Assembly (NCBI GenBank): GCA_963969365.1
Contig: OZ017748.1
Coordinates: 186,001 to 250,000 of the forward strand
DNA length: 64,000 nucleotides
From: Asterochloris sp. CNOR1
Taxonomy: Eukaryota; Chlorophyta; Trebouxiophyceae; Trebouxiales; Trebouxiaceae
Reading direction: 5' to 3'
The notes under the pieces were generated by a model. It did no database searches and was not told where the DNA came from. It saw nothing but the letters and a program-made list of their open reading frames with translations. This document shows, piece by piece, positions 1 to 64,000 of the stretch (positions are counted from its first letter, which is position 1; each line of letters begins with the position of its first letter). A program made the translations under genes and the position numbers.

Positions 1-530
1 GGCTGGCCTCTGGTACAGAACGTCTTTTAGCTGTGCTGAGAGAGGCAGGCCCTGAAGTCTGGCTGCACCACTTCTGCTGTGAGTACAGGGGACACATCTG
101 GCCGGGAACCTGCAGCAACAGCAGCCCAATTGATATGCAGAGCCCAATGTGGAACCTTTCCACCTGGCCGCCTTCAACTCCGTGGCCAGCAAAGTGACCC
201 ACATAGCATGTTGCAGCTCATGCTGCCACACATCTCCCTGCAAGAGGCCGGATGAAATGCCCGCCCTCCCCATTGCAGATGCAGCCCAGCACGATGGATG
301 TGCAATGCCTGCAGGCTGAGCACAAGCATTTGCTAGCCCAAGTTGCCCTGCCAGACAGAGAAGGATTCCTGGGCAGGGCCCACCAAACCAATCAAGCACA
401 CAAGCTGCAGCCCAGTTGGAAAAAACCCATCACGGGGTGATCATGCCCAGGCCTGGTTATATGACCCTGGTGTCCCGCAGATCACAAGAAGGCCCTGCAG
501 ATGATTGCCAACTCAGAAACGACTGCTCAC
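1..530. other. No gene recognised
   Basis: I see no convincing exon here on either strand. The stretch has the CTGCAG-rich composition seen in introns and spacers across the window. It may be intron or 3' flank of the coiled-coil exon that ends near 531 on the minus strand. Confidence 0.4.
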
Positions 531-803
531 CTGTGGCTTGTGCCTTGAGTCGCATGGCACGCTCCTCCTCCATAAGCATCTTTTCCTTAGCAGCCAGTGG
601 GCGGATGTCGTCGTCCAGTGCGTCCAGCAGCCTGTCAACTCGCTTCAGCTTTGCTAACTCTTCGCGCCGCTGCTGGCGCAGGGGGCGCAGCTCCTCCCCG
701 ACCCGTGCCAGCTCCTCCCTGACCTGTGCCAGCTCATCCTGCATGCAGATGGCAAACTCCTCAGATAAGCTAAAGCAACGGCTGAAGGCACTGGCAGAGG
801 TCT
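531..803 (-). CDS. Coiled-coil exon of an unidentified protein (partial)
   Basis: An open minus-strand stretch of about 90 codons reads as a charged heptad-like helix, with runs such as EELARVGEELRPLRQQRREE followed by KLKRVDRLLDALDDD. That composition is typical of a coiled coil and unlikely by chance. It ends at a good donor (GTGAGC on the minus strand, 525-530) and begins after a CAG acceptor near 804, so it is best read as an internal exon. No upstream or downstream exons could be assigned, and the gene may continue to the left beyond the window. No family is recognised. It could also be a relic. Confidence 0.4.
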
Positions 804-930
804 CTGGCAGGCATCTCAAGCTGCCAGTACTACCAAGGAAGCATGCTGAGGATCTTCACCTGGGGCAGTGGCCCATGTCCAGCTATGCTGACCAGCGAAC
901 TATGGTACCAGCCTGGAACCTTCGCCTCCC

Positions 931-1008
931 GATTGATTGATTGGTTGATATAGATTTACAGTCCGGAGCCTGCCTCCTCAATGCACGGGCGTCAGACGAC
1001 CTTATCAT
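931..1008 (-). repeat. Inverted copy of a LINE 3' tail
   Basis: The stretch begins with GATTGATTGATTG and runs into a segment that is the reverse complement of the tail at about 1840-1901, including the shared core CAATGCACGGGC. Read on the minus strand it looks like the 3' end of the LINE family with an (AATC)n tail. It lies directly left of the recombinase element, so the two tails at 931 and 1901 face each other as imperfect inverted repeats. Confidence 0.55.
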
Positions 1009-1011
1009 CCC

Positions 1012-1050
1012 GACCTAAGCACTAGGTCAAAAAACCCTAGCGCGCCAAAG
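1012..1050 (+). promoter_or_regulatory. Telo-box/E2F-like promoter motif with GACCTA palindrome (copy A)
   Basis: A GACCTA...TAGGTC inverted repeat (1012-1028) is followed by AAACCCTA, the plant telo-box core, and then by GCGCGCCAAA, the complement of an E2F-type TTTGGCGC site. The same order occurs at 52360-52397, where it lies only about 20 bp upstream of the recombinase ATG. In this copy a LINE fragment now separates it from the ATG at 1923. In plants these two motifs mark S-phase and replication genes. That they work here is an inference. Confidence 0.5.
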
Positions 1051-1341
1051 CTGCGCGTACAGACTGGGCGATACCTATTGCCCCAGCTCAAGCGAGAGGA
1101 CCGGACATGCCGAATCTGTGAGTCACCGAACGAGATGGAGGATGAAAGCCATGTCCTGCTACACTGCCCAGGACTTGCAGACCTCCGGTCTGCTCACAGC
1201 CACCTGTTTGCAGAGCAGCAGCAGTCGTTGGCAACGCTGTTTAAACAATCACCAAGCCGAGTGGCCACGTACATCAGGGCAGCACTGCTCCAGCACGCAA
1301 ATGTGCTGGGCATCACTGGGGGCACATCTGGGCCTAAATGA
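1051..1341 (+). pseudogene. Reverse-transcriptase C-terminal zinc-knuckle fragment
   Basis: The open frame encodes the stretch LRVQTGRYLLPQL followed by a C-x2-C...H-x4-C motif (CRICES...EDESHVLLHC). This is the typical ending of non-LTR reverse transcriptases, in which an arginine-rich segment precedes a Cys/His zinc-binding motif reading 'EDE-H-LL-CP'. It stops at the TGA near 1339. The polymerase and endonuclease parts are absent because the insertion is 5'-truncated. No function is expected from this fragment. Confidence 0.65.
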
Positions 1342-1901
1342 GGAACAGACACCCTGGGTGACCCCTCTATGTGCCATGATGTGTCCCCAGCTCACCAGCT
1401 GCTGATTAGAGCTCCAATTTCATAGCAATGCGCTAGACTCATCACATGATTGTCTTCCCCTAAGGTCCCCATGCTGAGTTGTTGCTTGGGGTGTGCCGCC
1501 TCGGAGCCTGGTGCCCTGCGAGGGGAAGACTGCTGGCCACAGTCATACCCAAGCAGAACTCTGTCATGACTGCGAAGTCTACGAGCTGAGAGGGCGTGGC
1601 AAGCCAATTAGGGGGGCTGGGCCCCCCCCTGCACCATACATGATCCAGGGTGTTTGCATTCCGGGCAGCAACCTCAGCTAGCAGTCCAACGTGGTGATGA
1701 AGCCCAGCACAGTGCCAAGGCCTGCCATGAGCGCCGGCTCCCTCTTTACCAGCCAAGTACAGTGACCTGCTTGATATGCCTGTACTGCTTCTTTTTGTAC
1801 CCCTACACCTTCAGCAAAGTTCATTGATAGAATGAAATGATCATAGTCCTATGCCCGTGCATTGAGGCTACGGACTTTGAATTTAAATCAATCAATCAAT
1901 C
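1051..1901 (+). mobile_element. 5'-truncated LINE (non-LTR retrotransposon) 3' end
   Basis: The segment starts inside the C-terminal part of a reverse transcriptase (1051-1341), continues through an untranslated region and ends in (AATC)n at 1884-1901. About 245 bp of the untranslated part (about 1646-1890) recurs almost identically at 46604-46850. Comparison with copy B shows the insertion point between ...CGCCAAAG and the bases just before the recombinase ATG, with a possible AAG duplication. 5' truncation and a short tandem-repeat tail are usual for LINE insertions. Confidence 0.65.
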
Positions 1902-1922
1902 AAGCTCCCCAGATCTATCTTC

Positions 1923-4909
1923 ATGCAGCACTACCAGGTACCATCTGCTGAGTACAGCAGCTACATCAACCATGTCATCAGCCTGGGGCTTGCTGAGGAC
2001 CACATTGCACAACTGCGTGCCAGCTGCTCCCCAAATTGCCCACCTTTCCTTAGAGCGGCCATTGATCAAGCCTGCAGACACCTGTCTGGACTGGTGGATG
2101 ATCTCCAGCCAGTGCCGGCCTCTGCCCCTGGTGTGCACAGTTTAGAGACTTTGGGCCAGCAGAATGGAGCACCAGAGGCAGCAGTTGGATTGGCAGCAGC
2201 CATGCCTAACATTCCTCAGCAGGAAGCTTGTATCCTACAGCTCAACCAGCTCATCAATGCGTGTCATGCTGCGGCTAAGCCACAAAACACAGTACAGGCT
2301 GAAAAATCAGCTGCCAAGCTCTGGAGCGTAGGCGCTGCATGGCCTTCACTCCTGTTCTCATGGCGCCCTTGAGGCTTCCAAGGCCATGTCACTCACACAC
2401 ATGTGGTCCTGCAGAGATGCTGTGAGCAGGAGGCGCACCGGTACCCTGATGGCGACCTCATGTCTCAGGCCAAGATCCTTGAGTTCTCGATGTGGCTTGT
2501 GGATGAGGCAGTGCAGCAGAATGGTGCTTGCTACTCGTTCAGCAGCGTGGGTTGAGAGGCCCCTCCACTGCTGTATCTGAGCTGCGCTCATGTCCTGCTC
2601 TCACCAATCTTTGGCCTGGGGCATACAGTGATTATCTAAGCCACCTCAAGGAAGTCCGCAGAGAGCAGTACTCACAGGGCCGCATCACCTCAGATGTACC
2701 TGCACCCCTGGAGATCCAGGCAGTTAGGCATTTGCTCCGTGCACGTGGCAGGGAGATGCAGGCTGAGAATCTCACTGCGCAAGTTGCCGCTCAGGTGGGT
2801 GTCGGCCTGGTCAGAGCGCCTTGTGCAAACAGAGTGATGGCATGTCTGACTCCAGCTTGTTGCTTGCATCTGCAGGTGGATGCTGCACTGAGCGCAGGGC
2901 AGCTTCGCCAGTCCCTGCAAGCAGCTTTCCAGCAGAAGCAGTGGCAGTGGGCCTATCTGCTGAGGATGGCAATGACGTTCATGCCAGCCACACTGGGCCG
3001 CTCTGATGACCTGCGCAAGCTTCCCTGGAGCTGCCTGGCACTGAGGACGCAGGATAACGTGGGCCCATTGCCCTCTGTGGCAAATCCTCTTTGGTAGCAT
3101 GCAGGGAAAGACTGTCAAACCTGGACAGGTGGATATTCCTGGTGTCGTCAGGTATTCGCATTCATGGTGTCAGACGCAGTTGGGGAGTGTGCTGCAGTGT
3201 GTTCTCAGTCATTATGCCTCCTCTGCCACAGGTACCAACACCATCGCATCTGTCCTCAGGCAGCGCTTGCCGACCTGGCTATCGCCACCTTCCACAGGGG
3301 CATCAAACTTGAGGATCTAGCCAAGTTCATTGTTGCCGCCCCTAGCATGCAGGGGAACCAGCCCATGAGTGGAGAGACTCTCAACGTTCACCTTCAGCAG
3401 GCTTTTGAATTTGTTGGTGAGCCAGTGCATTAATGCCGCAGCTTTTGGACACGGCTATCGGTGACATCTGTGGCTTGTTACACTGCAGGCGTGCCCTGTG
3501 GCAGGCTTGATGGGTACTCAGCTGAAGGGGAGGTCAGCCACAAATTCAAGAAGCATGGTGTGGAGGCGGCTAAGAGCGTGGGCATCAACAAAGCGGAGAT
3601 CAAGATGGCGGCGAGGTAGGTAACTCAGGCCATGCTGTGCATTTCGACCCGTATTGTCCCCAGCTGGCTGACCATTGTTTTGCCTTTGCAGGCATGAGTC
3701 CGACACCACAGACTCGTACTGCATCTTTGACCCGGACACAGCCCACAGGCTGGCTGGTTGGGGACGGGAGTGGCATGAGAATCATCGTTTGGGCCAGGCT
3801 GAGTTCAAGGTAAGGTCACTGCAGTGCCAGTGCTTCTCACACAAATCACAATATTGGGGGAGGGGGGGACTGATCTGATTGTCTTCTGCAGGCTGAGGAG
3901 GATGTGCTGGACCGCATCATCCCAGGCTTGACAGTGCTCCTGCGCCAAGTTGGCATGCGATGCCACCCTGCACATCCTTTGCTGGCGCCCATAAGGGCCA
4001 TCGACCACCTGCGACAAGTGTTTGTGCAGAATGCCAGCTTGAGAAGTCAGTCATATGGGGACCGGTGGCTCCACACTATCCTGCTAGCCGCCGGCCGCCT
4101 TCTGCAGAGCGCTGTGGGCATGCAGCTGCGGCAGGAGACGTGGGACAAACACGTTGCTGCTGAGGCGGTTCTCAGGGACAGGAAATTGTTGTTCACCAAC
4201 CGATCGGTGAGCGCTGCGGCCCCTAGGTGTTGTAGTCAAACATGCATTGCTCTGAACCCTTGCCCTTCCATGTCGCAGGCTTTCTTCTTCAAGACGCTGG
4301 GTGGAAAGGAGGCCACGCCTCTGGCCCCAGTGGTGATGCTGCCTCAGGTGCCTCTTGCCAGTGTCCAGCCCCCAGCATCAGCCAAACCCATCCCATGAGT
4401 GCCTCTGGCTTCACAGGCCAGCTATGGAGTTACTGTGCCGCCTCAGTCCCTCAGTGCGCTGCGCGCCTCGGATGAGAGGGACTCCTCTTTGTTCGAGAAG
4501 CAGGTGTGCAGTCAATTGCCTTTCAGCTTGAGCGCCTGTGTACTAGTCAGACTGTACTCTCCCTTGTGAGCTTCAGGTCTGGAAGCATTCAGATTTTCAA
4601 ACAGTCCCAGAAGCATCTGAGGCGTTCTCCAAGATCTCAGCGGTGCCGTCAGACTTCCGTAGATGGCCTGGCAGCAAGAAGGAAGCAAGGGCCAGCAGCA
4701 CGGCCTTCTCAACAATCAAGAATGGCCTTGCTGCTGAGGTCAACAACCGCATGACTGCCTTGGGAAGCACCATGGCTGCTGTTGTCGGGGCTGTATAAAT
4801 GGAACGTGAGCGCATCCCCGCCACCAGGACAGTCAGCTCACTGCAGCAGCTATGCAGCAAGTACAGCAGTGAATCCAAGCTGCTTGGCAAGCGTAAGCAG
4901 AGCGGTTGA
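1923..4909 (+). pseudogene. Crypton-type tyrosine recombinase, copy A (decayed)
   Basis: Ten exons match copy B: 1923-2327, 2415-2550, 2629-2794, 2876-3151, 3232-3416, 3489-3615, 3692-3809, 3892-4206, 4279-4503 and 4577-4909. The product, about 760 residues if intact, would be a tyrosine recombinase cutting and joining element ends through a Tyr-DNA bond. Catalytic landmarks are the first Arg in LGRSDDLRKL (exon 4), the HRICPQAALADLA segment (exon 5), SHKFKKHG where H-x-x-R is expected (exon 6) and the Tyr of TDSYCIF (exon 7). The C-terminal exon resembles GCR1_C, the DNA-binding domain usual in Cryptons. Copy A is broken. Exon 4 has a +1 shift giving a TAG at about 3095, exon 9 has a TGA at about 4396, exon 10 has a TAA near 4795, and the exon 2 donor is altered. 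A LINE fragment separates it from its promoter motif. Confidence 0.7.
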
Positions 4910-4968
4910 GCAAGCCGCTGATTATTTGCTGATCTGCCTTGACAATTTCTGCCGCCGTTTCCCTGCAC

Positions 4969-5058
4969 AAGTCACATTTCTCTGCCGGAAGTCATATCTT
5001 ACTGAACAGGGTAACATTTCATCAGAAAGTCAGATTTCACTCCACAAAATGACATCTC
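4969..5058. repeat. Five iteron-like 12-mers at about 20-bp spacing (copy A)
   Basis: Variants of AAGTCACATTTC start at 4969, 4989, 5009, 5027 and 5047, i.e. spacings of 20, 20, 18 and 20 bp. They lie in the spacer between the convergent recombinase and HUH genes and are conserved in position in copy B (55466-55556). Regular spacing near two helical turns suggests a set of protein binding sites, as iterons are for Rep-type HUH proteins. Which protein binds is inference. Confidence 0.6.
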
Positions 5059-5070
5059 ACGCAGGGGGGC

Positions 5071-5085
5071 AAGGCTGACAGGCTT
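5071..5085. repeat. Short hairpin next to the iterons (copy A)
   Basis: AAGGCTGACAGGCTT can fold as a short stem (four of five pairs plus a loop). In copy B the equivalent at 55569-55583 is a perfect inverted repeat. It sits about 13 bp beyond the last iteron in both copies. Confidence 0.4.
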
Positions 5086-5317
5086 GTCGCCTGAGAGACT
5101 ACACTTGATACACTCCTTTTCTTGGTCTACATGAATCGATGATCTACATCCCCGCGTAACCCTTTTCTCTGGGCCATTTCATGTTCCTGGCTACCCATGG
5201 TGTACAACCCTATTTCACTACACTTGAACTTCACTTTGAAGATATGAACCTGAGCAAGCTGGCCCAAACAACACATGTCACACATGTGGTGGCTTTTGGG
5301 ACCTGGAACTCCACGAA

Positions 5318-5588
5318 GAATGCATCCCGTGAAGAATGCATCTCAAAATCAGCGTCTACGAGACGGTTTGTTTTCACTGTCCCCTTATTTCACCATCAGG
5401 GGTAACACTTGTGAAAGTTTGACAGCCCAGAGAAAGAAGGTGAAACAAGAGCACTTCAAAAGGAACATTGCGGAAGTTCCCGCAATAGGGTGAAGATGAA
5501 GGAAGCCACAAGTGAACGAAGCGGAACAATGCCATATCATGCGGAAGATCGGGGAAGGCCTCTGTTCTCTGAGTGGAAATGGTTACAC
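5318..5588. other. Copy-A-specific insertion with a 7-bp stem hairpin
   Basis: The spacer in copy A matches copy B up to 'TTTTGGGACCTGG' and again from 'TACACTTAAATCCCTGG'. The roughly 270 bp between have no counterpart in B. The insert contains ATTGCGG (5467-5473) and CCGCAAT (5480-5486), a perfect 7-bp stem with a 6-base loop. It has no coding potential and could be a small non-autonomous element. The direction of change (gain in A or loss in B) is not certain. Confidence 0.45.
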
Positions 5589-5751
5589 TTAAATCCCTGG
5601 TGGCAAAAGAGGACCTCCTAGGGACTTAAAAAGGGTTGCACTTTCTGCATCTGTTTCAAAGTCATACAATGTGATTACTTGGATGCACTTTCACACCTAC
5701 CTTGTGACGCGGTGATTGAAACATGATCATGATCTTGTAAATGAGCTTGCA

Positions 5752-6411
5752 TCATCTGGCCTCCCTCACATCAGCAATGACAGCTGCCGGCAGATTGTAA
5801 CTGACACTTGCCCTTGCTGGCGCACGGTCAGCCTTCCATCCAGGAGGTAGGCGCTTTTTGAACAGCGCAATGAAGCCCTCCTCATAGTAATGCTTCAGCA
5901 TGGGAACTGTAAGCGCGCTGGGGCCAGACTGCAACTTCCTGATTGGCTCAAGGAGCCTGTATCGGTAAAAATCAGGAGGGTGTCCCTCCACAAACTTGTG
6001 AGTGACCACCACTTCTCGTTTCAGGCAGCGTCCATCGGGCCCTTGCAGGTACTTCATGGAGCGCTTCCGCCCCCAAGTCTGCTGCTTCTTTGGAAGGACC
6101 TTGAACTCCTCCTCATCATAGGCAGGGTTGGGGATGTCATCCTCCACGCGCTTGGGCACTTTACCAAAGGAGCCCGGCACCTTTGACAAGTCATATGTGG
6201 TACAACCCAGCCTCTCTGCAGCAGCTTCCAGCAGAGGCTCCAAATCCTCATAGGATTTGCACTGCAATTCTGGAGTCCCTGCCTTTATGGCCGCCATTGC
6301 CACTTGCACTGGGCCTTGTACAACATGTCTTCCAGCGCTCTTCCTGGGGCCTCCATGTGAGATGTCCCATTCTCCACAGGACATGAACTCCACTGTCCTG
6401 TGCTCAGGATC
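5752..6411 (-). pseudogene. HUH-endonuclease gene, C-terminal remnant (copy A)
   Basis: About 220 codons from KDPEHRTVEF to the stop at 5752 match the C-terminal two thirds of the copy B HUH protein at clearly related sequence (DPEHRTVEFM, KYLQGPDG, TVPMLKHYYEEGF). This part is intact in copy A and lacks the nonsense codon found in B. The N-terminal catalytic domain with the His-Val-His site is missing, because homology ends at about 6411 and repeats begin. The open frame continues to 6465 through unrelated sequence. The function of this C-terminal domain is unknown. It ends 840 bp from the convergent recombinase gene. Confidence 0.6.
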
Positions 6412-6459
6412 CTTGATTGTGGTGGTGCTGGCACAATGCACCTCTGTCTGCTTCAAAAC

Positions 6460-8030
6460 AGACACAGAAGGATTGGCACGCCCAGATGAGCCCTCCTTTT
6501 TTCTGAACTTTGGTGTTCATGGTGACATTTACCTACCCAGACCAACTTTGTTCGCCTTAGCACAGATTGATTCTGCGCACAGGGATGGACACGAGCACAG
6601 AAGCCCCTCCTCCCCTAGATCTTGGTGATTCTGGTGCTGCTCAGACACTGATGTATCTAGGAGTTCCAGATCTGGTCTGGATTACATGCATTTGGTGTTG
6701 ACCTATGAGCTGCTGGAGATAGCTACCTATAGGCATCTCAGAGTCAAACCACTGAAATCACTAACTGTTGAGGGAGGAGGGTGAAGGCCATGAAAGGGTT
6801 TCACTTTGGTGTGGGGGCTCTGCGGGTGCATCTATGAGTTCCAGAACTGACTCAATAGCCCACGTGTCTGGTCCCCCCATCGAAAATTTGCAATGACACT
6901 TTGGTAAAAAGCTGCTCGTTACGCTCATGCTGATCAGCTCATGAGCTGCATGCTCTTTCACCAGCTTCTTGATTTTCTTGTGCTGGGCTGACAGGGGGCC
7001 AGCCTCTTCGAGCTCCTCAATCTTGCCCTCCACCCACCACAGAAGTTCAGCACCCCTGCGCTCTCGTGGTCAAGGTGCCCCGCAAATTCTGTCCACCTCA
7101 TGAACTCTGGCAGTCCTGCAGTCATCAAGACTGGCTGAGGGCAAGCTGACACAGTACACAGTACTTTGCGGCAAAGCGGGGCTGCTTGGGGTTGCACCAC
7201 ACAAGTCTGGAAAAAGCCTTGCCCAGCAGGAGAGGATTGTGCTGCGACAACAGCGTCTGGGCATGTGTTTTCCAGTCAGTCAGAAGGCATGCGTTCTCTT
7301 CATTGCTGCTGCAGATCTGCATGGCAATGACACACAGTCACATTAAGCTAACAGTGGAGAGGAGGGAAAGTGTTGTGTGGCATTTCTGTTTGGGCGCTGA
7401 GCTCATGGCTCAAAAAGCACAGCTGGGCATCCCCTGCTGAAAGTTTGGTTTCTGTGAAGGGCAAGCCACGGACTGAGGCTGGAGCCGACCTGTCTGGGAA
7501 AGCAGCCAGCTCTGTCTGCCTGAGCACAGACTAATGCTGAGCAGAAAGGATTGGCACGCGCATGCGAGCCCCTCCCCCCCCTGAGTTTGGTGAATTTGGT
7601 TGTGCTCACCCAGACCAGCTGTATCTGCAAGGCAGATGGATGGCACTGCCATTCATGTCAGGCAGAAGGATGGACATGAGCACATGACGTGGGCATACGA
7701 GCCCCTCGGCCCCTGACATGAGGATCTGGATCAAGAAGGATTGGCGCATGAGCCAGATGCATCCTCTGCTGCTCTTGGTGTTCATGGTGAAATACACCTG
7801 CTCAGACCAGCTTTGCTCGCCCTGGCACAGATTGATGTTGAGCAAAAGGGATGGACATGAGCACAGGAGCCTCCCCTCCCCTGGATTTTGGTGATGTTAG
7901 TGATGCTCAGACACTGGAGCTCCATCTACTTCAGCCCAGACTGATGTTGAGCAGGACAAAAGCGTGAGGACATGAGCCCCTCCTCCCCTGGCTTTTGGTG
8001 ATTTTGGAGAACACACCTGCACAGGTAAGG
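6460..8030. repeat. Degenerate minisatellite, unit about 100-130 bp
   Basis: A recurring block reads roughly 'CAGATTGATGTTGAGC', then 'AAAGGGATGGACATGAGC', then a 'GAGCCCCTCCTCCCCTG' run, then 'TTTTGGTGA', then 'GCTCAGACACTG' or 'CACCCAGACCAGC'. Copies are clear at about 6465-6650, 7535-7620, 7655-7720, 7730-7830, 7830-7920 and 7930-8015. The array is interrupted at about 6800-7330 by a coding-like stretch. It replaces the 5' part of the HUH gene expected at this place. Confidence 0.6.
6820..7322 (-). other. Coding-like minus-strand stretches of unknown origin
   Basis: Two minus-strand open pieces look protein-like: one at about 7322-7150 (including DWKTHAQTLLSQHNP and LVWCNPKQPRFAAKYCVL) and one at about 7033-6820 (including EGKIEELEEAG and KKIKKLVKEHAAHELI). 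They lie between minisatellite blocks, upstream in transcription sense of the HUH remnant and downstream of the zinc-finger piece at 8428. They could be exons of one minus-strand gene or transposon debris. I do not recognise a family. Confidence 0.25.
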
Positions 8031-8039
8031 TAAATTACA

Positions 8040-8428
8040 TCCTCGGCTCACCTCAATATCCTTCAAGCGAAGGCGTGGCTCTGACATAGCTGCGGACGCC
8101 TGAGCACTCTGCTTGGCCTGGACCTCCTCCTCTCGCTTCCTCTGCAGGGCAGTGAGAGATGTGGGCCTGCGGGAGCCAAGGCCCTTTGTGAGCGGGAATG
8201 CCATAGGAACGGGAATGTCAGCTTCCACAACTCACACATCTTCTGCGCCTTTACTGCTGCCACTGCCTCCTCACATCCTTGCTTCGTGATGCAGTTGCTG
8301 TCTGGGTCTTTCTCAGCGTCTGTCAGGAGGTCACACCCCTCGCAATTATATGGGCGCGGCTTCATGTGCGCCTTGAAGTGTCCCCGCTGGTCACTGAAGT
8401 GGTGGCAGCCAGGGCAGCGGAATGGCAT
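8040..8428 (-). CDS. Zinc-finger fragment, possibly frameshifted
   Basis: From an ATG at 8428 the minus strand encodes a Cys/His cluster, FRCPGCHHFSDQRGHFKAH (C-x2-C...H-x3-H), then further Cys pairs in YNCEGCDLL. This looks like a zinc-binding domain. Near 8230 the good frame shifts by one base into a charged segment (TALQRKREEEVQAKQ) that ends at a donor (GTGAGC) at about 8040. Either a splice or a frameshift joins the two. It lies upstream in sense of the HUH remnant of copy A, but nothing comparable is seen beside copy B. Family and role are unknown. Confidence 0.35.
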
Positions 8429-8689
8429 GGTGGCCAGCTGAGATCGGGGTGCCGGTCAGGAGGAAGTTCTTTGACTTTTTTATGAATACTTCATATTTAT
8501 CATCAAGCAGGAAGTCTAGGTGGGGCTTGAGCACCATGAGTGAGTTCTGCGAAGCAGGCCTTTAAGGTTCATGCCTTGTCGCAGGGTGTTACATAGCTTA
8601 CTTTAGGCCAGCCTGTACCTGTGGCAGCGAGGTGACCTCCTCTGTTACAGATCCATCCAGGTAAAGCAACAAGACACAAATTTCAGTTT

Positions 8690-9110
8690 CACATTGATGT
8701 CAGGGATGGGCTCCCTTCACCAGCCTGGGCGCCTCAATACCGATGATCAGGGTGCAGCGCCAGGCTGGCTGATGCCATGGCAGAGTTTGTGCTGTCATTG
8801 GTGCATTGCCTGGCAATGCCCACACGAGGTCCCCTGAAGGTGGCCTGCGCCTGTCAAACCGCAAGGTGTGGCACTGACACGCTGCCTTACTGCATGTACG
8901 CAGAGAGAAAGGGTGGTTCTTCGCTGCGCTCAGGAGGAGGGTGTTAGGGATCGCTTGACATCCTCTCACAACACTTTGGTATCCATGGCCAGGGACAGTT
9001 AGGCCAGAGACCGCCTGGTCTTTGGCACACCCAACTGAGACGAGGCGTTCAAGGAGGAGTGCATCAGGCTGGGCGCCAGCATGCACCTGGATTCTGAACC
9101 AGGCCTGCTT
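8690..9110. repeat. Dispersed repeat, related to about 14500-14780
   Basis: Blocks such as 'GCAGCGCCAGGC...GGCTGATG' and 'AGGAGTGCATCAGGC...GCCAGCATGCACCTG' recur in the same order at about 14505-14755, so the aldo/keto reductase gene is bracketed by two related copies in the same orientation. No coding capacity is convincing; the long minus-strand frame here lacks any recognisable domain. The rest of 8430-9840 shows nothing else I can name. Confidence 0.4.
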
Positions 9111-9843
9111 GTGCCGCTCCTTGTGGGTCACTCAGCTTTGCTTCTGACCATCTGCTGGCAGCACCGGCAATGCTAGAAGCCACATATTGACTGTTGGTCC
9201 TTACCGGCGTGGACCACACATTGCAGACTGCAGCTGCTGCTGGCTTGTGCACTTGACCCGCGTTCAGTGCGGCTTCATGCTGCTGACCAGCAGCGTACAT
9301 GCGCAGGCATGCAGCTGTGCACATGGCTTGCAACTGCCAGGAGCCATTTTGCAATGCCCGGCATGCCCTGATGGGCCTGTATGGCCTGGAAACAACCCAG
9401 ACCCACCTTTGCCATCCCTGATAACACAGCACGCATTGCAGCCTCTTGCCCGCTACGGCGGTCAGTCAGCGGTCAGCGCAGACTATCCTGACCAACCCTC
9501 ATGTGGGGCTTCCACCAGGCCATGGTCCTCCAGGAGCGCACTTCTGCCTGACTTGAACAGCCTTTGAAGTGATTGCCTGTGTGGCCCGGCGTTTGCCAAC
9601 ATTTACAAGCTCAAAAATAGGCACAAGTTGTTGTCAACAGGTGGTGACATACATGATTGTGCCACGCTGCTGCTTCACACATCAACTCTGCCTCATGGGC
9701 GGGTGTGTTCCGCAACTGCTGGATAGAAGGCGTCTGTGGACATGTGCATGACTGTTTTCTCAAGCGTTGGAAGTATTCGACTGTGAGGGTCTGGGGGACG
9801 TGGGCGAGCATGCATGTTTACAACACTTACTTCATGCACCTCA

Positions 9844-9918
9844 TCAGGCTGAGCTGGCAGTGACTCCAGACCTCCACCCACGCTTCATCTGGTTTGCATC
9901 ATAGCGATCCCCAGCCAC
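9844..9918 (-). pseudogene. Duplicated last exon of the aldo/keto reductase
   Basis: This 75-base stretch reads VAGDRYDANQMKRGWRS and then ends with the same last residues and TGA as the authentic last exon at 10062-10136 ([17 protein letters not shown]). Length, frame, CTGCAG acceptor and stop are all preserved, and the offset is 218 bp. It could be used as an alternative last exon or be a relic. The substitutions are mostly conservative in effect on the frame, with no stop introduced. Confidence 0.6.
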
Positions 9919-10061
9919 CTGCAGCAGGCAGCAGGCCACAGATGTTGAGCTCTGGCATTCAGAGCTCTGCACCAGGCACAACATAGCGCAAGGCCTCGCA
10001 CCCTCACTGGGCTGCACAGGCACAGCAAAATCTGGCTGTTAGTAGCAAAGCATGCACCTTA

Positions 10062-13000
10062 TCAGGCTGAGCTGGCTGTGACTCCAGACCTCCAGCCATG
10101 CTTCATCATGTTTGGATCATAGCGCTCCCCAGCCACCTGCAGCAGCAGGAGGCCACAGAGAATGAGCTCTGGCAGCCAGAGCTCTGCATGAAGCACAGCA
10201 GAGCACAGTGCCACAGTGCAAGCCCGACAGGGGCATAGTCCCCATGTCCGAGCGTAAGTTGACGTCCAGCTCTGGGTGCCTGTGGTGGACATCAGTTCAA
10301 GGCCTGGCAAACCCCAGGAGCCATGCACTGACGTTTTCTACACAGCATCGAGCCAGTGCACACCGCTGCCCAGACACGAACATAGAGTCACCTTGTCCTG
10401 GTGGAAGATGGCCTCCAATGCTGCCTTGTCCTCAGATGTCAGCTTCACATGGAAGGCCTTGACGTTCTCGGTCAAGTACTTCTCCCTCTTGGTTCCTGAG
10501 CGGGTGCCAAACGCAAGCTGAGTGCATCACTGTGGCTGTGCACAGGTGATACAGGCAGGGCAGCACACATTCTGAGCAAGCGGTAGTATGGCAGTGCACT
10601 GTATAGACAGGCAGAGGGATGGCGCAAATCCTGCACAGATGGCATTGAAGTGCACAGGCGGGCCTTCCCCCACACCTGCTGAGGTAAGCAGACGCTAGTG
10701 CAAAGAAGACTTTAGTACTAGTTGGTGACTCTGGTGTAACTCAAAAGTATATCTGTACAGCATTGGGGCTGAAACACAGCTTACTGCCCTGGCAGAAGCA
10801 GGCACCAATGCAACAGACAGGACCTTGCGGGACCCCAGCCAAAAGGAGCTGACTTTTCTGCGACTTCATCAAGGCACTTGCAGGTGGTGCCCTGGTGGGG
10901 CTGCTCACCAGCAGCTCCTACTTCTCACCAACTTCCAAGCCTTCAGACCCACTCCCAAAACCGTGCAAAGCATTTGCCTTGCCTGGTATTGGGAACACAT
11001 CGTCTCCTTGGCTGTGCACCCACGCGAGCGCCAACTGCCCTGAGGTCACGCCCTTCTTGGATGCTAGCAGCTGAACCTCCTTCACAAGGGCATAGTTCTG
11101 CACAAGCCAGGGGCAGGCACATCAGCAGAGGTTGCAAATCTGAATTGCGCATGCCACACAGACCTGCAAAAAGTAGACATAAGGAGGGAGCAGTGTCATG
11201 AGCATGCGCTTCACCGCCGAAAGAGGGATTGGTGAGCACCAAAGCGCCCCTTGGCACATGCAGCTTGCAGACCCTGCAGGGAAAACCAACGATGTGGGCA
11301 CCAGCGCGCCACATGGCACATGCAGCTCATCAACCCTGCAGAGTGAGGTAACAATGTGGGCCATCAACACGCAACATGGCACATGCAGCTCACACACCCT
11401 GCAGGGAGAGCCAGGCAAGCTCAGTGCTTCTTGTTGAGGGGCTGGGGCACCACCAAAGCGAAGCTTGGGAAGTACCAATGAACGCAACCCTGTGTACGCT
11501 GTCACAGAGGCTGTGCACCTCAAGCAGAGCGGCGCCAGGCCGATGCAGACAAAGTGCACTGCAAGGCAGCAGCGCTGTGTGCGGCCCTGCAGCACACATC
11601 CCCACAGCAACATGTCAGGATTGCGTGGTGACAGCACAGACAGACAAACAAGGTCTTGCACTGTTCAGCAGCACCATGTCAGATTGCTTGCCCTGCTAGC
11701 ACAGCAACACAGACATCTAGAAATGGAATGCACCAGGGCAAACCTTGTCAAAGTTCTCTCCTTGGAAGCGGGGCATGCGCACGGCGCGTCCGTCGCTCTC
11801 ATGCAGGTCCGCCGCCGACTTGATGGCGCCGGTGAGCATACCTCGACCCAGGGGAGAATAGGCGACAATCCCTGCAGTGGCGGCCGCAAGTTCAGCAGTG
11901 CAGCGCAACAGACTCAACCTTAACCCAAGTGAGCAGGATATGCACAGCGGTCCTGACGGCACTGTGGGCTGAGCAAGGCAGCTGAACACATCATCAGAAC
12001 ATGCCCAGCAGCCGGCACTTGGAGGGGCACTGGGACATCTGCAGACAATGTGTGCAGGCAGACACCATGTCAGTCTTTCAGACTGGACAGAGCCTGCGGA
12101 CCGGGGGACCGTGCAGGTGGCACAGTCAACTCACCAATGCCCAGCTCCCTGCAGGTTGGGATGATGCTCTCCTGCACGGGAACAGTGTCATGCAGTCAAG
12201 ATCTGATTGATGCTGACGTGCTGACACCCACTGTCCCCCTAACAATAATAGGTGGAGCTCAACTGCTGCTGCCATACCAATGATGCAGCAAGAGAGCCGA
12301 GCAGGCACAGCCTCACAGCGTCACTTTTCAATTCTCCAAAGGAAAGGCCAGAGCGGCATCAGGGAGGCCCCACTGGCACCACCACTGCAGCACGGGCACA
12401 CCTCTGCATCCCGCGTCCACAGGCTCCACTCCAGCTGGCACGCTGTGATGGGATGGATGGCGTGCGCCTTCCGGATCTCCTCAGGACTGGCTTCTGAGAT
12501 GCCCAGGTACTTGACCTTGCCCTCATGCACCAAGTTCTGCATGTAATGGATGGAGGCAGGTGTCAAGTAGGCTGGAGACATTCAATGCCGAGGTGCTTGA
12601 GCTTGCCCGCTCCTGGACGAGCAGCCTGGGTCACTGCAGCAAAGCGCCAACCTTGCAGCAAGGGCGGTGGCAGCACACAGGCAGCAGCATAAGGACAGGC
12701 ATAGCAAAGCCCCCACCAAGCAGCAGATGCCACAGCACCGATGGCAGCACAGGAAGCAGCAGTGAGGCGCTTTCATGCAGCAAAAACAGAGCATGGACAG
12801 CAGCAGACGTAAGTGCTGTGCAAGACTGGACAGCTCCGCAGCCCCTGGACAGGTCCAGCGCAGACCTTGAGCTCCTTCCAGGTCTCCTCGATGGGCAGCG
12901 TGCGGTCCACGCGGTGCTGGTAGTACAGGTCTATCTGGTCAATGCCCAGGCGTGCCAGGGAGGCCTCGCAGGCTGCCCGCACGTGCTGGGGAGAGCCATC

Positions 13001-14144
13001 CACTTGCATCTTGCCTGCAGGGGGTGAGGCATAGGCTGAGAGCCACCCACTTGGATCTTGCCCGCAGGGGTTGCGGGCTGGTGCCAGAAATGGGGCCAGT
13101 GCAAGCTCGCCCAGGCTGATCTGTACACTGTGTGGGAGCAGGCTGCACTGCTGGCTGAAGCGGCATCACGGCATGGCCACGCACAGTGCAGTGGGCAGGC
13201 TGGCTGCTGTGCTCACCATCACGATTCACATTGCCGAACTTGGTGGCAATGATGAACTTATCCCTCTTGCCTTTGATGGCCTTCCCTGCAGCAGGCCACA
13301 ACTTTTTCTCTACTTGACATATTTGCAGAGCTTGCATCCATCTGTCTTGGTTTTTGTAAATGCCTCGTCGTAGCACACAGCATCCCTGACAGTCTACACC
13401 GTCAGCACATCACTCTGCTCATTTAACAGCTGCCTTAGCAGCAAGCTGCACCTCCCCCATGCACAGCCACTGCACAGCCCATTTGTCTTACCCACAAGCT
13501 CCTCATTCTTTCCCTGGCCGTAGATGTCAGCTGTGTCGATCAGGGTCACTCCTAGCTCAGAAGCCTGCGCCACACGCAGGTGTACATGTAAGAGCTGGGT
13601 GCCTGCTGCTGCCCATGGCAGCAAACTTTCCGCCATGCTGCTGTGTCTGGGTTTTCGGCTGTGCCTGACATGCAGGCACGCCACAACAAGGTGGGACTGC
13701 CCCATCATGGTGCAGGACTTGGGCAAATACTTATGTAGCCTTTATTGCTGAAGCCAGCTGGGTGTGTCCTAGCAACGCAGGCTGCTGCGGCTGAGTGCAT
13801 GCATATGGGCAGCAAGGCTGCTGCAGCAGTTCATGGTTCACAGGTCAATGACCTGCCTTGTCGATCACTCTGAAGGCATCCTCGTCTGAGACACTGTTGG
13901 TGGTGTAGCTGAAGCTGAAGCCCATTGCCCTGCACTGCCACAACACACTTGATGCACAAACAAGCATGCATGGGAGCTTCTCCATAAGCCAGGTGTCAGC
14001 CAAAGCATGAGGACATGTGCATGCATGTGGCTTTTGTAACTTCATGTTATGGGATGCTTACCCAAAGCCCTGAGCGGAGGCTGTGAGCCCCTGCTTTCCA
14101 ACTGGACGTCTTGGGATGTTCTCGGTGCCTGCAGGCACCATCAT
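10062..14144 (-). CDS. Aldo/keto reductase
   Basis: This NADPH-dependent reductase of carbonyl substrates is probably cytosolic; the specific substrate is unknown. I place eleven exons: 14144-14062, 13929-13853, 13565-13492, 13285-13217, 13014-12866, 12536-12402, 12171-12135, 11871-11744, 11097-10983, 10495-10392 and 10136-10062, giving about 330 residues, normal for the family. The catalytic tetrad is visible: Asp and Tyr in DTADIYG, Lys in IIATKFG and His in DLYYQHRVD. Later family motifs include [31 protein letters not shown] and the cofactor-binding IPGTKR. It resembles the plant auxin-induced/ATB2 type (AKR13-like). The start is an ATGATG at 14144. Two introns, after exon 2 (AAG|GCAGGT) and exon 9 (CAG|GCAAGG), seem to have GC-AG borders. 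A partial copy of the exon 5 acceptor lies at about 13036-13075. Confidence 0.85.
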
Positions 14145-14499
14145 CACCTGTGGTGGTGATGGATGCTGATGCTATTGCAGAAGTGTCCCCTGACACAAGA
14201 GCCTGAGCAGCAGCTGCGCAGAGCAATCAGATCCACCTGCCGTTGGAGCCATGATTAGCAAACTAGATGATAACTTTCACTGAATGGTGTTGCAAATTCG
14301 CTGGGGTACAACAATGCGAGCACGGCAGCCGAGGCTTGACAATCTCTGAACTAGTCTGTGACCTGTTTTCACCTTGACTCAAGTTGACCACCTGCAGATT
14401 CCCGGTCCCAGCAGGGATGAAGCCTGTTACATCTGCGAGCGTGTGCGGCCTCCAATCGGGCTGCTGACAGGACAGCAATGCCAAAAATGGGAGCTCAAT

Positions 14500-14780
14500 G
14501 CTGCTCGTCGAGCAGCGCCAGGCCGGCTGATGGCATGGCAAGTGTGTGCTATAATGTTGCAAGTGCGCTTTCCTGCGTCACTCACATCGCATCTGCACAG
14601 GCTCTGAAGGGATTGATTTGCCTGTTTCTCAGATGACTTTTGTAACATGCCCAGGGACTTCAGCCAGAGGCCCTCCTAATCTTCAACATTTTCCAAAGAG
14701 GCAATCAAGCAGGAGTGCATCAGGCCTGGGTGCCAGCATGCACCTGCATGTGGAGTTCAGAATTGATTGGCATTGCAACA
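14500..14780. repeat. Second copy of the dispersed repeat flanking the reductase gene
   Basis: It shares ordered blocks with 8690-9110 (for example GCAGCGCCAGGC and AGGAGTGCATCAGGC). It is diverged and has no coding signal. Its exact ends cannot be set by eye. Confidence 0.35.
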
Positions 14781-15056
14781 CCCTGCAATCTTGCGCACTA
14801 TTGCCAATGGGCAATCCCTTGTGCAACTTGTGACAGACCTGCTGGATGCCTGCTCCAATGCCAGCAGTGCAGCCTCAGCAGTTCCCAGGGACCAGAGGCG
14901 GGGGAGCTCTTGTGATAGCATGGAATATGTGCCTCTCTTTGAGGTCTTCCGCAATGCTCAAGCGCTGGGTGCAATGCAGCGGGTGCTTGGTCGGGGTGAC
15001 TGTTTTGGTCTCCTCTTGGGTTACGGCAATGGCCCAAGCTGGGCCACAGGTCAGGT
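14767..15056 (+). other. Possible orphan exon, unidentified
   Basis: An open plus-strand stretch includes segments such as LVQLVTDLLDACSNASS and YVPLFEVFRNAQALGAMQRV and ends at a donor-like CAG|GTGAGC at 15055. The composition is protein-like. No partner exons, start or family can be given, and the frame that continues to 15732 is Cys-rich and looks like read-through of non-coding sequence. The rest of 15060-15515 holds nothing I can name. Confidence 0.25.
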
Positions 15057-15517
15057 GAGCTGGCCTCCTGTCTCCTGTGGTCTTTGTGCTGTCATATTTG
15101 TCCACAGAGTGTGCAGCCTGTGTCTGCCAGATCTGAACCCCTGGACATGCCTTCACACATGCATGCATAAGGTGCAGCTCCTTGTTGTCTCTGCTGGCCG
15201 TCTACCTTGGCACTTGACCATGTTGCTGTCCCCACCTGGCCCCACCTGTGTGCAGTGCGAGAGCTGCCAGCGCTGCTGCTCGGCCCCTGAATGTAGCCCT
15301 GCTGTGCTTCTGCCAGTGGAGCAGTGCACCATGGCTGCAGCTCTGAGTCTGCCCATGACATGCCTCATGCAGCAGATTGAAAATGAACTTATGAGATACA
15401 GCAGACCATGCATGCATCACTCGACAATGATAGACCTTTGTAGATGTGCTCTCGAGGAGAAGCCATTCCAAACTTCGTACACGCACACGCTGCTCACACA
15501 GAATAGAAGGCTCTACC

Positions 15518-18400
15518 TCATCCTGACACGTCTGGCCAAGAGATGGTCAGCACATGTGGTGAGCACATGGCAGCATGGCCGTTCTCAAATGCGGCTGACA
15601 GTCCCTGGGCATTGGCAGCTGCACACAGCTGCTCTGCGTCCATCGTGCTGTAGCACGCTGGCGGCAGGTACCTTTCATTGGCGCTGCCCCAGTCTCCCAC
15701 AAAGGTCACTGCTGGGTGTAGGGTCTCCCTGAGGAACTGTCTCACAATGCATGGCAAAGCCACCGAGCTGTGTAGAGATGCATTGCTCCTGATGGTTCCT
15801 TGCTGTACCCGCCAGGGGTGCCCCCCAACAAGAAGCCATTTCCCCAGGACTTCATGCACACGCCAGGCAGTGCACAGCAACAGAGCTGACCTGAATTTGT
15901 TGTTTGACTGGCTGGTTCAGGCATGGTGAGGTGGTATATTGCCCAGCCAGAGCGCAGGAGCACCCACTTCTTGCATGCTGCAGGCAAGCCGAGTATGATG
16001 TCTGGGCCTGCCGCGGAGATAGCAGTCAACTCACAGTCTCTGCTTCCTGATGGCGCCGAGCAACTCCATAAGCACGTGGCTGAGCCCCTCGAGGGGTATG
16101 TATTCAGGGCTTTGTATCCTCGACCATGACTACCATCGGTGAGCGACAATGCCTGATGACAATCTCTGAACCCCACCTGTCAGGGTGGACAATCTTCAGT
16201 TGCCTCAGCCTGGTGCCTTTCACCAGGCGCAGGAAGCCAGATGGTGATGGCGGGTGGTCAGGACCCAGATCCAGCAGACATGTAAAATTGTCCACAAGCA
16301 GCGTCACTGTCTCGCAGTGCGCAAGCAGCTTGACTGCCACGTTGACGCCGCCTCGTAGGTGGAGGTGCCGGACGTGAATCTTGTCCCAGCACCTGCAGCA
16401 GTGCAGAGCAATGATAGAGCTTGGCTCTGGGTTGGCCACTCATGCAGGCGTGTGCGTCTGCAGCAGCTCCTAGGCAAGACACCACATCGCCCATGCAGCC
16501 GGGCGTTGTCATCACTGTAGCGGGCAGGCATAGCTGCCAGCTGTGCTCATGCAAGCAGCCACCTGCTGGAAACACCTGCCCTGCAGCTACCTGGCAGCAA
16601 GGCAGATGCATGCCCCTCTGTCAGCGCAGCAATGGACAAGCCTGTACATGCAGAGCAGCTGGGGGCTGCTGTGATGCAGGCGCCCAGCACCAGCGCAGCG
16701 CTATGGCAAGCCGTTGCCAGCGCTGCTGCCCCCTGAGGCAGCTGCAGCGCAGCGCAACACCCACCTGGTTGACAAGCTGCTCGCACTCCGCCAAGACAGA
16801 CCACACTTGCCACGTCATGTTCCATGGGCCTGCAGCCATGGTGGAGACGCAGGTGTCAAAACCCTAGCACACTTGATTAACAACGGGAGCAGATGCTGCA
16901 GGCTGTAGAGGATGCAGGGGTGGCATGTCCCCGTAGCCTGCAGCCATGCCAGGGATGTGGAGCAGGGCAGCTGCTGGAATTTCAGCATGGCACTTTCCAC
17001 GCGCCCAGCAGACCCGCACAGGTGCTGGGCAACCCTCAATCACACAATCCCTCCAGCTGGGGCAGGCAGGAGCAGCATGACACACGTTGCATGGGCTCAG
17101 CACGCACTGCTGGTGCAACAAGCAGGGACCATGCAGTCCGCCAGCACTGCCTGTACTCGGACTGCACCACCCAGCAGTCAGAGCGCACATGTTTGCTTGA
17201 GCACAGGCGGCCAGCTCACTGTTGTAAGAGGCTGAGAGAGGCTGACCTACACGTGTGCAGCGTGTCGCGCCACTGATGCACCCAGACGACTATTGAGAAA
17301 ATGCTGGCCAACCTGCGCGCTGGCTATCAGCACTCTGCTAAGCAGGCACACAGGCATTTGTCCCTCTCTCGTTACAGCAGGGACCATGCACTACCACTCA
17401 CTGTCAATTGAGTGGCTACTGGAGCGCCTGTTGCACCCGTAATTTCCAGCGACTCCAGATTGGGGAAGCTGGCCAGGTGCTCTGCCTCTGGGTCCATGTC
17501 TCTTGACACCCAGTGCAGCCCTGACACATGCCTGAGATGGCTTTCTTTCCCACCTTGCAGCTTCAGAAACGGCTGCTCTGACAGAATGAAGTCGTCTGTC
17601 CAGTCAGGGCTGGGATACAGCCTGCAACAAGGCAGACTTGTGCTGTCCAGAGGAATGTACTTACTGAAGTTCGGAATAAGTGCAGTCCTTAGCTGGCCAA
17701 TGGCTGGCCTTGCTGGGAGGCGTGTGCAAAAGGTCAAGTGCTCACAGGTGCCTGAATGGAGGCGGCCGCAAACTAGACAGTAAGCAGGACGACTGGCTGC
17801 CCCTTAGGGAGCTGCATTGATCCTCACATGAACTTGCATGGAGGTGGTCTCTGGTTTGTCCAGGACTTGGCTTCAGGGAGCAGCTGTAAACAACGTGACT
17901 TGAAAGCCGACAGATATGCGCACTGGTCCCCGAGCCCACTCAGGCACTGAGGGGTCCACAACATCTGTTTGACCCAGCCGGCATGACCTCAGGCCCAGCC
18001 CAACAGCACAGGACCCTCCTGCACTTGAAAAGCAGACATGCGCACCTGAGAGTGGCAATTGGGTACCTGCAGCGCAGCAGCAGCTTCCAGGCCCAGTCGC
18101 CATGTGGGTTGCAGGGCTCGGGAGCCAGATTGCAGCGATTGCTGAAGTCGATGCACAAGGGCAGCTGGCGCAGCATGCAACGCATTGTCTTGCTTGTCAG
18201 TTGCAGCTGCAGCTGCAGCCGCCATTTCAACAGGCTGAGACTGGAGGGCTCTGATGGACTGGCTTCCCACTGTTGGGAAGGTGCAAGTCTTTCATCGCAG
18301 TGCCCAAGATCAGCCTCAGTACATCGCAGGTGCTGAACACCTGTTCCTGCGGAGAAATTGACAATGCCCAGCAAGGGTGCAAAATGCTGTAAGTCAGATG
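15518..18400 (-). CDS. F-box/LRR-like protein (approximate model)
   Basis: Several minus-strand stretches fit a protein of the F-box plus leucine-rich-repeat kind common in green algae. A helical N-terminal part at about 18330-18060 (LSLLKWRLQLQLQLTSKTMR, then QLPLCIDFSNR) resembles the end of an F-box. A repeat exon at about 17660-17410 contains HLASFPNLESLEITG. One at about 16410-16150 contains RHLHLRGGVNVAVKLL and RLRQLKIVHPDRW. The C-terminal stretch at about 15800-15518 (PCIVRQFLRETLHPAVTFVG) ends in a stop. Such proteins usually serve as substrate adaptors of SCF ubiquitin ligases. Exon borders and the start are not resolved. Its 5' end is head-to-head with the GIY-YIG-like gene starting at 18398, so the two may share a promoter or overlap. 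The family call is tentative. Confidence 0.4.
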
Positions 18401-21400
18401 CGCTCTCAACAAGATCGCACCGAAATACTCCGGAAGCACGCTGCTAAGCTTTCAGTGCTTGCCGGTAAGAAAGCAAGTGTCACGCTGATATCCAAACTGC
18501 CATCTCGCAGCATGAACGGCTTGAAGCTGCCCCCAGAAGTGACCAGTGATGCCCTAGGAGTAAGTGGCAGACCCCTACAGCTTCCATCTGCACGGATATG
18601 CTGCACATGCAGGCCTTCTTCACGGTAAGCAGAGTCTGCTGCGTGAAAAAGGATTCTGTGTGTTCTGGAAGCTCACTGAAGCCTGTGGCCCCTGCAGGCG
18701 GCATGCTAGGTCCGCACAGCAACATGGGTGCAGCGCAGGAGGCTGGGGCACAGCTATAGGCCTCAGGCGGGAGCGCCAGCTGTACAGGCAGCCAGTAGTG
18801 ACGCAGGCTGCAAGCGCTGCAGCACCGCCGAGAGTCACTGCATTGGCAGACATCGACTTGGTGCCCATGTTGAATACAGAGGTGAGCCCTCTGTGCGGCC
18901 CTCTTGCCCCACTGCAGAAACCAGAATGAGCAGCAGTGGCCCCTGATCTGCAGGGTTTGATACAACCCAAGGTGCCGGAAAGCACAGAGGCGGCAGTGTT
19001 TGCCATCTACAATGAGGCCAAGCAGCTGCAGTATGTCGGCTTCAGCCGTGATCTTTACAACTCTCTGCGCACAGTGTTCAGCAGGCGCCCAGACAAAGCT
19101 TACTTCTACAAGTGAGAAGCTCGCTGCAGCCTGCATGGCATCAGCAAGCTTGCACTCCCCTGGACAGATGAGGACTTGTGCTTAATCTGCCTGCTTGCGC
19201 AGCGGTGGGCTGTGCCAGTCTGCTCAGCATCTGATGCACTGCCCACATGGCAGGCAATGCCAAAATCTGCACCTCTTGATGGGCGGGGTCAGCTGGTGTG
19301 CTACCCTGCAGGTGTCTAGCGCTGGATCAGGTCGACCAGGATGCCATGCTGGCAATCAGAACGGCCTGGTTCGAGGAGTGTGGGGGGCCCCCAATCGGCA
19401 ACAAGTGTGAGTCACCTGCTTCTGCTGGTGACTGCAGAGCTTGGCTGGCGTGGCAGTCCGTTCGCCTGTTGTGCGCCGCATGCTGGGGCCACAACCCCCA
19501 CCCAGGCATCCTCTCCCTCCCTTTATGCAACGTCAGGCATCACAGCTCTCAGTCTGGGCGCTCACTCCTCTGCAGTGGCCTTGGAGCGCACCGCGTGGCA
19601 GCAGCCGGTGTCAGCTGGCGCCATCAGTGACAGGGGGAAGCAGGCGGTAGGTGCCCCTGCACTGCAGTTGTTATGTGTGCGCGTCGGGCAGCTCGCGATG
19701 GCCCACTCCTGCATTGTGACAACCTGCAGTCCCCTTCTGCGATCTCCGTGACAGTGAGACGTCCCTGCATGGCTTTGTGACGGTGGGAGCTCCCTGCTGT
19801 CACCAGCGGTGCAGTCCGGAGGCTCCTTGTGCTCCGCAAGGGCATGCATGGTGCCACTGACAGCAGAGACAACACAGGCAGGAGGTACCAGTTTCAACTA
19901 TTGATTGCTACTGGAAATGAAAAAAGGGCCTCCCATGTGGCTGAGAGTGTGCATCATTCCTGCAGGCAGCAGAGGACTCTGTGCGCAGCCTGAAATCAAA
20001 GCTGCTCCTATCTGGCAGCGTGATTGCCCCAGCTGAGAGTGTGCATCACCCCTGCAGGCAGCAGAGGAGACTGTGCGCAGCCTGATGACGAAGATCCAGG
20101 GCCGCGGCTGCAAGGAGGACTTCCAGCCCAACCCCTCGCTCCTGCAGAACGGTCAGGTCAGCAACGCTGCACCTGGCGCTGCTGAGCAGCTCGATTCTGT
20201 CATGTTGACAGCTGGATGATGCCTCCTGCTGCACAAACATCCTGTCAGGGCCAACCATCAATCATGTTGTTTGCTGCCCACAAATCTGCATACCAGCTGC
20301 ACATGCACATGCACAATCCACTTCCTTCCTTCAAGGCACAACCCCCCTGCTTTCAACTGCATACATGCCTGGCAGGCCGCGCTCAGCATGACCAACAGTT
20401 CCCCTCATTGTTGCCAGCATGCAGGCAGGCATCTACCTAAACTACTTGACTCTGCTTGAGACCTGCAGGCTCGACACTTGCAGCCTTGAACTTTGCATGC
20501 AGGCAGCCAAGCATGCTCTGCCCAAGGCCTCAATGGCATGTGCAGAGGGCTAGTGCACTTGGCTGGCCTGCCTGCAGATGCATCCCAGAACTGTGCAGGC
20601 TGTAAGGAGCTGCAGCCCATGATGTTAGAGAGAGACCCATCTCTCTTGGAAGATACTTCGAAAACCTGCCAGGGTCATATCGGCGGGGAAGCTGGAGCAG
20701 CAGCGTCTGCGCATGGCTGAAATGCTGGCGCCGGCTGCCTGCTGGGCTGCCTGCAGGTGCACTTCATGCCTGCCAAAGCTATGTCGGCAGAGGAGCTGGA
20801 GCAGCGGCGCCTGTGCATGGCTGAGATGCTGGCGCCAGCTGCCTGCTGACCTGCCTGCAGGTGCACTCCATGCCTGCCAATGCTATGTCGGCAGAGGAGC
20901 TGGAGGAGCGGCGCCTGCACATAGCTGAGATGCTGGCATGGCTCAGATGCTCAGCAGCACCTGTGCATGGCTGAGGTGCTGGTGCCAGCTGCCTGCTGGG
21001 CTGCTTGCAGGTAGACTTCATGCCCGCCAAAGCCATGTCGGCGGAGGACTTGGAGGAGCAGCGCCTGCGCATGGCTGAGGTGGCCAAACGCAAGCGCAGC
21101 GTGCTGTTCCAGATGGACGAGAAGACGGCGCAGTACGAGCTCTACTTCTCCCTCAGCTTCAAGACCAATGGGGGCATGATGTTTGACATCACCGTCACGT
21201 ATGATTCCAAGGAGACGCGGCACAGGTGGGGCCACGTCAGTCTGGCCTGGCAGGGCTCATATGTGTTGCCACTGCTGCCTGAGCTCGGCTCTGTACATGC
21301 TTTCCGGATTGCAGTCCATCCCCTGATCCCAGCTGACTGTCAGTGCTGTGATGCAGAGCCTTCCTGCCAGCACTGTGGGCAGCAGGTCGTGCTGGTGTCA

Positions 21401-22466
21401 TTCCAGCGAGTGACTTGGCACATTGCACTGTGGGTGTCTGTCTCCCGGCTGCCAGTAACAGGCATGCTGACTGTACCCGAGTTCAGGCGTGTCCAGAAGC
21501 CGTACAGCGTGTGTGTGGCCTGTCTGCATGGAGCTTGTGTGCATGGTGCTCCCTCCCATGTGCGTCACGGAGCCATGCCAGCTATGTTGTGCAGGATCAT
21601 TGTGGGCAGGGAGTACTACGAGGGCAGCGGCTTTGAGCCAGAGACTGTGATCGAGATGCTCGTGACCTTCCTTTTGCAGAAAAAGGTCCCCCGTCAGACA
21701 GAGGGTGAGGCGCCTCGGCTGCTTGGTGGCAGAGCACTGCCTGCTGCAAGGGTCTGCAGGATGTTTGCGGCTGACGCACTCTGTGCCAGGTGCATGTCGC
21801 ATTGTGGCAATGCCGGGCAGCTGACAAGCACAGGGTCGCCGGCTGCGCTATGGCCGTGCTGCACTGCTGACGTGCTGCTGCCAGTGGGTGCTCCTTTTGT
21901 TCTGATTAATCTGCAGTGGTCGGTGCTGCAGCAGTCAGCAGTGCAGCACTGCCACAGCAGAAAAGACTGAATAAAAGGAGCACCCACTGGCAGCAGCAGC
22001 ACCTGCTGCACTGTGGCAGCGTGTCTCAGCAGATTGCATGTGCATTATTTGCAGCAGTTCGGCAGGTGCGGGGGAGAGACTGGGTGCAGAGCAGATTATG
22101 CACAGCTTGGAGCCACCCTGCTTGAGCCCCAGTCATGGTGGCCGCTGACTGGAACTGCGCCCTGTGCAGGGATGCTCCTGAGCAACCAATTCCCGATCAA
22201 CTACTTCAGCGTGTCTGAGGTCGAGCAGTGGTACCCCGACCTGGCTGACCTGTGGAGCAAGACAGAGCATGGCCTGCCTGATGCCGGCAAATTCTGGCGC
22301 TTCAACAAGATCCACGACTACGGTGGGTGTCCGGAGTTCTGCTTGTGCTTCTGCATGCCGTGCATTGTTGACACCTGTGGCGGTATCTCATGCAGGCTGG
22401 AAAGGAGAGGATCCTGACGCCCTGTCGGCTCAATTTCAGTTGATAGAGCCTGCTGCGACTGCCTAG
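18398..22466 (+). CDS. GIY-YIG-like domain protein, probably plastid-related
   Basis: Supported exons are 18398-18559 (likely first), about 18823-18882 (VTALADIDLVPMLNTE), 18954-19111, 19312-19404, about 19575-19648, about 20056-20148, 21011-21225, 21595-21704, 22170-22322 and 22395-22466 (stop TAG). The exon at 18954 carries a GIY-YIG-like core (AVFAIYNEAKQLQYVGFSRD), in which the usual GIY and YIG are AIY and YVG. This is followed by WFEECGGPPIGNK and QPVSAGAISDRGKQA, an arrangement I associate with conserved plant and algal proteins of unknown function; the downstream part (YELYFSLSFKTNGGMMFDI, PINYFSVSEVEQWYPDLADL) is also well conserved-looking. True nuclease activity is doubtful because the catalytic signature is weak. 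The phase between exons 19312-19404 and about 19575 is not resolved. Several exons have tandem partial duplicates (see repeats). Confidence 0.65.
19946..20095 (+). repeat. Tandem duplication of an exon start, unit about 90 bp
   Basis: The block GAGAGTGTGCATCA...CCTGCAGGCAGCAGAGGA followed by CTGTGCGCAGCCTGA occurs twice, with acceptors at about 19964 and 20055. The second leads into the better coding exon (AAEETVRSLMTKIQGRG). The first reads AAEDSVRSLKSKL before it decays. Both have CTGCAG acceptors. Confidence 0.6.
20680..21065 (+). repeat. Fourfold tandem array of an exon start, unit about 110-120 bp
   Basis: Four successive blocks carry a CTGCAG acceptor and/or the coding motif 'MPAKAMSAEELEQRRLRMAEM' in slightly different form: near 20685, 20755-20830, 20860-20935 and 21010-21080. 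Only the last continues as a long exon (VDFMPAKAMSAEDLEEQRLR...). Each of the middle two keeps the acceptor and an open frame for about 25 codons. This is an expansion of an exon together with its 3' splice site. Confidence 0.65.
21874..21997. repeat. Perfect 25-bp inverted repeat in an intron
   Basis: GCTGCTGCCAGTGGGTGCTC continuing with CTTTT (21874-21898) is the exact reverse complement of 21973-21997, with a 74-base loop. Weaker pairing continues outward for about 20 bases (GTGCTGCACTGCTGACGT against CAGCACCTGCTGCACTGT). It lies within the intron between the exons ending at 21704 and starting at 22170 of the GIY-YIG-like gene. It could be a fold-back or MITE-like element or a small-RNA hairpin. 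Confidence 0.65.
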
Positions 22467-22761
22467 CGGCTTGCAAGGACTGGCTCAGTCGCACTGCCCC
22501 ATTGTTCAAAATGCATGCTTTTCTCATGCTACACCCCACATAGGCATCAACAAAAAGTAAGACAGATGGTCCCCCAGACCAGCACCTGTAAAGCTGCCTG
22601 TGATGCAGAGCTTTCTAGAAACGCTCCTGCTCATGTGACTTTTGCTACGCCTGGGCATACTTGGTCAAGGCACAGGCCAAAGATTTTCAAAAGAAGTCTT
22701 TCACAAAAAGGTAATTCAGTTGATGTGTCTCAAAAGGCATGGGATCAATGTGGCAGTCTGC

Positions 22762-23420
22762 CTACAGGCCGCTACGGCCCCACACGACCAAAGACAGGGA
22801 GAAGGTGAAGACTGCGCAGGTCATGGCCCAGCCCAGCTGCACAATGAATGGCTCGCCCTGCAGACAGCAGAGGCAACGCTCAGGAGGAATGCAATGAGAC
22901 TGCATGCTCAGCGCAGCCAAAGCTCAGATATACTGCATCACAGCTGGCTGAGAGGAGCAATGCTACATCTGCCTTGCCTGAGCTGTCACAAACACCTCGT
23001 TCGCAGCCTGCGCCGCTGGTGCAGCCGCCAGCATGAGTGCTGCCGCTGTGGCCCCCAGCACAACCTGCAGCACAGGGGTGTTGTGAGGGAGAAATACACC
23101 TACGCCAGACAGCACATCTGCGCACACTTGAAAGCCCTGTTGCTGCAGGATGCAGCTTGTCTACTTCAGCGCATGCGCTAGTGCAGCCCATCCCAACTCT
23201 TCCCATGTGGATACAGCCCCTCAGAGCCTGCTGCCTATGCCAACAGCGGTTGTGGCCACAAGCTCATGCAGCTGACCTTGGGCTGCTGCTGCTCCTTGTT
23301 GGCTGTGGCAGTGGTCTTCAGAGATCTTCTGCAGACCACCGGCCTTGCTGCAGATCGGAGGGACAGCCGCTGGGCCGCTGGACGCACGGAGCAGGACGAG
23401 GCGCATGTCATGCTGGCCAT
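22762..23420 (-). CDS. petN: PetN, cytochrome b6f complex subunit VIII precursor
   Basis: This is a nuclear gene for a one-helix subunit of the thylakoid cytochrome b6f complex, which passes electrons from plastoquinol to plastocyanin. Three exons, 23420-23277, 23064-22996 and 22857-22762, give a 102-residue precursor. Exon 1 is an Ala/Ser/Arg-rich stroma-targeting peptide ([20 protein letters not shown]). Exon 2 is a thylakoid-transfer-like hydrophobic stretch ending in an AQA-type cleavage site ([11 protein letters not shown]). Exon 3 encodes the mature helix, [20 protein letters not shown] then [11 protein letters not shown] and stop. The ending [15 protein letters not shown] is the hallmark of PetN. 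In land plants petN is a plastid gene; in chlorophytes such as Chlamydomonas it is nuclear, which fits. Introns are GT-AG (donors GTCAGC and GTGTTT). The gene is convergent with the GIY-YIG-like gene, 295 bp away. Confidence 0.88.
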
Positions 23421-24828
23421 TGTGAGGGCTGCAGGCGTGCAGGCGAGCACGTCAAGCGGCACTTGGGCGATAAAAGCTGCAAACCTGGAGCCTATCTGAC
23501 CAGACTCAAGGCAGCCTAGTACAACAGGTCCTGGTCCACGTGAGATGTTTGCTGGCTGCTGAAGGCCAGCCAATTCCCACAGCTTGCACACCCCTAACTC
23601 GCGTTCACCGGCACTTGGCCATTCCAGCCATCCCACTGGACCTCACAAAGCTGACTGGCCACCAACTGCTGCATGAAGCAAACTGCCTTCGAGGAGCCTC
23701 TGTCTCCCACCACCTTCTAGCACCAAAGCAGACCCATCTGCACTGTGAGCTTTAGGAGACCTGCTGACAAATTTTGTTGTCCTGTCTCAATTGCGTTGCT
23801 GCTGCAAAATTCACATGCTGTGTTGTTGTTTTCCGAGTCTACAGACGTGCCTAGATAAATTGCCTTTGCAAGCTTCAGCACTTGTAAACTGCATGGAGCG
23901 GTTTCAAATGGTCAACCAGTGGCAATCTTCTCAATTGGACCACAGGGCACGGGTGACAACACGCAGCCAGTGCTCAGGATGCCTGAGATTGTGGTCTTGC
24001 ACGCATGCACAAGCCTGGGCCAGCCCGCCTTACTCTGTGTAGCCTCACTCTTTGGCTGCCTCCAGAGGCAAAGCACTCATAACTTCCAGGTCTGAATAAC
24101 GCATAGCAGTGGTGCAGATATGGTGAGGGCTCTGGGTGATTTGGCTGTTTCCAGATATGGGAGCCCGTGGCCCTCTAGCCTGAAACAAGTCTCGGGAAGG
24201 TTATCAGTTGGCATGTTTCTGGTTGATCCTCTGAGCATGGAAACCCTCACTGAGCTGTACTTTGGGGGTGAGCAAAAGGTCTTGATTTCCAACGACGCAT
24301 GCAAGTATGTCTTCAGATGTCAATGGGACGATTCTATGAGAAGGCAGAAAGGCATTGAACATGAGGCGTGACAGAATGAAAGAAAGGTGTCTGATGATCA
24401 CTGCAAGGGAGAGGCTAATCGAGCTGTCTGATGTACACAACATGAGGACATCCTGAGCAGCATCACGATCACAAGTTCATGTGTACCATAGTTCTGGAAA
24501 AGGTAAGGCTAAGAAGGCAGAGGCAGCCTTGCAGGGCTGCCAAAAACATGTGTTGGCTGTGGGGGCCTTGTGGGTAGGGGGCATCACACGCAGCAATGCT
24601 TGCTCAACATGTTTTAAGTGTGGCTAAGGGGTAAGGCATGCAGGGGGTGGCCTCCTGAGTGCCATAGGCTGCTAAGGCATGGCAACATGCGAGGGCAGAG
24701 GTGGGACTTGAGCGGGGCGTGCCCTGCATTGCGGTGAATGCTTGGCACTGCCAGGTATCAGGAGATTGCAGGCCTGCTGCAGCTCTGCTGGCTTTCTTGT
24801 AGGCTGCTGCACTTCAGGTCAACCTCAG
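23421..24828. other. Spacer upstream of petN; no gene recognised
   Basis: This holds the petN promoter side and the 3' flank of the large minus-strand gene. An 83-codon open frame at 24120-24371 (with VGMFLVDPLSMETLTELYFG) is somewhat protein-like but has no start, splice or family support. A G-rich run with GGGGGC-type blocks lies at about 24540-24720. Nothing else can be named. Confidence 0.35.
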
Positions 24829-27800
24829 GTCTGGCGCTGCGTGGCCCCGGAGATGGAGTCCATGATGAGTTCGCAGGCCTCTTGCAGCCCCGCCAGCATG
24901 ACTGCCGGGTCGTTGTCCTCAGAGACCTCCAGCTGCATCTCCTCAGGGCTGTCCAGGGTCTCGGCCAACACCTCGAAGTAGCTCTGCTGCACATCGCACA
25001 GGCCAGCCAGTCGCGCCTGCAAGTGCAGAGAGGCGCCATGAGCTGCGAGTGCAGAGGGAGTCAGGGTTCAGGACTTATGCTGGCTGCTGAGTGGAAAGTG
25101 CAGGTGCTGAGAGGGGAATGACTGTTAGCTGAGGATCCACAGAGGGGGTGTGAAGACAGCAGCAGGGCGACAGGGAGTGCGAGCTATGCTGAATCCAGAG
25201 ATTTGGTTGCGTGTGCAGAGGACCTACATGTGCAGGAGATAGGGGTCCAGCTGGATTGAGTGTGAGATATCAGCAGCAGGGCAGAGAGGGGTAAGCGCAA
25301 ACAGCACAACAGAGAGGCGTTGTGGGGACTGCAACAGGGGAGAGAGGGTGCGAGAGCGGAGTCTTGGGGCAGAGCGAAAAGGTAGCCTGCCTCACTATCA
25401 TGTCAGGCGGACCTCTTGATCTCAAGCCACGCAATGCTGCAGCCCAGCAGAAGGCAGGCACCAGCGCAGCAGACAAGAGGGCATCAAGGTCAACTTGATC
25501 TGCCAGGAGGTGCAGGAGACATGACGAGCGGCCAGGCCATGCTCACGTTGACGGGACTGGAGGGCATGGGGCCGCAGCGCTTGGCCGTCCCATCGGGCTG
25601 GAGCTCCCAGTACACCATTGACGCGCCAGGCAGGATCTGCAGCGCACGCAGCTGGACTCCGATGGTGCAAGTGCAGCCTTTGATTTCTGTTTTTGGCAGG
25701 GCTGGTCAAGCAGTGCAGAGTTGTGGCATAGTCAGCTTGCTCCAAGTCGGAGACTGGCGGCTGGATTTCTGGCCTGTGCAAGTAGCGCGGCAACCAATAC
25801 ATATGGTAGCGCCAGGCAGGCTGCAGCTGCCAGCCTGGTGCATGGCAATGCTGAGACGCCCTCAATACAGTTTTGATCCCATTGCAGCACCGTGCAAGAC
25901 ACATCAGGGCAGACTGCACAGCTCAGGCATCAAATCAGGGTGCTGTGGTGTGAACCTCAGCTCTGTCACAAGATGCTGTCATGAGGAGACAAGCAGCTGC
26001 AGAAGCAGCAAGCCACGCTTTGTGTGCAGGTGACTCCCGGGCTGCCGATGACCCCGCAGATGTACGAACCTCACATATTGCTGACCGTGCACAGGTCCCT
26101 CACATCTGACAGCGCCAGGGAACCAGCACGCAACTGGCTTGCCAGCATGCGTGTGCACCCACACACAGCCCGCATGGCATGCTGCAGCTGTCAAGCTCCT
26201 GGGATGCATGCTGCCAGGTGGTGACATGCACACTCAGCATGCACAGAGCAAAGGCGAGCCATTGATGACAGTGCCAGGGAAGACTGTCCTCACCTCATAC
26301 GCCAGTATGCGCATCCGGAAGGGCCCAAAGACAAAGCCGCAGGGCACATCCTCCTCCAGCAGGGGGTCGTCCAGGCTGGGGTCCAGCGCCAGCTCCCCGT
26401 CCTCTTCCGCCGCAGCTGCGCCCAGTGCGGGGGCAGGGGCGCTGCTGCTCGCGCTGCTGTCGCTGCCCATGCGCAGGATGCGCGCCGCGGAGGAGGCTGT
26501 CTGCAGGCTGCCGGCCTCTGACTCCGGGCGGGGGTCGGACTCCATGAGGGGCGGCACCCCGTCCACTCCAGCGCTGCAGCTGGCACTGGTGCTGGTGGGC
26601 AGCCCTGCAGCGCGGGGTTCAGGGTTCAGGGTGTGCCGCCTCATCGTCACGAGTGCTTGAGGACCTGGTGTGGTACTTGCGCCCGAAACCTTCCCTCCTG
26701 CACTGCTGCTGGCACTCCACTGCTCTGCACCGCATCCACCTGGCATTCAGCTATCAAGCTCCCCATACACCGCTTCGCCAAGGCAGATTTGAGCGTGTGT
26801 GGCACACTGCAGAATGGGCGCAGCATGCTCCCTGCAAGTGCCTGTGCAGCCCGCTTGGAGCCCGCGCAGGAGCCCTCCACTCCTGAGCTGCTGCAGTGCT
26901 GCAAAATGGATGGCAGCAGGGCTTTGGCGCTGGTGCAGCATGCCTCAGAATGATCACTAGTGCTGTGCCACCCACCCCTCCCAACGCTGTCAGCAGCAGT
27001 GCTACAAGGCAGCCTTGGAGCACAGCCTGCAATGCACCCCTGCCCATGCGGCCTGAGTCTGCATGGACATGTCTCTGGGTCAGCAGTGTGTGACAGCAGC
27101 CTCCCACGGCTGACTGCACACCCCATCATTGCAACCAGCAGCCCAGTGCAACCAGCACATGGGACACAACAAAGTGGCCATGCCAGCTCACCACCAGAAG
27201 TGCTCCGTTCTGCTGCCCTTGCTGTCGTCTGGGGTGCCGGGAACAGCAAGGGCACCAGTGTACCTGTGCAACCACCACATGGGGCCCTACATAAAGGAAG
27301 TGGCCCTTTGTTGCTGTGGCTCACCGCCAGAAGCCCTGCGCTCTGCGGCCTTTGCTGGCGTCTGGGGTGCCGGCGGCGGCAGCAGGGGCATGAAGGTGGG
27401 CGCCGCGCACAGGTGCCCGACATCTGTGGGCGCTGTTTCCTTCTTGGAGCCTGCGTCCCTCTCCTCCATGACCGCCTCCAGGCCTATGATGTGCCCTGAG
27501 CTCGCGTGAAAGCACCCTGCAGCATTCACAGGGAGGCTCAGCGCCTCGCAGCGACACAGATTTGAGCTGAGACTGCATGACATGCCCTGAGATCGCATGA
27601 AAGCACCCTGCAGTGAGCACAGGAAAGCTTGGTGCCTTGCAGCAGAAAAGTACTTCAAAGCAGATGATGGGGCCTGAGCTGGCTTTGGAGCACCCTGCAG
27701 CATGCACAGGGGAGCTCAGCGCCTTGCAGCGCCACAAAAACTTGAGCTGAGACTGAATGACATGCCCTGAGATCACGTGTAAGCACCCTGCAGTGAGCAC

Positions 27801-30800
27801 AGGAAAGCTCAGCGCCTTGCAGCAATACAGTACTTCACAGCGGATGGGGCCTGAGCTGGCTTTGAAGCACCCTGCAGCATGCACAGGGGAGCTCAGCGCC
27901 TTGCAGCGCCACAGAACTTGAGCTGAGACTGGATGATATGCCCTGAGGTCACCTGGAAGCATCCTGCAGCCTGCACAGGGGAGCGCCTTGCAGCAGCACG
28001 GTACTTCACAGCAATGTGTGGGGCTTGAGCTGGCTTTGAAGCATTCTTCAGAGCGCACAAGGCACCTCAGCCCCTTGCAGCGACAAAACACAAACTTGAG
28101 TTGGCAGCGATCACGAGCTTTGACGACTGTGTTAGTGCCCAGGTTGTTCACTGACTCAGACTGGTGAACGGAGTTGACCGCCACATTCCTCTGGAACCCC
28201 TCAAGTGACCTTGCAGGCACTGCATGCACGCGGTATGGCTGCCCGTGCTGCCCAGCTGATGCCCTGTATCTGTCTGCCAAAGCGGTGCCTTGTTCAGGGA
28301 CGGTGAGCCATGTTGCCCCTGGAAAGGCCCTCCAGAAGGCACCTGCCCCACTGCCACACTGCTCTCATGCAGAGGCCCACCTGTGGACACCCTGTTCAGG
28401 ATGTCAATGGCCTCATCGCCAACATAAACGATGGAGTCGTCTGCCTTCTTGGCCTTCCCCGCTCGCGCTGCAGGGTCTGCCGTCACCACGATGCCTGACA
28501 GCTGGGTGCCGTCCTTGCGCTTGCACCATACCCTGCAGGACAGGCGTAGTAGATCTGCGTGTCAGGTGTGGCAGTAGGTCCTGCATGTCAGACTGTCAGA
28601 CTGGCATCAAACCCTGCCACAAGCACGCGCACAACCATGCAGCATCTGCAGCGCTGTGGACTACAGAGGTTGCCAGCCAGATGCACAGCTTGTTATGCCA
28701 GGCCCACCCAAAACCTAAAACCCCCTACGTCGCCCACCTGGAGCCTGCAGGGGCATCTTCTCCAGTCTCCATGCTCTCCAGCTGCCTCGGGGCGGCCGAG
28801 AAGACCTTCTTGTTGGAGTCCAGATGGATCAACGTCAGCCCTGCAGGTTGGCAGACGGATGAATGAACAGACCTTCTGTACTGTTGTCGCTGTTTCTCCT
28901 CTGTGCCAGTTGGCTGGCTGCCTGAGTGCTTCGTCCAGTCTTCGCATGCTGCCAAGCAGTTCAGTGCAGCCTGCAGGTTCGGCTAGTTGCATGCGCCTCT
29001 TGGACTCGTTCCACAGTTTTGTGCTGCCCCTGCCAGTGCTCCAGATCTAGAATGTGCCCATCGTGTGATGCCTTGTGCATGCTGCCAGTCAGCTTAATGC
29101 AGGCCTGCAGGCTGCCGGTTTGGAGTACAAGCATGCATTACCCCCCTGCAAATGCACACGCCTGACCCCTGGTCCCTCTAACCACTCCTGGAAAGTGCAA
29201 CAGCAGGCTTCTAATTTTAGGACTGCTGTCTAGCCGAGTGACAGGGAGGGGGGTTTAGGGTTTCGGGTTTGAGCTCACCTCTACCAGAGCCAGGGCTTGG
29301 CGCCAACACCACAGCAGCCTCGCGGGGGGCGTCAGCGGAGGCCCTGAACCAAACCCTGCAGGGGCCACGGACAGCTTGTGAGTCACTCTGCACCGACCGG
29401 GGGGTTGGTTGTGAAACCTGCTGCGGGAAGCGCCTCAGGAACAGCATCTGGAGGGCATGTGCCTGCTGTGAAGGAGGTGGCTGAACCGGCCTGGGGGGTG
29501 GTGCAAAGCCTGATGCTGTGAGTGCCGCAGCAGCAGTATGAAGCTGACATGTGCCTGCCGGGGAGGAAGTGTCTGAACCAGCCGGGGGATTTGTTGAGAA
29601 GGCTGCTGCTGGGAATGCCCCAGCAGCAGCATCAAGCAGACATGTCTGCTGGGCAGGCACTTTCCGAAAGACGCCAGGTTGTTGGCTGAGATGCTTGCTG
29701 CTGAAAATGCCTTAGCAGCAGCATCAAGCAGACACATGCCTGCTGGGCAAGAAGTGCTCTGAAGCTGTACACTTGGTGGCACGCCGGCAGGAGCCCCACC
29801 TCTGGCCTGCCTGAAGACGGCGCCCTGCAGCAGCCTGAGTGGCAACCTCCCCTGGGCCTGCCTCCGAAACCTCCCCCTTTGCCGCAGCCTGTGCTGCACT
29901 TGCAGCTCGGTAGGCATCAGCCGGCGTGGCGGGGCCGACCGCTGGCCCCCTCCCACCCTTGTCGCAGTCCCTCTTCCCGGCCTCAGCAGCGTCCTGCAGG
30001 GCCCCAGGGAGCTGCAGCACGGCTGGGCATGCACCAGTGTGCGGGGCAGGGCCCTCTGGATCAGATGCACTTGCTTCCTGAAACTACCCCTAACCATGAC
30101 TGCATGGTGCTGACTCTGGCAGCATGCTACAGATCCTTGTCACCATCAAAGCTTTTCCCTCAGACCGCACACAAACACGGCAGAACAGAGCGTGGCTGGG
30201 ACGCGTTCAGTGCTGGGATCCCAGAGCGCTTTTGCGCATCTGGCCCCTTGGATTCACTTCTGTGCACCTCCCAGCACGTGTCTGTCTGGAACAATATCAA
30301 ATCTGCCTGGCCAGGGCCTGTGCACGGCTTAGCAGTTGGACCGCAACCAGCCAGAGGTGCCGACGCATGCAGGCTGACACCTGCACCACAGGATACAGCC
30401 CAGGCAGCGATGTGCAGGCGGATCTGGGCACTTCAGGCTGTTGGATTGTGGGCAGCACACACTCACCTCCATCCAGGTTGCAGGGGCGGAGGTGGTAGGT
30501 TCTGCATGACTCATGGGACTTGTGGCGTCTGCTGCGTCCCCTCGCGGCACCGTTGTCCTGCTGGTACCAGCGGCTGCGCTGCGCGACCTGCCCAGTGCCT
30601 TGGCTGGAGCCTGGTGTGATCCCTGTATGATCCCATCCGCAGAGCTGGCCCTGACCGGAGCACTGTGGGCTGGGCTGGGCTCTGTTGCTGCTGAAGGAGC
30701 GCACCCCTCAGCAGGGGCCTCCACTGGCAGGCTTCCCTCCCCCCGGGCTATCAACACCAGCTGATGCAGCTTGGCAGCTGCACGGCTGGACGAGCGCCCC

Positions 30801-32182
30801 AGTGCTCGGGCAGGGGGTTTGGCGGCTGTGCTGACGTTCCGCGTCTCGGCGGGGCCCACCGCAGCCTGCCCGCCAGGCTGCCATGGCTTGGCCAGCGCAG
30901 GTCGCTCCTGCTGAGCCACCTCGCTGCCTGGGGGCGTGACTGGCGGGTTGGGCGAGGGGCTCGCGGGGGTGCTTGAGCAGTGGCTTGAATGACCACTCTC
31001 AAGGCTGGCAGACGGAGCCAGCTTGGGTGCCACCTGCGCGCTGCTGCCAGCGCTGTGTGCTGCCACTGCCGCCGCCTGCTTGGCAGCAGCAGCTGCCCTC
31101 CAGGCTGCCGCCGGGTGGTGCTGCTGCTGCTGCTGCTCTGCCGCAGCCTGCTCGGGTATGCGTGTCGGCCTGGCTGCCTCCCTGTTTGGCGCAGGCACCT
31201 CTCGACGGCTCGGCCTGGGCGCTGCAGGCCTGGCGGCGGCCTCCTCCTGCTGCTGCTTCTCTGCCAGGAACTTTGCCAGCTTGGGGGACAGGCCCTGCAT
31301 CACAGGTGCTGGCAGCAGCACCTCAGAGTGTGGCAGGGAGGGCGTCTCCGTTGGCGTCACCACCAGGCTGCTGGCATGCGCCTGCAGCAGGAGGGGGGTT
31401 TTCTGTGGGGCGGCTGAGATCTGGGCAAGCCACGAAGGGAAGGCAGCCCCTCAAGTGGAGAGCATGACTGGACTCCAGTGCGGCTTGACAACCTGCTCGC
31501 ACTGGAAATCTTTCCTCCCGAAACCTGAGCTGCTGACTCGTCGGCAGGGAGCCAGATGTGGCCAGGTGGGCAGCTGCCCTGCTGCTAGTCTGTCTTGACC
31601 GCTGAGACCCCCACTTCCGGGGTGCCTCCCCACGTCATCTACTTCCAGCTGCACCAAGCAGCCGCCCTGCAGGCTCTCCTTGGGCTAGGGACACGACTCT
31701 CTCCCAGCCAGGCACCAATCTCTCTTACCCCCCAAAAAATTTCCTGGGTTCAGGAGAGGCCACCTCACGTCACCTGCTGCCAGCTGCATACAGCCGCCGC
31801 TCTGCTGCTGAGCCTACCTTGGGGGAGGCAGAGAGTCTGCCTGACCGCTGACAGCGGCTGGCTGGCTGGCACTGCAGGCCCCTGCTGCTGCCACTGCTCC
31901 CCCCGCTGCCAGAGACATGCAGCTGCTGTGCAGGGTCACCTTGGGAGCCACAGAGACTGGGTCCTCGTGGCTGGGCGCCAGGCACTGCGGGCCAGGGGGG
32001 CTGCCGCAGTCCGAGGCGGTGCTGCTGGTGCTGCTGGCCGACTGCAACAGCGCTGGGGTGGGCTCGGCTGGAATCCTGGGGGAGATGGGCGCACAGCTCT
32101 GCCAGTCGCGGAGCTTGGAAGCCTGGCCTGTCCTGGGGGGGTCAAAGCTGGTGCTGTGCCCAAATGCTTGCGCGAATGCCAT
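24829..32182 (-). CDS. Large low-complexity protein of unknown function
   Basis: A chain of minus-strand exons is inferred: about 32182-31814 (from MAFAQAFGHS), about 31390-30480 (the longest, about 300 codons, Ala/Pro/Ser/Gln-rich, with QQQQQHH from a CTG run at 31120-31135), about 28840-28735 (LTLIHLDSNKKVFSAAPRQL), about 28534-28390 (KRKDGTQLSGIVVTADPAAR, then DDSIVYVGDEAIDILN), about 27490-27330, about 26625-26260 (acidic, then CGFVFGPFRMRILAYEV), about 25640-25500 (PGASMVYWELQPDGTAKRCG) and the last at about 25020-24829 (FEVLAETLDSPEEMQLEVSE; stop). Several pieces are clearly protein-like, but I recognise no family. The start is uncertain because an acceptor-like CTGCAG directly precedes the ATG. 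Whether all pieces belong to one gene is inferred from strand and spacing. It is divergent from the methyltransferase gene. Confidence 0.45.
27480..28100. repeat. Intronic minisatellite, alternating units of about 100 bp
   Basis: Units contain 'AAGCACCCTGCAG', 'GAGCACAGGAAAGCT' or 'CATGCACAGGGGAGCTC', 'AGCGCCTTGCAGC' and 'TTGAGCTGAGACTG...GACATGCCCTGAGATC'. Two unit types alternate at least three times between 27480 and 28100. A 319-codon minus-strand open frame across the array is a by-product of the repeat length and composition. Confidence 0.7.
29410..29760. repeat. Minisatellite, unit about 90 bp, about four copies
   Basis: Units share 'GCCTGCTGGG(C/G)A', 'AGAAGTGTCTGAACC', 'GGTTTGTTGAGA', 'GCTGCTGGGAATGCC' and 'CAGCAGCAGCATCAAGCAGACA'. 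Copies begin near 29440, 29550, 29640 and 29740. It lies within the large minus-strand gene, probably in an intron, although it stays open on the minus strand and could be coding. Confidence 0.6.
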
Positions 32183-33483
32183 CTGCAGGGTCGGCAGGGA
32201 GGGTTGACAGGTGCTCTGTGAAGTTGGAAAAAGCACTCCAGCAGGGGATTGGTAGGGGAATCACGGCAGCGGGCAACACCAAGCACCATGTCATATTGCT
32301 GGCCACCATAGTGGGGCCAGCATGTCAGGCTAGATATGCTACAACGTGTGTGTCAGTTCCAATGGGGACCCTGGTCAGCTCCTACCTGGTTCCCTTTCAA
32401 TTTAGATGCATGCTGCCTCCGGCTTCAGCGCAGGCGGTGTGAAGCTTCTGCAGCAATGATTTGGGCCTGTGCCGGGCCTTGCCTGACTGATGGTTGGTAA
32501 TGTGTGCCTGCATGGAGGCACTGGCGCCAAATCAGCTTGGTGTTGTCCCAGCGGCTGCTTGCACTTCAGGCAACTGACTGCTGGCTCACAGGCCAAGCCC
32601 GACCACAAAGGGGCCTGCCATGCATTCACAGGGGCATCACATGGTGCTACAAGTCCCTGCCAGGGCAATTTGCACCTGCCACAGGGCTTGATGTGCCTGC
32701 TGGAGGCGCATCACACAACCTGAGCTGCATGCAAGGCTCCATTGCAGAGGACCAAAGGGGGGAATGAGCGCCTAAGCAGCCTCTCAAGCAGCGGCTAGCC
32801 ATGCGATCGAGCTGATTTCACCTGAAGGAGCTCGCTGCCTTGCGCCACTCCGTTCGAATGCAAGATTAGCCCGTGCAGAGGAGTTTCCCGAAGGACGACA
32901 CCAAAGGGAGCACTGGCAACAAGATGCAGCTGAATGCGCACTCTATCGATTGCACAGGTGAGGCGGACGTTCCGGAGTCTGATTTTGCTCATGCAAGTAG
33001 CTGGGCCAAGCAATGGTGACTGCAGATCTCCAGCTGGCCAAGCAAAGGTGGTTGCAGATGATCAGCTGTGCCACGAGCCCAGATCCAGCAGCAGCGTGTA
33101 CAGCATGACGATAAGAAGGGAAGCGGCTGGTCAAACATTCTGAACAGGGCATGCGCTTAATCAAGAGCTGCTTTTGCCTCAGCATTGTAGTGAGTCGTCA
33201 ACCGGCTCGCGACCAGCCTTAAACAGTCTTACTACAACAGGCAGTCTCGCAAAATCTGTCAGGCAATGATCAAGGTGAGGATGCTGGGATTCAGTCAGAG
33301 GCCTCCAGCGAGCGTCCTGTGATCATAAGTCTAGCCTGAGGAAGCTGTTCCTGCAGCTGACATAAGGGGAGTGGGCATCCAAATTGGTAAGCCTTCAGAA
33401 CACGCCATTGTTCTTCAGTATCCTGGGGGAGGACACTTTGAAGAATATGGTCATGATTCTACACCTTTTTGTGCCTTGCAGAC
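32183..33483. other. Divergent intergenic region
   Basis: This lies between the presumed start of the large minus-strand gene and the first methyltransferase exon. It should hold both promoters and 5' untranslated sequence. A near-repeat of 'GCTGG(G)CCAAGCAA(T/A)GGTG..TGCAGAT' occurs at about 33000 and 33036. I see no convincing exon or named regulatory motif. Confidence 0.35.
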
Positions 33484-35575
33484 ATGGAGGGGCCATCAGA
33501 CGAGCGGAAAGATTATGCTTCAGACCAGCCACGTGAGATTGGTGATGCTGAGCTTGACTTCCTGGCACAATACACGGGACACCAAGACAGGTCCAGGCTC
33601 AGGCAGCATGTGCTAGCAACCTGGCAGCAAGCTAAAGACGATGTGAGTGTCGCATACAGCAGGCAGGTCTCGCACTGGCTGCGCATAGGCCACTGCCTCG
33701 CACTGGGGGACACATCGTTGCAGGTGGCAGATGACCATCTGCAGCACATATGGAGCTGCACCTACTGTGTGCTGCTGCATGCTCTTTGCTGTGAGGGAGC
33801 CTGCAATTGATGCCCTCCAGATCCTGCACCCTGCAACTCAGAAGGTGCAGCTGCATGTCGGCACTCGACTTGTCCATTGCTGCGCTCTGCAGGGCTTGTT
33901 CATATACAAGTGCATCAACGACTTCTACTTCCTGAAGCCCAGCATCTGCGACCATCCCTTCTATGCTGAGGTCAAGCAGACTGCGCAGCAGGCTCGCGAG
34001 GGCACTTCACCGGCTGCAGTGCCTCTACATCTTGTGAGTGACTGCTCACTGCATACCTGGTTGGGCATTAACAGCCAGGCCGACAGCATAGCTTAAAAGC
34101 CAGGGCGCGTAGTGCAACCTGAACACCTGCCTGCATGCAGGCACCATGCCAAACGTTACATGCTGTGCAACATGGTGCTACCTGGTACCACATGTGCAGG
34201 CACCAGAACAGTGGTGCTTGTTGGCACAAGATGTGCCAGAGTCCACCTTGCGCAGCCGTGGGCCAGCAACGTCTTCAATTTGCAGGACATAGGCTGCTGT
34301 CTTGGACAAGACACGCGTAGGCTCATCCTTGACGGCTGGCCCCAGGACAGAGTTGTGGCTATTGATTTGGTGCCAGATTATTGGTGCGCTGTGTTGATGC
34401 AAGACGCCGCTGTTGGTTGCACACGTCAGCATGCTTGGTCTTTTGTGGCATACATACATGCTGGTGCCAACCACGCTCCTTAAGCTCATCATCTCCCTTG
34501 AGCGTGGTACCCCTACCCAACAGCCGTCTGTACCTGGCCTTGCACAGTCCCTTGTGCTGCTGCACCAAAGAGTGAGCCTGCTGCAGGCGCCTGGGGCTCA
34601 AACTGTTCATGGATGAGAGTAAGATCAGCGCTCAAATCTGCTATGCAAACATGAGCGAGAAAGGGGCGACCAGCACCCCCCCCGCCGCCAGCCTCAAGGG
34701 CAAAACAAAGTTTGTCTGGGCAGGCCTCGTCCTGCACTGCCTGACTAAGGAGCAGGTTGACACGTGAGCACGTGACACAGCGCTCAGCACAGCCGCTGCT
34801 GCATCAGGCTGAGAATCCCCCCAAGTGACAAACGGGCTGCGCTGATGCGCCTGCTGCTGCCTCACGGCACGCTGACCCTGCTCTGGCTGACCGTCCTGAT
34901 GCATGCTGCCCCTCTGCAGGAGTGCATGGTAGGCATAAGCGGGCGACCAGGCCCTGCATTGTGTCTGCCTTGAGGCCAGCTGTAAAGTCATGGGATGTGG
35001 TGACTAGGCCTCATGTTTTGGGGGCTGTTGCACTCTATCTGCCAGGCCATACGGTGAGTGTGCAGCCTGACCTGACTGTTGACTCAGGCTCTGCTCGGTG
35101 CGATTCAGGTTCCTGGAGCAGGTGTGCAACCTGCTGATGCCTGGAGGCACTTTCTATGGCAGCACTGTCGGAGCCGACCCTCCCACAGACTGGGGAGCGA
35201 CAAACGATGGCACTGCCAAGCGCTACGTGCACAGCGGAGTAAGCTGCACTGCCCTGCATCTGCACAACTCCGGCTTGACTTGACATGGGCATGCTATCAA
35301 GTGTTCAGTCTGGCATGACTTCTGCGTGGCCTTCCTATATGTGTATGTGTCTAGGCCTTCCTGTATGCGTGAGACAGTGTGTACCAAGTCGCCCTCAGAC
35401 TGGTTGCCCTCCTCCCCTGCTGCAGGCCAGCCTGAAGGCCGCTCTGCATGCGGCAGGGTTCAGCAAGCCGGACATTGTTGCTGACACCCCGGTTGAAATG
35501 AATATCAAGCCAGGGCAGACCAATCTTCCAGATCATGTGCAGCCCCGCCGCCTGCTCTTTCAGGCAACTCGATGA
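33484..35575 (+). CDS. SAM-dependent methyltransferase (class I)
   Basis: Six exons, 33484-33642, 33893-34033, 34286-34383, 34587-34763, 35109-35238 and 35426-35575, give about 285 residues with no frame problem. The SAM-binding motif I is DIGCCLGQDTRRL, followed by VVAIDLVPDYW with the acidic residue that binds the ribose. An N-terminal FIYKCINDFYFLKPSICDHP segment and the later WAGLVLHCLTKEQ and LLMPGGTFYGSTVG motifs match a group of methyltransferases known mainly from fungi and algae, often linked to small-molecule methylation. The substrate cannot be told from sequence. The first exon starts two bases after a CAG acceptor, so an untranslated 5' exon is likely. A run of eight C (34676-34683) keeps frame as read here. 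It is transcribed away from the large minus-strand gene. Confidence 0.8.
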
Positions 35576-36383
35576 TGGACGACCAAGCCCCATCCAACAT
35601 GTACCTTTGTTGCTGCGAGCAGCATCCCGACCACCTGTGTACTTCAGGAAGATGAAGGTGGCAAACTCAATGAAGTATGCCAGCAATTGACGTCCTGAAT
35701 CTCCCTTATACAAAGCTGTGGCCAATATTGTTTACCCCTTTGCAAGAGCCTGTTCGAATTCCAAGGGCTTGCCAAGACAAGTCACATGAGCCCCTTTCAA
35801 GCACAAACTGTGTGTTGATGTGAAACAAGGACCTCCATGTGCAGGCAACCATTTCACAACTAGTGTTGGATGTCTGAGACAAACACACATGCCAAGCCCC
35901 CACCTCTGCTTGGCCTTGTGAATAGCTGGGTACCAACAAAATAGGCTGACAGCTGCTCTCAGCTCACTATGCGGGCCTACCTTGCTGCTTGGGTGGCTGC
36001 TCAAGTGGCCAGAAAGGTCATCTCTGTAAGGTGGGGCATGCGCATGCGCTCACAGACTTCCAAACTGGCCCCTGCGCACCAAAAAGGTGCACACAGCTGA
36101 TGTCCCGCGCCAGGTCATATGTCAACATTTACAGTTTTGCTGTCAGGCATGTTCTCATCTGGGTGCTCATTGCCTGGTGCAGCGCGGCCGTGGCTCTCGA
36201 TGGTGCTGTCGTGCTGGCACTGTCTAGTTCTTCTCTCTCAGCTTGAAGATATCAAGCAGACTGTCAGCTTCATACTCGAATGCTTCGAATATATATATAG
36301 GTATTTTGATTGCGTCAGCCCTTTAGCAGCAACTCAGGGCGAGCTATGAAATTAGATTCAGAGGGCATGCATTAGCTGAACTG
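35576..36383. other. Intergenic region before the lipase gene
   Basis: No exon is recognised. A short AT run (ATATATATA, about 36290) stands out in the otherwise GC-rich sequence about 90 bp upstream of the lipase ATG and may be a core-promoter element. Confidence 0.3.
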
Positions 36384-39300
36384 ATGTTGAGCAGAGCAGG
36401 CCTTGAGCATGTTATTGACATGGTCACCAGGGCAAGGTTGGAGGATACACAGCAGGTAGGCAGACGCTCTCCGCTGCAGGCCTCCCCACTGAGCATCAAG
36501 ACTCAGCCTGGGGATGGCTTGGAAGGCTCCTCGGCAGAAAGCAGCGCCAGCCCTGGCTCTCCAGATGCGAAGCCCCACTCCCCTCGCAAGCGTCCGCGGG
36601 ACTCAACTGATGAGCAGGTTGAGCTTTCCAAGGTCTCAGGCACCTCCTCTGCCGCCAGTGGCTCAGGGTTTTCCAGGAGCCAGCACTTCGACCCGGACCA
36701 GGATGCAATCCTGCGGCTGGAGTGCCTCTCAGGGCGGAGGCTCAAGGTGGGGCAGCCTCTGCGGAGCGAGCCAGTTGCAACAACACCAAGGGGAAACAGC
36801 AGACTTCGCGCTGCAAGTGGCCAACCACCACAGTGCGTCCCACCCCAGCTAGTCAGGCGCGACTATAACGGCAGGTTGAGTGCCAGCCAGCTCCCAGGAG
36901 GTCCATGGGCACCCAGCTATTGCAAGGCATCAGCTTGTTGCCTGTCGCACCTCTGGGCACCCTCTGCTCAGTGCAAGGGCTCAAGCTGAGTGGGGGCCAG
37001 CAGCACAGCTCCCCTCACACCTGCCTGCGACAGCATGGAGACAAGCTGGCTTTGATGCCAGGATGGTTCTGAGGTTTTGCATGAAACCTGCAGGTCATGA
37101 TCTGGTTCAAGAACCTCATGAAGCTGGGGTCCATCATCTTCATTACACTCGTAGCCTCATTGGAGGGCACAGTGAGTTTTCGTAGGTCTGCTGCCTGCAA
37201 GTGCTGCCGGTCTTAGTATGTGTTGTGCTCCAGCTCCAATGGTGTGGCAGCAAAGTTCATTGGCATGCTCCAAGACACAGCCGACCAGTGTATGGTCTGT
37301 GGGCAGGTGCATCCTGTGAAACACTCTGCATGCTTCCATCAGCATTGAGGCCACCAGCTAAGGCATCCCCCTCCATGATTAGCATTGGTCCTCTGACTGT
37401 GCAGAATAACCTCCAGCACCCCAAGAATCTGCTGGCGGCTTCCATCGCTATTGCGGCGGGCTGCATGGCGCTGCTGATGGTGGGCCTGGCGCGCCTTGCC
37501 CACAGCTGCCAGAGGGTCAATCGCGAGCACAAGTACTGGTCCAAGCGCCGTTGGAGATGCACTGCCCTGGTTGGTGTATTCATGGCCCTCGAGGTGGGCT
37601 TGGATCCACGTCCTCATCATTTGTAAGTCGGACACCGAGGGTCGCATCGCTCTGCTTCCTGGCTGTGTGCTACTGGGGCACTCGCACTGCAGGGGGATGG
37701 AAAGCATGTTGCTGCTGGAGGCTTGTTCTCTGTTGATGTGGTGAAGAGCATGTCGCTGCCGGAGGCTTGTTTCCTGTTGGTGTGGTGTTGGTCCCAAGAG
37801 ACCCCTTGGGTGTTTGACCATGGTCGGTGTGTTCGCTGCCCTTGAGATGAGCCTTGGGACCAAGCTTTCACGGTGGGACTCTTCAGGGCGTCCACGCTGC
37901 ATGACCCTTCTTCTGGGCCAGTCCCCCACAACTGGGTTTGTGTCTGCTGACTAAGCCCCTGTGGGCGCTGGTTGACTGGATGAGCAGCTGGAGATGCTCA
38001 GAGAGGGGCACACACTGCTCGGGCCATGTGCTGCAGTGCGTTGATTGGCGCCAGGCGTATCTATGTCACTGGGGCCAGATTTGCCAGTTCACAGGCAGCA
38101 GGTCTCGTCAGCTCTGCGAGCTGGCTGGGAACTGCAACCTGTGCCCCAGCACATCCACACAGCAGCCAGCAACCTGACCATGTCAGCCCCTGGTGATTGC
38201 TGCACCTGTGCGGCCTCCAGCTTGGCGCTGGGCTGCAAGCCATGCATGCTTGCCCAGCACTGTACTCATACGTCGCCTTTGCCCTGCAGCTACTGAATCT
38301 ATCATTCTGGCTGGTCTCATCCAGCCTCGGCCTGCACAAGTGCAACCTGAGCAACTCCTTCTGCCCATGGTGAGATGTTTGTGCTGTAACCAGACCGTTT
38401 GAGCTGATCACGCTGCTGCTCAGCCAATTGCCTATGACAGGCTTCAGCTTGCTGCTCAAGCTCATTGCTGCAGTTTAGCCTATGGTTACTCTGCCTGAGC
38501 CACTGGATGAGTATACACGCAGTCTGCCAGGTGAAGCCACCCATGCCAACCAGACTGCACTTAACTGCAGGAGCTACTTCATTCAGTGGACGCTGTTCAA
38601 CTGCTTGCTCGTCATGACTCTCATGATGACCCACAACGGCTGTGCCTGGACTGACAAGGCAGGCACCCCCAGGCAACACCTCTGGTTCTGCGGTGAGCGC
38701 CTTGAGCCCACACTTGGTGTGTCAGCAGCGAGCACCTGCCTCTAGACGCTTGAGCAGCGCGACCTGCTGTGATGATCTCTGCCAACTGCTGGCAGGGCTC
38801 CTATGCACCCTGTCTTGCACCAGCCTGGCTTCATGACTGCTGCAGCATGAGTCTCAAGGGCAGCACCATGGTAGCCCAGGAGATGATGCTGCCAGCTGTC
38901 TGCACAGCTAGGGCTGACGCCCGGAAGCTCTCTGTCGCAGGCAACGAACTCGCAAAGATGGAGAGGCGATGTGCCCTTGTGCTGGACGCCCCCTGGAGGG
39001 CGCACCTGCCAAAGCTCTTCTGGTGGTGAGCTGCATGCTGCAGTGCTGGTGTGGCACTGTTTGATCCTCGCCTGCATGTGAGACTGCCTGCTCCTACGAT
39101 GTGAGTCAACGCCTCATGTCCCCTGGTGCAGGTGCATCCTGCAGGCGTCGATCTGCCTGCGCCTGGCTGTGAGCTTGACAGGGCCCCTCACTGAGTATCC
39201 AGGTGACTGCCCCTGCTGCTGCCCTGGTCTCTGACAAGCACTTTTGGCATGGACAGCTTCACTGGCCTGTTCTGTCATGTCTGCCCCTGCCATGCGCAGC

Positions 39301-42300
39301 CCGAGGAAGGGTGCCTAGGCTTGATGCAGCTGCCTTGGTGGCCTGGCAGTGCAGGCGTTGAGACCTTTCAGGGTTGTGTGGCTGACTTGAGTCTGTGTGG
39401 CTGCAGCAAAGTCAGCATCACACATCAGTCATTGCCTGGCCCTGGAGCGACATTGCAGTACGGGCCACACAAGTCTGGGGATGGCGCACAGAATCGTGGG
39501 TCTCGTCGCGCTTTCTCTGTACCTGGTTCCTCATATGGTCTATGTCAAGAGGGGGCAGCAAGATCTGAGGCACATGCCCTACACCGCCTACCGGTGGGTG
39601 GGCAGGCTTGCTTCATGTCTTCTGCGCATGTGCGGTGATGCACGTTGGGGCAATGCGGGGTGGTCTGATGGGCAGGCAGAGTAGCGTCTTGCTGCTGCCC
39701 AAAAGTATGTCTGCTGCTGCTGCAGCTGCAAGCACAGCTCCCCATTCCCTGCCGCATCAGCACAGGCAATGTGTTGCACACTCTGCTCTGGGTGCAGCAG
39801 CACTGTGCAGGCTGCTCTGGCTGCCGATGGCCTCAAGTCAAACCTGGCACACAAGCAGCCAAGGCTCCTGCCAAGTGCTGCCTTTCATGCAAGTGGATTG
39901 ATGTAGTGAGTGGTTTTGGATTGTTCGGTGCACTTGAAAACGACAGTATGTCCCTCTTCTGCAGGCTCGGGCGCACCCTGATGAGGCTCAATGTCTCCGA
40001 TGACATGGGCAGTGGAGGACATGGATTCCTCTGCGTGGGCCTCCTGCTCTGCCTCGTGTTTGAGAGCGGGTTCTGCGACAGCTGCTTCCAGGTGGGCGTC
40101 TGTATCCGTTGACGTAGCTTGGCACTGTAGCAGGGCAGGCTGTCCAGCGGGTCAGTGCCAGTGCTGAAGTTGGTTACTGCACCAGCGGGTCAGTGCCAGT
40201 GCTGAAGTTGGTTACTGCACCAGCGGCTTTAGCCTTTAAATTTGTCTCTCCCTGGAGAGGTGTGCTGCGCCTGAGTGGGCTCCCAGTCTAGCACTGGCTT
40301 CTCATGTCCCTGCTGGCCAGCTGGCTGTTTGAGAGGGATTGACATGTGAAAGCAAAGTACAGAATATCAAGGAGTTTGTACAGTTCTCTTTTTGAGAATG
40401 TTGTGGGCCCAGCTGCTTTACAGAGCAGTTCAACAACTGCCATGATATTCTTTTGATACTGCATAAGTGACTGTAGGCAGCTGCTGGAGGGCCTATGGTG
40501 TGCAAACCTCTCTTTCGCCCTCCATGCAGGCTACTCAGAAGGGCTGCAGCTTCTTGTGCTGCTGGTCACTGTGCGTTCCCTGACACAGCCGTTTGGACTG
40601 TGCAGACATTCATCTTGGCTGCGGTGCACAGCAAGCTGACAACGCTCGGAATTGTTGGGGTCTACCTCTATGAGCCAATTTCCACCAGCCCAGAGGATCC
40701 CCAAATTCTGCAGGTGAGGGTCCTGCATTGTAGCCAGGGGCCTCTTGCAACAGCAGCTAGCTGCCCTTGCAAGAAGTGGTCACTTGCATGTCTCCATGCT
40801 GATGCACAGCAATACCCATCAGCAGCGCTGCGCTTGTTGTGATTGGTGGGGGGCCTGCTGGGCGCTTGTAACAGTGCACAAAAGAGACGCACAGGCACAG
40901 CTGGGCTGCTTGATTATATGACATGCCTGCTGACGCTTGACACACTTCATACCCTACCCTCAGGAATGCAGAAAGTGCACCTTGCCATGTGGATGGTCGC
41001 AAAGCTACTCTTGCTGGGGCGGCCCCCTGTATTCCTGCGTGCAGTGAATCTCCCAGTGCTGACGGGGCCTTCTGTGCATTCCGTGCAAGTTAGCGGGGCT
41101 TCCAGGCTGGCATTTCTGGTGTCACTATGCCATGCAATACTGCCTGGAGCATGGAGGTCTCATTGCTATTGGGTCACCCTCTGCTTTGAGCCCTGTGCTC
41201 AGCATCACTGGAGGCCTTCATTTGTGCGCCCTGCAGGACCTGCTTGCAGGTGTTTGCATGGTCAGGAATGCCCTGAAGTAGTGCTGAGGCAGCCTTCTGT
41301 GCTGCCCAGACACATCGTGTCCCCTGGATCGGAGGTTCCTGACGCAGTGCTAAAGCAGCCTCTGCGCCTCCCCGTCCGGACTGGCTGCATGGGTTTGGTT
41401 GACTCTTTCCTGAGGCAGTGCTAAGGCAGCCTTTGGTGCCTGCCCATGCAGATCTGGCTGCAAATGTTTGCCTGGTCAGAGGCCACCAAGCCGCGGGTGC
41501 TGTGGCAGCGTGCCACTGGGGGTTCCCATCAGCGTAGCCTGATGGAGCGGGAGCCCCTGTTCTGTATGGAGACAGCAATCAAAATGCTCTACTTCTCAGG
41601 CATGGCATATGAGCATGACGAGGTGGGTGGTGCAGCTCAGCTGCTGGTGCAACATGCCAGCGTGGTTGTGTGGGCTGTCGTGATACACTGGTGGAGCGTC
41701 TGCATGGAGACAGACCCGATCAGATGGACTGTGGTGCAGTGTGCAGAGGGCGTTCCGCTGTAGGCAGCCGGGAAGGTACTGCTTGTGCTCAGGCTCTGTC
41801 TGCAGCATCAGCACTGGTGGGACAAGTCTGCTGCTGTTCTGGCACAGCCTCCGCATGCAAACATCAGCCATTTGCAGGTCCCATCTGCAGACAGTGCCTT
41901 GTCACAGGTCGGGCACAGCTGCGCTGCGAATCCGGGGGATCACTGGGCTGCCATCTGTGCACCAAGAGCCCCGCTGGACGTCTGCAACACTGTGATGCAG
42001 CTGAAAAGCCCAGACACGATAGCAGGCCGATCCACTCAACACCCGGTGTTGCCTGCAGGGAAGAGAAGAGTTGAAGCTGTCAGAGGACACTGCCATGCAG
42101 CTGTATGGGCTGAAGCAGCTGCGCGTTGTGAGGGAAGAGAAGCTCGACACAAAGTGCTTCCTGGCCTGGAATGAGGACATTCTTGTGCTCGCCTTTCGTG
42201 GGACGGCCTCCACCAGGAATGCCATCAGCGACCTGCAGGTTTGTTTTCTAAGTACAATGCTGCAATTCTTCAACCTCCCACACTGGTCAGCAGTGTGTCG

Positions 42301-45300
42301 GTCTGTCTCAGGTGCATGCAAAAGTGCAGGCATTCTGCCAGGCACAAGTGCCATGCTTATGTGGAACGTCCATCAGGTATGCCGTCAGCAACCTGCCAGA
42401 AGTTGCTCAAGCAGTCTGCCTCATGGTAGCAGAACCCTGCACTAGTCAGCGGCATGCACCCATGTTGTTGCGCATACCAGTAGCAGCAAAGGAGCAAAAG
42501 GCAGATGCTGACTTTTGGGAGACAGCCTTTGCCAAGGAAGCACCTAATGATCTGTAGGGGTGCCTCAGAGGCATGGGGACCGTGCACAGCTGACCTGCTG
42601 TTTTGCACCTAGTGGCCAGCCACCTGGGCTGCTTCAGACACGCTCTCAAGCCCGATGCCTCCCGGACAATGCATCCCTTCAAAGCAGACAAGGGCTCAGG
42701 TCCTGAGCTTGCAGAGCATCAGAACAGAGTCGCTCTTCGCCGTTGCAGACTTGCAAGAGGGTTGTGACTCCTATTGGCATTGCAACTGCAGGCATGGCTG
42801 ACACACCTGGAGGATGCCACATTGGACGTGGACACCGGCTCTAAAAAGCAGCGGCGCCACTCCCGTGTCAAGGTGCACCGGGGCTTCCACACCAGCTGGC
42901 GCCTGAACGGGATGAGGGAGAAGGTGGTGGACCTGATCAGGAGCGAGGTCTGCCCCGACGAGGCTGCTGCACGGCGCATGAAGGTGCTGTTCACAGGTGA
43001 GGGGTGGCCAGCCGGGGATGTGCTGCAGGTCTGTCTTTGCGTGCACAGCTTTGTCCACGCTGGATTGTTCTTGTTCCTCCAGGACTTATGTGGCGCTGCA
43101 CCTCAGCACAACACAACATGTGTCTATAGGAAAAATCAGCTCTGTATATAGCTCAGTATGGCCACTGCAGCCTTCTTGACATGCGGCCCAGCTGGCCCAG
43201 GGCGCCTGTGACGCTGCATTGTAAGGCGCTCATGCATGCTGGCAGTGCTTTTGTCAGGTAGTCAGGCTGAGCCTGGGCGCTTGCGGCGCTGCAGATGGCC
43301 CCCAGACAGTGTGTGCCTGATGCAAAACACTCGACATCCACACTGGCAGAAAGACCAATCATTGACTCTGAGGCTGTCCAAGTGGCTCTACCAGGAAGTT
43401 GCGGCGTAGCACGGCTGCCTGTCCTAGCTCGCAGGTTGCGTGCAGCACTGCCCTGCTCGCTGCACGCCGTCTTTGCCGTTGTCGAATCGGCGCATCGGCC
43501 TCAGCAGAGGTCAGAGTGCAGCTGTGCCTGCTGCCCTGCAGGTCATTCCCTGGGCGGGGCCCTCGCAATGCTGGCGGCCTTTGACCTGGCCCCTGTCTTC
43601 CCCTGGGGGTCGGTGGAGGTGCACACCATTGGGGCGCCGCGGCCCGGCAACGCTGCTTTTGCCAAGGTCCGTTGTATGGTCAGGCCCTGGCAGCTGCATG
43701 CACATCACTAGCAAATATATGCCTTAGGTTTCAAGCCATAGCTTGGCGATGCTGCTGTGGCAGAGCTGCGCTATAGCCACAGGCCCCCAGGTAGTTGGGT
43801 GTATTACTTTTGCACAGTTCATAGGCTCTTCATGCACTTTGGTTGGAACCCCCACCTCCCCAGATTTGGCTGATGGCAGGTGATAGGCTGTCTTGCGTGT
43901 GGTTAGACTGGGACACATGCTGGCGTGGGCCAGCAGAGGCTGGTGCAGCATGAGCCTGCCAAGGTGTGGGTGCTCACAAAGCGCACTAGTGTTGGCGCTT
44001 GCTGCTGGCCAGACCTTGGCTGCTCAACGAGCTGCAGAGGCTTTGTGGGGCCTGTTGTGGAGGCATGCCCCTGCCCGGATACATGTGGGCTCAGGCCCAG
44101 CCTGCCTGCATGTTGACGCCTGCTGTTATAGAGACACTGCCAGGGTTGAGATGAAGGCACGCCTCAGACTGGTTGCCTGTGGGCGCCTGCTGGTGCAGCA
44201 TGTTTGTCAACGCTCAGTCAAAGGACGAGCAGCAGGCTGGCTGCTTGATGGCGCATGCTGGTTCGGCTGATGTCTGCCCCGCCTGCGTAGGACAAGAAGC
44301 AGACCCGCTGCCTGTGGGTGCCTGCGCGTGCAGCGCGTGTCTGTCAGGGTTGGCTTGAAGGTCAAGCAGGAGACTGCCTACTTGGGGACGCATGCAGTCA
44401 AGGGCTGCACCTGCCAGGGCACCCTGAGTGTGTGACCCCAGAACAGGAAAGAAGGGTCACATCGGGGCAGTGCGCTGTGACTACCTGGGCTGCAGCTGCA
44501 GAGCCACAGGGGTTGAAGCTAGACTTGGTGTGTCTATCCCTCATGTGCTTCCTGATCGGCATCACATCTCTAGTGGAATTCTGCCTTGTGCAAGGCTTCA
44601 AAACCCCTTACGCATTGCAGGCTTACAATGAGCGCCTCCCAAGCACGTGGCATATCATCAACCACAAGGTGAGGCCACATGTCTGCAGAACCCACAGTCG
44701 CTTCAACACCGCCAGCCTAGGGCTGGCAGCTGCTTGACAGCATTGTGTAGCCTGCTGGTGACCTCTGCAATCTCACCTGCTTGCATTTGCCAAGCCAGCA
44801 TGGCACCGCTTTCAGCCCAGTACTTCCCTGTTTGGGCAGTGACTGAATATGACCAGTCTCTGGTTTCCAGTATCAGGGGTTTCTAGATCTGGCTCCGACA
44901 GAGGGCAGACAAGTCTCTGCCTGCAGGACCCTGTTCCCCATATGGGCAAGTTTTGGAAGGCCTACAAGAGGTGGGCTGTGTCCAATTAAATGCTGAAGCC
45001 ACCGAGGCAGGATGCCAGGCACATCATGCTGCTGTGCCCACCATCATCCTGTCATGCTGCCCTACACCCAGCAGACACACTTTTGCTGCAGAGAAGCCAT
45101 CTGCTGGGTCTACTTCCAGCTCTGTGTGTTAGCTGCGGACGATCTGTTGCATGTGGATGATCTGCTGTCTGCAGGCCGGGGCAGCGGGTGCTCATAGATG
45201 CCCAGGGCGACATGATTGTCAGGTGTGCTGCCCCTGTGCTGGACTGCTGTCACGAAGGTGCACAGCAGTTGCGTGATCAACATCACCGCGCTTTCCTGGT

Positions 45301-46119
45301 TCCTGCTGAACCTGTGTTGAGTGCCTCACTGCAGGTCTAGCTGCAGGTGCTGTCCTGACATGGCTGGCTTTCTGCTTGATGCTGGTGTGCACACTGCCTG
45401 TATGGGCAACCTCAGGCCGCTCTGGAGCCGTGCTCTGGCTGTGTGAGGACTCCGCATTGACGGCCTGCAACTCTGCGTGCAGGCCCTCTGCGCTGGACAT
45501 GCGCCTCGGAGCTCTGAAAGGATGTGAGTGCCTGCACCTGCTGATTCTTCTTACGTGGCACCACCAAACCATAGCTGGGCCTTGCTGGCCATGCAGCTGC
45601 AGTGTGGGCAGGCCTGCTGCAGGCCACTGTGCTGACATCTGAATGATCTCCATCACTCCAGGCGGGTCTGCCAAGCAGCACTATCTGGCAGCCTATCGCA
45701 GCAGCATGGTGGTAGTGGTGAAGACCCAGCTGACGCACTCAAAGTTTGATGATGGTGGGTTATGCTCTGTGCAATGGCCCACCTGGCTGAAACGTATGTT
45801 TGTGTCAGCTGCTGCTGAGCATCTTCCTTGGCAATGCCTGAATGGCCGGACATGATGCGGGGCTGCCTGCTGGGCTGCTTATATGGGGACCTCCCTGCCA
45901 TGGCACTGAATGATGTGCTCGACTTAAAAGTTGCAGTGGCAGGTCAGCGCTGACGGCCTGCGCGCTTGTGTAGGCTTGGAAGGCGTCTTGCAGCTGGCAG
46001 AGAGCATCCCCTTGCAGGACACCCTTCTTGCAGCTGACCTGGACGTGTCGAGGGAGACCAACGAGATACCAACTGCCATGCTGGCAACATCTGCCGCCAT
46101 TGACGCTCTGCCTCTCTGA
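36384..46119 (+). CDS. Multispanning class-3 lipase, diacylglycerol-lipase-like (paralogue 1)
   Basis: A Ser-rich cytosolic start (36384-36746) is followed by a block of membrane-segment exons: 37094-37171 (SIIFITLVAS), 37405-37593 (AGCMALLMVGLARL), about 38289-38370, about 38573-38692, about 38941-39028, about 39132-39210, about 39406-39592 (IVGLVALSLYLVP), about 39965-40091 and 40530-40713. The catalytic part follows: 41452-41622, about 42060-42238 (LAFRGTAS), 42792-42996, 43542-43666 (HSLGGALAML with the nucleophile Ser, then GAPRPGN), 44621-44668, 44927-44970 (DPVPHMGKFW), 45175-45222, 45483-45523, 45662-45754 (KQHYLAAY, probable catalytic His) and 45937-46119. This order, several helices then an alpha/beta-hydrolase, is that of sn1-specific diacylglycerol lipases, membrane enzymes releasing a fatty acid from diacylglycerol. 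The substrate is inferred. A paralogue starts at 57314. Confidence 0.78.
40144..40219 (+). repeat. Perfect 38-bp tandem duplication
   Basis: The unit beginning CCAGCGGGTCAGTGCCAGTG occurs at 40144-40181 and 40182-40219 without a mismatch, so it is recent. It lies in an intron of lipase paralogue 1. Confidence 0.8.
41275..41455 (+). repeat. Threefold duplication of an intron 3' region (lipase 1)
   Basis: Three blocks of about 60-90 bp contain 'GCAGTGCT(G/A)A(G/A)GCAGCCT' followed by a pyrimidine-rich stretch. The last leads into the acceptor at 41451. A twofold version of the same block precedes the equivalent exon in paralogue 2 (about 62297-62406), so the expansion began before or in parallel with the gene duplication. 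Confidence 0.55.
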
Positions 46120-46603
46120 GGCTGCCTTGCAAGCTGTTCTGAGTGTAGGTTGTAGCATAGGTTCAGATATCCTCCCTTTACCTGCACTTGCTCTGATGTT
46201 CTTGCACACATAGATGCATACCGTAGTTCACCTACAGCTTGCCATGTTCACTCACTGTCAGTCAGCCTGAGGCAGACTGGCGCCATCCACCCCTACTGTG
46301 TCATCTGTACTGAGACTACACCTGGTGCTGATACTGCTGCTCCAGACAGCTTGTTTCACCCTCAGCATTGCTTGGTCCTGCGGTGCAATTTTGTAGTCCT
46401 TCCCAGAAGTATTGCCTGATAAGCTGCCAAACAACTATGACTTCACCTGTGAACCTTGGTGCACTGTCATGCTGCAACGAACTTACATTCGGTGCAGAAT
46501 ACTGCAAATGAGCACAAGTTCACAGCACGCACATCAAACGGGCGAACTTGTGCATGAGAGGCGCGTTGCAGAAACCCCTAGGTCATGTAGGTCATGTTCC
46601 CAT
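46120..46603. other. 3' flank of lipase 1; nothing recognised
   Basis: Ordinary spacer between the lipase stop and a LINE tail. I see no exon or repeat of note. Confidence 0.35.
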
Positions 46604-46855
46604 CCAGGGTGTTTGCATTCGGGGCAGCAACCTCAGCTAGCAGTCCAACGTGGTGATGGAGCCCAGCACAGTGCCAAGGCCTGCCATGAGCGCCGGCTCC
46701 CTCTTTACCAGCCAAGTACAGTGACCTGCTTGATATGACTGTACTGCTTCTTTTTGTACCCCTACACCTTCAGCAAAGTTCATTGGTAGGATGAAATGAT
46801 CATAGTCCTATGCCCGTGCATGCAGGCTACGGACTCTAAATTTAAATCAGTCAAT
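46604..46855 (+). repeat. LINE 3' end, second copy
   Basis: About 245 bp nearly identical to 1646-1890, ending in 'AAATTTAAATCAGTCAAT', equivalent to the (AATC)n tail of the first copy. No reverse-transcriptase sequence precedes it, so it is heavily 5'-truncated. Confidence 0.65.
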
Positions 46856-46969
46856 TTTATTACAGGCCATGTGACACCCCGCAACATGCCGCTAAATGTT
46901 GCCGCACAGGACCCTGATGAGCAGTGTCCTGCGTCAAGGTGTTTCTGCGGGCAACAGCACCTGTACTTT

Positions 46970-47050
46970 GCAGCATCCTCCCTGGCAGCCCCCAGCATGC
47001 AGGGAATTCATTGCATGAGTGGGGAGACACTTGATCCCAAATCAGAGGGG
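46970..47050 (+). pseudogene. Relic of a third tyrosine recombinase copy (exon 5 piece)
   Basis: The stretch encodes LAAPSMQGIHCMSGETLD, matching VAAPSMQGNQPMSGETLN of exon 5 in copies A and B, with similar DNA (CCCCAGCATGCAGGG...ATGAGTGGGGAGAC). No other recombinase exon is recognised around it. It follows the LINE tail by about 115 bp. Confidence 0.6.
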
Positions 47051-47059
47051 AGCGCTGGC

Positions 47060-47784
47060 TTGAGTGCGTGTGGCCTTCTGCGTGCACAAGGGAAGTCCTG
47101 CTGGACCAGACCGCACCAGGCCTGAAGCCAGCTGCTGCATCAGCCCAGCATGCACATTCACTTTGTGTATCCTGTCTTGGCGCCCTGCAAGGGACGCTGA
47201 CGAATGGGAGCAGCAGCAGCAGCTGCTGTGGTCCCCTCTGCTGCCGAGTCAGGAGCCCTGTCAGCCACTATTGCTGGCCCAATTGATGACACGCAGAGCG
47301 CCACCTATGCAGTGCCAGCACCTGTCAAGGCGTCTATCCCCGCACTGACAGTAGCAGCGGCTGCCCCTATAGGCCAGCTGGAGGCGCCTCTTTGTGCGAG
47401 GCTTCTCAATGGGGCACGTGCCAGGTGTCACTGTCTCCCTGACGAGCTTGCAGCTAGGGCTTGTAGCTCTCCCCGGCGGGTGGAGACTCCCCCAGCATCC
47501 AAAGCCCTGCTGGCAGTAATGTAGACAGCGCCTCCCTTAAGAAGCTTCATAAGGCATGTGTCACAACTTACCACCTACGTATCTCTGCTGCCCAGCTCAC
47601 CTCCAGATGCTGCCTTCGCAGCACCATGCTGAAAGCTCTCCCCAGATCACGGCGGCAGATCCCAAACACCGCCTCCTACAAGGCCTTGTGGTGTAGGGAG
47701 GCTGGGTTCTCTACAACAAGCATTGCAGCTCATTGAAGCCCTTGTAAATTGTTCAGCGATCTGCCAGGTCTAGAAGCTTCAGGG

Positions 47785-47822
<38 letters not shown>

Positions 47823-48615
47823 CATGCTTGCCTGCTGCCGCAAGACAGCCCAGCAGTTGCACATGAGCACCTGCAGTGCGCTCCAGCTTGAGAGCGTGCA
47901 GAAAGCCTCAGACACCCCTCTCTAGCTGTGCCACACTGTGGAGCCCAGATTCCTGCAACAGTGCCAAAATACGCATTCAGAAGATTTGGCGCGCTCAGCA
48001 AGAATGTAACTTGCCCTGCTGCAAGAGCAACAGCAGGTTGACAAGCAGCAGGTTGATCTCAGGCTGCTGGCACGAGGTCGACTGCCTATGTGAAAACAGA
48101 GCCAAGCGCAGTAGCCACCAGGCCCAGGCTGTCTGCTTGAAGAGGGGGCCTGCGCCCCTTATCAGGAGGTCCCTGAACTCATAAGGCACAAAGTCGCACC
48201 TGTTCTAACAGCCACACCTGCATCTTGCCAGGCTCATGTGTGTGGCGCAGCCCAGCCTGCTTCTCATTAAAAGAGTCAGAGGGCTGGGCAGCCTACAGGA
48301 GCTGATTAATGCCATGCAACTGTCAAATCCAGACAACATAGCACTCTTTGATTGAATCTGAACTGAGAGCACCTGGCTCCATCCCAGGCTGGCTTTGCTA
48401 CATATCTGCATGTGGGCAGCTTCATGCATCAAAAGCGAGCAGCTCAAAGGCCTGTTTGTGGGAAGCATATATGCACTGCAGTCCTGACTTTGTGCAACAC
48501 TTCAGCTGCTAGCAGGTTGTCTGTGGTGATGCAACGCCAGCCGAAGCCTAAGGTCGCAGCTTTGAAGGTGCAGTATCAGTCTTCTGTGGTGGCATGGCGT
48601 GCTGGCAAAATACCA
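47060..48615. other. Spacer with no recognised gene
   Basis: An Ala-rich plus-strand open frame at about 47204-47524 has no splice or family support. The CA repeat at 47786-47819 lies here. I see nothing else that can be named. Confidence 0.35.
47786..47819. repeat. (CA)n microsatellite
   Basis: Seventeen CA dinucleotides in a row (47786-47819), uninterrupted. Confidence 0.95.
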
Positions 48616-51600
48616 TTAGTGCTGCAGCTTCAGGGGCACACAGTATTTTTTGAAGGCATCGGGCACCATCTTACACTGCCACAGCCGCCTCAGCTTGCCT
48701 GTCCCAGCTTCTGGCAGCCTCAGCATTGCTGCCATTGCGAGACCAAGGGCATGGCAGTCATACTCCCTGCAAAATGGCAAGCCCTGGTGCCAGTATGGCG
48801 AGATGAAACCAGGTGTGCCACAGCGCGCCCTCAGCTGCTCTTCTGTGGTGTTGGACACCGTGCTGATGTCAAGGTCATTCAGCTTGATCTAGGAGTTGAG
48901 CTTGATGATGTTGCCCTGGGAGACGTCTCTGTGGAGCACCCCTTTGGCATGCATCCCCTCCAGTGCCTGCAGCAGGGGTGTGGTGCACTTCAGTAGACAG
49001 ATCACTACCAGGCAAGCAGCAGTGCTGGCAGGCATGTCATACTGGCGCCGCAGCTCGGCAGCCTTGTACAGCGTCCTGAGGCTTCCTGAGCCTTCATCTC
49101 TTGAGGGGCATGCAGCATTCAAGCATCTGCTGCTGGGCATGTAGGTGCATCAGGACCAATAGTACATGGGCCTTGTATTCTGTGCCTGGAAGTGGCAATA
49201 GATGATGCGCACTGCAACCACTCAAGCCTGGTGCACAGTGTGCTGAGATCTGGAGCACAGGTGCAGTGTGCAACATGGCTCCTAAACGGCAGACTTCATG
49301 GCCAGGCAGGCAGTGCACCGACAGTGGAACCTCAAGCACCAGCAGCACCAGCTGTGTGTTACATCAATGCCATGGCCCACCTTCTGAAGCACCTTGCATG
49401 CCGTTGCTACCTCCACAGGGTCTCTGATAATGTTGATGGGAGTGCCCTTGCCCTCCAGCTCGATGAAGCCAACATCGTCCACGCCGGTGACCCTGCCACA
49501 CCCACCTGGCGCCGTGCGGCGAATGCCCTCCACCTGGTGGGCAGACGTGGGTGCAGTCTGTGGATGACCAAGTGGTGTCTGAGGCAGTCAAGCTGCTGCA
49601 CTTTGGGACCACGCAGCTGCATGGGTCAAGGGGCCATTGAGTACGCCTCACCTCGTCAACAATGTTGTGGATCTCATAGTCCTGCATTATCCGATCATAT
49701 GGCCCCACCTGCAGGAGATGACTTTGCTATGATTCCAAGAGCTTGGTGTGAACAGCGCTGGGCACAGCGCAAGCACAAGATTGCAGAGGGATGGCAGCCT
49801 ACCTTGAAGGTGTTGTCACAGCCTGGGAGCTCACTCATGATGGACTTGGCTCCCCTGGCGACCACCGTGCCAGTGGAGATGTCCACCACAGGGCGACCAT
49901 CTGCATACTGCAGGCCACAGGGGACAGGAGGGATGCCGTGGATGTGGCAGAGGGTGTCCACATACCGCACCAGCAGGGGCCAGCCAGGGGCTGGGCTGGC
50001 CCCCTCCACAAGCAGAAAGTCTGCCAGTGTGACTTTGGGCTGTGCCCGCTTGCGGGGGGGGCGAGGAAAGAATGTCAGTATCTTGTTCAGGCCCCTGCAG
50101 AGGATGCTTGAAGGCCGCCTACCCTGCCGGGGGATGGGCGGGGCCACAGTGCACTTTGTCATCCGCTGCTGCTCGTCAAAGTGCATGTTGGTGAAGTACA
50201 CTGCGTCGATGCGGTTGGCAAAGATGGCGAGGAACTGGGTCCGCTGGGTGCCGGGCAGGAGATGGGTGCGGATGACCTTGTAGATCTGCAGGCTGCCAGC
50301 AGATGGTCACAAATGGCGTACGAGGATGCAACATGGACTCGCCAGAAACAGGAGTCCTGCATGCTCAGATCACCTGAAGCCAGGCGTGCTGATGTCCATG
50401 AGACTGGACTTGGCGCCAAAACCAAGGGTCTTGCAGACTCACCTTGCCAAAGGCAGCCCTGTTGCTGTCAATGCCCTCGGGATCTGCCGCTTTTGCAGAG
50501 GATTCCCTGTGCTTTGCCTCGATTGCCTCAGCCTCATTGTTGTGAATGGAGCAGCGCACATCTGCCTTGGCACGGTCTTTGGGGTCTGTCACCTCTGGGT
50601 GGAAAGTGATGCCAGGCTGCCCAGACGCAGCAGCCTGCAGAGATCAAGCATTAATCCAATGTGGCTAGCACAACATTGACATGTCAAGTAAGCAAAACAT
50701 CCAGTCAGCACCTGCAAGTTGGAGAGGGCGCTGCTGCAGCACCTAGAACAGCAGGGTGTGGCAGGGCTGCCCATGCGCAGCAGCCTGCAACACATTTTGT
50801 ATTGTGCTGCATTGTACAACACTGGCACGACTTGAAAAATATTTAGGCAGGTAAGCATGAGGGCTGGCTTGCAGCACCGTTAGCTGCAGGGGATAGTACG
50901 ACTGCCCAGGAGCCACTACCTGCAAACAACTTGCAGAGAGTACACTGCACTGAATTGCATGAAGTTGCACTGTCACTCTGCTGAAACTCTAACATGCATT
51001 TGTGACAGCTTGCCTGCAGCATCTTGAGCAGCGGCGGATGGTAGGGCAGCTCCAGATCCGGTTTCTGGCGCTCCTGCCTGCGCTTCATGGTGATGATGCC
51101 TGTCGTGTCCACCCGACGCGCCAGGTCCAGCAGGTGCACGTAGCGCACATCGCTGAGCAGTGGGCGCTCAGGGACCAGCACATTGTCCACGTCCTCACAG
51201 CGCCGCGGAATGTTGTTTTGCATGACCTCCATTTCCCACAGTCTGCTCTCTGCAGCACAGTGCCAAGTGCCATCTGCAACACAGTAGCCGACCTTTGCTG
51301 GACTAATTGGCAGATTGTAGACCTGACCTACAAAGTTGCTCAGCAGACACAGGGCTGCTCACCAACTGCATCTGGGACCTGGCTGGTTTCTGTCCAAGCG
51401 GTCTTGTGCCTCTTGGAAGGCCTCTCATCTGCCGCTAGCTTCAGCTCAATCTCCTCTCTTACTTGTTCAAGTGTGAGAGCCCCTGCAACAGGGTTGGCAT
51501 TAATGAACAGCCAGGCACTCTTACACGAGCTTGTGCTTGGTGCCAGCAGTGCGCCTCTCGCAAGGCGAACCCCTGCTGCCGCACGCCATGCAGGCCCCTA

Positions 51601-51800
51601 CACACCTGCTTGATGCTGAGACACAAAGGCCCTGACTGCTCCAGCCAGTGCAGCAGTGTTGCAAAGGTCCAGGACCAGCTGCTGCAGATCAGCACCAAGG
51701 CTTGTGCTTTACAGCATAGCCAGTGCAGCATCCCTCCATTCTTCTCCTTCCAGCTGAAGAAGAGCATTTGTGGCCAGCTTTCTGTTGTCCACCATCTCCA
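48616..51800 (-). pseudogene. Protein-kinase-like gene with an in-frame stop
   Basis: Minus-strand exons in order: about 51800-51712 (NRKLATNALLQLEGEEWRDA), about 51523-51362 (VAGALTLEQVREEIELKLAA), about 51240-51014 (LVPERPLLSDVRYVHLLDLA), about 50640-50444, about 50287-50122 (DAVYFTNMHFDEQQRM), about 50097-49803 (VTLADFLLVEGASPAPGW), about 49711-49650 (GPYDRIMQDYEIHNIVDE), about 49505-49355, about 49075-48890 (MHAKGVLHRDVSQGNIIKL) and 48888-48616 (CGTPGFISPYW). The catalytic loop HRDVSQGN and the activation segment ending in GTPGFISPYW identify a protein kinase fold, and DLD stands in place of DFG. The layout recalls fungal FunK1-type and Crinkler-associated kinases, which is a tentative link. 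A TAG at about 48889-48891 interrupts the frame between HRD and DLD, and the frame resumes unchanged after it. The gene is a pseudogene unless there is a missed intron or a sequence error. Confidence 0.55.
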
Positions 51801-51984
51801 AAGCAGTTTGCTGTACACAGGTGCAGCTGTGCGCTCAGTGGTCAGCGAAAAGGCACATGAGTAATCTTACTGCTGTCAAGATGATCACCGGCATACTGAG
51901 AGTAGAAGCGACGCAGAAGTTGTCTGCTGTGCCTTACAGTCACCAGCAGCTAGATTTTGCTCCCCATGATGATGATAACATTTA

Positions 51985-52025
51985 GAGTCCGTAGCCTCAA
52001 TGAACGGGCTTAGGACTACGACTAG
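51985..52025 (-). repeat. LINE 3' tail fragment, inverted
   Basis: About 35 bp (GAGTCCGTAGCCTCAATG then ACGGGCT) is the reverse complement of the LINE tail end at about 1848-1878. It lies about 260 bp left of the tRNA and element B, mirroring the inverted tail to the left of element A. Confidence 0.5.
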
Positions 52026-52285
52026 GCTTTGCTTCATACCAGTGTGCCTGGCCTCCAGCACATCAGTAGTTAGCTTCATTTCAGGTTGAGCATCAGGTTC
52101 TTGCAGTCAGCTCGGTGCTGATAAGTGTTGGCTCATGTGAGCAAGTCCTCAGGTGTCTGGTCGAATTCTGAGCCAAGTCTAGTTAGAAGAAGTTTATCTG
52201 ATGGTACTAGCGGCCTTCTTGAGCACATGTTCGCATTTGGCATGCCAACTCCTCCTGCTTCCCAATTTATACCCTGGGTGGGGGT

Positions 52286-52356
52286 GCAGCAACCAAGGAA
52301 TCGAACCTGGGTCCCCAGACTTGCAGTCTGGTGCTTTACCACTAAGTTATTGCTGC
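52286..52356 (-). tRNA. tRNA-Cys (GCA), possibly a pseudogene or SINE head
   Basis: On the minus strand the ends GCAGCAA and TTGCTGC form a perfect 7-bp acceptor stem. The anticodon arm is CCAGA-CTGCAAG-TCTGG, perfect, with anticodon GCA. An A box (TTAGTGGTAA) and a B box (GGTTCGATTCC) are present. The D stem has one A-C mismatch and the T stem (CCAGG/CCTTGG) needs a bulged base, so it may be slightly decayed. Length is 71 bases. Its 5' end abuts the left end of composite element B. Confidence 0.6.
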
Positions 52357-52359
52357 CCC

Positions 52360-52397
52360 GACCTAATTTCTAGGTCCAAAAACCCTAGCGCGCCAAA
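52360..52397 (+). promoter_or_regulatory. Telo-box/E2F-like promoter motif with palindrome (copy B)
   Basis: GACCTA...TAGGTC (52360-52376) is followed by AAACCCTAGCGCGCCAAA, which joins a telo-box core to an E2F-type site, 20 bp before the recombinase ATG at 52417. Conservation with copy A (1012-1050), while surrounding sequence has changed, supports a role in the element. Confidence 0.5.
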
Positions 52398-52416
52398 GTG
52401 CCCTAGATCGACCTTC

Positions 52417-55404
52417 ATGCAGCACTGCCAGGTTCCATCTGTTGAGTACAGCAGCTACATCAACCATGTCATCAGCCTGGGCTGGCTGAGGACTACATTG
52501 CACATCTGCATGCCAGCTGCTCCCCAAACAGCCCCCCTTCCCTCAGAGCGGCCATTGATCAAGCCTGCAGACATCTGTCTGGACTGGTGGATGATCTCCA
52601 GCCAGTGCCAGCCTCTGCCCTTGGTGTGCACAGTTTAGAGACTTTGGGCCAGCAGAATGGAGCACCAATCACAGAAGCAGCAGTTGCCTTGGCAGCAGCC
52701 ATGCCTAACACTCCTGATGAGGAAGCTCGTATCCTACAGCTCACCCAGCTCATCAATGCCCGTCATGGTGCGGCTAAGCCACAGAACACCGTCCAGGCTG
52801 AAAAACCAGCTGCCAAGCTCTGGAAGGTAGGCGCTATATGGCGTTTACTCCTGTTTGTATGGCGCTCTTGAGGCTTTCAAGGCCATGTCACTCACACACA
52901 AGTGGTCCTGCAGAGATATTGTGAGCAGGAGACGCTCTGGTTCTCTGATGGCGACCTCATGTCTCAGGCCAAGATTCTTGAGTTCTCGATGTGGCTTGTA
53001 GATGAGGCAGTGCAACAGAATGGTGCTCGCAACTCGTTCAGCAGTGTAGGGTGAGAGGCCAATCCACTGCTGTGCCTGAGCTGCACTCAAGATCCTGCCC
53101 TCCCTAACTTTGGCCTAGCATGCAGTGATTATCTATGCCACCTCACGGAAGTCCGCAGAGAGCAGTACTCACAGGGCCGCATCACCTCAGATGTACTAGC
53201 ACCCCTGGAGATCCAGGCAGTTAGGGACTTGCTCCGCGCACGCGGCAGGGAGATGCAGGCTGAGAACCTCAATGCGCAAGTGGCAGCTCAGGTGGGCATT
53301 GACCTGGTCAGAGCATGTTGTGCAGACAGAATGATGGCGTGTCTGACTCCAGCTTGTTGCTAAGCATCTGCAGGTGGATGCCGCACTGAGCGCAGGGCAG
53401 CTTTGCCAGTCCCTGCAAGCAGCTTTCCAGCAGAAGCAGTGGCAGTGGGCCTATCTGCTGAGGATGGCAATGACGTTCATGCCAGCCACACTGGGCCGCT
53501 CTGATGACCTGCGCAAGCTTCCCTGGAGCTGCCTGGCACTGAGGACGCAGGATAACGTGGGCCCATTGCCCTCTGTGGCAATCCTCTCTGGTAGCATGCA
53601 GGCAAAGACATTCAAGCCTGGGCAGGTGGACATTCCTGGTGTCGTCAGGTATGCACCACCATGCTGTCAGACGCAGTTGGTCAGTGTGCTGCAGTGTGTT
53701 CTCAGTTATGCCTCCTCTGACACAGGTACCGAGACCATCGCATCTGTCCTCAGGCAGCGCTTGCCGACCTGGCTGTCGCCACCTTCCACAGGGGCATCAA
53801 ACTTGAGGATCTGGCCAAGTTCAATGTTGCCGCCCCTAGCATGCAGGGGAATCAGCCCATGAGTGGGGAGACCCTCAACATACACCTTCGGCAGGCTTTT
53901 GATCTCGCTGGTGAGCCAGTGTGTCGATGCTACAGCATTTGGACATGGCTGTCGGTGACATCTGTGGCGTTTTACACCGCAGGCGTGCCCTGTGGCAGGC
54001 TTGATGGGTACTCAGCGAAAGGGGAAGTCAGCCACAAGCTTAAGAAGCATGGTGTGGAGGCGGCTAAGAGCGTGGGCATCAACAAAGCGACGATTAAGAT
54101 GGCGGCAAGGTATGCAACGCAGCCCATTGTGTGCATTCTGAACAGGATTGTCCCCAGCTGACCAGTGTTTTGCCTTGCAGGCATGAGTCCGACACCACGG
54201 ACCTGTATTGCATCTTTGACCCGTACACAGCCCACAGGCTGGCTGGTTGGTGACGAGACTGGACAGAGAATCATCGTCTGGGCCAGGCTGATTTCCAGGT
54301 AAGGTCTCCGCAGTGCCAGTGCTTCTCACGCAAATCACCAAGATTGGGGGAGGGGGGGACTGATCCACTTGTGTTCTGCAGGCCAAGGAGGATGTGCTGG
54401 ACCGCATCATCCCAGGCTTGACAGTGCTCCTGCGCCAAGCTGGCATGCATTGCCACCCTACACATCCTTTGCTGGCATCCTTACAGGCCATCGACCACCT
54501 GCGGCAGGTGGTTGTGCAGAATGCCAGCTTGAGGATTAAGTCATATGGGGACCAGTGGCTCCGCACCATCCCGCCAGCCGCCAGTTGCCTTCTGCAGAGC
54601 GCTGTAGGCAAGCAGCTGCGGCAGGAGACATGGGACAAACACGTTGCAGCTGAGGCAATTCTCAGCCAAACACTTGAGTTCTTCACCAACCCAATGGTGA
54701 GCGCTGCGGCCCCTAGGTGTTGTAACCAAGCATGTATTGCTCTGAACCTTTGCCCTTCCATGTCGCAGGCTTTCTTCTTCAAGGCGCTGAGTGGAAGGAG
54801 GCCACGCCTATGCCTTCTGCCCCCGTGGCGATGCTGCCTCAGGTGCCTCTTTCTGGTGTTCAGCCCCCAGCATCAGCCAAACCCATGCCGTTGGTGCCTC
54901 TGGCTTCAGAGGCCAGCTATGGCGTTACTCTGCCGCCTCAGTCCCCCAGTGTGCTGAGCGCCCCAGATGAGAGGGACTCCTTTTGGTTCGAGAAGCAGGT
55001 GTGCAGTCAATTGCCTTTGAGCTTGAGAGCGCCTGTGTATTGGTCAGATGTTTTCCCCTTGTAAACTGCAGGTCTGGAAGCTCTCAGATTTCAAAACAGT
55101 CCCAGAAGCATTTGAGGCGTTCTCCAAGATCTCAGTGGTGCCTTCAGACCACTGCAGGTGGCATGGCAGCAAGAAGGAAGCAAGAGCCAGCAGCATGGTC
55201 TTCTCAAGATTCAAGAATGGCCTTGCTGCTGGGGGCAGGAACCGCATGGATGCCCTGGGAAGCACCATGGCAGCTGTTGTCGGGGCTTCAGAGATGGAGC
55301 GCGAGTGCATCCCCGCCACCAGGACAGTCAGCTCACTGCAGCAGCTATGCAGCAGGTACAGCAGCACTTCCAAGCTGCTTGGCAAGCGTAAGCAGAGCGG
55401 CTGA
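52417..55404 (+). pseudogene. Crypton-type tyrosine recombinase, copy B (decayed)
   Basis: Exons: 52417-52826, 52914-53050, 53126-53291, 53374-53648, 53726-53910, 53983-54109, 54181-54298, 54382-54696, 54769-54998 and 55072-55404, all with GT-AG borders. Exon 4 holds LGRSDDLRKLPW with the first catalytic Arg. Exon 5 has HRICPQAALADLA. Exon 6 has SHKLKKHGVEAAKS, where a Lys stands at the second-Arg position of H-x-x-R. Exon 7 holds the nucleophile candidate DLYCIF. Exon 8 (DRIIPGLTVLL...AIDHLRQV) and exon 10 (VWKLSDFKTVPEAFEAFSKI) fit the pre-GCR1 and GCR1_C regions of Cryptons, where the latter binds DNA. Lesions are a one-base loss near 52480 in exon 1, a TGA at about 54251 shortly after the catalytic Tyr, and a one-base loss in exon 9 near 54800. 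The lesions differ from those of copy A, so the two copies decayed independently. Confidence 0.7.
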
Positions 55405-55465
55405 ACATGCCTTCAATTGTTTGCTGTAACTTGCATTGACAATTCCTATCGCCATTTCCCTGCAC

Positions 55466-55556
55466 AAATCACATTTCTCTGCTGAAAGTCGTGTCTTACT
55501 GAACAGTGTAGCATTTCACTGAGAAAGCCAGATTTCACTCCACAAAATCTCATCTC
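55466..55556. repeat. Five iteron-like 12-mers at about 20-bp spacing (copy B)
   Basis: Variants of AA(G/A)TCACATTTC start at 55466, 55486, 55506, 55525 and 55545, i.e. spacings of 20, 20, 19 and 20 bp. The phasing kept from copy A, despite base changes inside and between the units, argues that it has a function. They lie 60-150 bp after the recombinase stop. Confidence 0.6.
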
Positions 55557-55568
55557 ACGCAGAGGGGC

Positions 55569-55583
55569 AAGCCTGACAGGCTT
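55569..55583. repeat. Perfect hairpin next to the iterons (copy B)
   Basis: AAGCCTGACAGGCTT: AAGCC and GGCTT pair across a five-base loop. It is 12 bp past the last iteron, as in copy A. Confidence 0.45.
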
Positions 55584-55986
55584 CCCCCTGAGAGACTACA
55601 CTTGATACACTCTCTTTTCTTGGTCTACATGAATCGATGATCTGCCTTCCCGCGTAACCCTTTTCTCTGGGCCAATCAAACATTTCTGGCCAGCCACTGC
55701 ACAACAAAGTTCCACTACACTTGAACTCCACTTGAAGACATCAACCTGAGGGATGCAGCCTGACCAAAACATGTCACACATGTGGTGGCTTTTTGGACCT
55801 GGCACTGGCTACACTTGAATCCCTGGTGGCAAAAGAGGACCTCCTGGGGGCTTGAAAAGGGCTGCAGTCGCGCAATCTTTGCATCTGTTACAAAGTCATA
55901 TGGTGCGGGTATGTGGGTGCGCTTTCCACACCTGTGCTGTGGCATGGTGATTCAAACTACTTCATGATCTTGTCAACAAACTTGCA

Positions 55987-57060
55987 TCATCTGGCCTTCA
56001 TCACAACAGCAATAACATCTGCCGTCAGCTTGTAACTGACACGTGCCCTTGGTGGCGGACGACCAGCCATCCATCCAGGAGGTATGTGCTCCTTGAACAG
56101 GGCCATGAAGGCCTGCTCGTAGTAATGCTTCAGCTTGGGAACTGTGAGCATGCCAGCGCTGGTGTTAGACTGCAACTTCCTGATTGGCTCAAGGAGCCTG
56201 AATCTGTAAAAATCAGGAGGGTGTCCCTCCAGAAAGTTGTGTTAGACCACCACCTCCTCTTTGAGGCTTTGCCCGTCTGGCCCCTGCAAATACTTCATGG
56301 TGCGATGCCGCTTGCTGGTCTGCTCCTGTTTGGGTAGGGCCTTGAACACCTCCTCATCATAGGCAGGGTTAGGGACAAGGTCACCCTTCACACGCTTGGG
56401 CACAGTATTAAAGAAGCCCGGCAACTTCGGCAAGGTACATTTGGTGTCACCCACACTCTCTGCAGCAGCTTCCAGCAGACGCTCAAACTCCTCATACGTC
56501 TTGCACTGCAACTCAGGAGTCCCTGCCCTGATGGCCGCTATTGCCACTTGCACTGGCCCTTGTCGTCCAGAACCATTCCTGGCACCTCCATGTGAGATCT
56601 CCCAATCTCCACCGCACATGAACTCCACTGTCCTGTGCTCAGGATCCTTTGGGCGGTGGTTTTCATGGTCGTTACTGTTCAGGTACAGCGACCTGTAGTC
56701 GCCAAGCCCCTTCAGGCCGTGAGCTGGTCCAGCGTCTGCTTTCAACTCGTTGAACAACATCACGTCCACAGACCCAGCCTCTGTGCCAAAGATGAGTGAC
56801 ATGGAGGCAGCAATACGGGCTTTGACAGCGCTCTTGGTCTTGGGAGCCTCAGACATTACAAGGAAGTGTACATGCTCGTTGCCTGGCTTGTGGTGAAAGG
56901 TGCCGGAGTACTTCTTGATGTTGTGTCCAAAGACATCCTGCAGAGCCGCCATGCTCTGGCGCAAGATTTGAGGCAGCTGGTCTTCATTGGTGGTGATGTG
57001 GTTGACAACAATCTCAAAGTTGCGGTCTTGCCTCTTGCTGCTGCCTGGCTTAGACTTCAT
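55987..57060 (-). pseudogene. HUH-endonuclease (Rep-like) with one nonsense codon, copy B
   Basis: From ATG at 57060 a 272-codon frame is open to a TAA at 56242-56244; homologous coding sequence then continues in the same frame to a stop at 55987, so the parent protein had about 358 residues. Residues 62-68 read EHVHFLV, an H-x-H with a hydrophobic centre, i.e. the metal-binding HUH motif. It is preceded by NFEIVVNHITTNED as a motif-1-like strand and followed by DYRSLYLN (Tyr 122 or 126), the candidate nucleophile, single as in Y1 enzymes. HUH enzymes nick one DNA strand and stay bound through Tyr; they drive rolling-circle-type replication or transposition. Size, one Tyr and absence of a helicase suggest a Replitron-like rather than a Helitron enzyme. 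That assignment is from memory of the group and needs a structure or profile comparison. Copy A has the C-terminal part without this stop. Confidence 0.6.
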
Positions 57061-57313
57061 CCTAGCCTGCTTTCCTAAAGCTAATATTGAAAGGCTTTAA
57101 GTAGGCACACAGTCCTGAGCTCGTTGCGGGGCGTCACATAGCTTAGTACAGGTCTGCATCGATCAGTGCATAAGCGATGCATTGCACTGCACCGCATGCA
57201 GAAGTCTGAAGTACGCACGGAGACCAATATTGCGAGTGTGAGAAGCTCTGTCAGAAGCTGAGCTATGAGGTCGGATCCAGTGGGCCTGGAGGACCTGAAG
57301 TAACGCTACTAGC

Positions 57314-60300
57314 ATGAGCGAAACAGGTCTCCACCATGTTATCAACATGGGCAGGGCAAGGTTGATGGGTTCAGCGATTACACAGCAGGTGGAGAGACGC
57401 TCCTTGCAGCAGGCCCCCCCACTGAGCATCAAGACTCAGCCTGAGGAAGGCCTGGAAGGCTCCTCTGCAGAGAGCAGCGCCAGCCCTGGCTCTCCAGATG
57501 CGCAGCCCCACTCCCCTCGCAAGGGGCGGCGAGGCTCAACTCACGAGCAGATCGAGCTGTCCAAGGTCTCAGGCACCTCCTCTGCCGCCAGTGGCTCAGG
57601 CTTCTCCAGGAGCCAGCACTTCAACCCAGACCAGGACGCCATCCTGCGATTGGAGTGCCTCTCGGGGCGCAGGCTCAAGGTGGGACAGCCTCTGGAGAGC
57701 GGGTCAGTTGCAGCCTGACCAGAATCTGGGGGCAGCAGCAGGCTTTGCGCTGCCAGTTGGCCAGACACCACAGTGCCCCCTACCCCAGCTAGTCAGGCGC
57801 GACTAACAGCAGACTGAGTTTCAGACAGTTCCCAGGAGCTGTACAGGCATTGCACTGTTGCAAGGCGTCAGATTGTTGCCTGTCGCACCTCTGAGCGACC
57901 ACCTGCTCAGTGTGAGGGCTGGAGCTGAGTGGGGCAGCAAAGCTCTCACACCTGCCTGCAGCAGCAGGAGACAAGGTGCCCCTCTGTTCAGGACAGCTCT
58001 TACCTCTGCATCGCAATTGCAGGTCGTGATCTGGTTCAAGAACCTCATGAGGATTGGGTCCAGCACCTTCGTCATAGTCATATCCATATTGCAGGGCACG
58101 GTGAGCTTGTGCATGCTGCTGCCTGACAGTGGGGCCCACTGCCAACGTCTGGACCTTGCGTCCCAGCTGCAAGCACAGCTTACCTGGCACACCACAAGAC
58201 ACACCTCATCAAGCCAGGGAGTGTGAGCAGGTGCATCCTGTGCGCACCCCTCAAGCCTCTTGATAGCACTGAGGCCACCACCTTGTCTTGCCAGCAGCGA
58301 TAGCTCAGGCAGCATTCCCCAACCGGTGTTGCTCCTCTAATTGTGCAGAGCCACCTCTACCTGCGTGCCCCGCCCCTGCTGTGGTCCAACATTGGTGTGG
58401 GGGCAGGCTGCACAGCGCTGCTGGTGGTGGGACTGGCGCGCCTCGCTCACAGCTGCCAGAGGGTCAATTGTGAGCAAAAGTACTGGTCCAAGCGCCGTTG
58501 GAGATGCATGGCCCTTGTCAGCATGTCCATAGCGATTGAGGTGGGCCAGAAGTCATGCCACCGTCCATTCTGTGTTGGACACTGTGGGTTGCCGCAACCT
58601 CCTGCAGGGTTGTGAGCTGCACGGCGCTGCTCTGGGGCACTTTGCAGACAGCTGGCGGAGGGGTGTTGTATGGTGTGGTGCTGGTCCAAGCATCCCCTCA
58701 AGTGCATGACCCTAGTCGGTGTGTTCACCTCATTAACAAGACAAGTTCTGAGACCAGACATCCCGCTCGGACGTTTGCATGGCCCTTTCCTTGGGCTTGT
58801 GCCCAACAAGTGGGGCAGTGTCATTGGATTGCATCCCTGCACTGGCAGATCAGAGCAGCAGCTGGAGATGCGCAATGAGAGGCTCATGCTGCTTGGGGTC
58901 AGAAACGCAGTTCTGCTGATAGGCTTTGGGCATCCAGGCCACACACACGCCTGTGGGCAGAGAGTGTCAGCTACATGCAGCAGGTCTACTCCACTCTGCA
59001 GGGCTTCAGCTTGCTTGGCAGCGCCCCTAGTGTGCCACCACACTTACACAAAGGCGCCTCATCTCTAGCAACGTGCTGCAGGCAGAGTTTCCTCGATAGC
59101 AATATACTCATGCGTCCATGTTTCTCTGCAGCTTCTGAATCTCTTTTTTTGGCTGGCCTCGGCCAGCGTCGGCCTGCACGGGTGCAACTTGAGCAACTCC
59201 TTTTGCCCCTGGTGAGACTCTGGTGCCAAAGTAGCCCTCGGTAACAGCCTGGCTTCACCTTGCTGCTCCGCCACACTGCCCCTGCTTGAGTTTGCTTCAG
59301 CAGGGACTGCAGATCGTCTGCTCCTGTCACCTACACAGTCTGCCATGTTGAGCTACTGACACCAGCCTAAAAAAACCCAAAGTGCACTCAACTGCAGGAG
59401 CTTCTTCATACAGTGGACCTTGTTCAACTGTTTGCTGGTCTTAAACCTGATGATGACCCACAACGGCTGCGCCTGGACGGACAAAACTGGCAACCTCAGG
59501 CAGCACCTCTGGTCCTGCAGTGAGCGCCTAGACCAACACCTCAACATTGCTACCAGTCATAACTATAACAACCAGCAGCAAACATTTGTTCGCCTGGCAT
59601 CTGCCTTCAGCAGGCTCGCCTGCAGCATTGAGGCCCGCCAGTTGCAGGCAAGGCTCTCTGAGCCCTGCCTTGCACCAGCCTGGCGGTGTGACTGCTGCAG
59701 CATGCGCCTCAAAGGCAGCACCTGGTAGCCCAGGCGATGAATGCCAGCGGCTGTCTGCACATTCAAAGCTGAAGCCCGGATGCTCACTGTGCAGGCAGTG
59801 AGCTGGCAAAGACGGAGAGACGATGTGCCCTCGTGCTTGATGCCCCCTGGCGGGCGCACTTGCCAAAACTCTTCTGGTGGTGAGCTGCATGCTGCAGACC
59901 AATTTATTGGGGACGGGTTGCTGCTGCTAACCTGCCCCCGCGCCTACCTGCACCCATGATAAGTGCTGACAATTCGTGTGCCTGGCGTAGGTCCATCCTG
60001 CAGGTGGCCAACTGCCTGCGCCTGGCTGCGAGCCTGGACTGGCCTTACACTCATCGTCCAGGTGACAGCCCCTCATGCTGCCCTGCTCCATGACAGGGCC
60101 TGTCAGTGGCCGGATTACCACCAGTCTGGCATGGCATGTTTGCTCGTGCGTGTGTTACCGCTGGCAGGTGCAAGGACTTCTTTCTTTTGCTCTGTGTTGG
60201 GCTGCCTGGGGTTGGTCAGGGTAAGCATCAAGATTTGGCAGTGCTGATGAAATGACATGAGTCTGTGTCGCTGCAGTACCAAGGCAGTACCTGTTCAATG

Positions 60301-63300
60301 ATTGCCTGGCCCTGGCATGGCAGTGCATCGGCACCACGGGTTTGGGGTTGGCCCACCGGATTGTAGGCATTGTCGCGCTCTCTCTGTACTTTCTCCCCCA
60401 TATGAATTACGTCAGGATGGGGCAGCGCGACCTGAGGCAGATGCCCTATAGCGCTTACAGGTGGGTGGCAAGGGTGCCTCAGGTCTTCTCCATGTGTGCA
60501 GTGCTGCGCCTTCAGGCAACGTGGGGTGGCCTGGTGGGCGGATGCAGTCAGCGTCCTGCTGCTGCTCAAAGGCAGTTCTGCTGCTGCTGCTGCAGCTGTT
60601 AGCACAGCTGCCCACTACCTGCAGAAACAGCACATCGCACACTGTGCTCTGTGTGCAGCAGCACTGCCAGACAACTCGGCTGTGCATTGCCTCAAACAGT
60701 GACACAAGCTACACAGGCAGCCAAGGCTCCAGAAGGCTGTGCTTCATCTAAGTTTGACAATGTAGTGGGTGTCGTTCGCTCAAACTTTGCTTTCTAACCT
60801 TGCAATGACATTGAGTCCCTCGTCTTCAGACTTGGGCGCACCCTGATGAGGATCCACGTCTCCAATGACATGGGCTGTGGAGGATATGTCATGCTCTGCG
60901 TTGGCCTCCTGGTCAGCATCATCATTGAGGACAGGCCCTGCATCGCCTGCTTACAGGTGGGCGCTGTCTCTGTTATGTCAGCTGCTTGGCATTGTACAGG
61001 GGTCTTGTCCTCCAGCTGGTCGGTGCCATGACTGGGCGACCCTGGCATCAGCTGCTCCCTGGTGAGCGTCGCATCTAATATCCCAGCTGGTTGGCTTGTA
61101 CGACCGCAAAATAGGAGAAAGTTTTCCACAGCCAGAACTGCCGGGGCGGGCCTGCCAAGCTGCCTCCAGGCGAGCGCTGTGTACTACAGTTCAGCTGATT
61201 GACATTGTACAAAGCCCTGTTCTCCAGTGTCTTAGTTCTGGACTGGAGCATGAATCCTGTGTCAGCAGCTTCAGGCTCTGGTTATTGGCTTCTGTCAGGG
61301 CCTGCTGGCGCCTGGGGGGGCCTGCCAGGCTTGCATTGGGTTCTTTCTTCCACTGGCCAGCTGGCTCATGAAGGGAACGGAGACAGCAGTCACCCTGATC
61401 TCTGTGAAAGATGGACCCATGTCAGGCAGCAGCTGGTCTGCAAAGCATTGCAGCGTTAGACAATTTGCAGGTAAGTGCTGGTGAGGCAGCACGCCCCTCT
61501 TCACCCTCGTGCAGGCCTTTCGGAAGGGCTGCAGCCTCTTGCATTGCTCGCCACAGACCTGTGCGGCCCCTGACACAGCTGTCTCCCCTGTGCAGCCATT
61601 CCTTCTAGCTGCAATGCACATCAAGGTGACGTCGCTCGCCATTGTTGGCGTGTACCTCTTTGAGCCCATCTCTACCAGCCCAGAGGACCCTCAGATTCTG
61701 CAGGTGAGGCTTCTGCATCGAGGATTGCAGCCAGGAGGCCTCTTACATCAGCAGCCAGTTGCAGCCTCAACAAGTGGCTACTTGCATGTCTTCTGACTAA
61801 GGAAAGGTCACGGCACTCTCTGCAAACAGCACTGCATTGTTGCGAGTGGGGTGGAGGGGGGCTGGGGGCCAGTGTGATACGCATGTGCAGGCAGAGCCGG
61901 GCGGTCATGGAAGTGACCCTTCATGACACCCCTGCTGATGCTCGGCACACTTGCCAAACTGTCCAGAGAGCGCTTTGGCAATCTGCCTTGGGCATGATTA
62001 CGTGGATCGTCACACAGCTTGTCATGCTGTGCGGGCATCCTGCTGTTCTTTGTGCAACAGGTTTTGTGAGAAGTGTTGTGGTGGCCTTGTGTGCCTGCCA
62101 TGCAAGTTTGAGGGGCTCCCTGATTGCCATCCACAGCGTGATTCTGCCCTGCAACTCTGCTTGAAGCATGCAAATCTTATCCTGCTGTTGGGTCAACCTC
62201 TGCGTTGGGACCTGTGCTCAGCAGCACTGAAGGCCTCCATGTGTGAGCCCCAGAGATCTGGCTGCAGATGGTGGCTTGAAATGAAGACTGTCAATGCAGT
62301 GCTGAGGCAGCCTTCTGTGCTTGCCGGTGCAGATCTGTGGCTGCAGATGTTGTGCTGACTCTTTCTTAAAGCGTGGTAAGGCAGCCTTCTGTGCCTGCAC
62401 GTGCAGATCTGGCTGCAAATGTTTGCCTGGTCAGAGGCCACCAAGCCACAGGTGCTGTGGCAGCGTGCCACTGGGGCATCTCATCAGCGCAGTTTGATGG
62501 AGCGGGAGCCCCTGTTCTGTATGGAGACAGCCATCAAAATGCTGTACTTCTCAGGCATGGCATATGAGCACGACGAGGTGGGTGGTGCAGCAAACGACTG
62601 GTGCAAAGTGTCAGTATGACCTGCAGATCTGCGTGTGGCTGTGGTACACTGGTGGAGCGTCTGCATCGAGACAGCCCTGATCAGGTGGACTGTGATGCAT
62701 TGCGCTGAGGGCATGCCTGCTGCAGGCAAGCGGGAAGCTGCTGTTTGTGCCCAGGCTGTTCTGCAGAAACAGCTTTGGTGGGGGCGTCCTGCGGCTGTTC
62801 AGACACAGCCCCCGCCTGCAAACACCCAGCCGCCTGCAGGTCTCATCTGCAGACACTGCCCTGCCACAGGTTGGGCATAGCTGCGCTGCATTTGGTGGGG
62901 CGGGGGGGTGAAGGGGGGGGGGGGGGGGGGGGGGGTCCACATGGCACTGGATTGTCATCAGGGGCACATTACGCTGCATGTCCACTGCGGCAAGGCAGGG
63001 AGGATCCAGGCTGTCAGGCGCAGCTGGACTGCACTCTCCTTCATGCTGTATTCACATTTGTGCTTTGGCATGCTGTAACAGGTGTGCCTGCTACCGTCTG
63101 CAGTGCAAAGGGTTGCTGGCAGGTGCTTTGGCATGCTGCAACAAGCAAGCCTGCTGCCGTGTGCAGGGCGACAGGGAGCTCAAGCTGTCAGAGGGACCGC
63201 CATGCAGCTGCCTGAGCACTGATACTGCCTGTAGAGACTAAGCACAGGCTGCCTTCAGTAAGTACAGCGCAGCTGTATGAGCAAGAGTGATCACCCCCAT

Positions 63301-64000
63301 GCCATCATGCTGCCTACAGGGCAGGGGAGAGTCAAGGCAACACTGCCCTGCAATGCTCACAAGGTCCTTCTACCCTCCTGAAGATGCCTGCAGCGGCAGG
63401 ATCAGTTCCTTGAACCTTGAGACACTGGGACACAGCTTTTGAGCAGATTGGTTCACTCCCCACCTGACGCTGCCTGCAGGGAAGAGAAGACCTGCAGCTG
63501 TCAGAGGACACCGCCATGCAGCTGTATGGGCTGAAGCAGCTGCGCGTCATCAGGGAAGGGAAGCTGGACACAAAGTGCATCCTGGCCTGGAGTGAGGACA
63601 CAGTTGTGCTGTCCTTTCGTGGGACTGCGTCCACCCGGAATGCCATCAGCGATCTGCAGGTGTGAACCGGTTGTGACCGTCAGGCTCTCACGCTGATCAG
63701 CCATGTGCAGGTCTGTCTCCAGTGCATGCGAACAGTGCAGGCATTCTGCCAGGAAGAAGTCATGTGCTTTCATGGGACGGCGTCCCACCGGGAGTGCCGT
63801 CAGCAACGTGCTGGACACTGCTCAAGGAGGCTGCCTCATGGCACTTCAAGAACCTGCACTGATCAACAACCCTGCAGGCAGGTTTGTCGTGCATGCAAAC
63901 AGCAGCAAAGAAGCTGAGCTGCTGCAGCGTTGTTAGAGGGCCATGACACCCTTTAGCACTGGCCTGTTCAACTGCAGGCCTGGCTCATACACCTGGAGGA
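57314..64000 (+). CDS. Multispanning class-3 lipase, paralogue 2 (runs off the window)
   Basis: Same exon order as 36384-46119: 57314-57679, 58023-58100, 58349-58540, 59132-59211, 59398-59519, 59795-59879, 59991-60061, 60277-60460, 60830-60956, 61515-61703, 62407-62577, 63480-63659 and 63978 to beyond the end. Several membrane segments (IVGIVALSLYFLPH, VMLCVGLLVSIII) precede the start of the hydrolase domain (LMEREPLFCMETAIKMLYFS, then VVLSFRGTAS). The catalytic Ser exon lies outside the window. Protein similarity to paralogue 1 is high in all exons, but introns differ, so the duplication is not recent. No frame break is seen in the exons listed. The start codon is placed by alignment with paralogue 1. 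About 11 kb of mobile and broken sequence separates the two genes. Confidence 0.75.
62297..62406 (+). repeat. Duplicated acceptor block (lipase 2)
   Basis: 'AGGCAGCCTTCTGTGC...GTGCAGATCTG(TG)GCTGCA' occurs twice, so two candidate acceptors with similar following bases lie at about 62331 and 62406. Only the second leads into the long conserved exon. Confidence 0.55.
62913..62935 (+). repeat. Poly-G run of 23
   Basis: An unbroken run of 23 G (62913-62935), preceded by a shorter G run (62902-62908), in an intron of lipase 2. The exact length may be a sequencing estimate. It could form a G-quadruplex. Confidence 0.85.
63740..63830 (+). pseudogene. Decayed duplicate of the FRGTAS exon end (lipase 2)
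   Basis: 'CTTTCATGGGACGGCGTCCCACCGG' style sequence with GTGCCGTCAGCAACGTGCTGG echoes the end of the exon at 63480-63659 (FRGTASTRNAISDLQ). The reading frame is lost. A comparable echo occurs after the same exon of lipase 1, at about 42330-42410. It looks like an old tandem duplication of exon plus flank. Confidence 0.45.

Follow-up and report, generated by a model that had tools for sequence, protein, structure and literature searches.

A DNA transposon family of Asterochloris sp. CNOR1 that encodes an apparent HUH endonuclease alongside a tyrosine recombinase

The usual classification of eukaryotic DNA transposons relies on a single transposition enzyme. Among elements with an HUH enzyme, Helitrons have CTRR as their 3′ end, and HUH enzymes of the IS200/IS605 type recognize the sequence 5′ of each cut, which on the left is the target and on the right the terminal bases of the element itself. 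A tyrosine recombinase (YR) integrase is paired with a Rep protein in AICEs, which are integrative elements of bacteria; these are prokaryotic, conjugative, and site-specific on both sides. Replitrons are described, in the sections of the source consulted, as elements of 0.9-4 kb, known from green algae, with an HUH enzyme, no helicase, short direct repeats, and a target duplication of 2-8 bp (PMC10741241). An origin of Ndc10 from CryptonF is stated in the consulted sections of another source (PMC3212892).

In this study, we analysed a window of 64,000 nucleotides (C3:186001-250000) in the genome of Asterochloris sp. CNOR1 (56,383,464 bases in 21 contigs), in which an element with a YR gene and an HUH gene had been predicted. 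The element has the enzyme types of AICEs but none of their other traits named above. It resembles IS200/IS605 elements in its specific left flank, its own right-end sequence, and its putative HUH fold, and IS200-type proteins tied in a structure search; IS200/IS605 elements, however, are prokaryotic, show no sequence match, and differ in gene layout. Helitrons and IS91 share with it the lack of target duplication and a potential stem-loop near the 3′ end. Unlike Helitrons, the element has no helicase match, is not inserted between A and T, and ends in GGTC rather than CTRR. Like CryptonF, it is eukaryotic and carries an intron-bearing YR gene, and it has a short repeat (TAGGTC) at or near both ends and a weak match to NDC10_II. 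It differs from Cryptons in having an HUH gene, a one-sided flank preference, and HxxK in place of the motif with the second Arg, and in lacking a Pfam match to GCR1_C. Cryptons have direct repeats of 4-6 bp at both termini; TAGGTC is at the 3′ end of the element and 11 bases inside its 5′ end. Compared with Replitrons by description, it has a similar apparent HUH gene without a helicase and a short repeat at or near its ends, TAGGTC being 6 bp and the Replitron direct repeats, at or near the termini, 5-11 bp; in contrast to the Replitrons of the consulted sections, none of 24 flank pairs examined for it showed a target duplication, and it measures 4.8-11.3 kb and carries a YR (PMC10741241). 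MarCry-1_FO is a precedent in which another transposase is combined with a Crypton, although the partner there is a DDE transposase according to the consulted sections (PMC3212892).

No earlier eukaryotic element with both a YR and an HUH enzyme was found in the literature searched, and a description elsewhere is possible; a joint mention of a Replitron and a tyrosine recombinase was likewise not found there. As far as these searches go, a mode of movement that needs both enzymes would be undescribed in eukaryotes. How the chemistries of a YR and an HUH enzyme could be combined in a single cycle is a question for which the family offers a natural system.

Two copies of the element in the window

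The two copies with differing flanks that had been predicted are both present. Copy B (52360-57154, + strand) is 4795 bp long and has ends common to other copies; the predicted interval, 52357-57060, falls about 94 bases short at the 3′ end. Copy A (1012-6414, + strand) has lost its 3′ part and is interrupted by insertions at about 1050-1906 and 5311-5573. The copies are 88% identical across 3.4 kb and 80% identical across 0.86 kb, and both have the predicted order of a YR gene (+), a repeat-bearing spacer, and a convergent HUH gene (-).

Copy B starts with GACCTA and finishes with a TAGGTC-type sequence (here ACAGGTC). A 5′ palindrome, GACCTAnnnnnTAGGTC, is common to copies A and B, and the 5′ terminal palindrome of copy B, GACCTA-ATTTC-TAGGTC, occupies 52360-52376 (+); its 3′ terminal sequence is at 57126-57154 (+). 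The spacer of copy B contains four iteron-like 11-nt repeats, (R)CTNCACTTGA, at 55595-55818 (+), and two exact matches to this pattern occur in copy A. The 5′ flank of copy B (52351-52359, +) is TGCTGCCCC, and the preferred flank elsewhere is TTGCCTYCC. The same TGCTGCCCC is the 5′ end of a minus-strand tRNA-Cys.

Both copies are broken in both genes by stops and losses. The YR gene of copy B (locus L001; 52417-55404, +) was modelled with 10 exons transferred from the uninterrupted locus L025; it is frameshifted, and its spliced form keeps all nine GT/AG sites and contains 16 stops. The YR gene of copy A (1923-4909, +) has 20 stops and has lost one splice site. The HUH gene of copy B (55990-57060, -) is open from 57060 to 56245, with a stop at 56242-56244 and a coding remnant beyond, so that it ends at 272 codons; intact copies reach 354. 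In copy A the HUH gene has lost its N-terminal half, and the remnant (6004-6414, -) covers residues 138-272 without the HUH motif. Of the peptide motifs named in the original prediction, EHVHFLV is therefore present in copy B only, and DSYCIF is found in copy A while copy B reads DLYCIF.

Pairing of the two genes across the genome

Copy B is matched by at least 62 genomic sites at the DNA level (34 of 161 candidates scored), and the element is thus not a chance arrangement. For HUH, 138 candidates were scored and 137 matched; for YR exon 4, 101 of 103 scored candidates did. Merging of the matches left 87 HUH and 90 YR loci. A convergent HUH gene lies within 12 kb of 69 of the 90 YR loci, with 67 HUH loci used, against about 0.8 pairs expected by chance from an arithmetic estimate; 43 of the 69 pairs are 2.3-2.9 kb apart. 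The 5′ and 3′ terminal patterns occur 51 and 45 times, respectively, and 0 times in the reversed-pattern controls. A YR exon is located within 3 kb of 43 of the 51 5′ ends and an HUH gene within 2.5 kb of 39 of the 45 3′ ends. The two patterns combine 19 times at a distance of 15 kb or less. One combination spans two elements; the others are 18 elements of 4797-11320 bp with both termini and both genes, in two of which (C6:501094 and C2:1481423) the distance between the HUH gene and the 3′ end exceeds 2.5 kb.

Some loci were considered as carriers of one gene only. In all seven YR loci examined as such (L021, L022, L023, L025, L026, L027, and L028), a convergent HUH gene follows 3.5-8.9 kb on, separated from the YR by an expanded spacer. 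C15:168884, a candidate HUH gene without a YR, is a 5′-truncated pair. L024 is a YR copy without a convergent HUH gene, and L020 resembles an HUH deletion derivative.

It is very improbable that one of the genes is a passenger, acquired by nested insertion or capture and later copied as a block. Such fusions are known, as in MarCry-1, a Crypton plus Mariner in the consulted sections of PMC3212892, and 21 of the 90 YR loci and 20 of the 87 HUH loci are unpaired; among the subset inspected, some are fragments, truncated pairs (L139), or deletion derivatives such as L020. However, the flanks differ between copies, which rules out a single duplicated block, and the subfamilies differ by 10-20%, with a YR-HUH pairing older than the subfamilies. 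The dN/dS ratios are also well below 1 for both genes. For YR, 11 pairs compared between subfamilies gave 0.22-0.33, and four close pairs gave 0.16-0.58. For HUH, they were 0.28-0.30 in 19 between-group pairs and 0.23-0.65 in six close pairs; two pairs with six changes gave 1.53, and one pair was identical. The set includes L010 and L011, each with one changed splice site. Both genes thus look maintained by purifying selection, as would be the case if neither were dispensable to the element.

The distances of YR (exons 7-10) and HUH were strongly correlated (Mantel r 0.897, 0 of 5000 permutations) among the 20 of 32 sequences with enough of both genes. L010 is a visible mosaic in this comparison.

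Common termini, a conserved gene order with conserved spacing, co-divergence across several subfamilies, and the selection acting on YR and HUH bear out the original prediction of one mobile unit: the DNA transposon family encodes a YR and an HUH protein and spreads as a unit. The pattern that had been named as evidence against it, YR and HUH genes apart with their own termini, was found in no multi-copy family among those seen. The relatives that occur separately are a single HUH locus and a single YR gene, both diverged, and no recognized element ends were found in the stretches read at these loci. With two unrelated enzymes retained under selection in many copies, the family lies outside the one-enzyme scheme.

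The YR and HUH genes

In L025, nine GT-AG introns divide the YR gene into 10 exons, which encode 762 aa. Four of 31 copies (L003, L023, L025, and L027) are stop-free with all nine splice sites. An uninterrupted HUH gene of 354 aa is present in L008, L011, L012, L013, and L015, and longer forms on C11, C6, and C3 have frames of 371 codons, 359 from the first Met. Besides the query, at least 25 genomic HUH copies are near full length and stop-free (111 of 146 candidates scored). Both genes are uninterrupted in L025 (C11) and L023 (C6), which makes the question of a shared cycle testable in one genome.

A Crypton-type YR had been predicted, and this assignment is weakly supported. R277, K313, H406, K409, H432, and Y440 are kept in three aligned copies, with R277, H406, and Y440 placed by eye, and the nearest profile is NDC10_II, of a DNA-binding centromere protein, below the cut-off. 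The place of the second Arg in the Crypton R-H-R-Y set is taken by K409 in the three copies, giving HxxK where Cryptons have HxxR, and no GCR1_C match was obtained in Pfam up to an E value of 5 (three copies). No Pfam match was above the cut-off, and the YR query A3 had no relatives in viral_contigs with short peptide patterns. The same features bear on an improbable reading in which HUH alone moves the element and the YR is kept for another role, such as that of a DNA-binding regulator. HxxK, the affinity to NDC10_II, and the diverged solo YR gene, which has lost H406 and K313, would suit it, but the retention of all six residues in the three aligned element copies argues against it.

The second gene apparently encodes an HUH endonuclease, judging from its motifs, from a relaxase match below the threshold, and from a structural model that has the strand order of HUH enzymes but low confidence. 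HVH is present in seven of nine aligned copies, with YVH at C3, and the second Tyr of YRSLY in all nine. The MobL relaxase model matched L140 at the motif with a sub-threshold E value of 0.0028. No match exceeded the curated cut-offs in Pfam, PHROGs, or NCBIfam, no helicase match was found in the frame of 354-359 aa, and sequence searches of solved structures returned nothing credible. No HUH relatives were found with short peptide patterns for queries A2 and A5 in viral_contigs or for A5 in genome_contigs. The copy B protein (272 aa, single sequence) gave a poor model with a mean pLDDT of 44.8, in which the order is strand-helix-strand-strand(HVH)-helix-strand. The best matches by Foldseek and VIA-align were ordinary folds of the ferredoxin-like kind, and HUH transposases of the IS200 type scored equally with these; this arrangement is common to IS200 transposases and many unrelated proteins.

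Termini, flanks, and a proposed route of insertion

Flanks were tabulated for 42 of the 51 5′ ends and 41 of the 45 3′ ends. TTGCCTYCC is preferred just upstream of GACCTA: 23 of 42 5′ flanks match it at 7 or more of 9 places and 19 at 6 or fewer, and T precedes YCC in 36. The 3′ flank is almost unspecific, with less than 0.5 bits at +1, where A occurs in 23 of 41, and less than 0.35 bits from +2 to +20; TTGCCTYCC occurs in reverse complement in four of the 41. No target duplication was detected in 24 flank pairs: among 1152 offsets, shuffles were exceeded by at most 0.20, a value reached by 2-base words that do not lie at the junction. The 83 flanks cluster in groups of 9, 6, 4, 4, 4, 3, 3, 2, and 2 plus 46 singletons, and they are not all independent because many 5′ flanks belong to repeat families. 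Nine 5′ flank queries led to the element, another family, or a decayed copy and to no empty site; the exact insertion point is therefore a candidate only.

A preferred 5′ flank, a nearly unspecific 3′ flank, and no duplication favor an HUH-type insertion. We propose that the HUH enzyme would cut one strand after a TTGCCTYCC-like target and after the element's last bases, TATAGGTC, with candidate cut points at TTGCCTCCC/GACCTA on the left and CTATAGGTC/N on the right, and would join the element at the cut target without duplicating it. For the joint reading of one unit with an HUH-made insertion, we estimate a probability of about 0.55, and the HUH protein is, by a small balance of the evidence, the probable insertion enzyme. 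The weak HUH match, the poor model, the lack of an empty site among those inspected, the 19 5′ flanks with 6 or fewer matching places, the dependent flanks, the four reverse-complement 3′ flanks, and HxxK weigh against this explanation.

Selection suggests that the YR matters to the element. We infer that it would be a second needed enzyme, whose most likely substrate is a circle or multimer of the element. Its site of action there could be the TAGGTC repeats, one of which is at the 3′ end and the other 11 bases inside the 5′ end. That each cycle needs both enzymes, HUH for single-strand insertion and YR on the circle or multimer, has a little less than an even chance, and the specific role of YR as circulariser or resolver has lower odds still.

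The original prediction suggested that the YR could excise or integrate the element and the HUH enzyme copy it. A related account is a YR-integrated replicon whose double-stranded circle is excised and integrated by YR while HUH starts rolling-circle copying, on the model of bacterial integrative elements that have an integrase and a Rep. It would explain the selection on both genes, the presence of TAGGTC at the 3′ end and again close to the 5′ end, the iteron-like spacer repeats, and the palindromic 5′ end. Insertion of a circle by YR, however, is expected to leave the target at both junctions, and only the 5′ side is preferred; the end structure thus fits an HUH-made insertion better, and the replicon appears unlikely. 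The junction pattern TTGCCTYCCGACCTA, with up to one mismatch, occurs at 44 genomic sites, of which 21 are known 5′ ends; 20 of the remaining 23 are fam-1 5′ ends, 3′ ends, other families, and apparent chance matches. No bare GACCTAnnnnnTAGGTC footprint was seen at the 41 of 44 sites checked, which also speaks against the replicon, as does the retention of GACCTA without the 5′ TAGGTC in other families.

Returning to HUH-made insertion, the potential stem-loop at the 3′ end forms at least 8 of 9 pairs in 23 of 41 ends and 3 of 9 in the window copy. It was rejected as a conserved structure, with 84.8% of cells pairing and covariation no better than in shuffles. The junction TTGCCTYCCGACCTA is common to element families with different interiors (L122, L123, L125, L126, and L129; L114 and L120; L121, L132, and L134), and the similarity of one orphan 3′ end to the YR/HUH family is confined to roughly the final 96 bases, as expected of ends used in trans.

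Insertion site and 5' junctions

A tRNA-Cys gene was predicted on the minus strand at 52283-52356 of the window. Its 5' end lies 3 bases from GACCTA, the first bases of copy B, one of the two window copies of the element, and copy B is therefore inserted at the 5' end of the tRNA gene. Elsewhere, the 5' flanks of the element are often repeat families that end at the preferred flank TTGCCTYCC (e.g., at loci L043, L037, L039, and L058). For one such family, all six genomic matches adjoin the 5' end of the element or of another family at the same base, and their far-side flanks are unlike one another. The junction TTGCCTYCCGACCTA is shared by further element families whose 5' interiors are different (L120-L123, L125, L126, L129, L132, and L134).

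Diverged relatives of the two genes

A diverged tyrosine recombinase (YR)-like gene occupies L141:982-7023 (contig C9:1199481-1205523). Its exon order is that of the element YR, its introns are long, and it has lost K313 and H406, two of the residues kept in three aligned element copies. No HUH partner was found for this gene, which may have been domesticated by the host. On the minus strand at L140:4972-6096 (C16:1799071-1800195) lies an uninterrupted HUH gene that has diverged (57-64% identity). No YR match was found near it within the 9.9 kb read, and no element ends of its own were recognised in that stretch.

Spacer frame, end-only copies, and a second duplication

In the long form of the element, the expanded spacer contains an open frame of 215 codons (L117:1722-2366, minus strand), for which a Pfam search returned no match. 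An orphan copy of the element's 3' end was located at L142 (C18:917080-920500); the interior of this locus is unrelated to the element and contains a fibre-like ORF of repetitive sequence, for which two viral contigs gave weak matches (32% over 85 aa). At L135 (C14:180250-180650), a remnant of approximately 45 bp consists of just the element's two ends. The window also holds a second pair of duplicated blocks, at 36388-42495 and 57315-63914, which are 68-81% identical.
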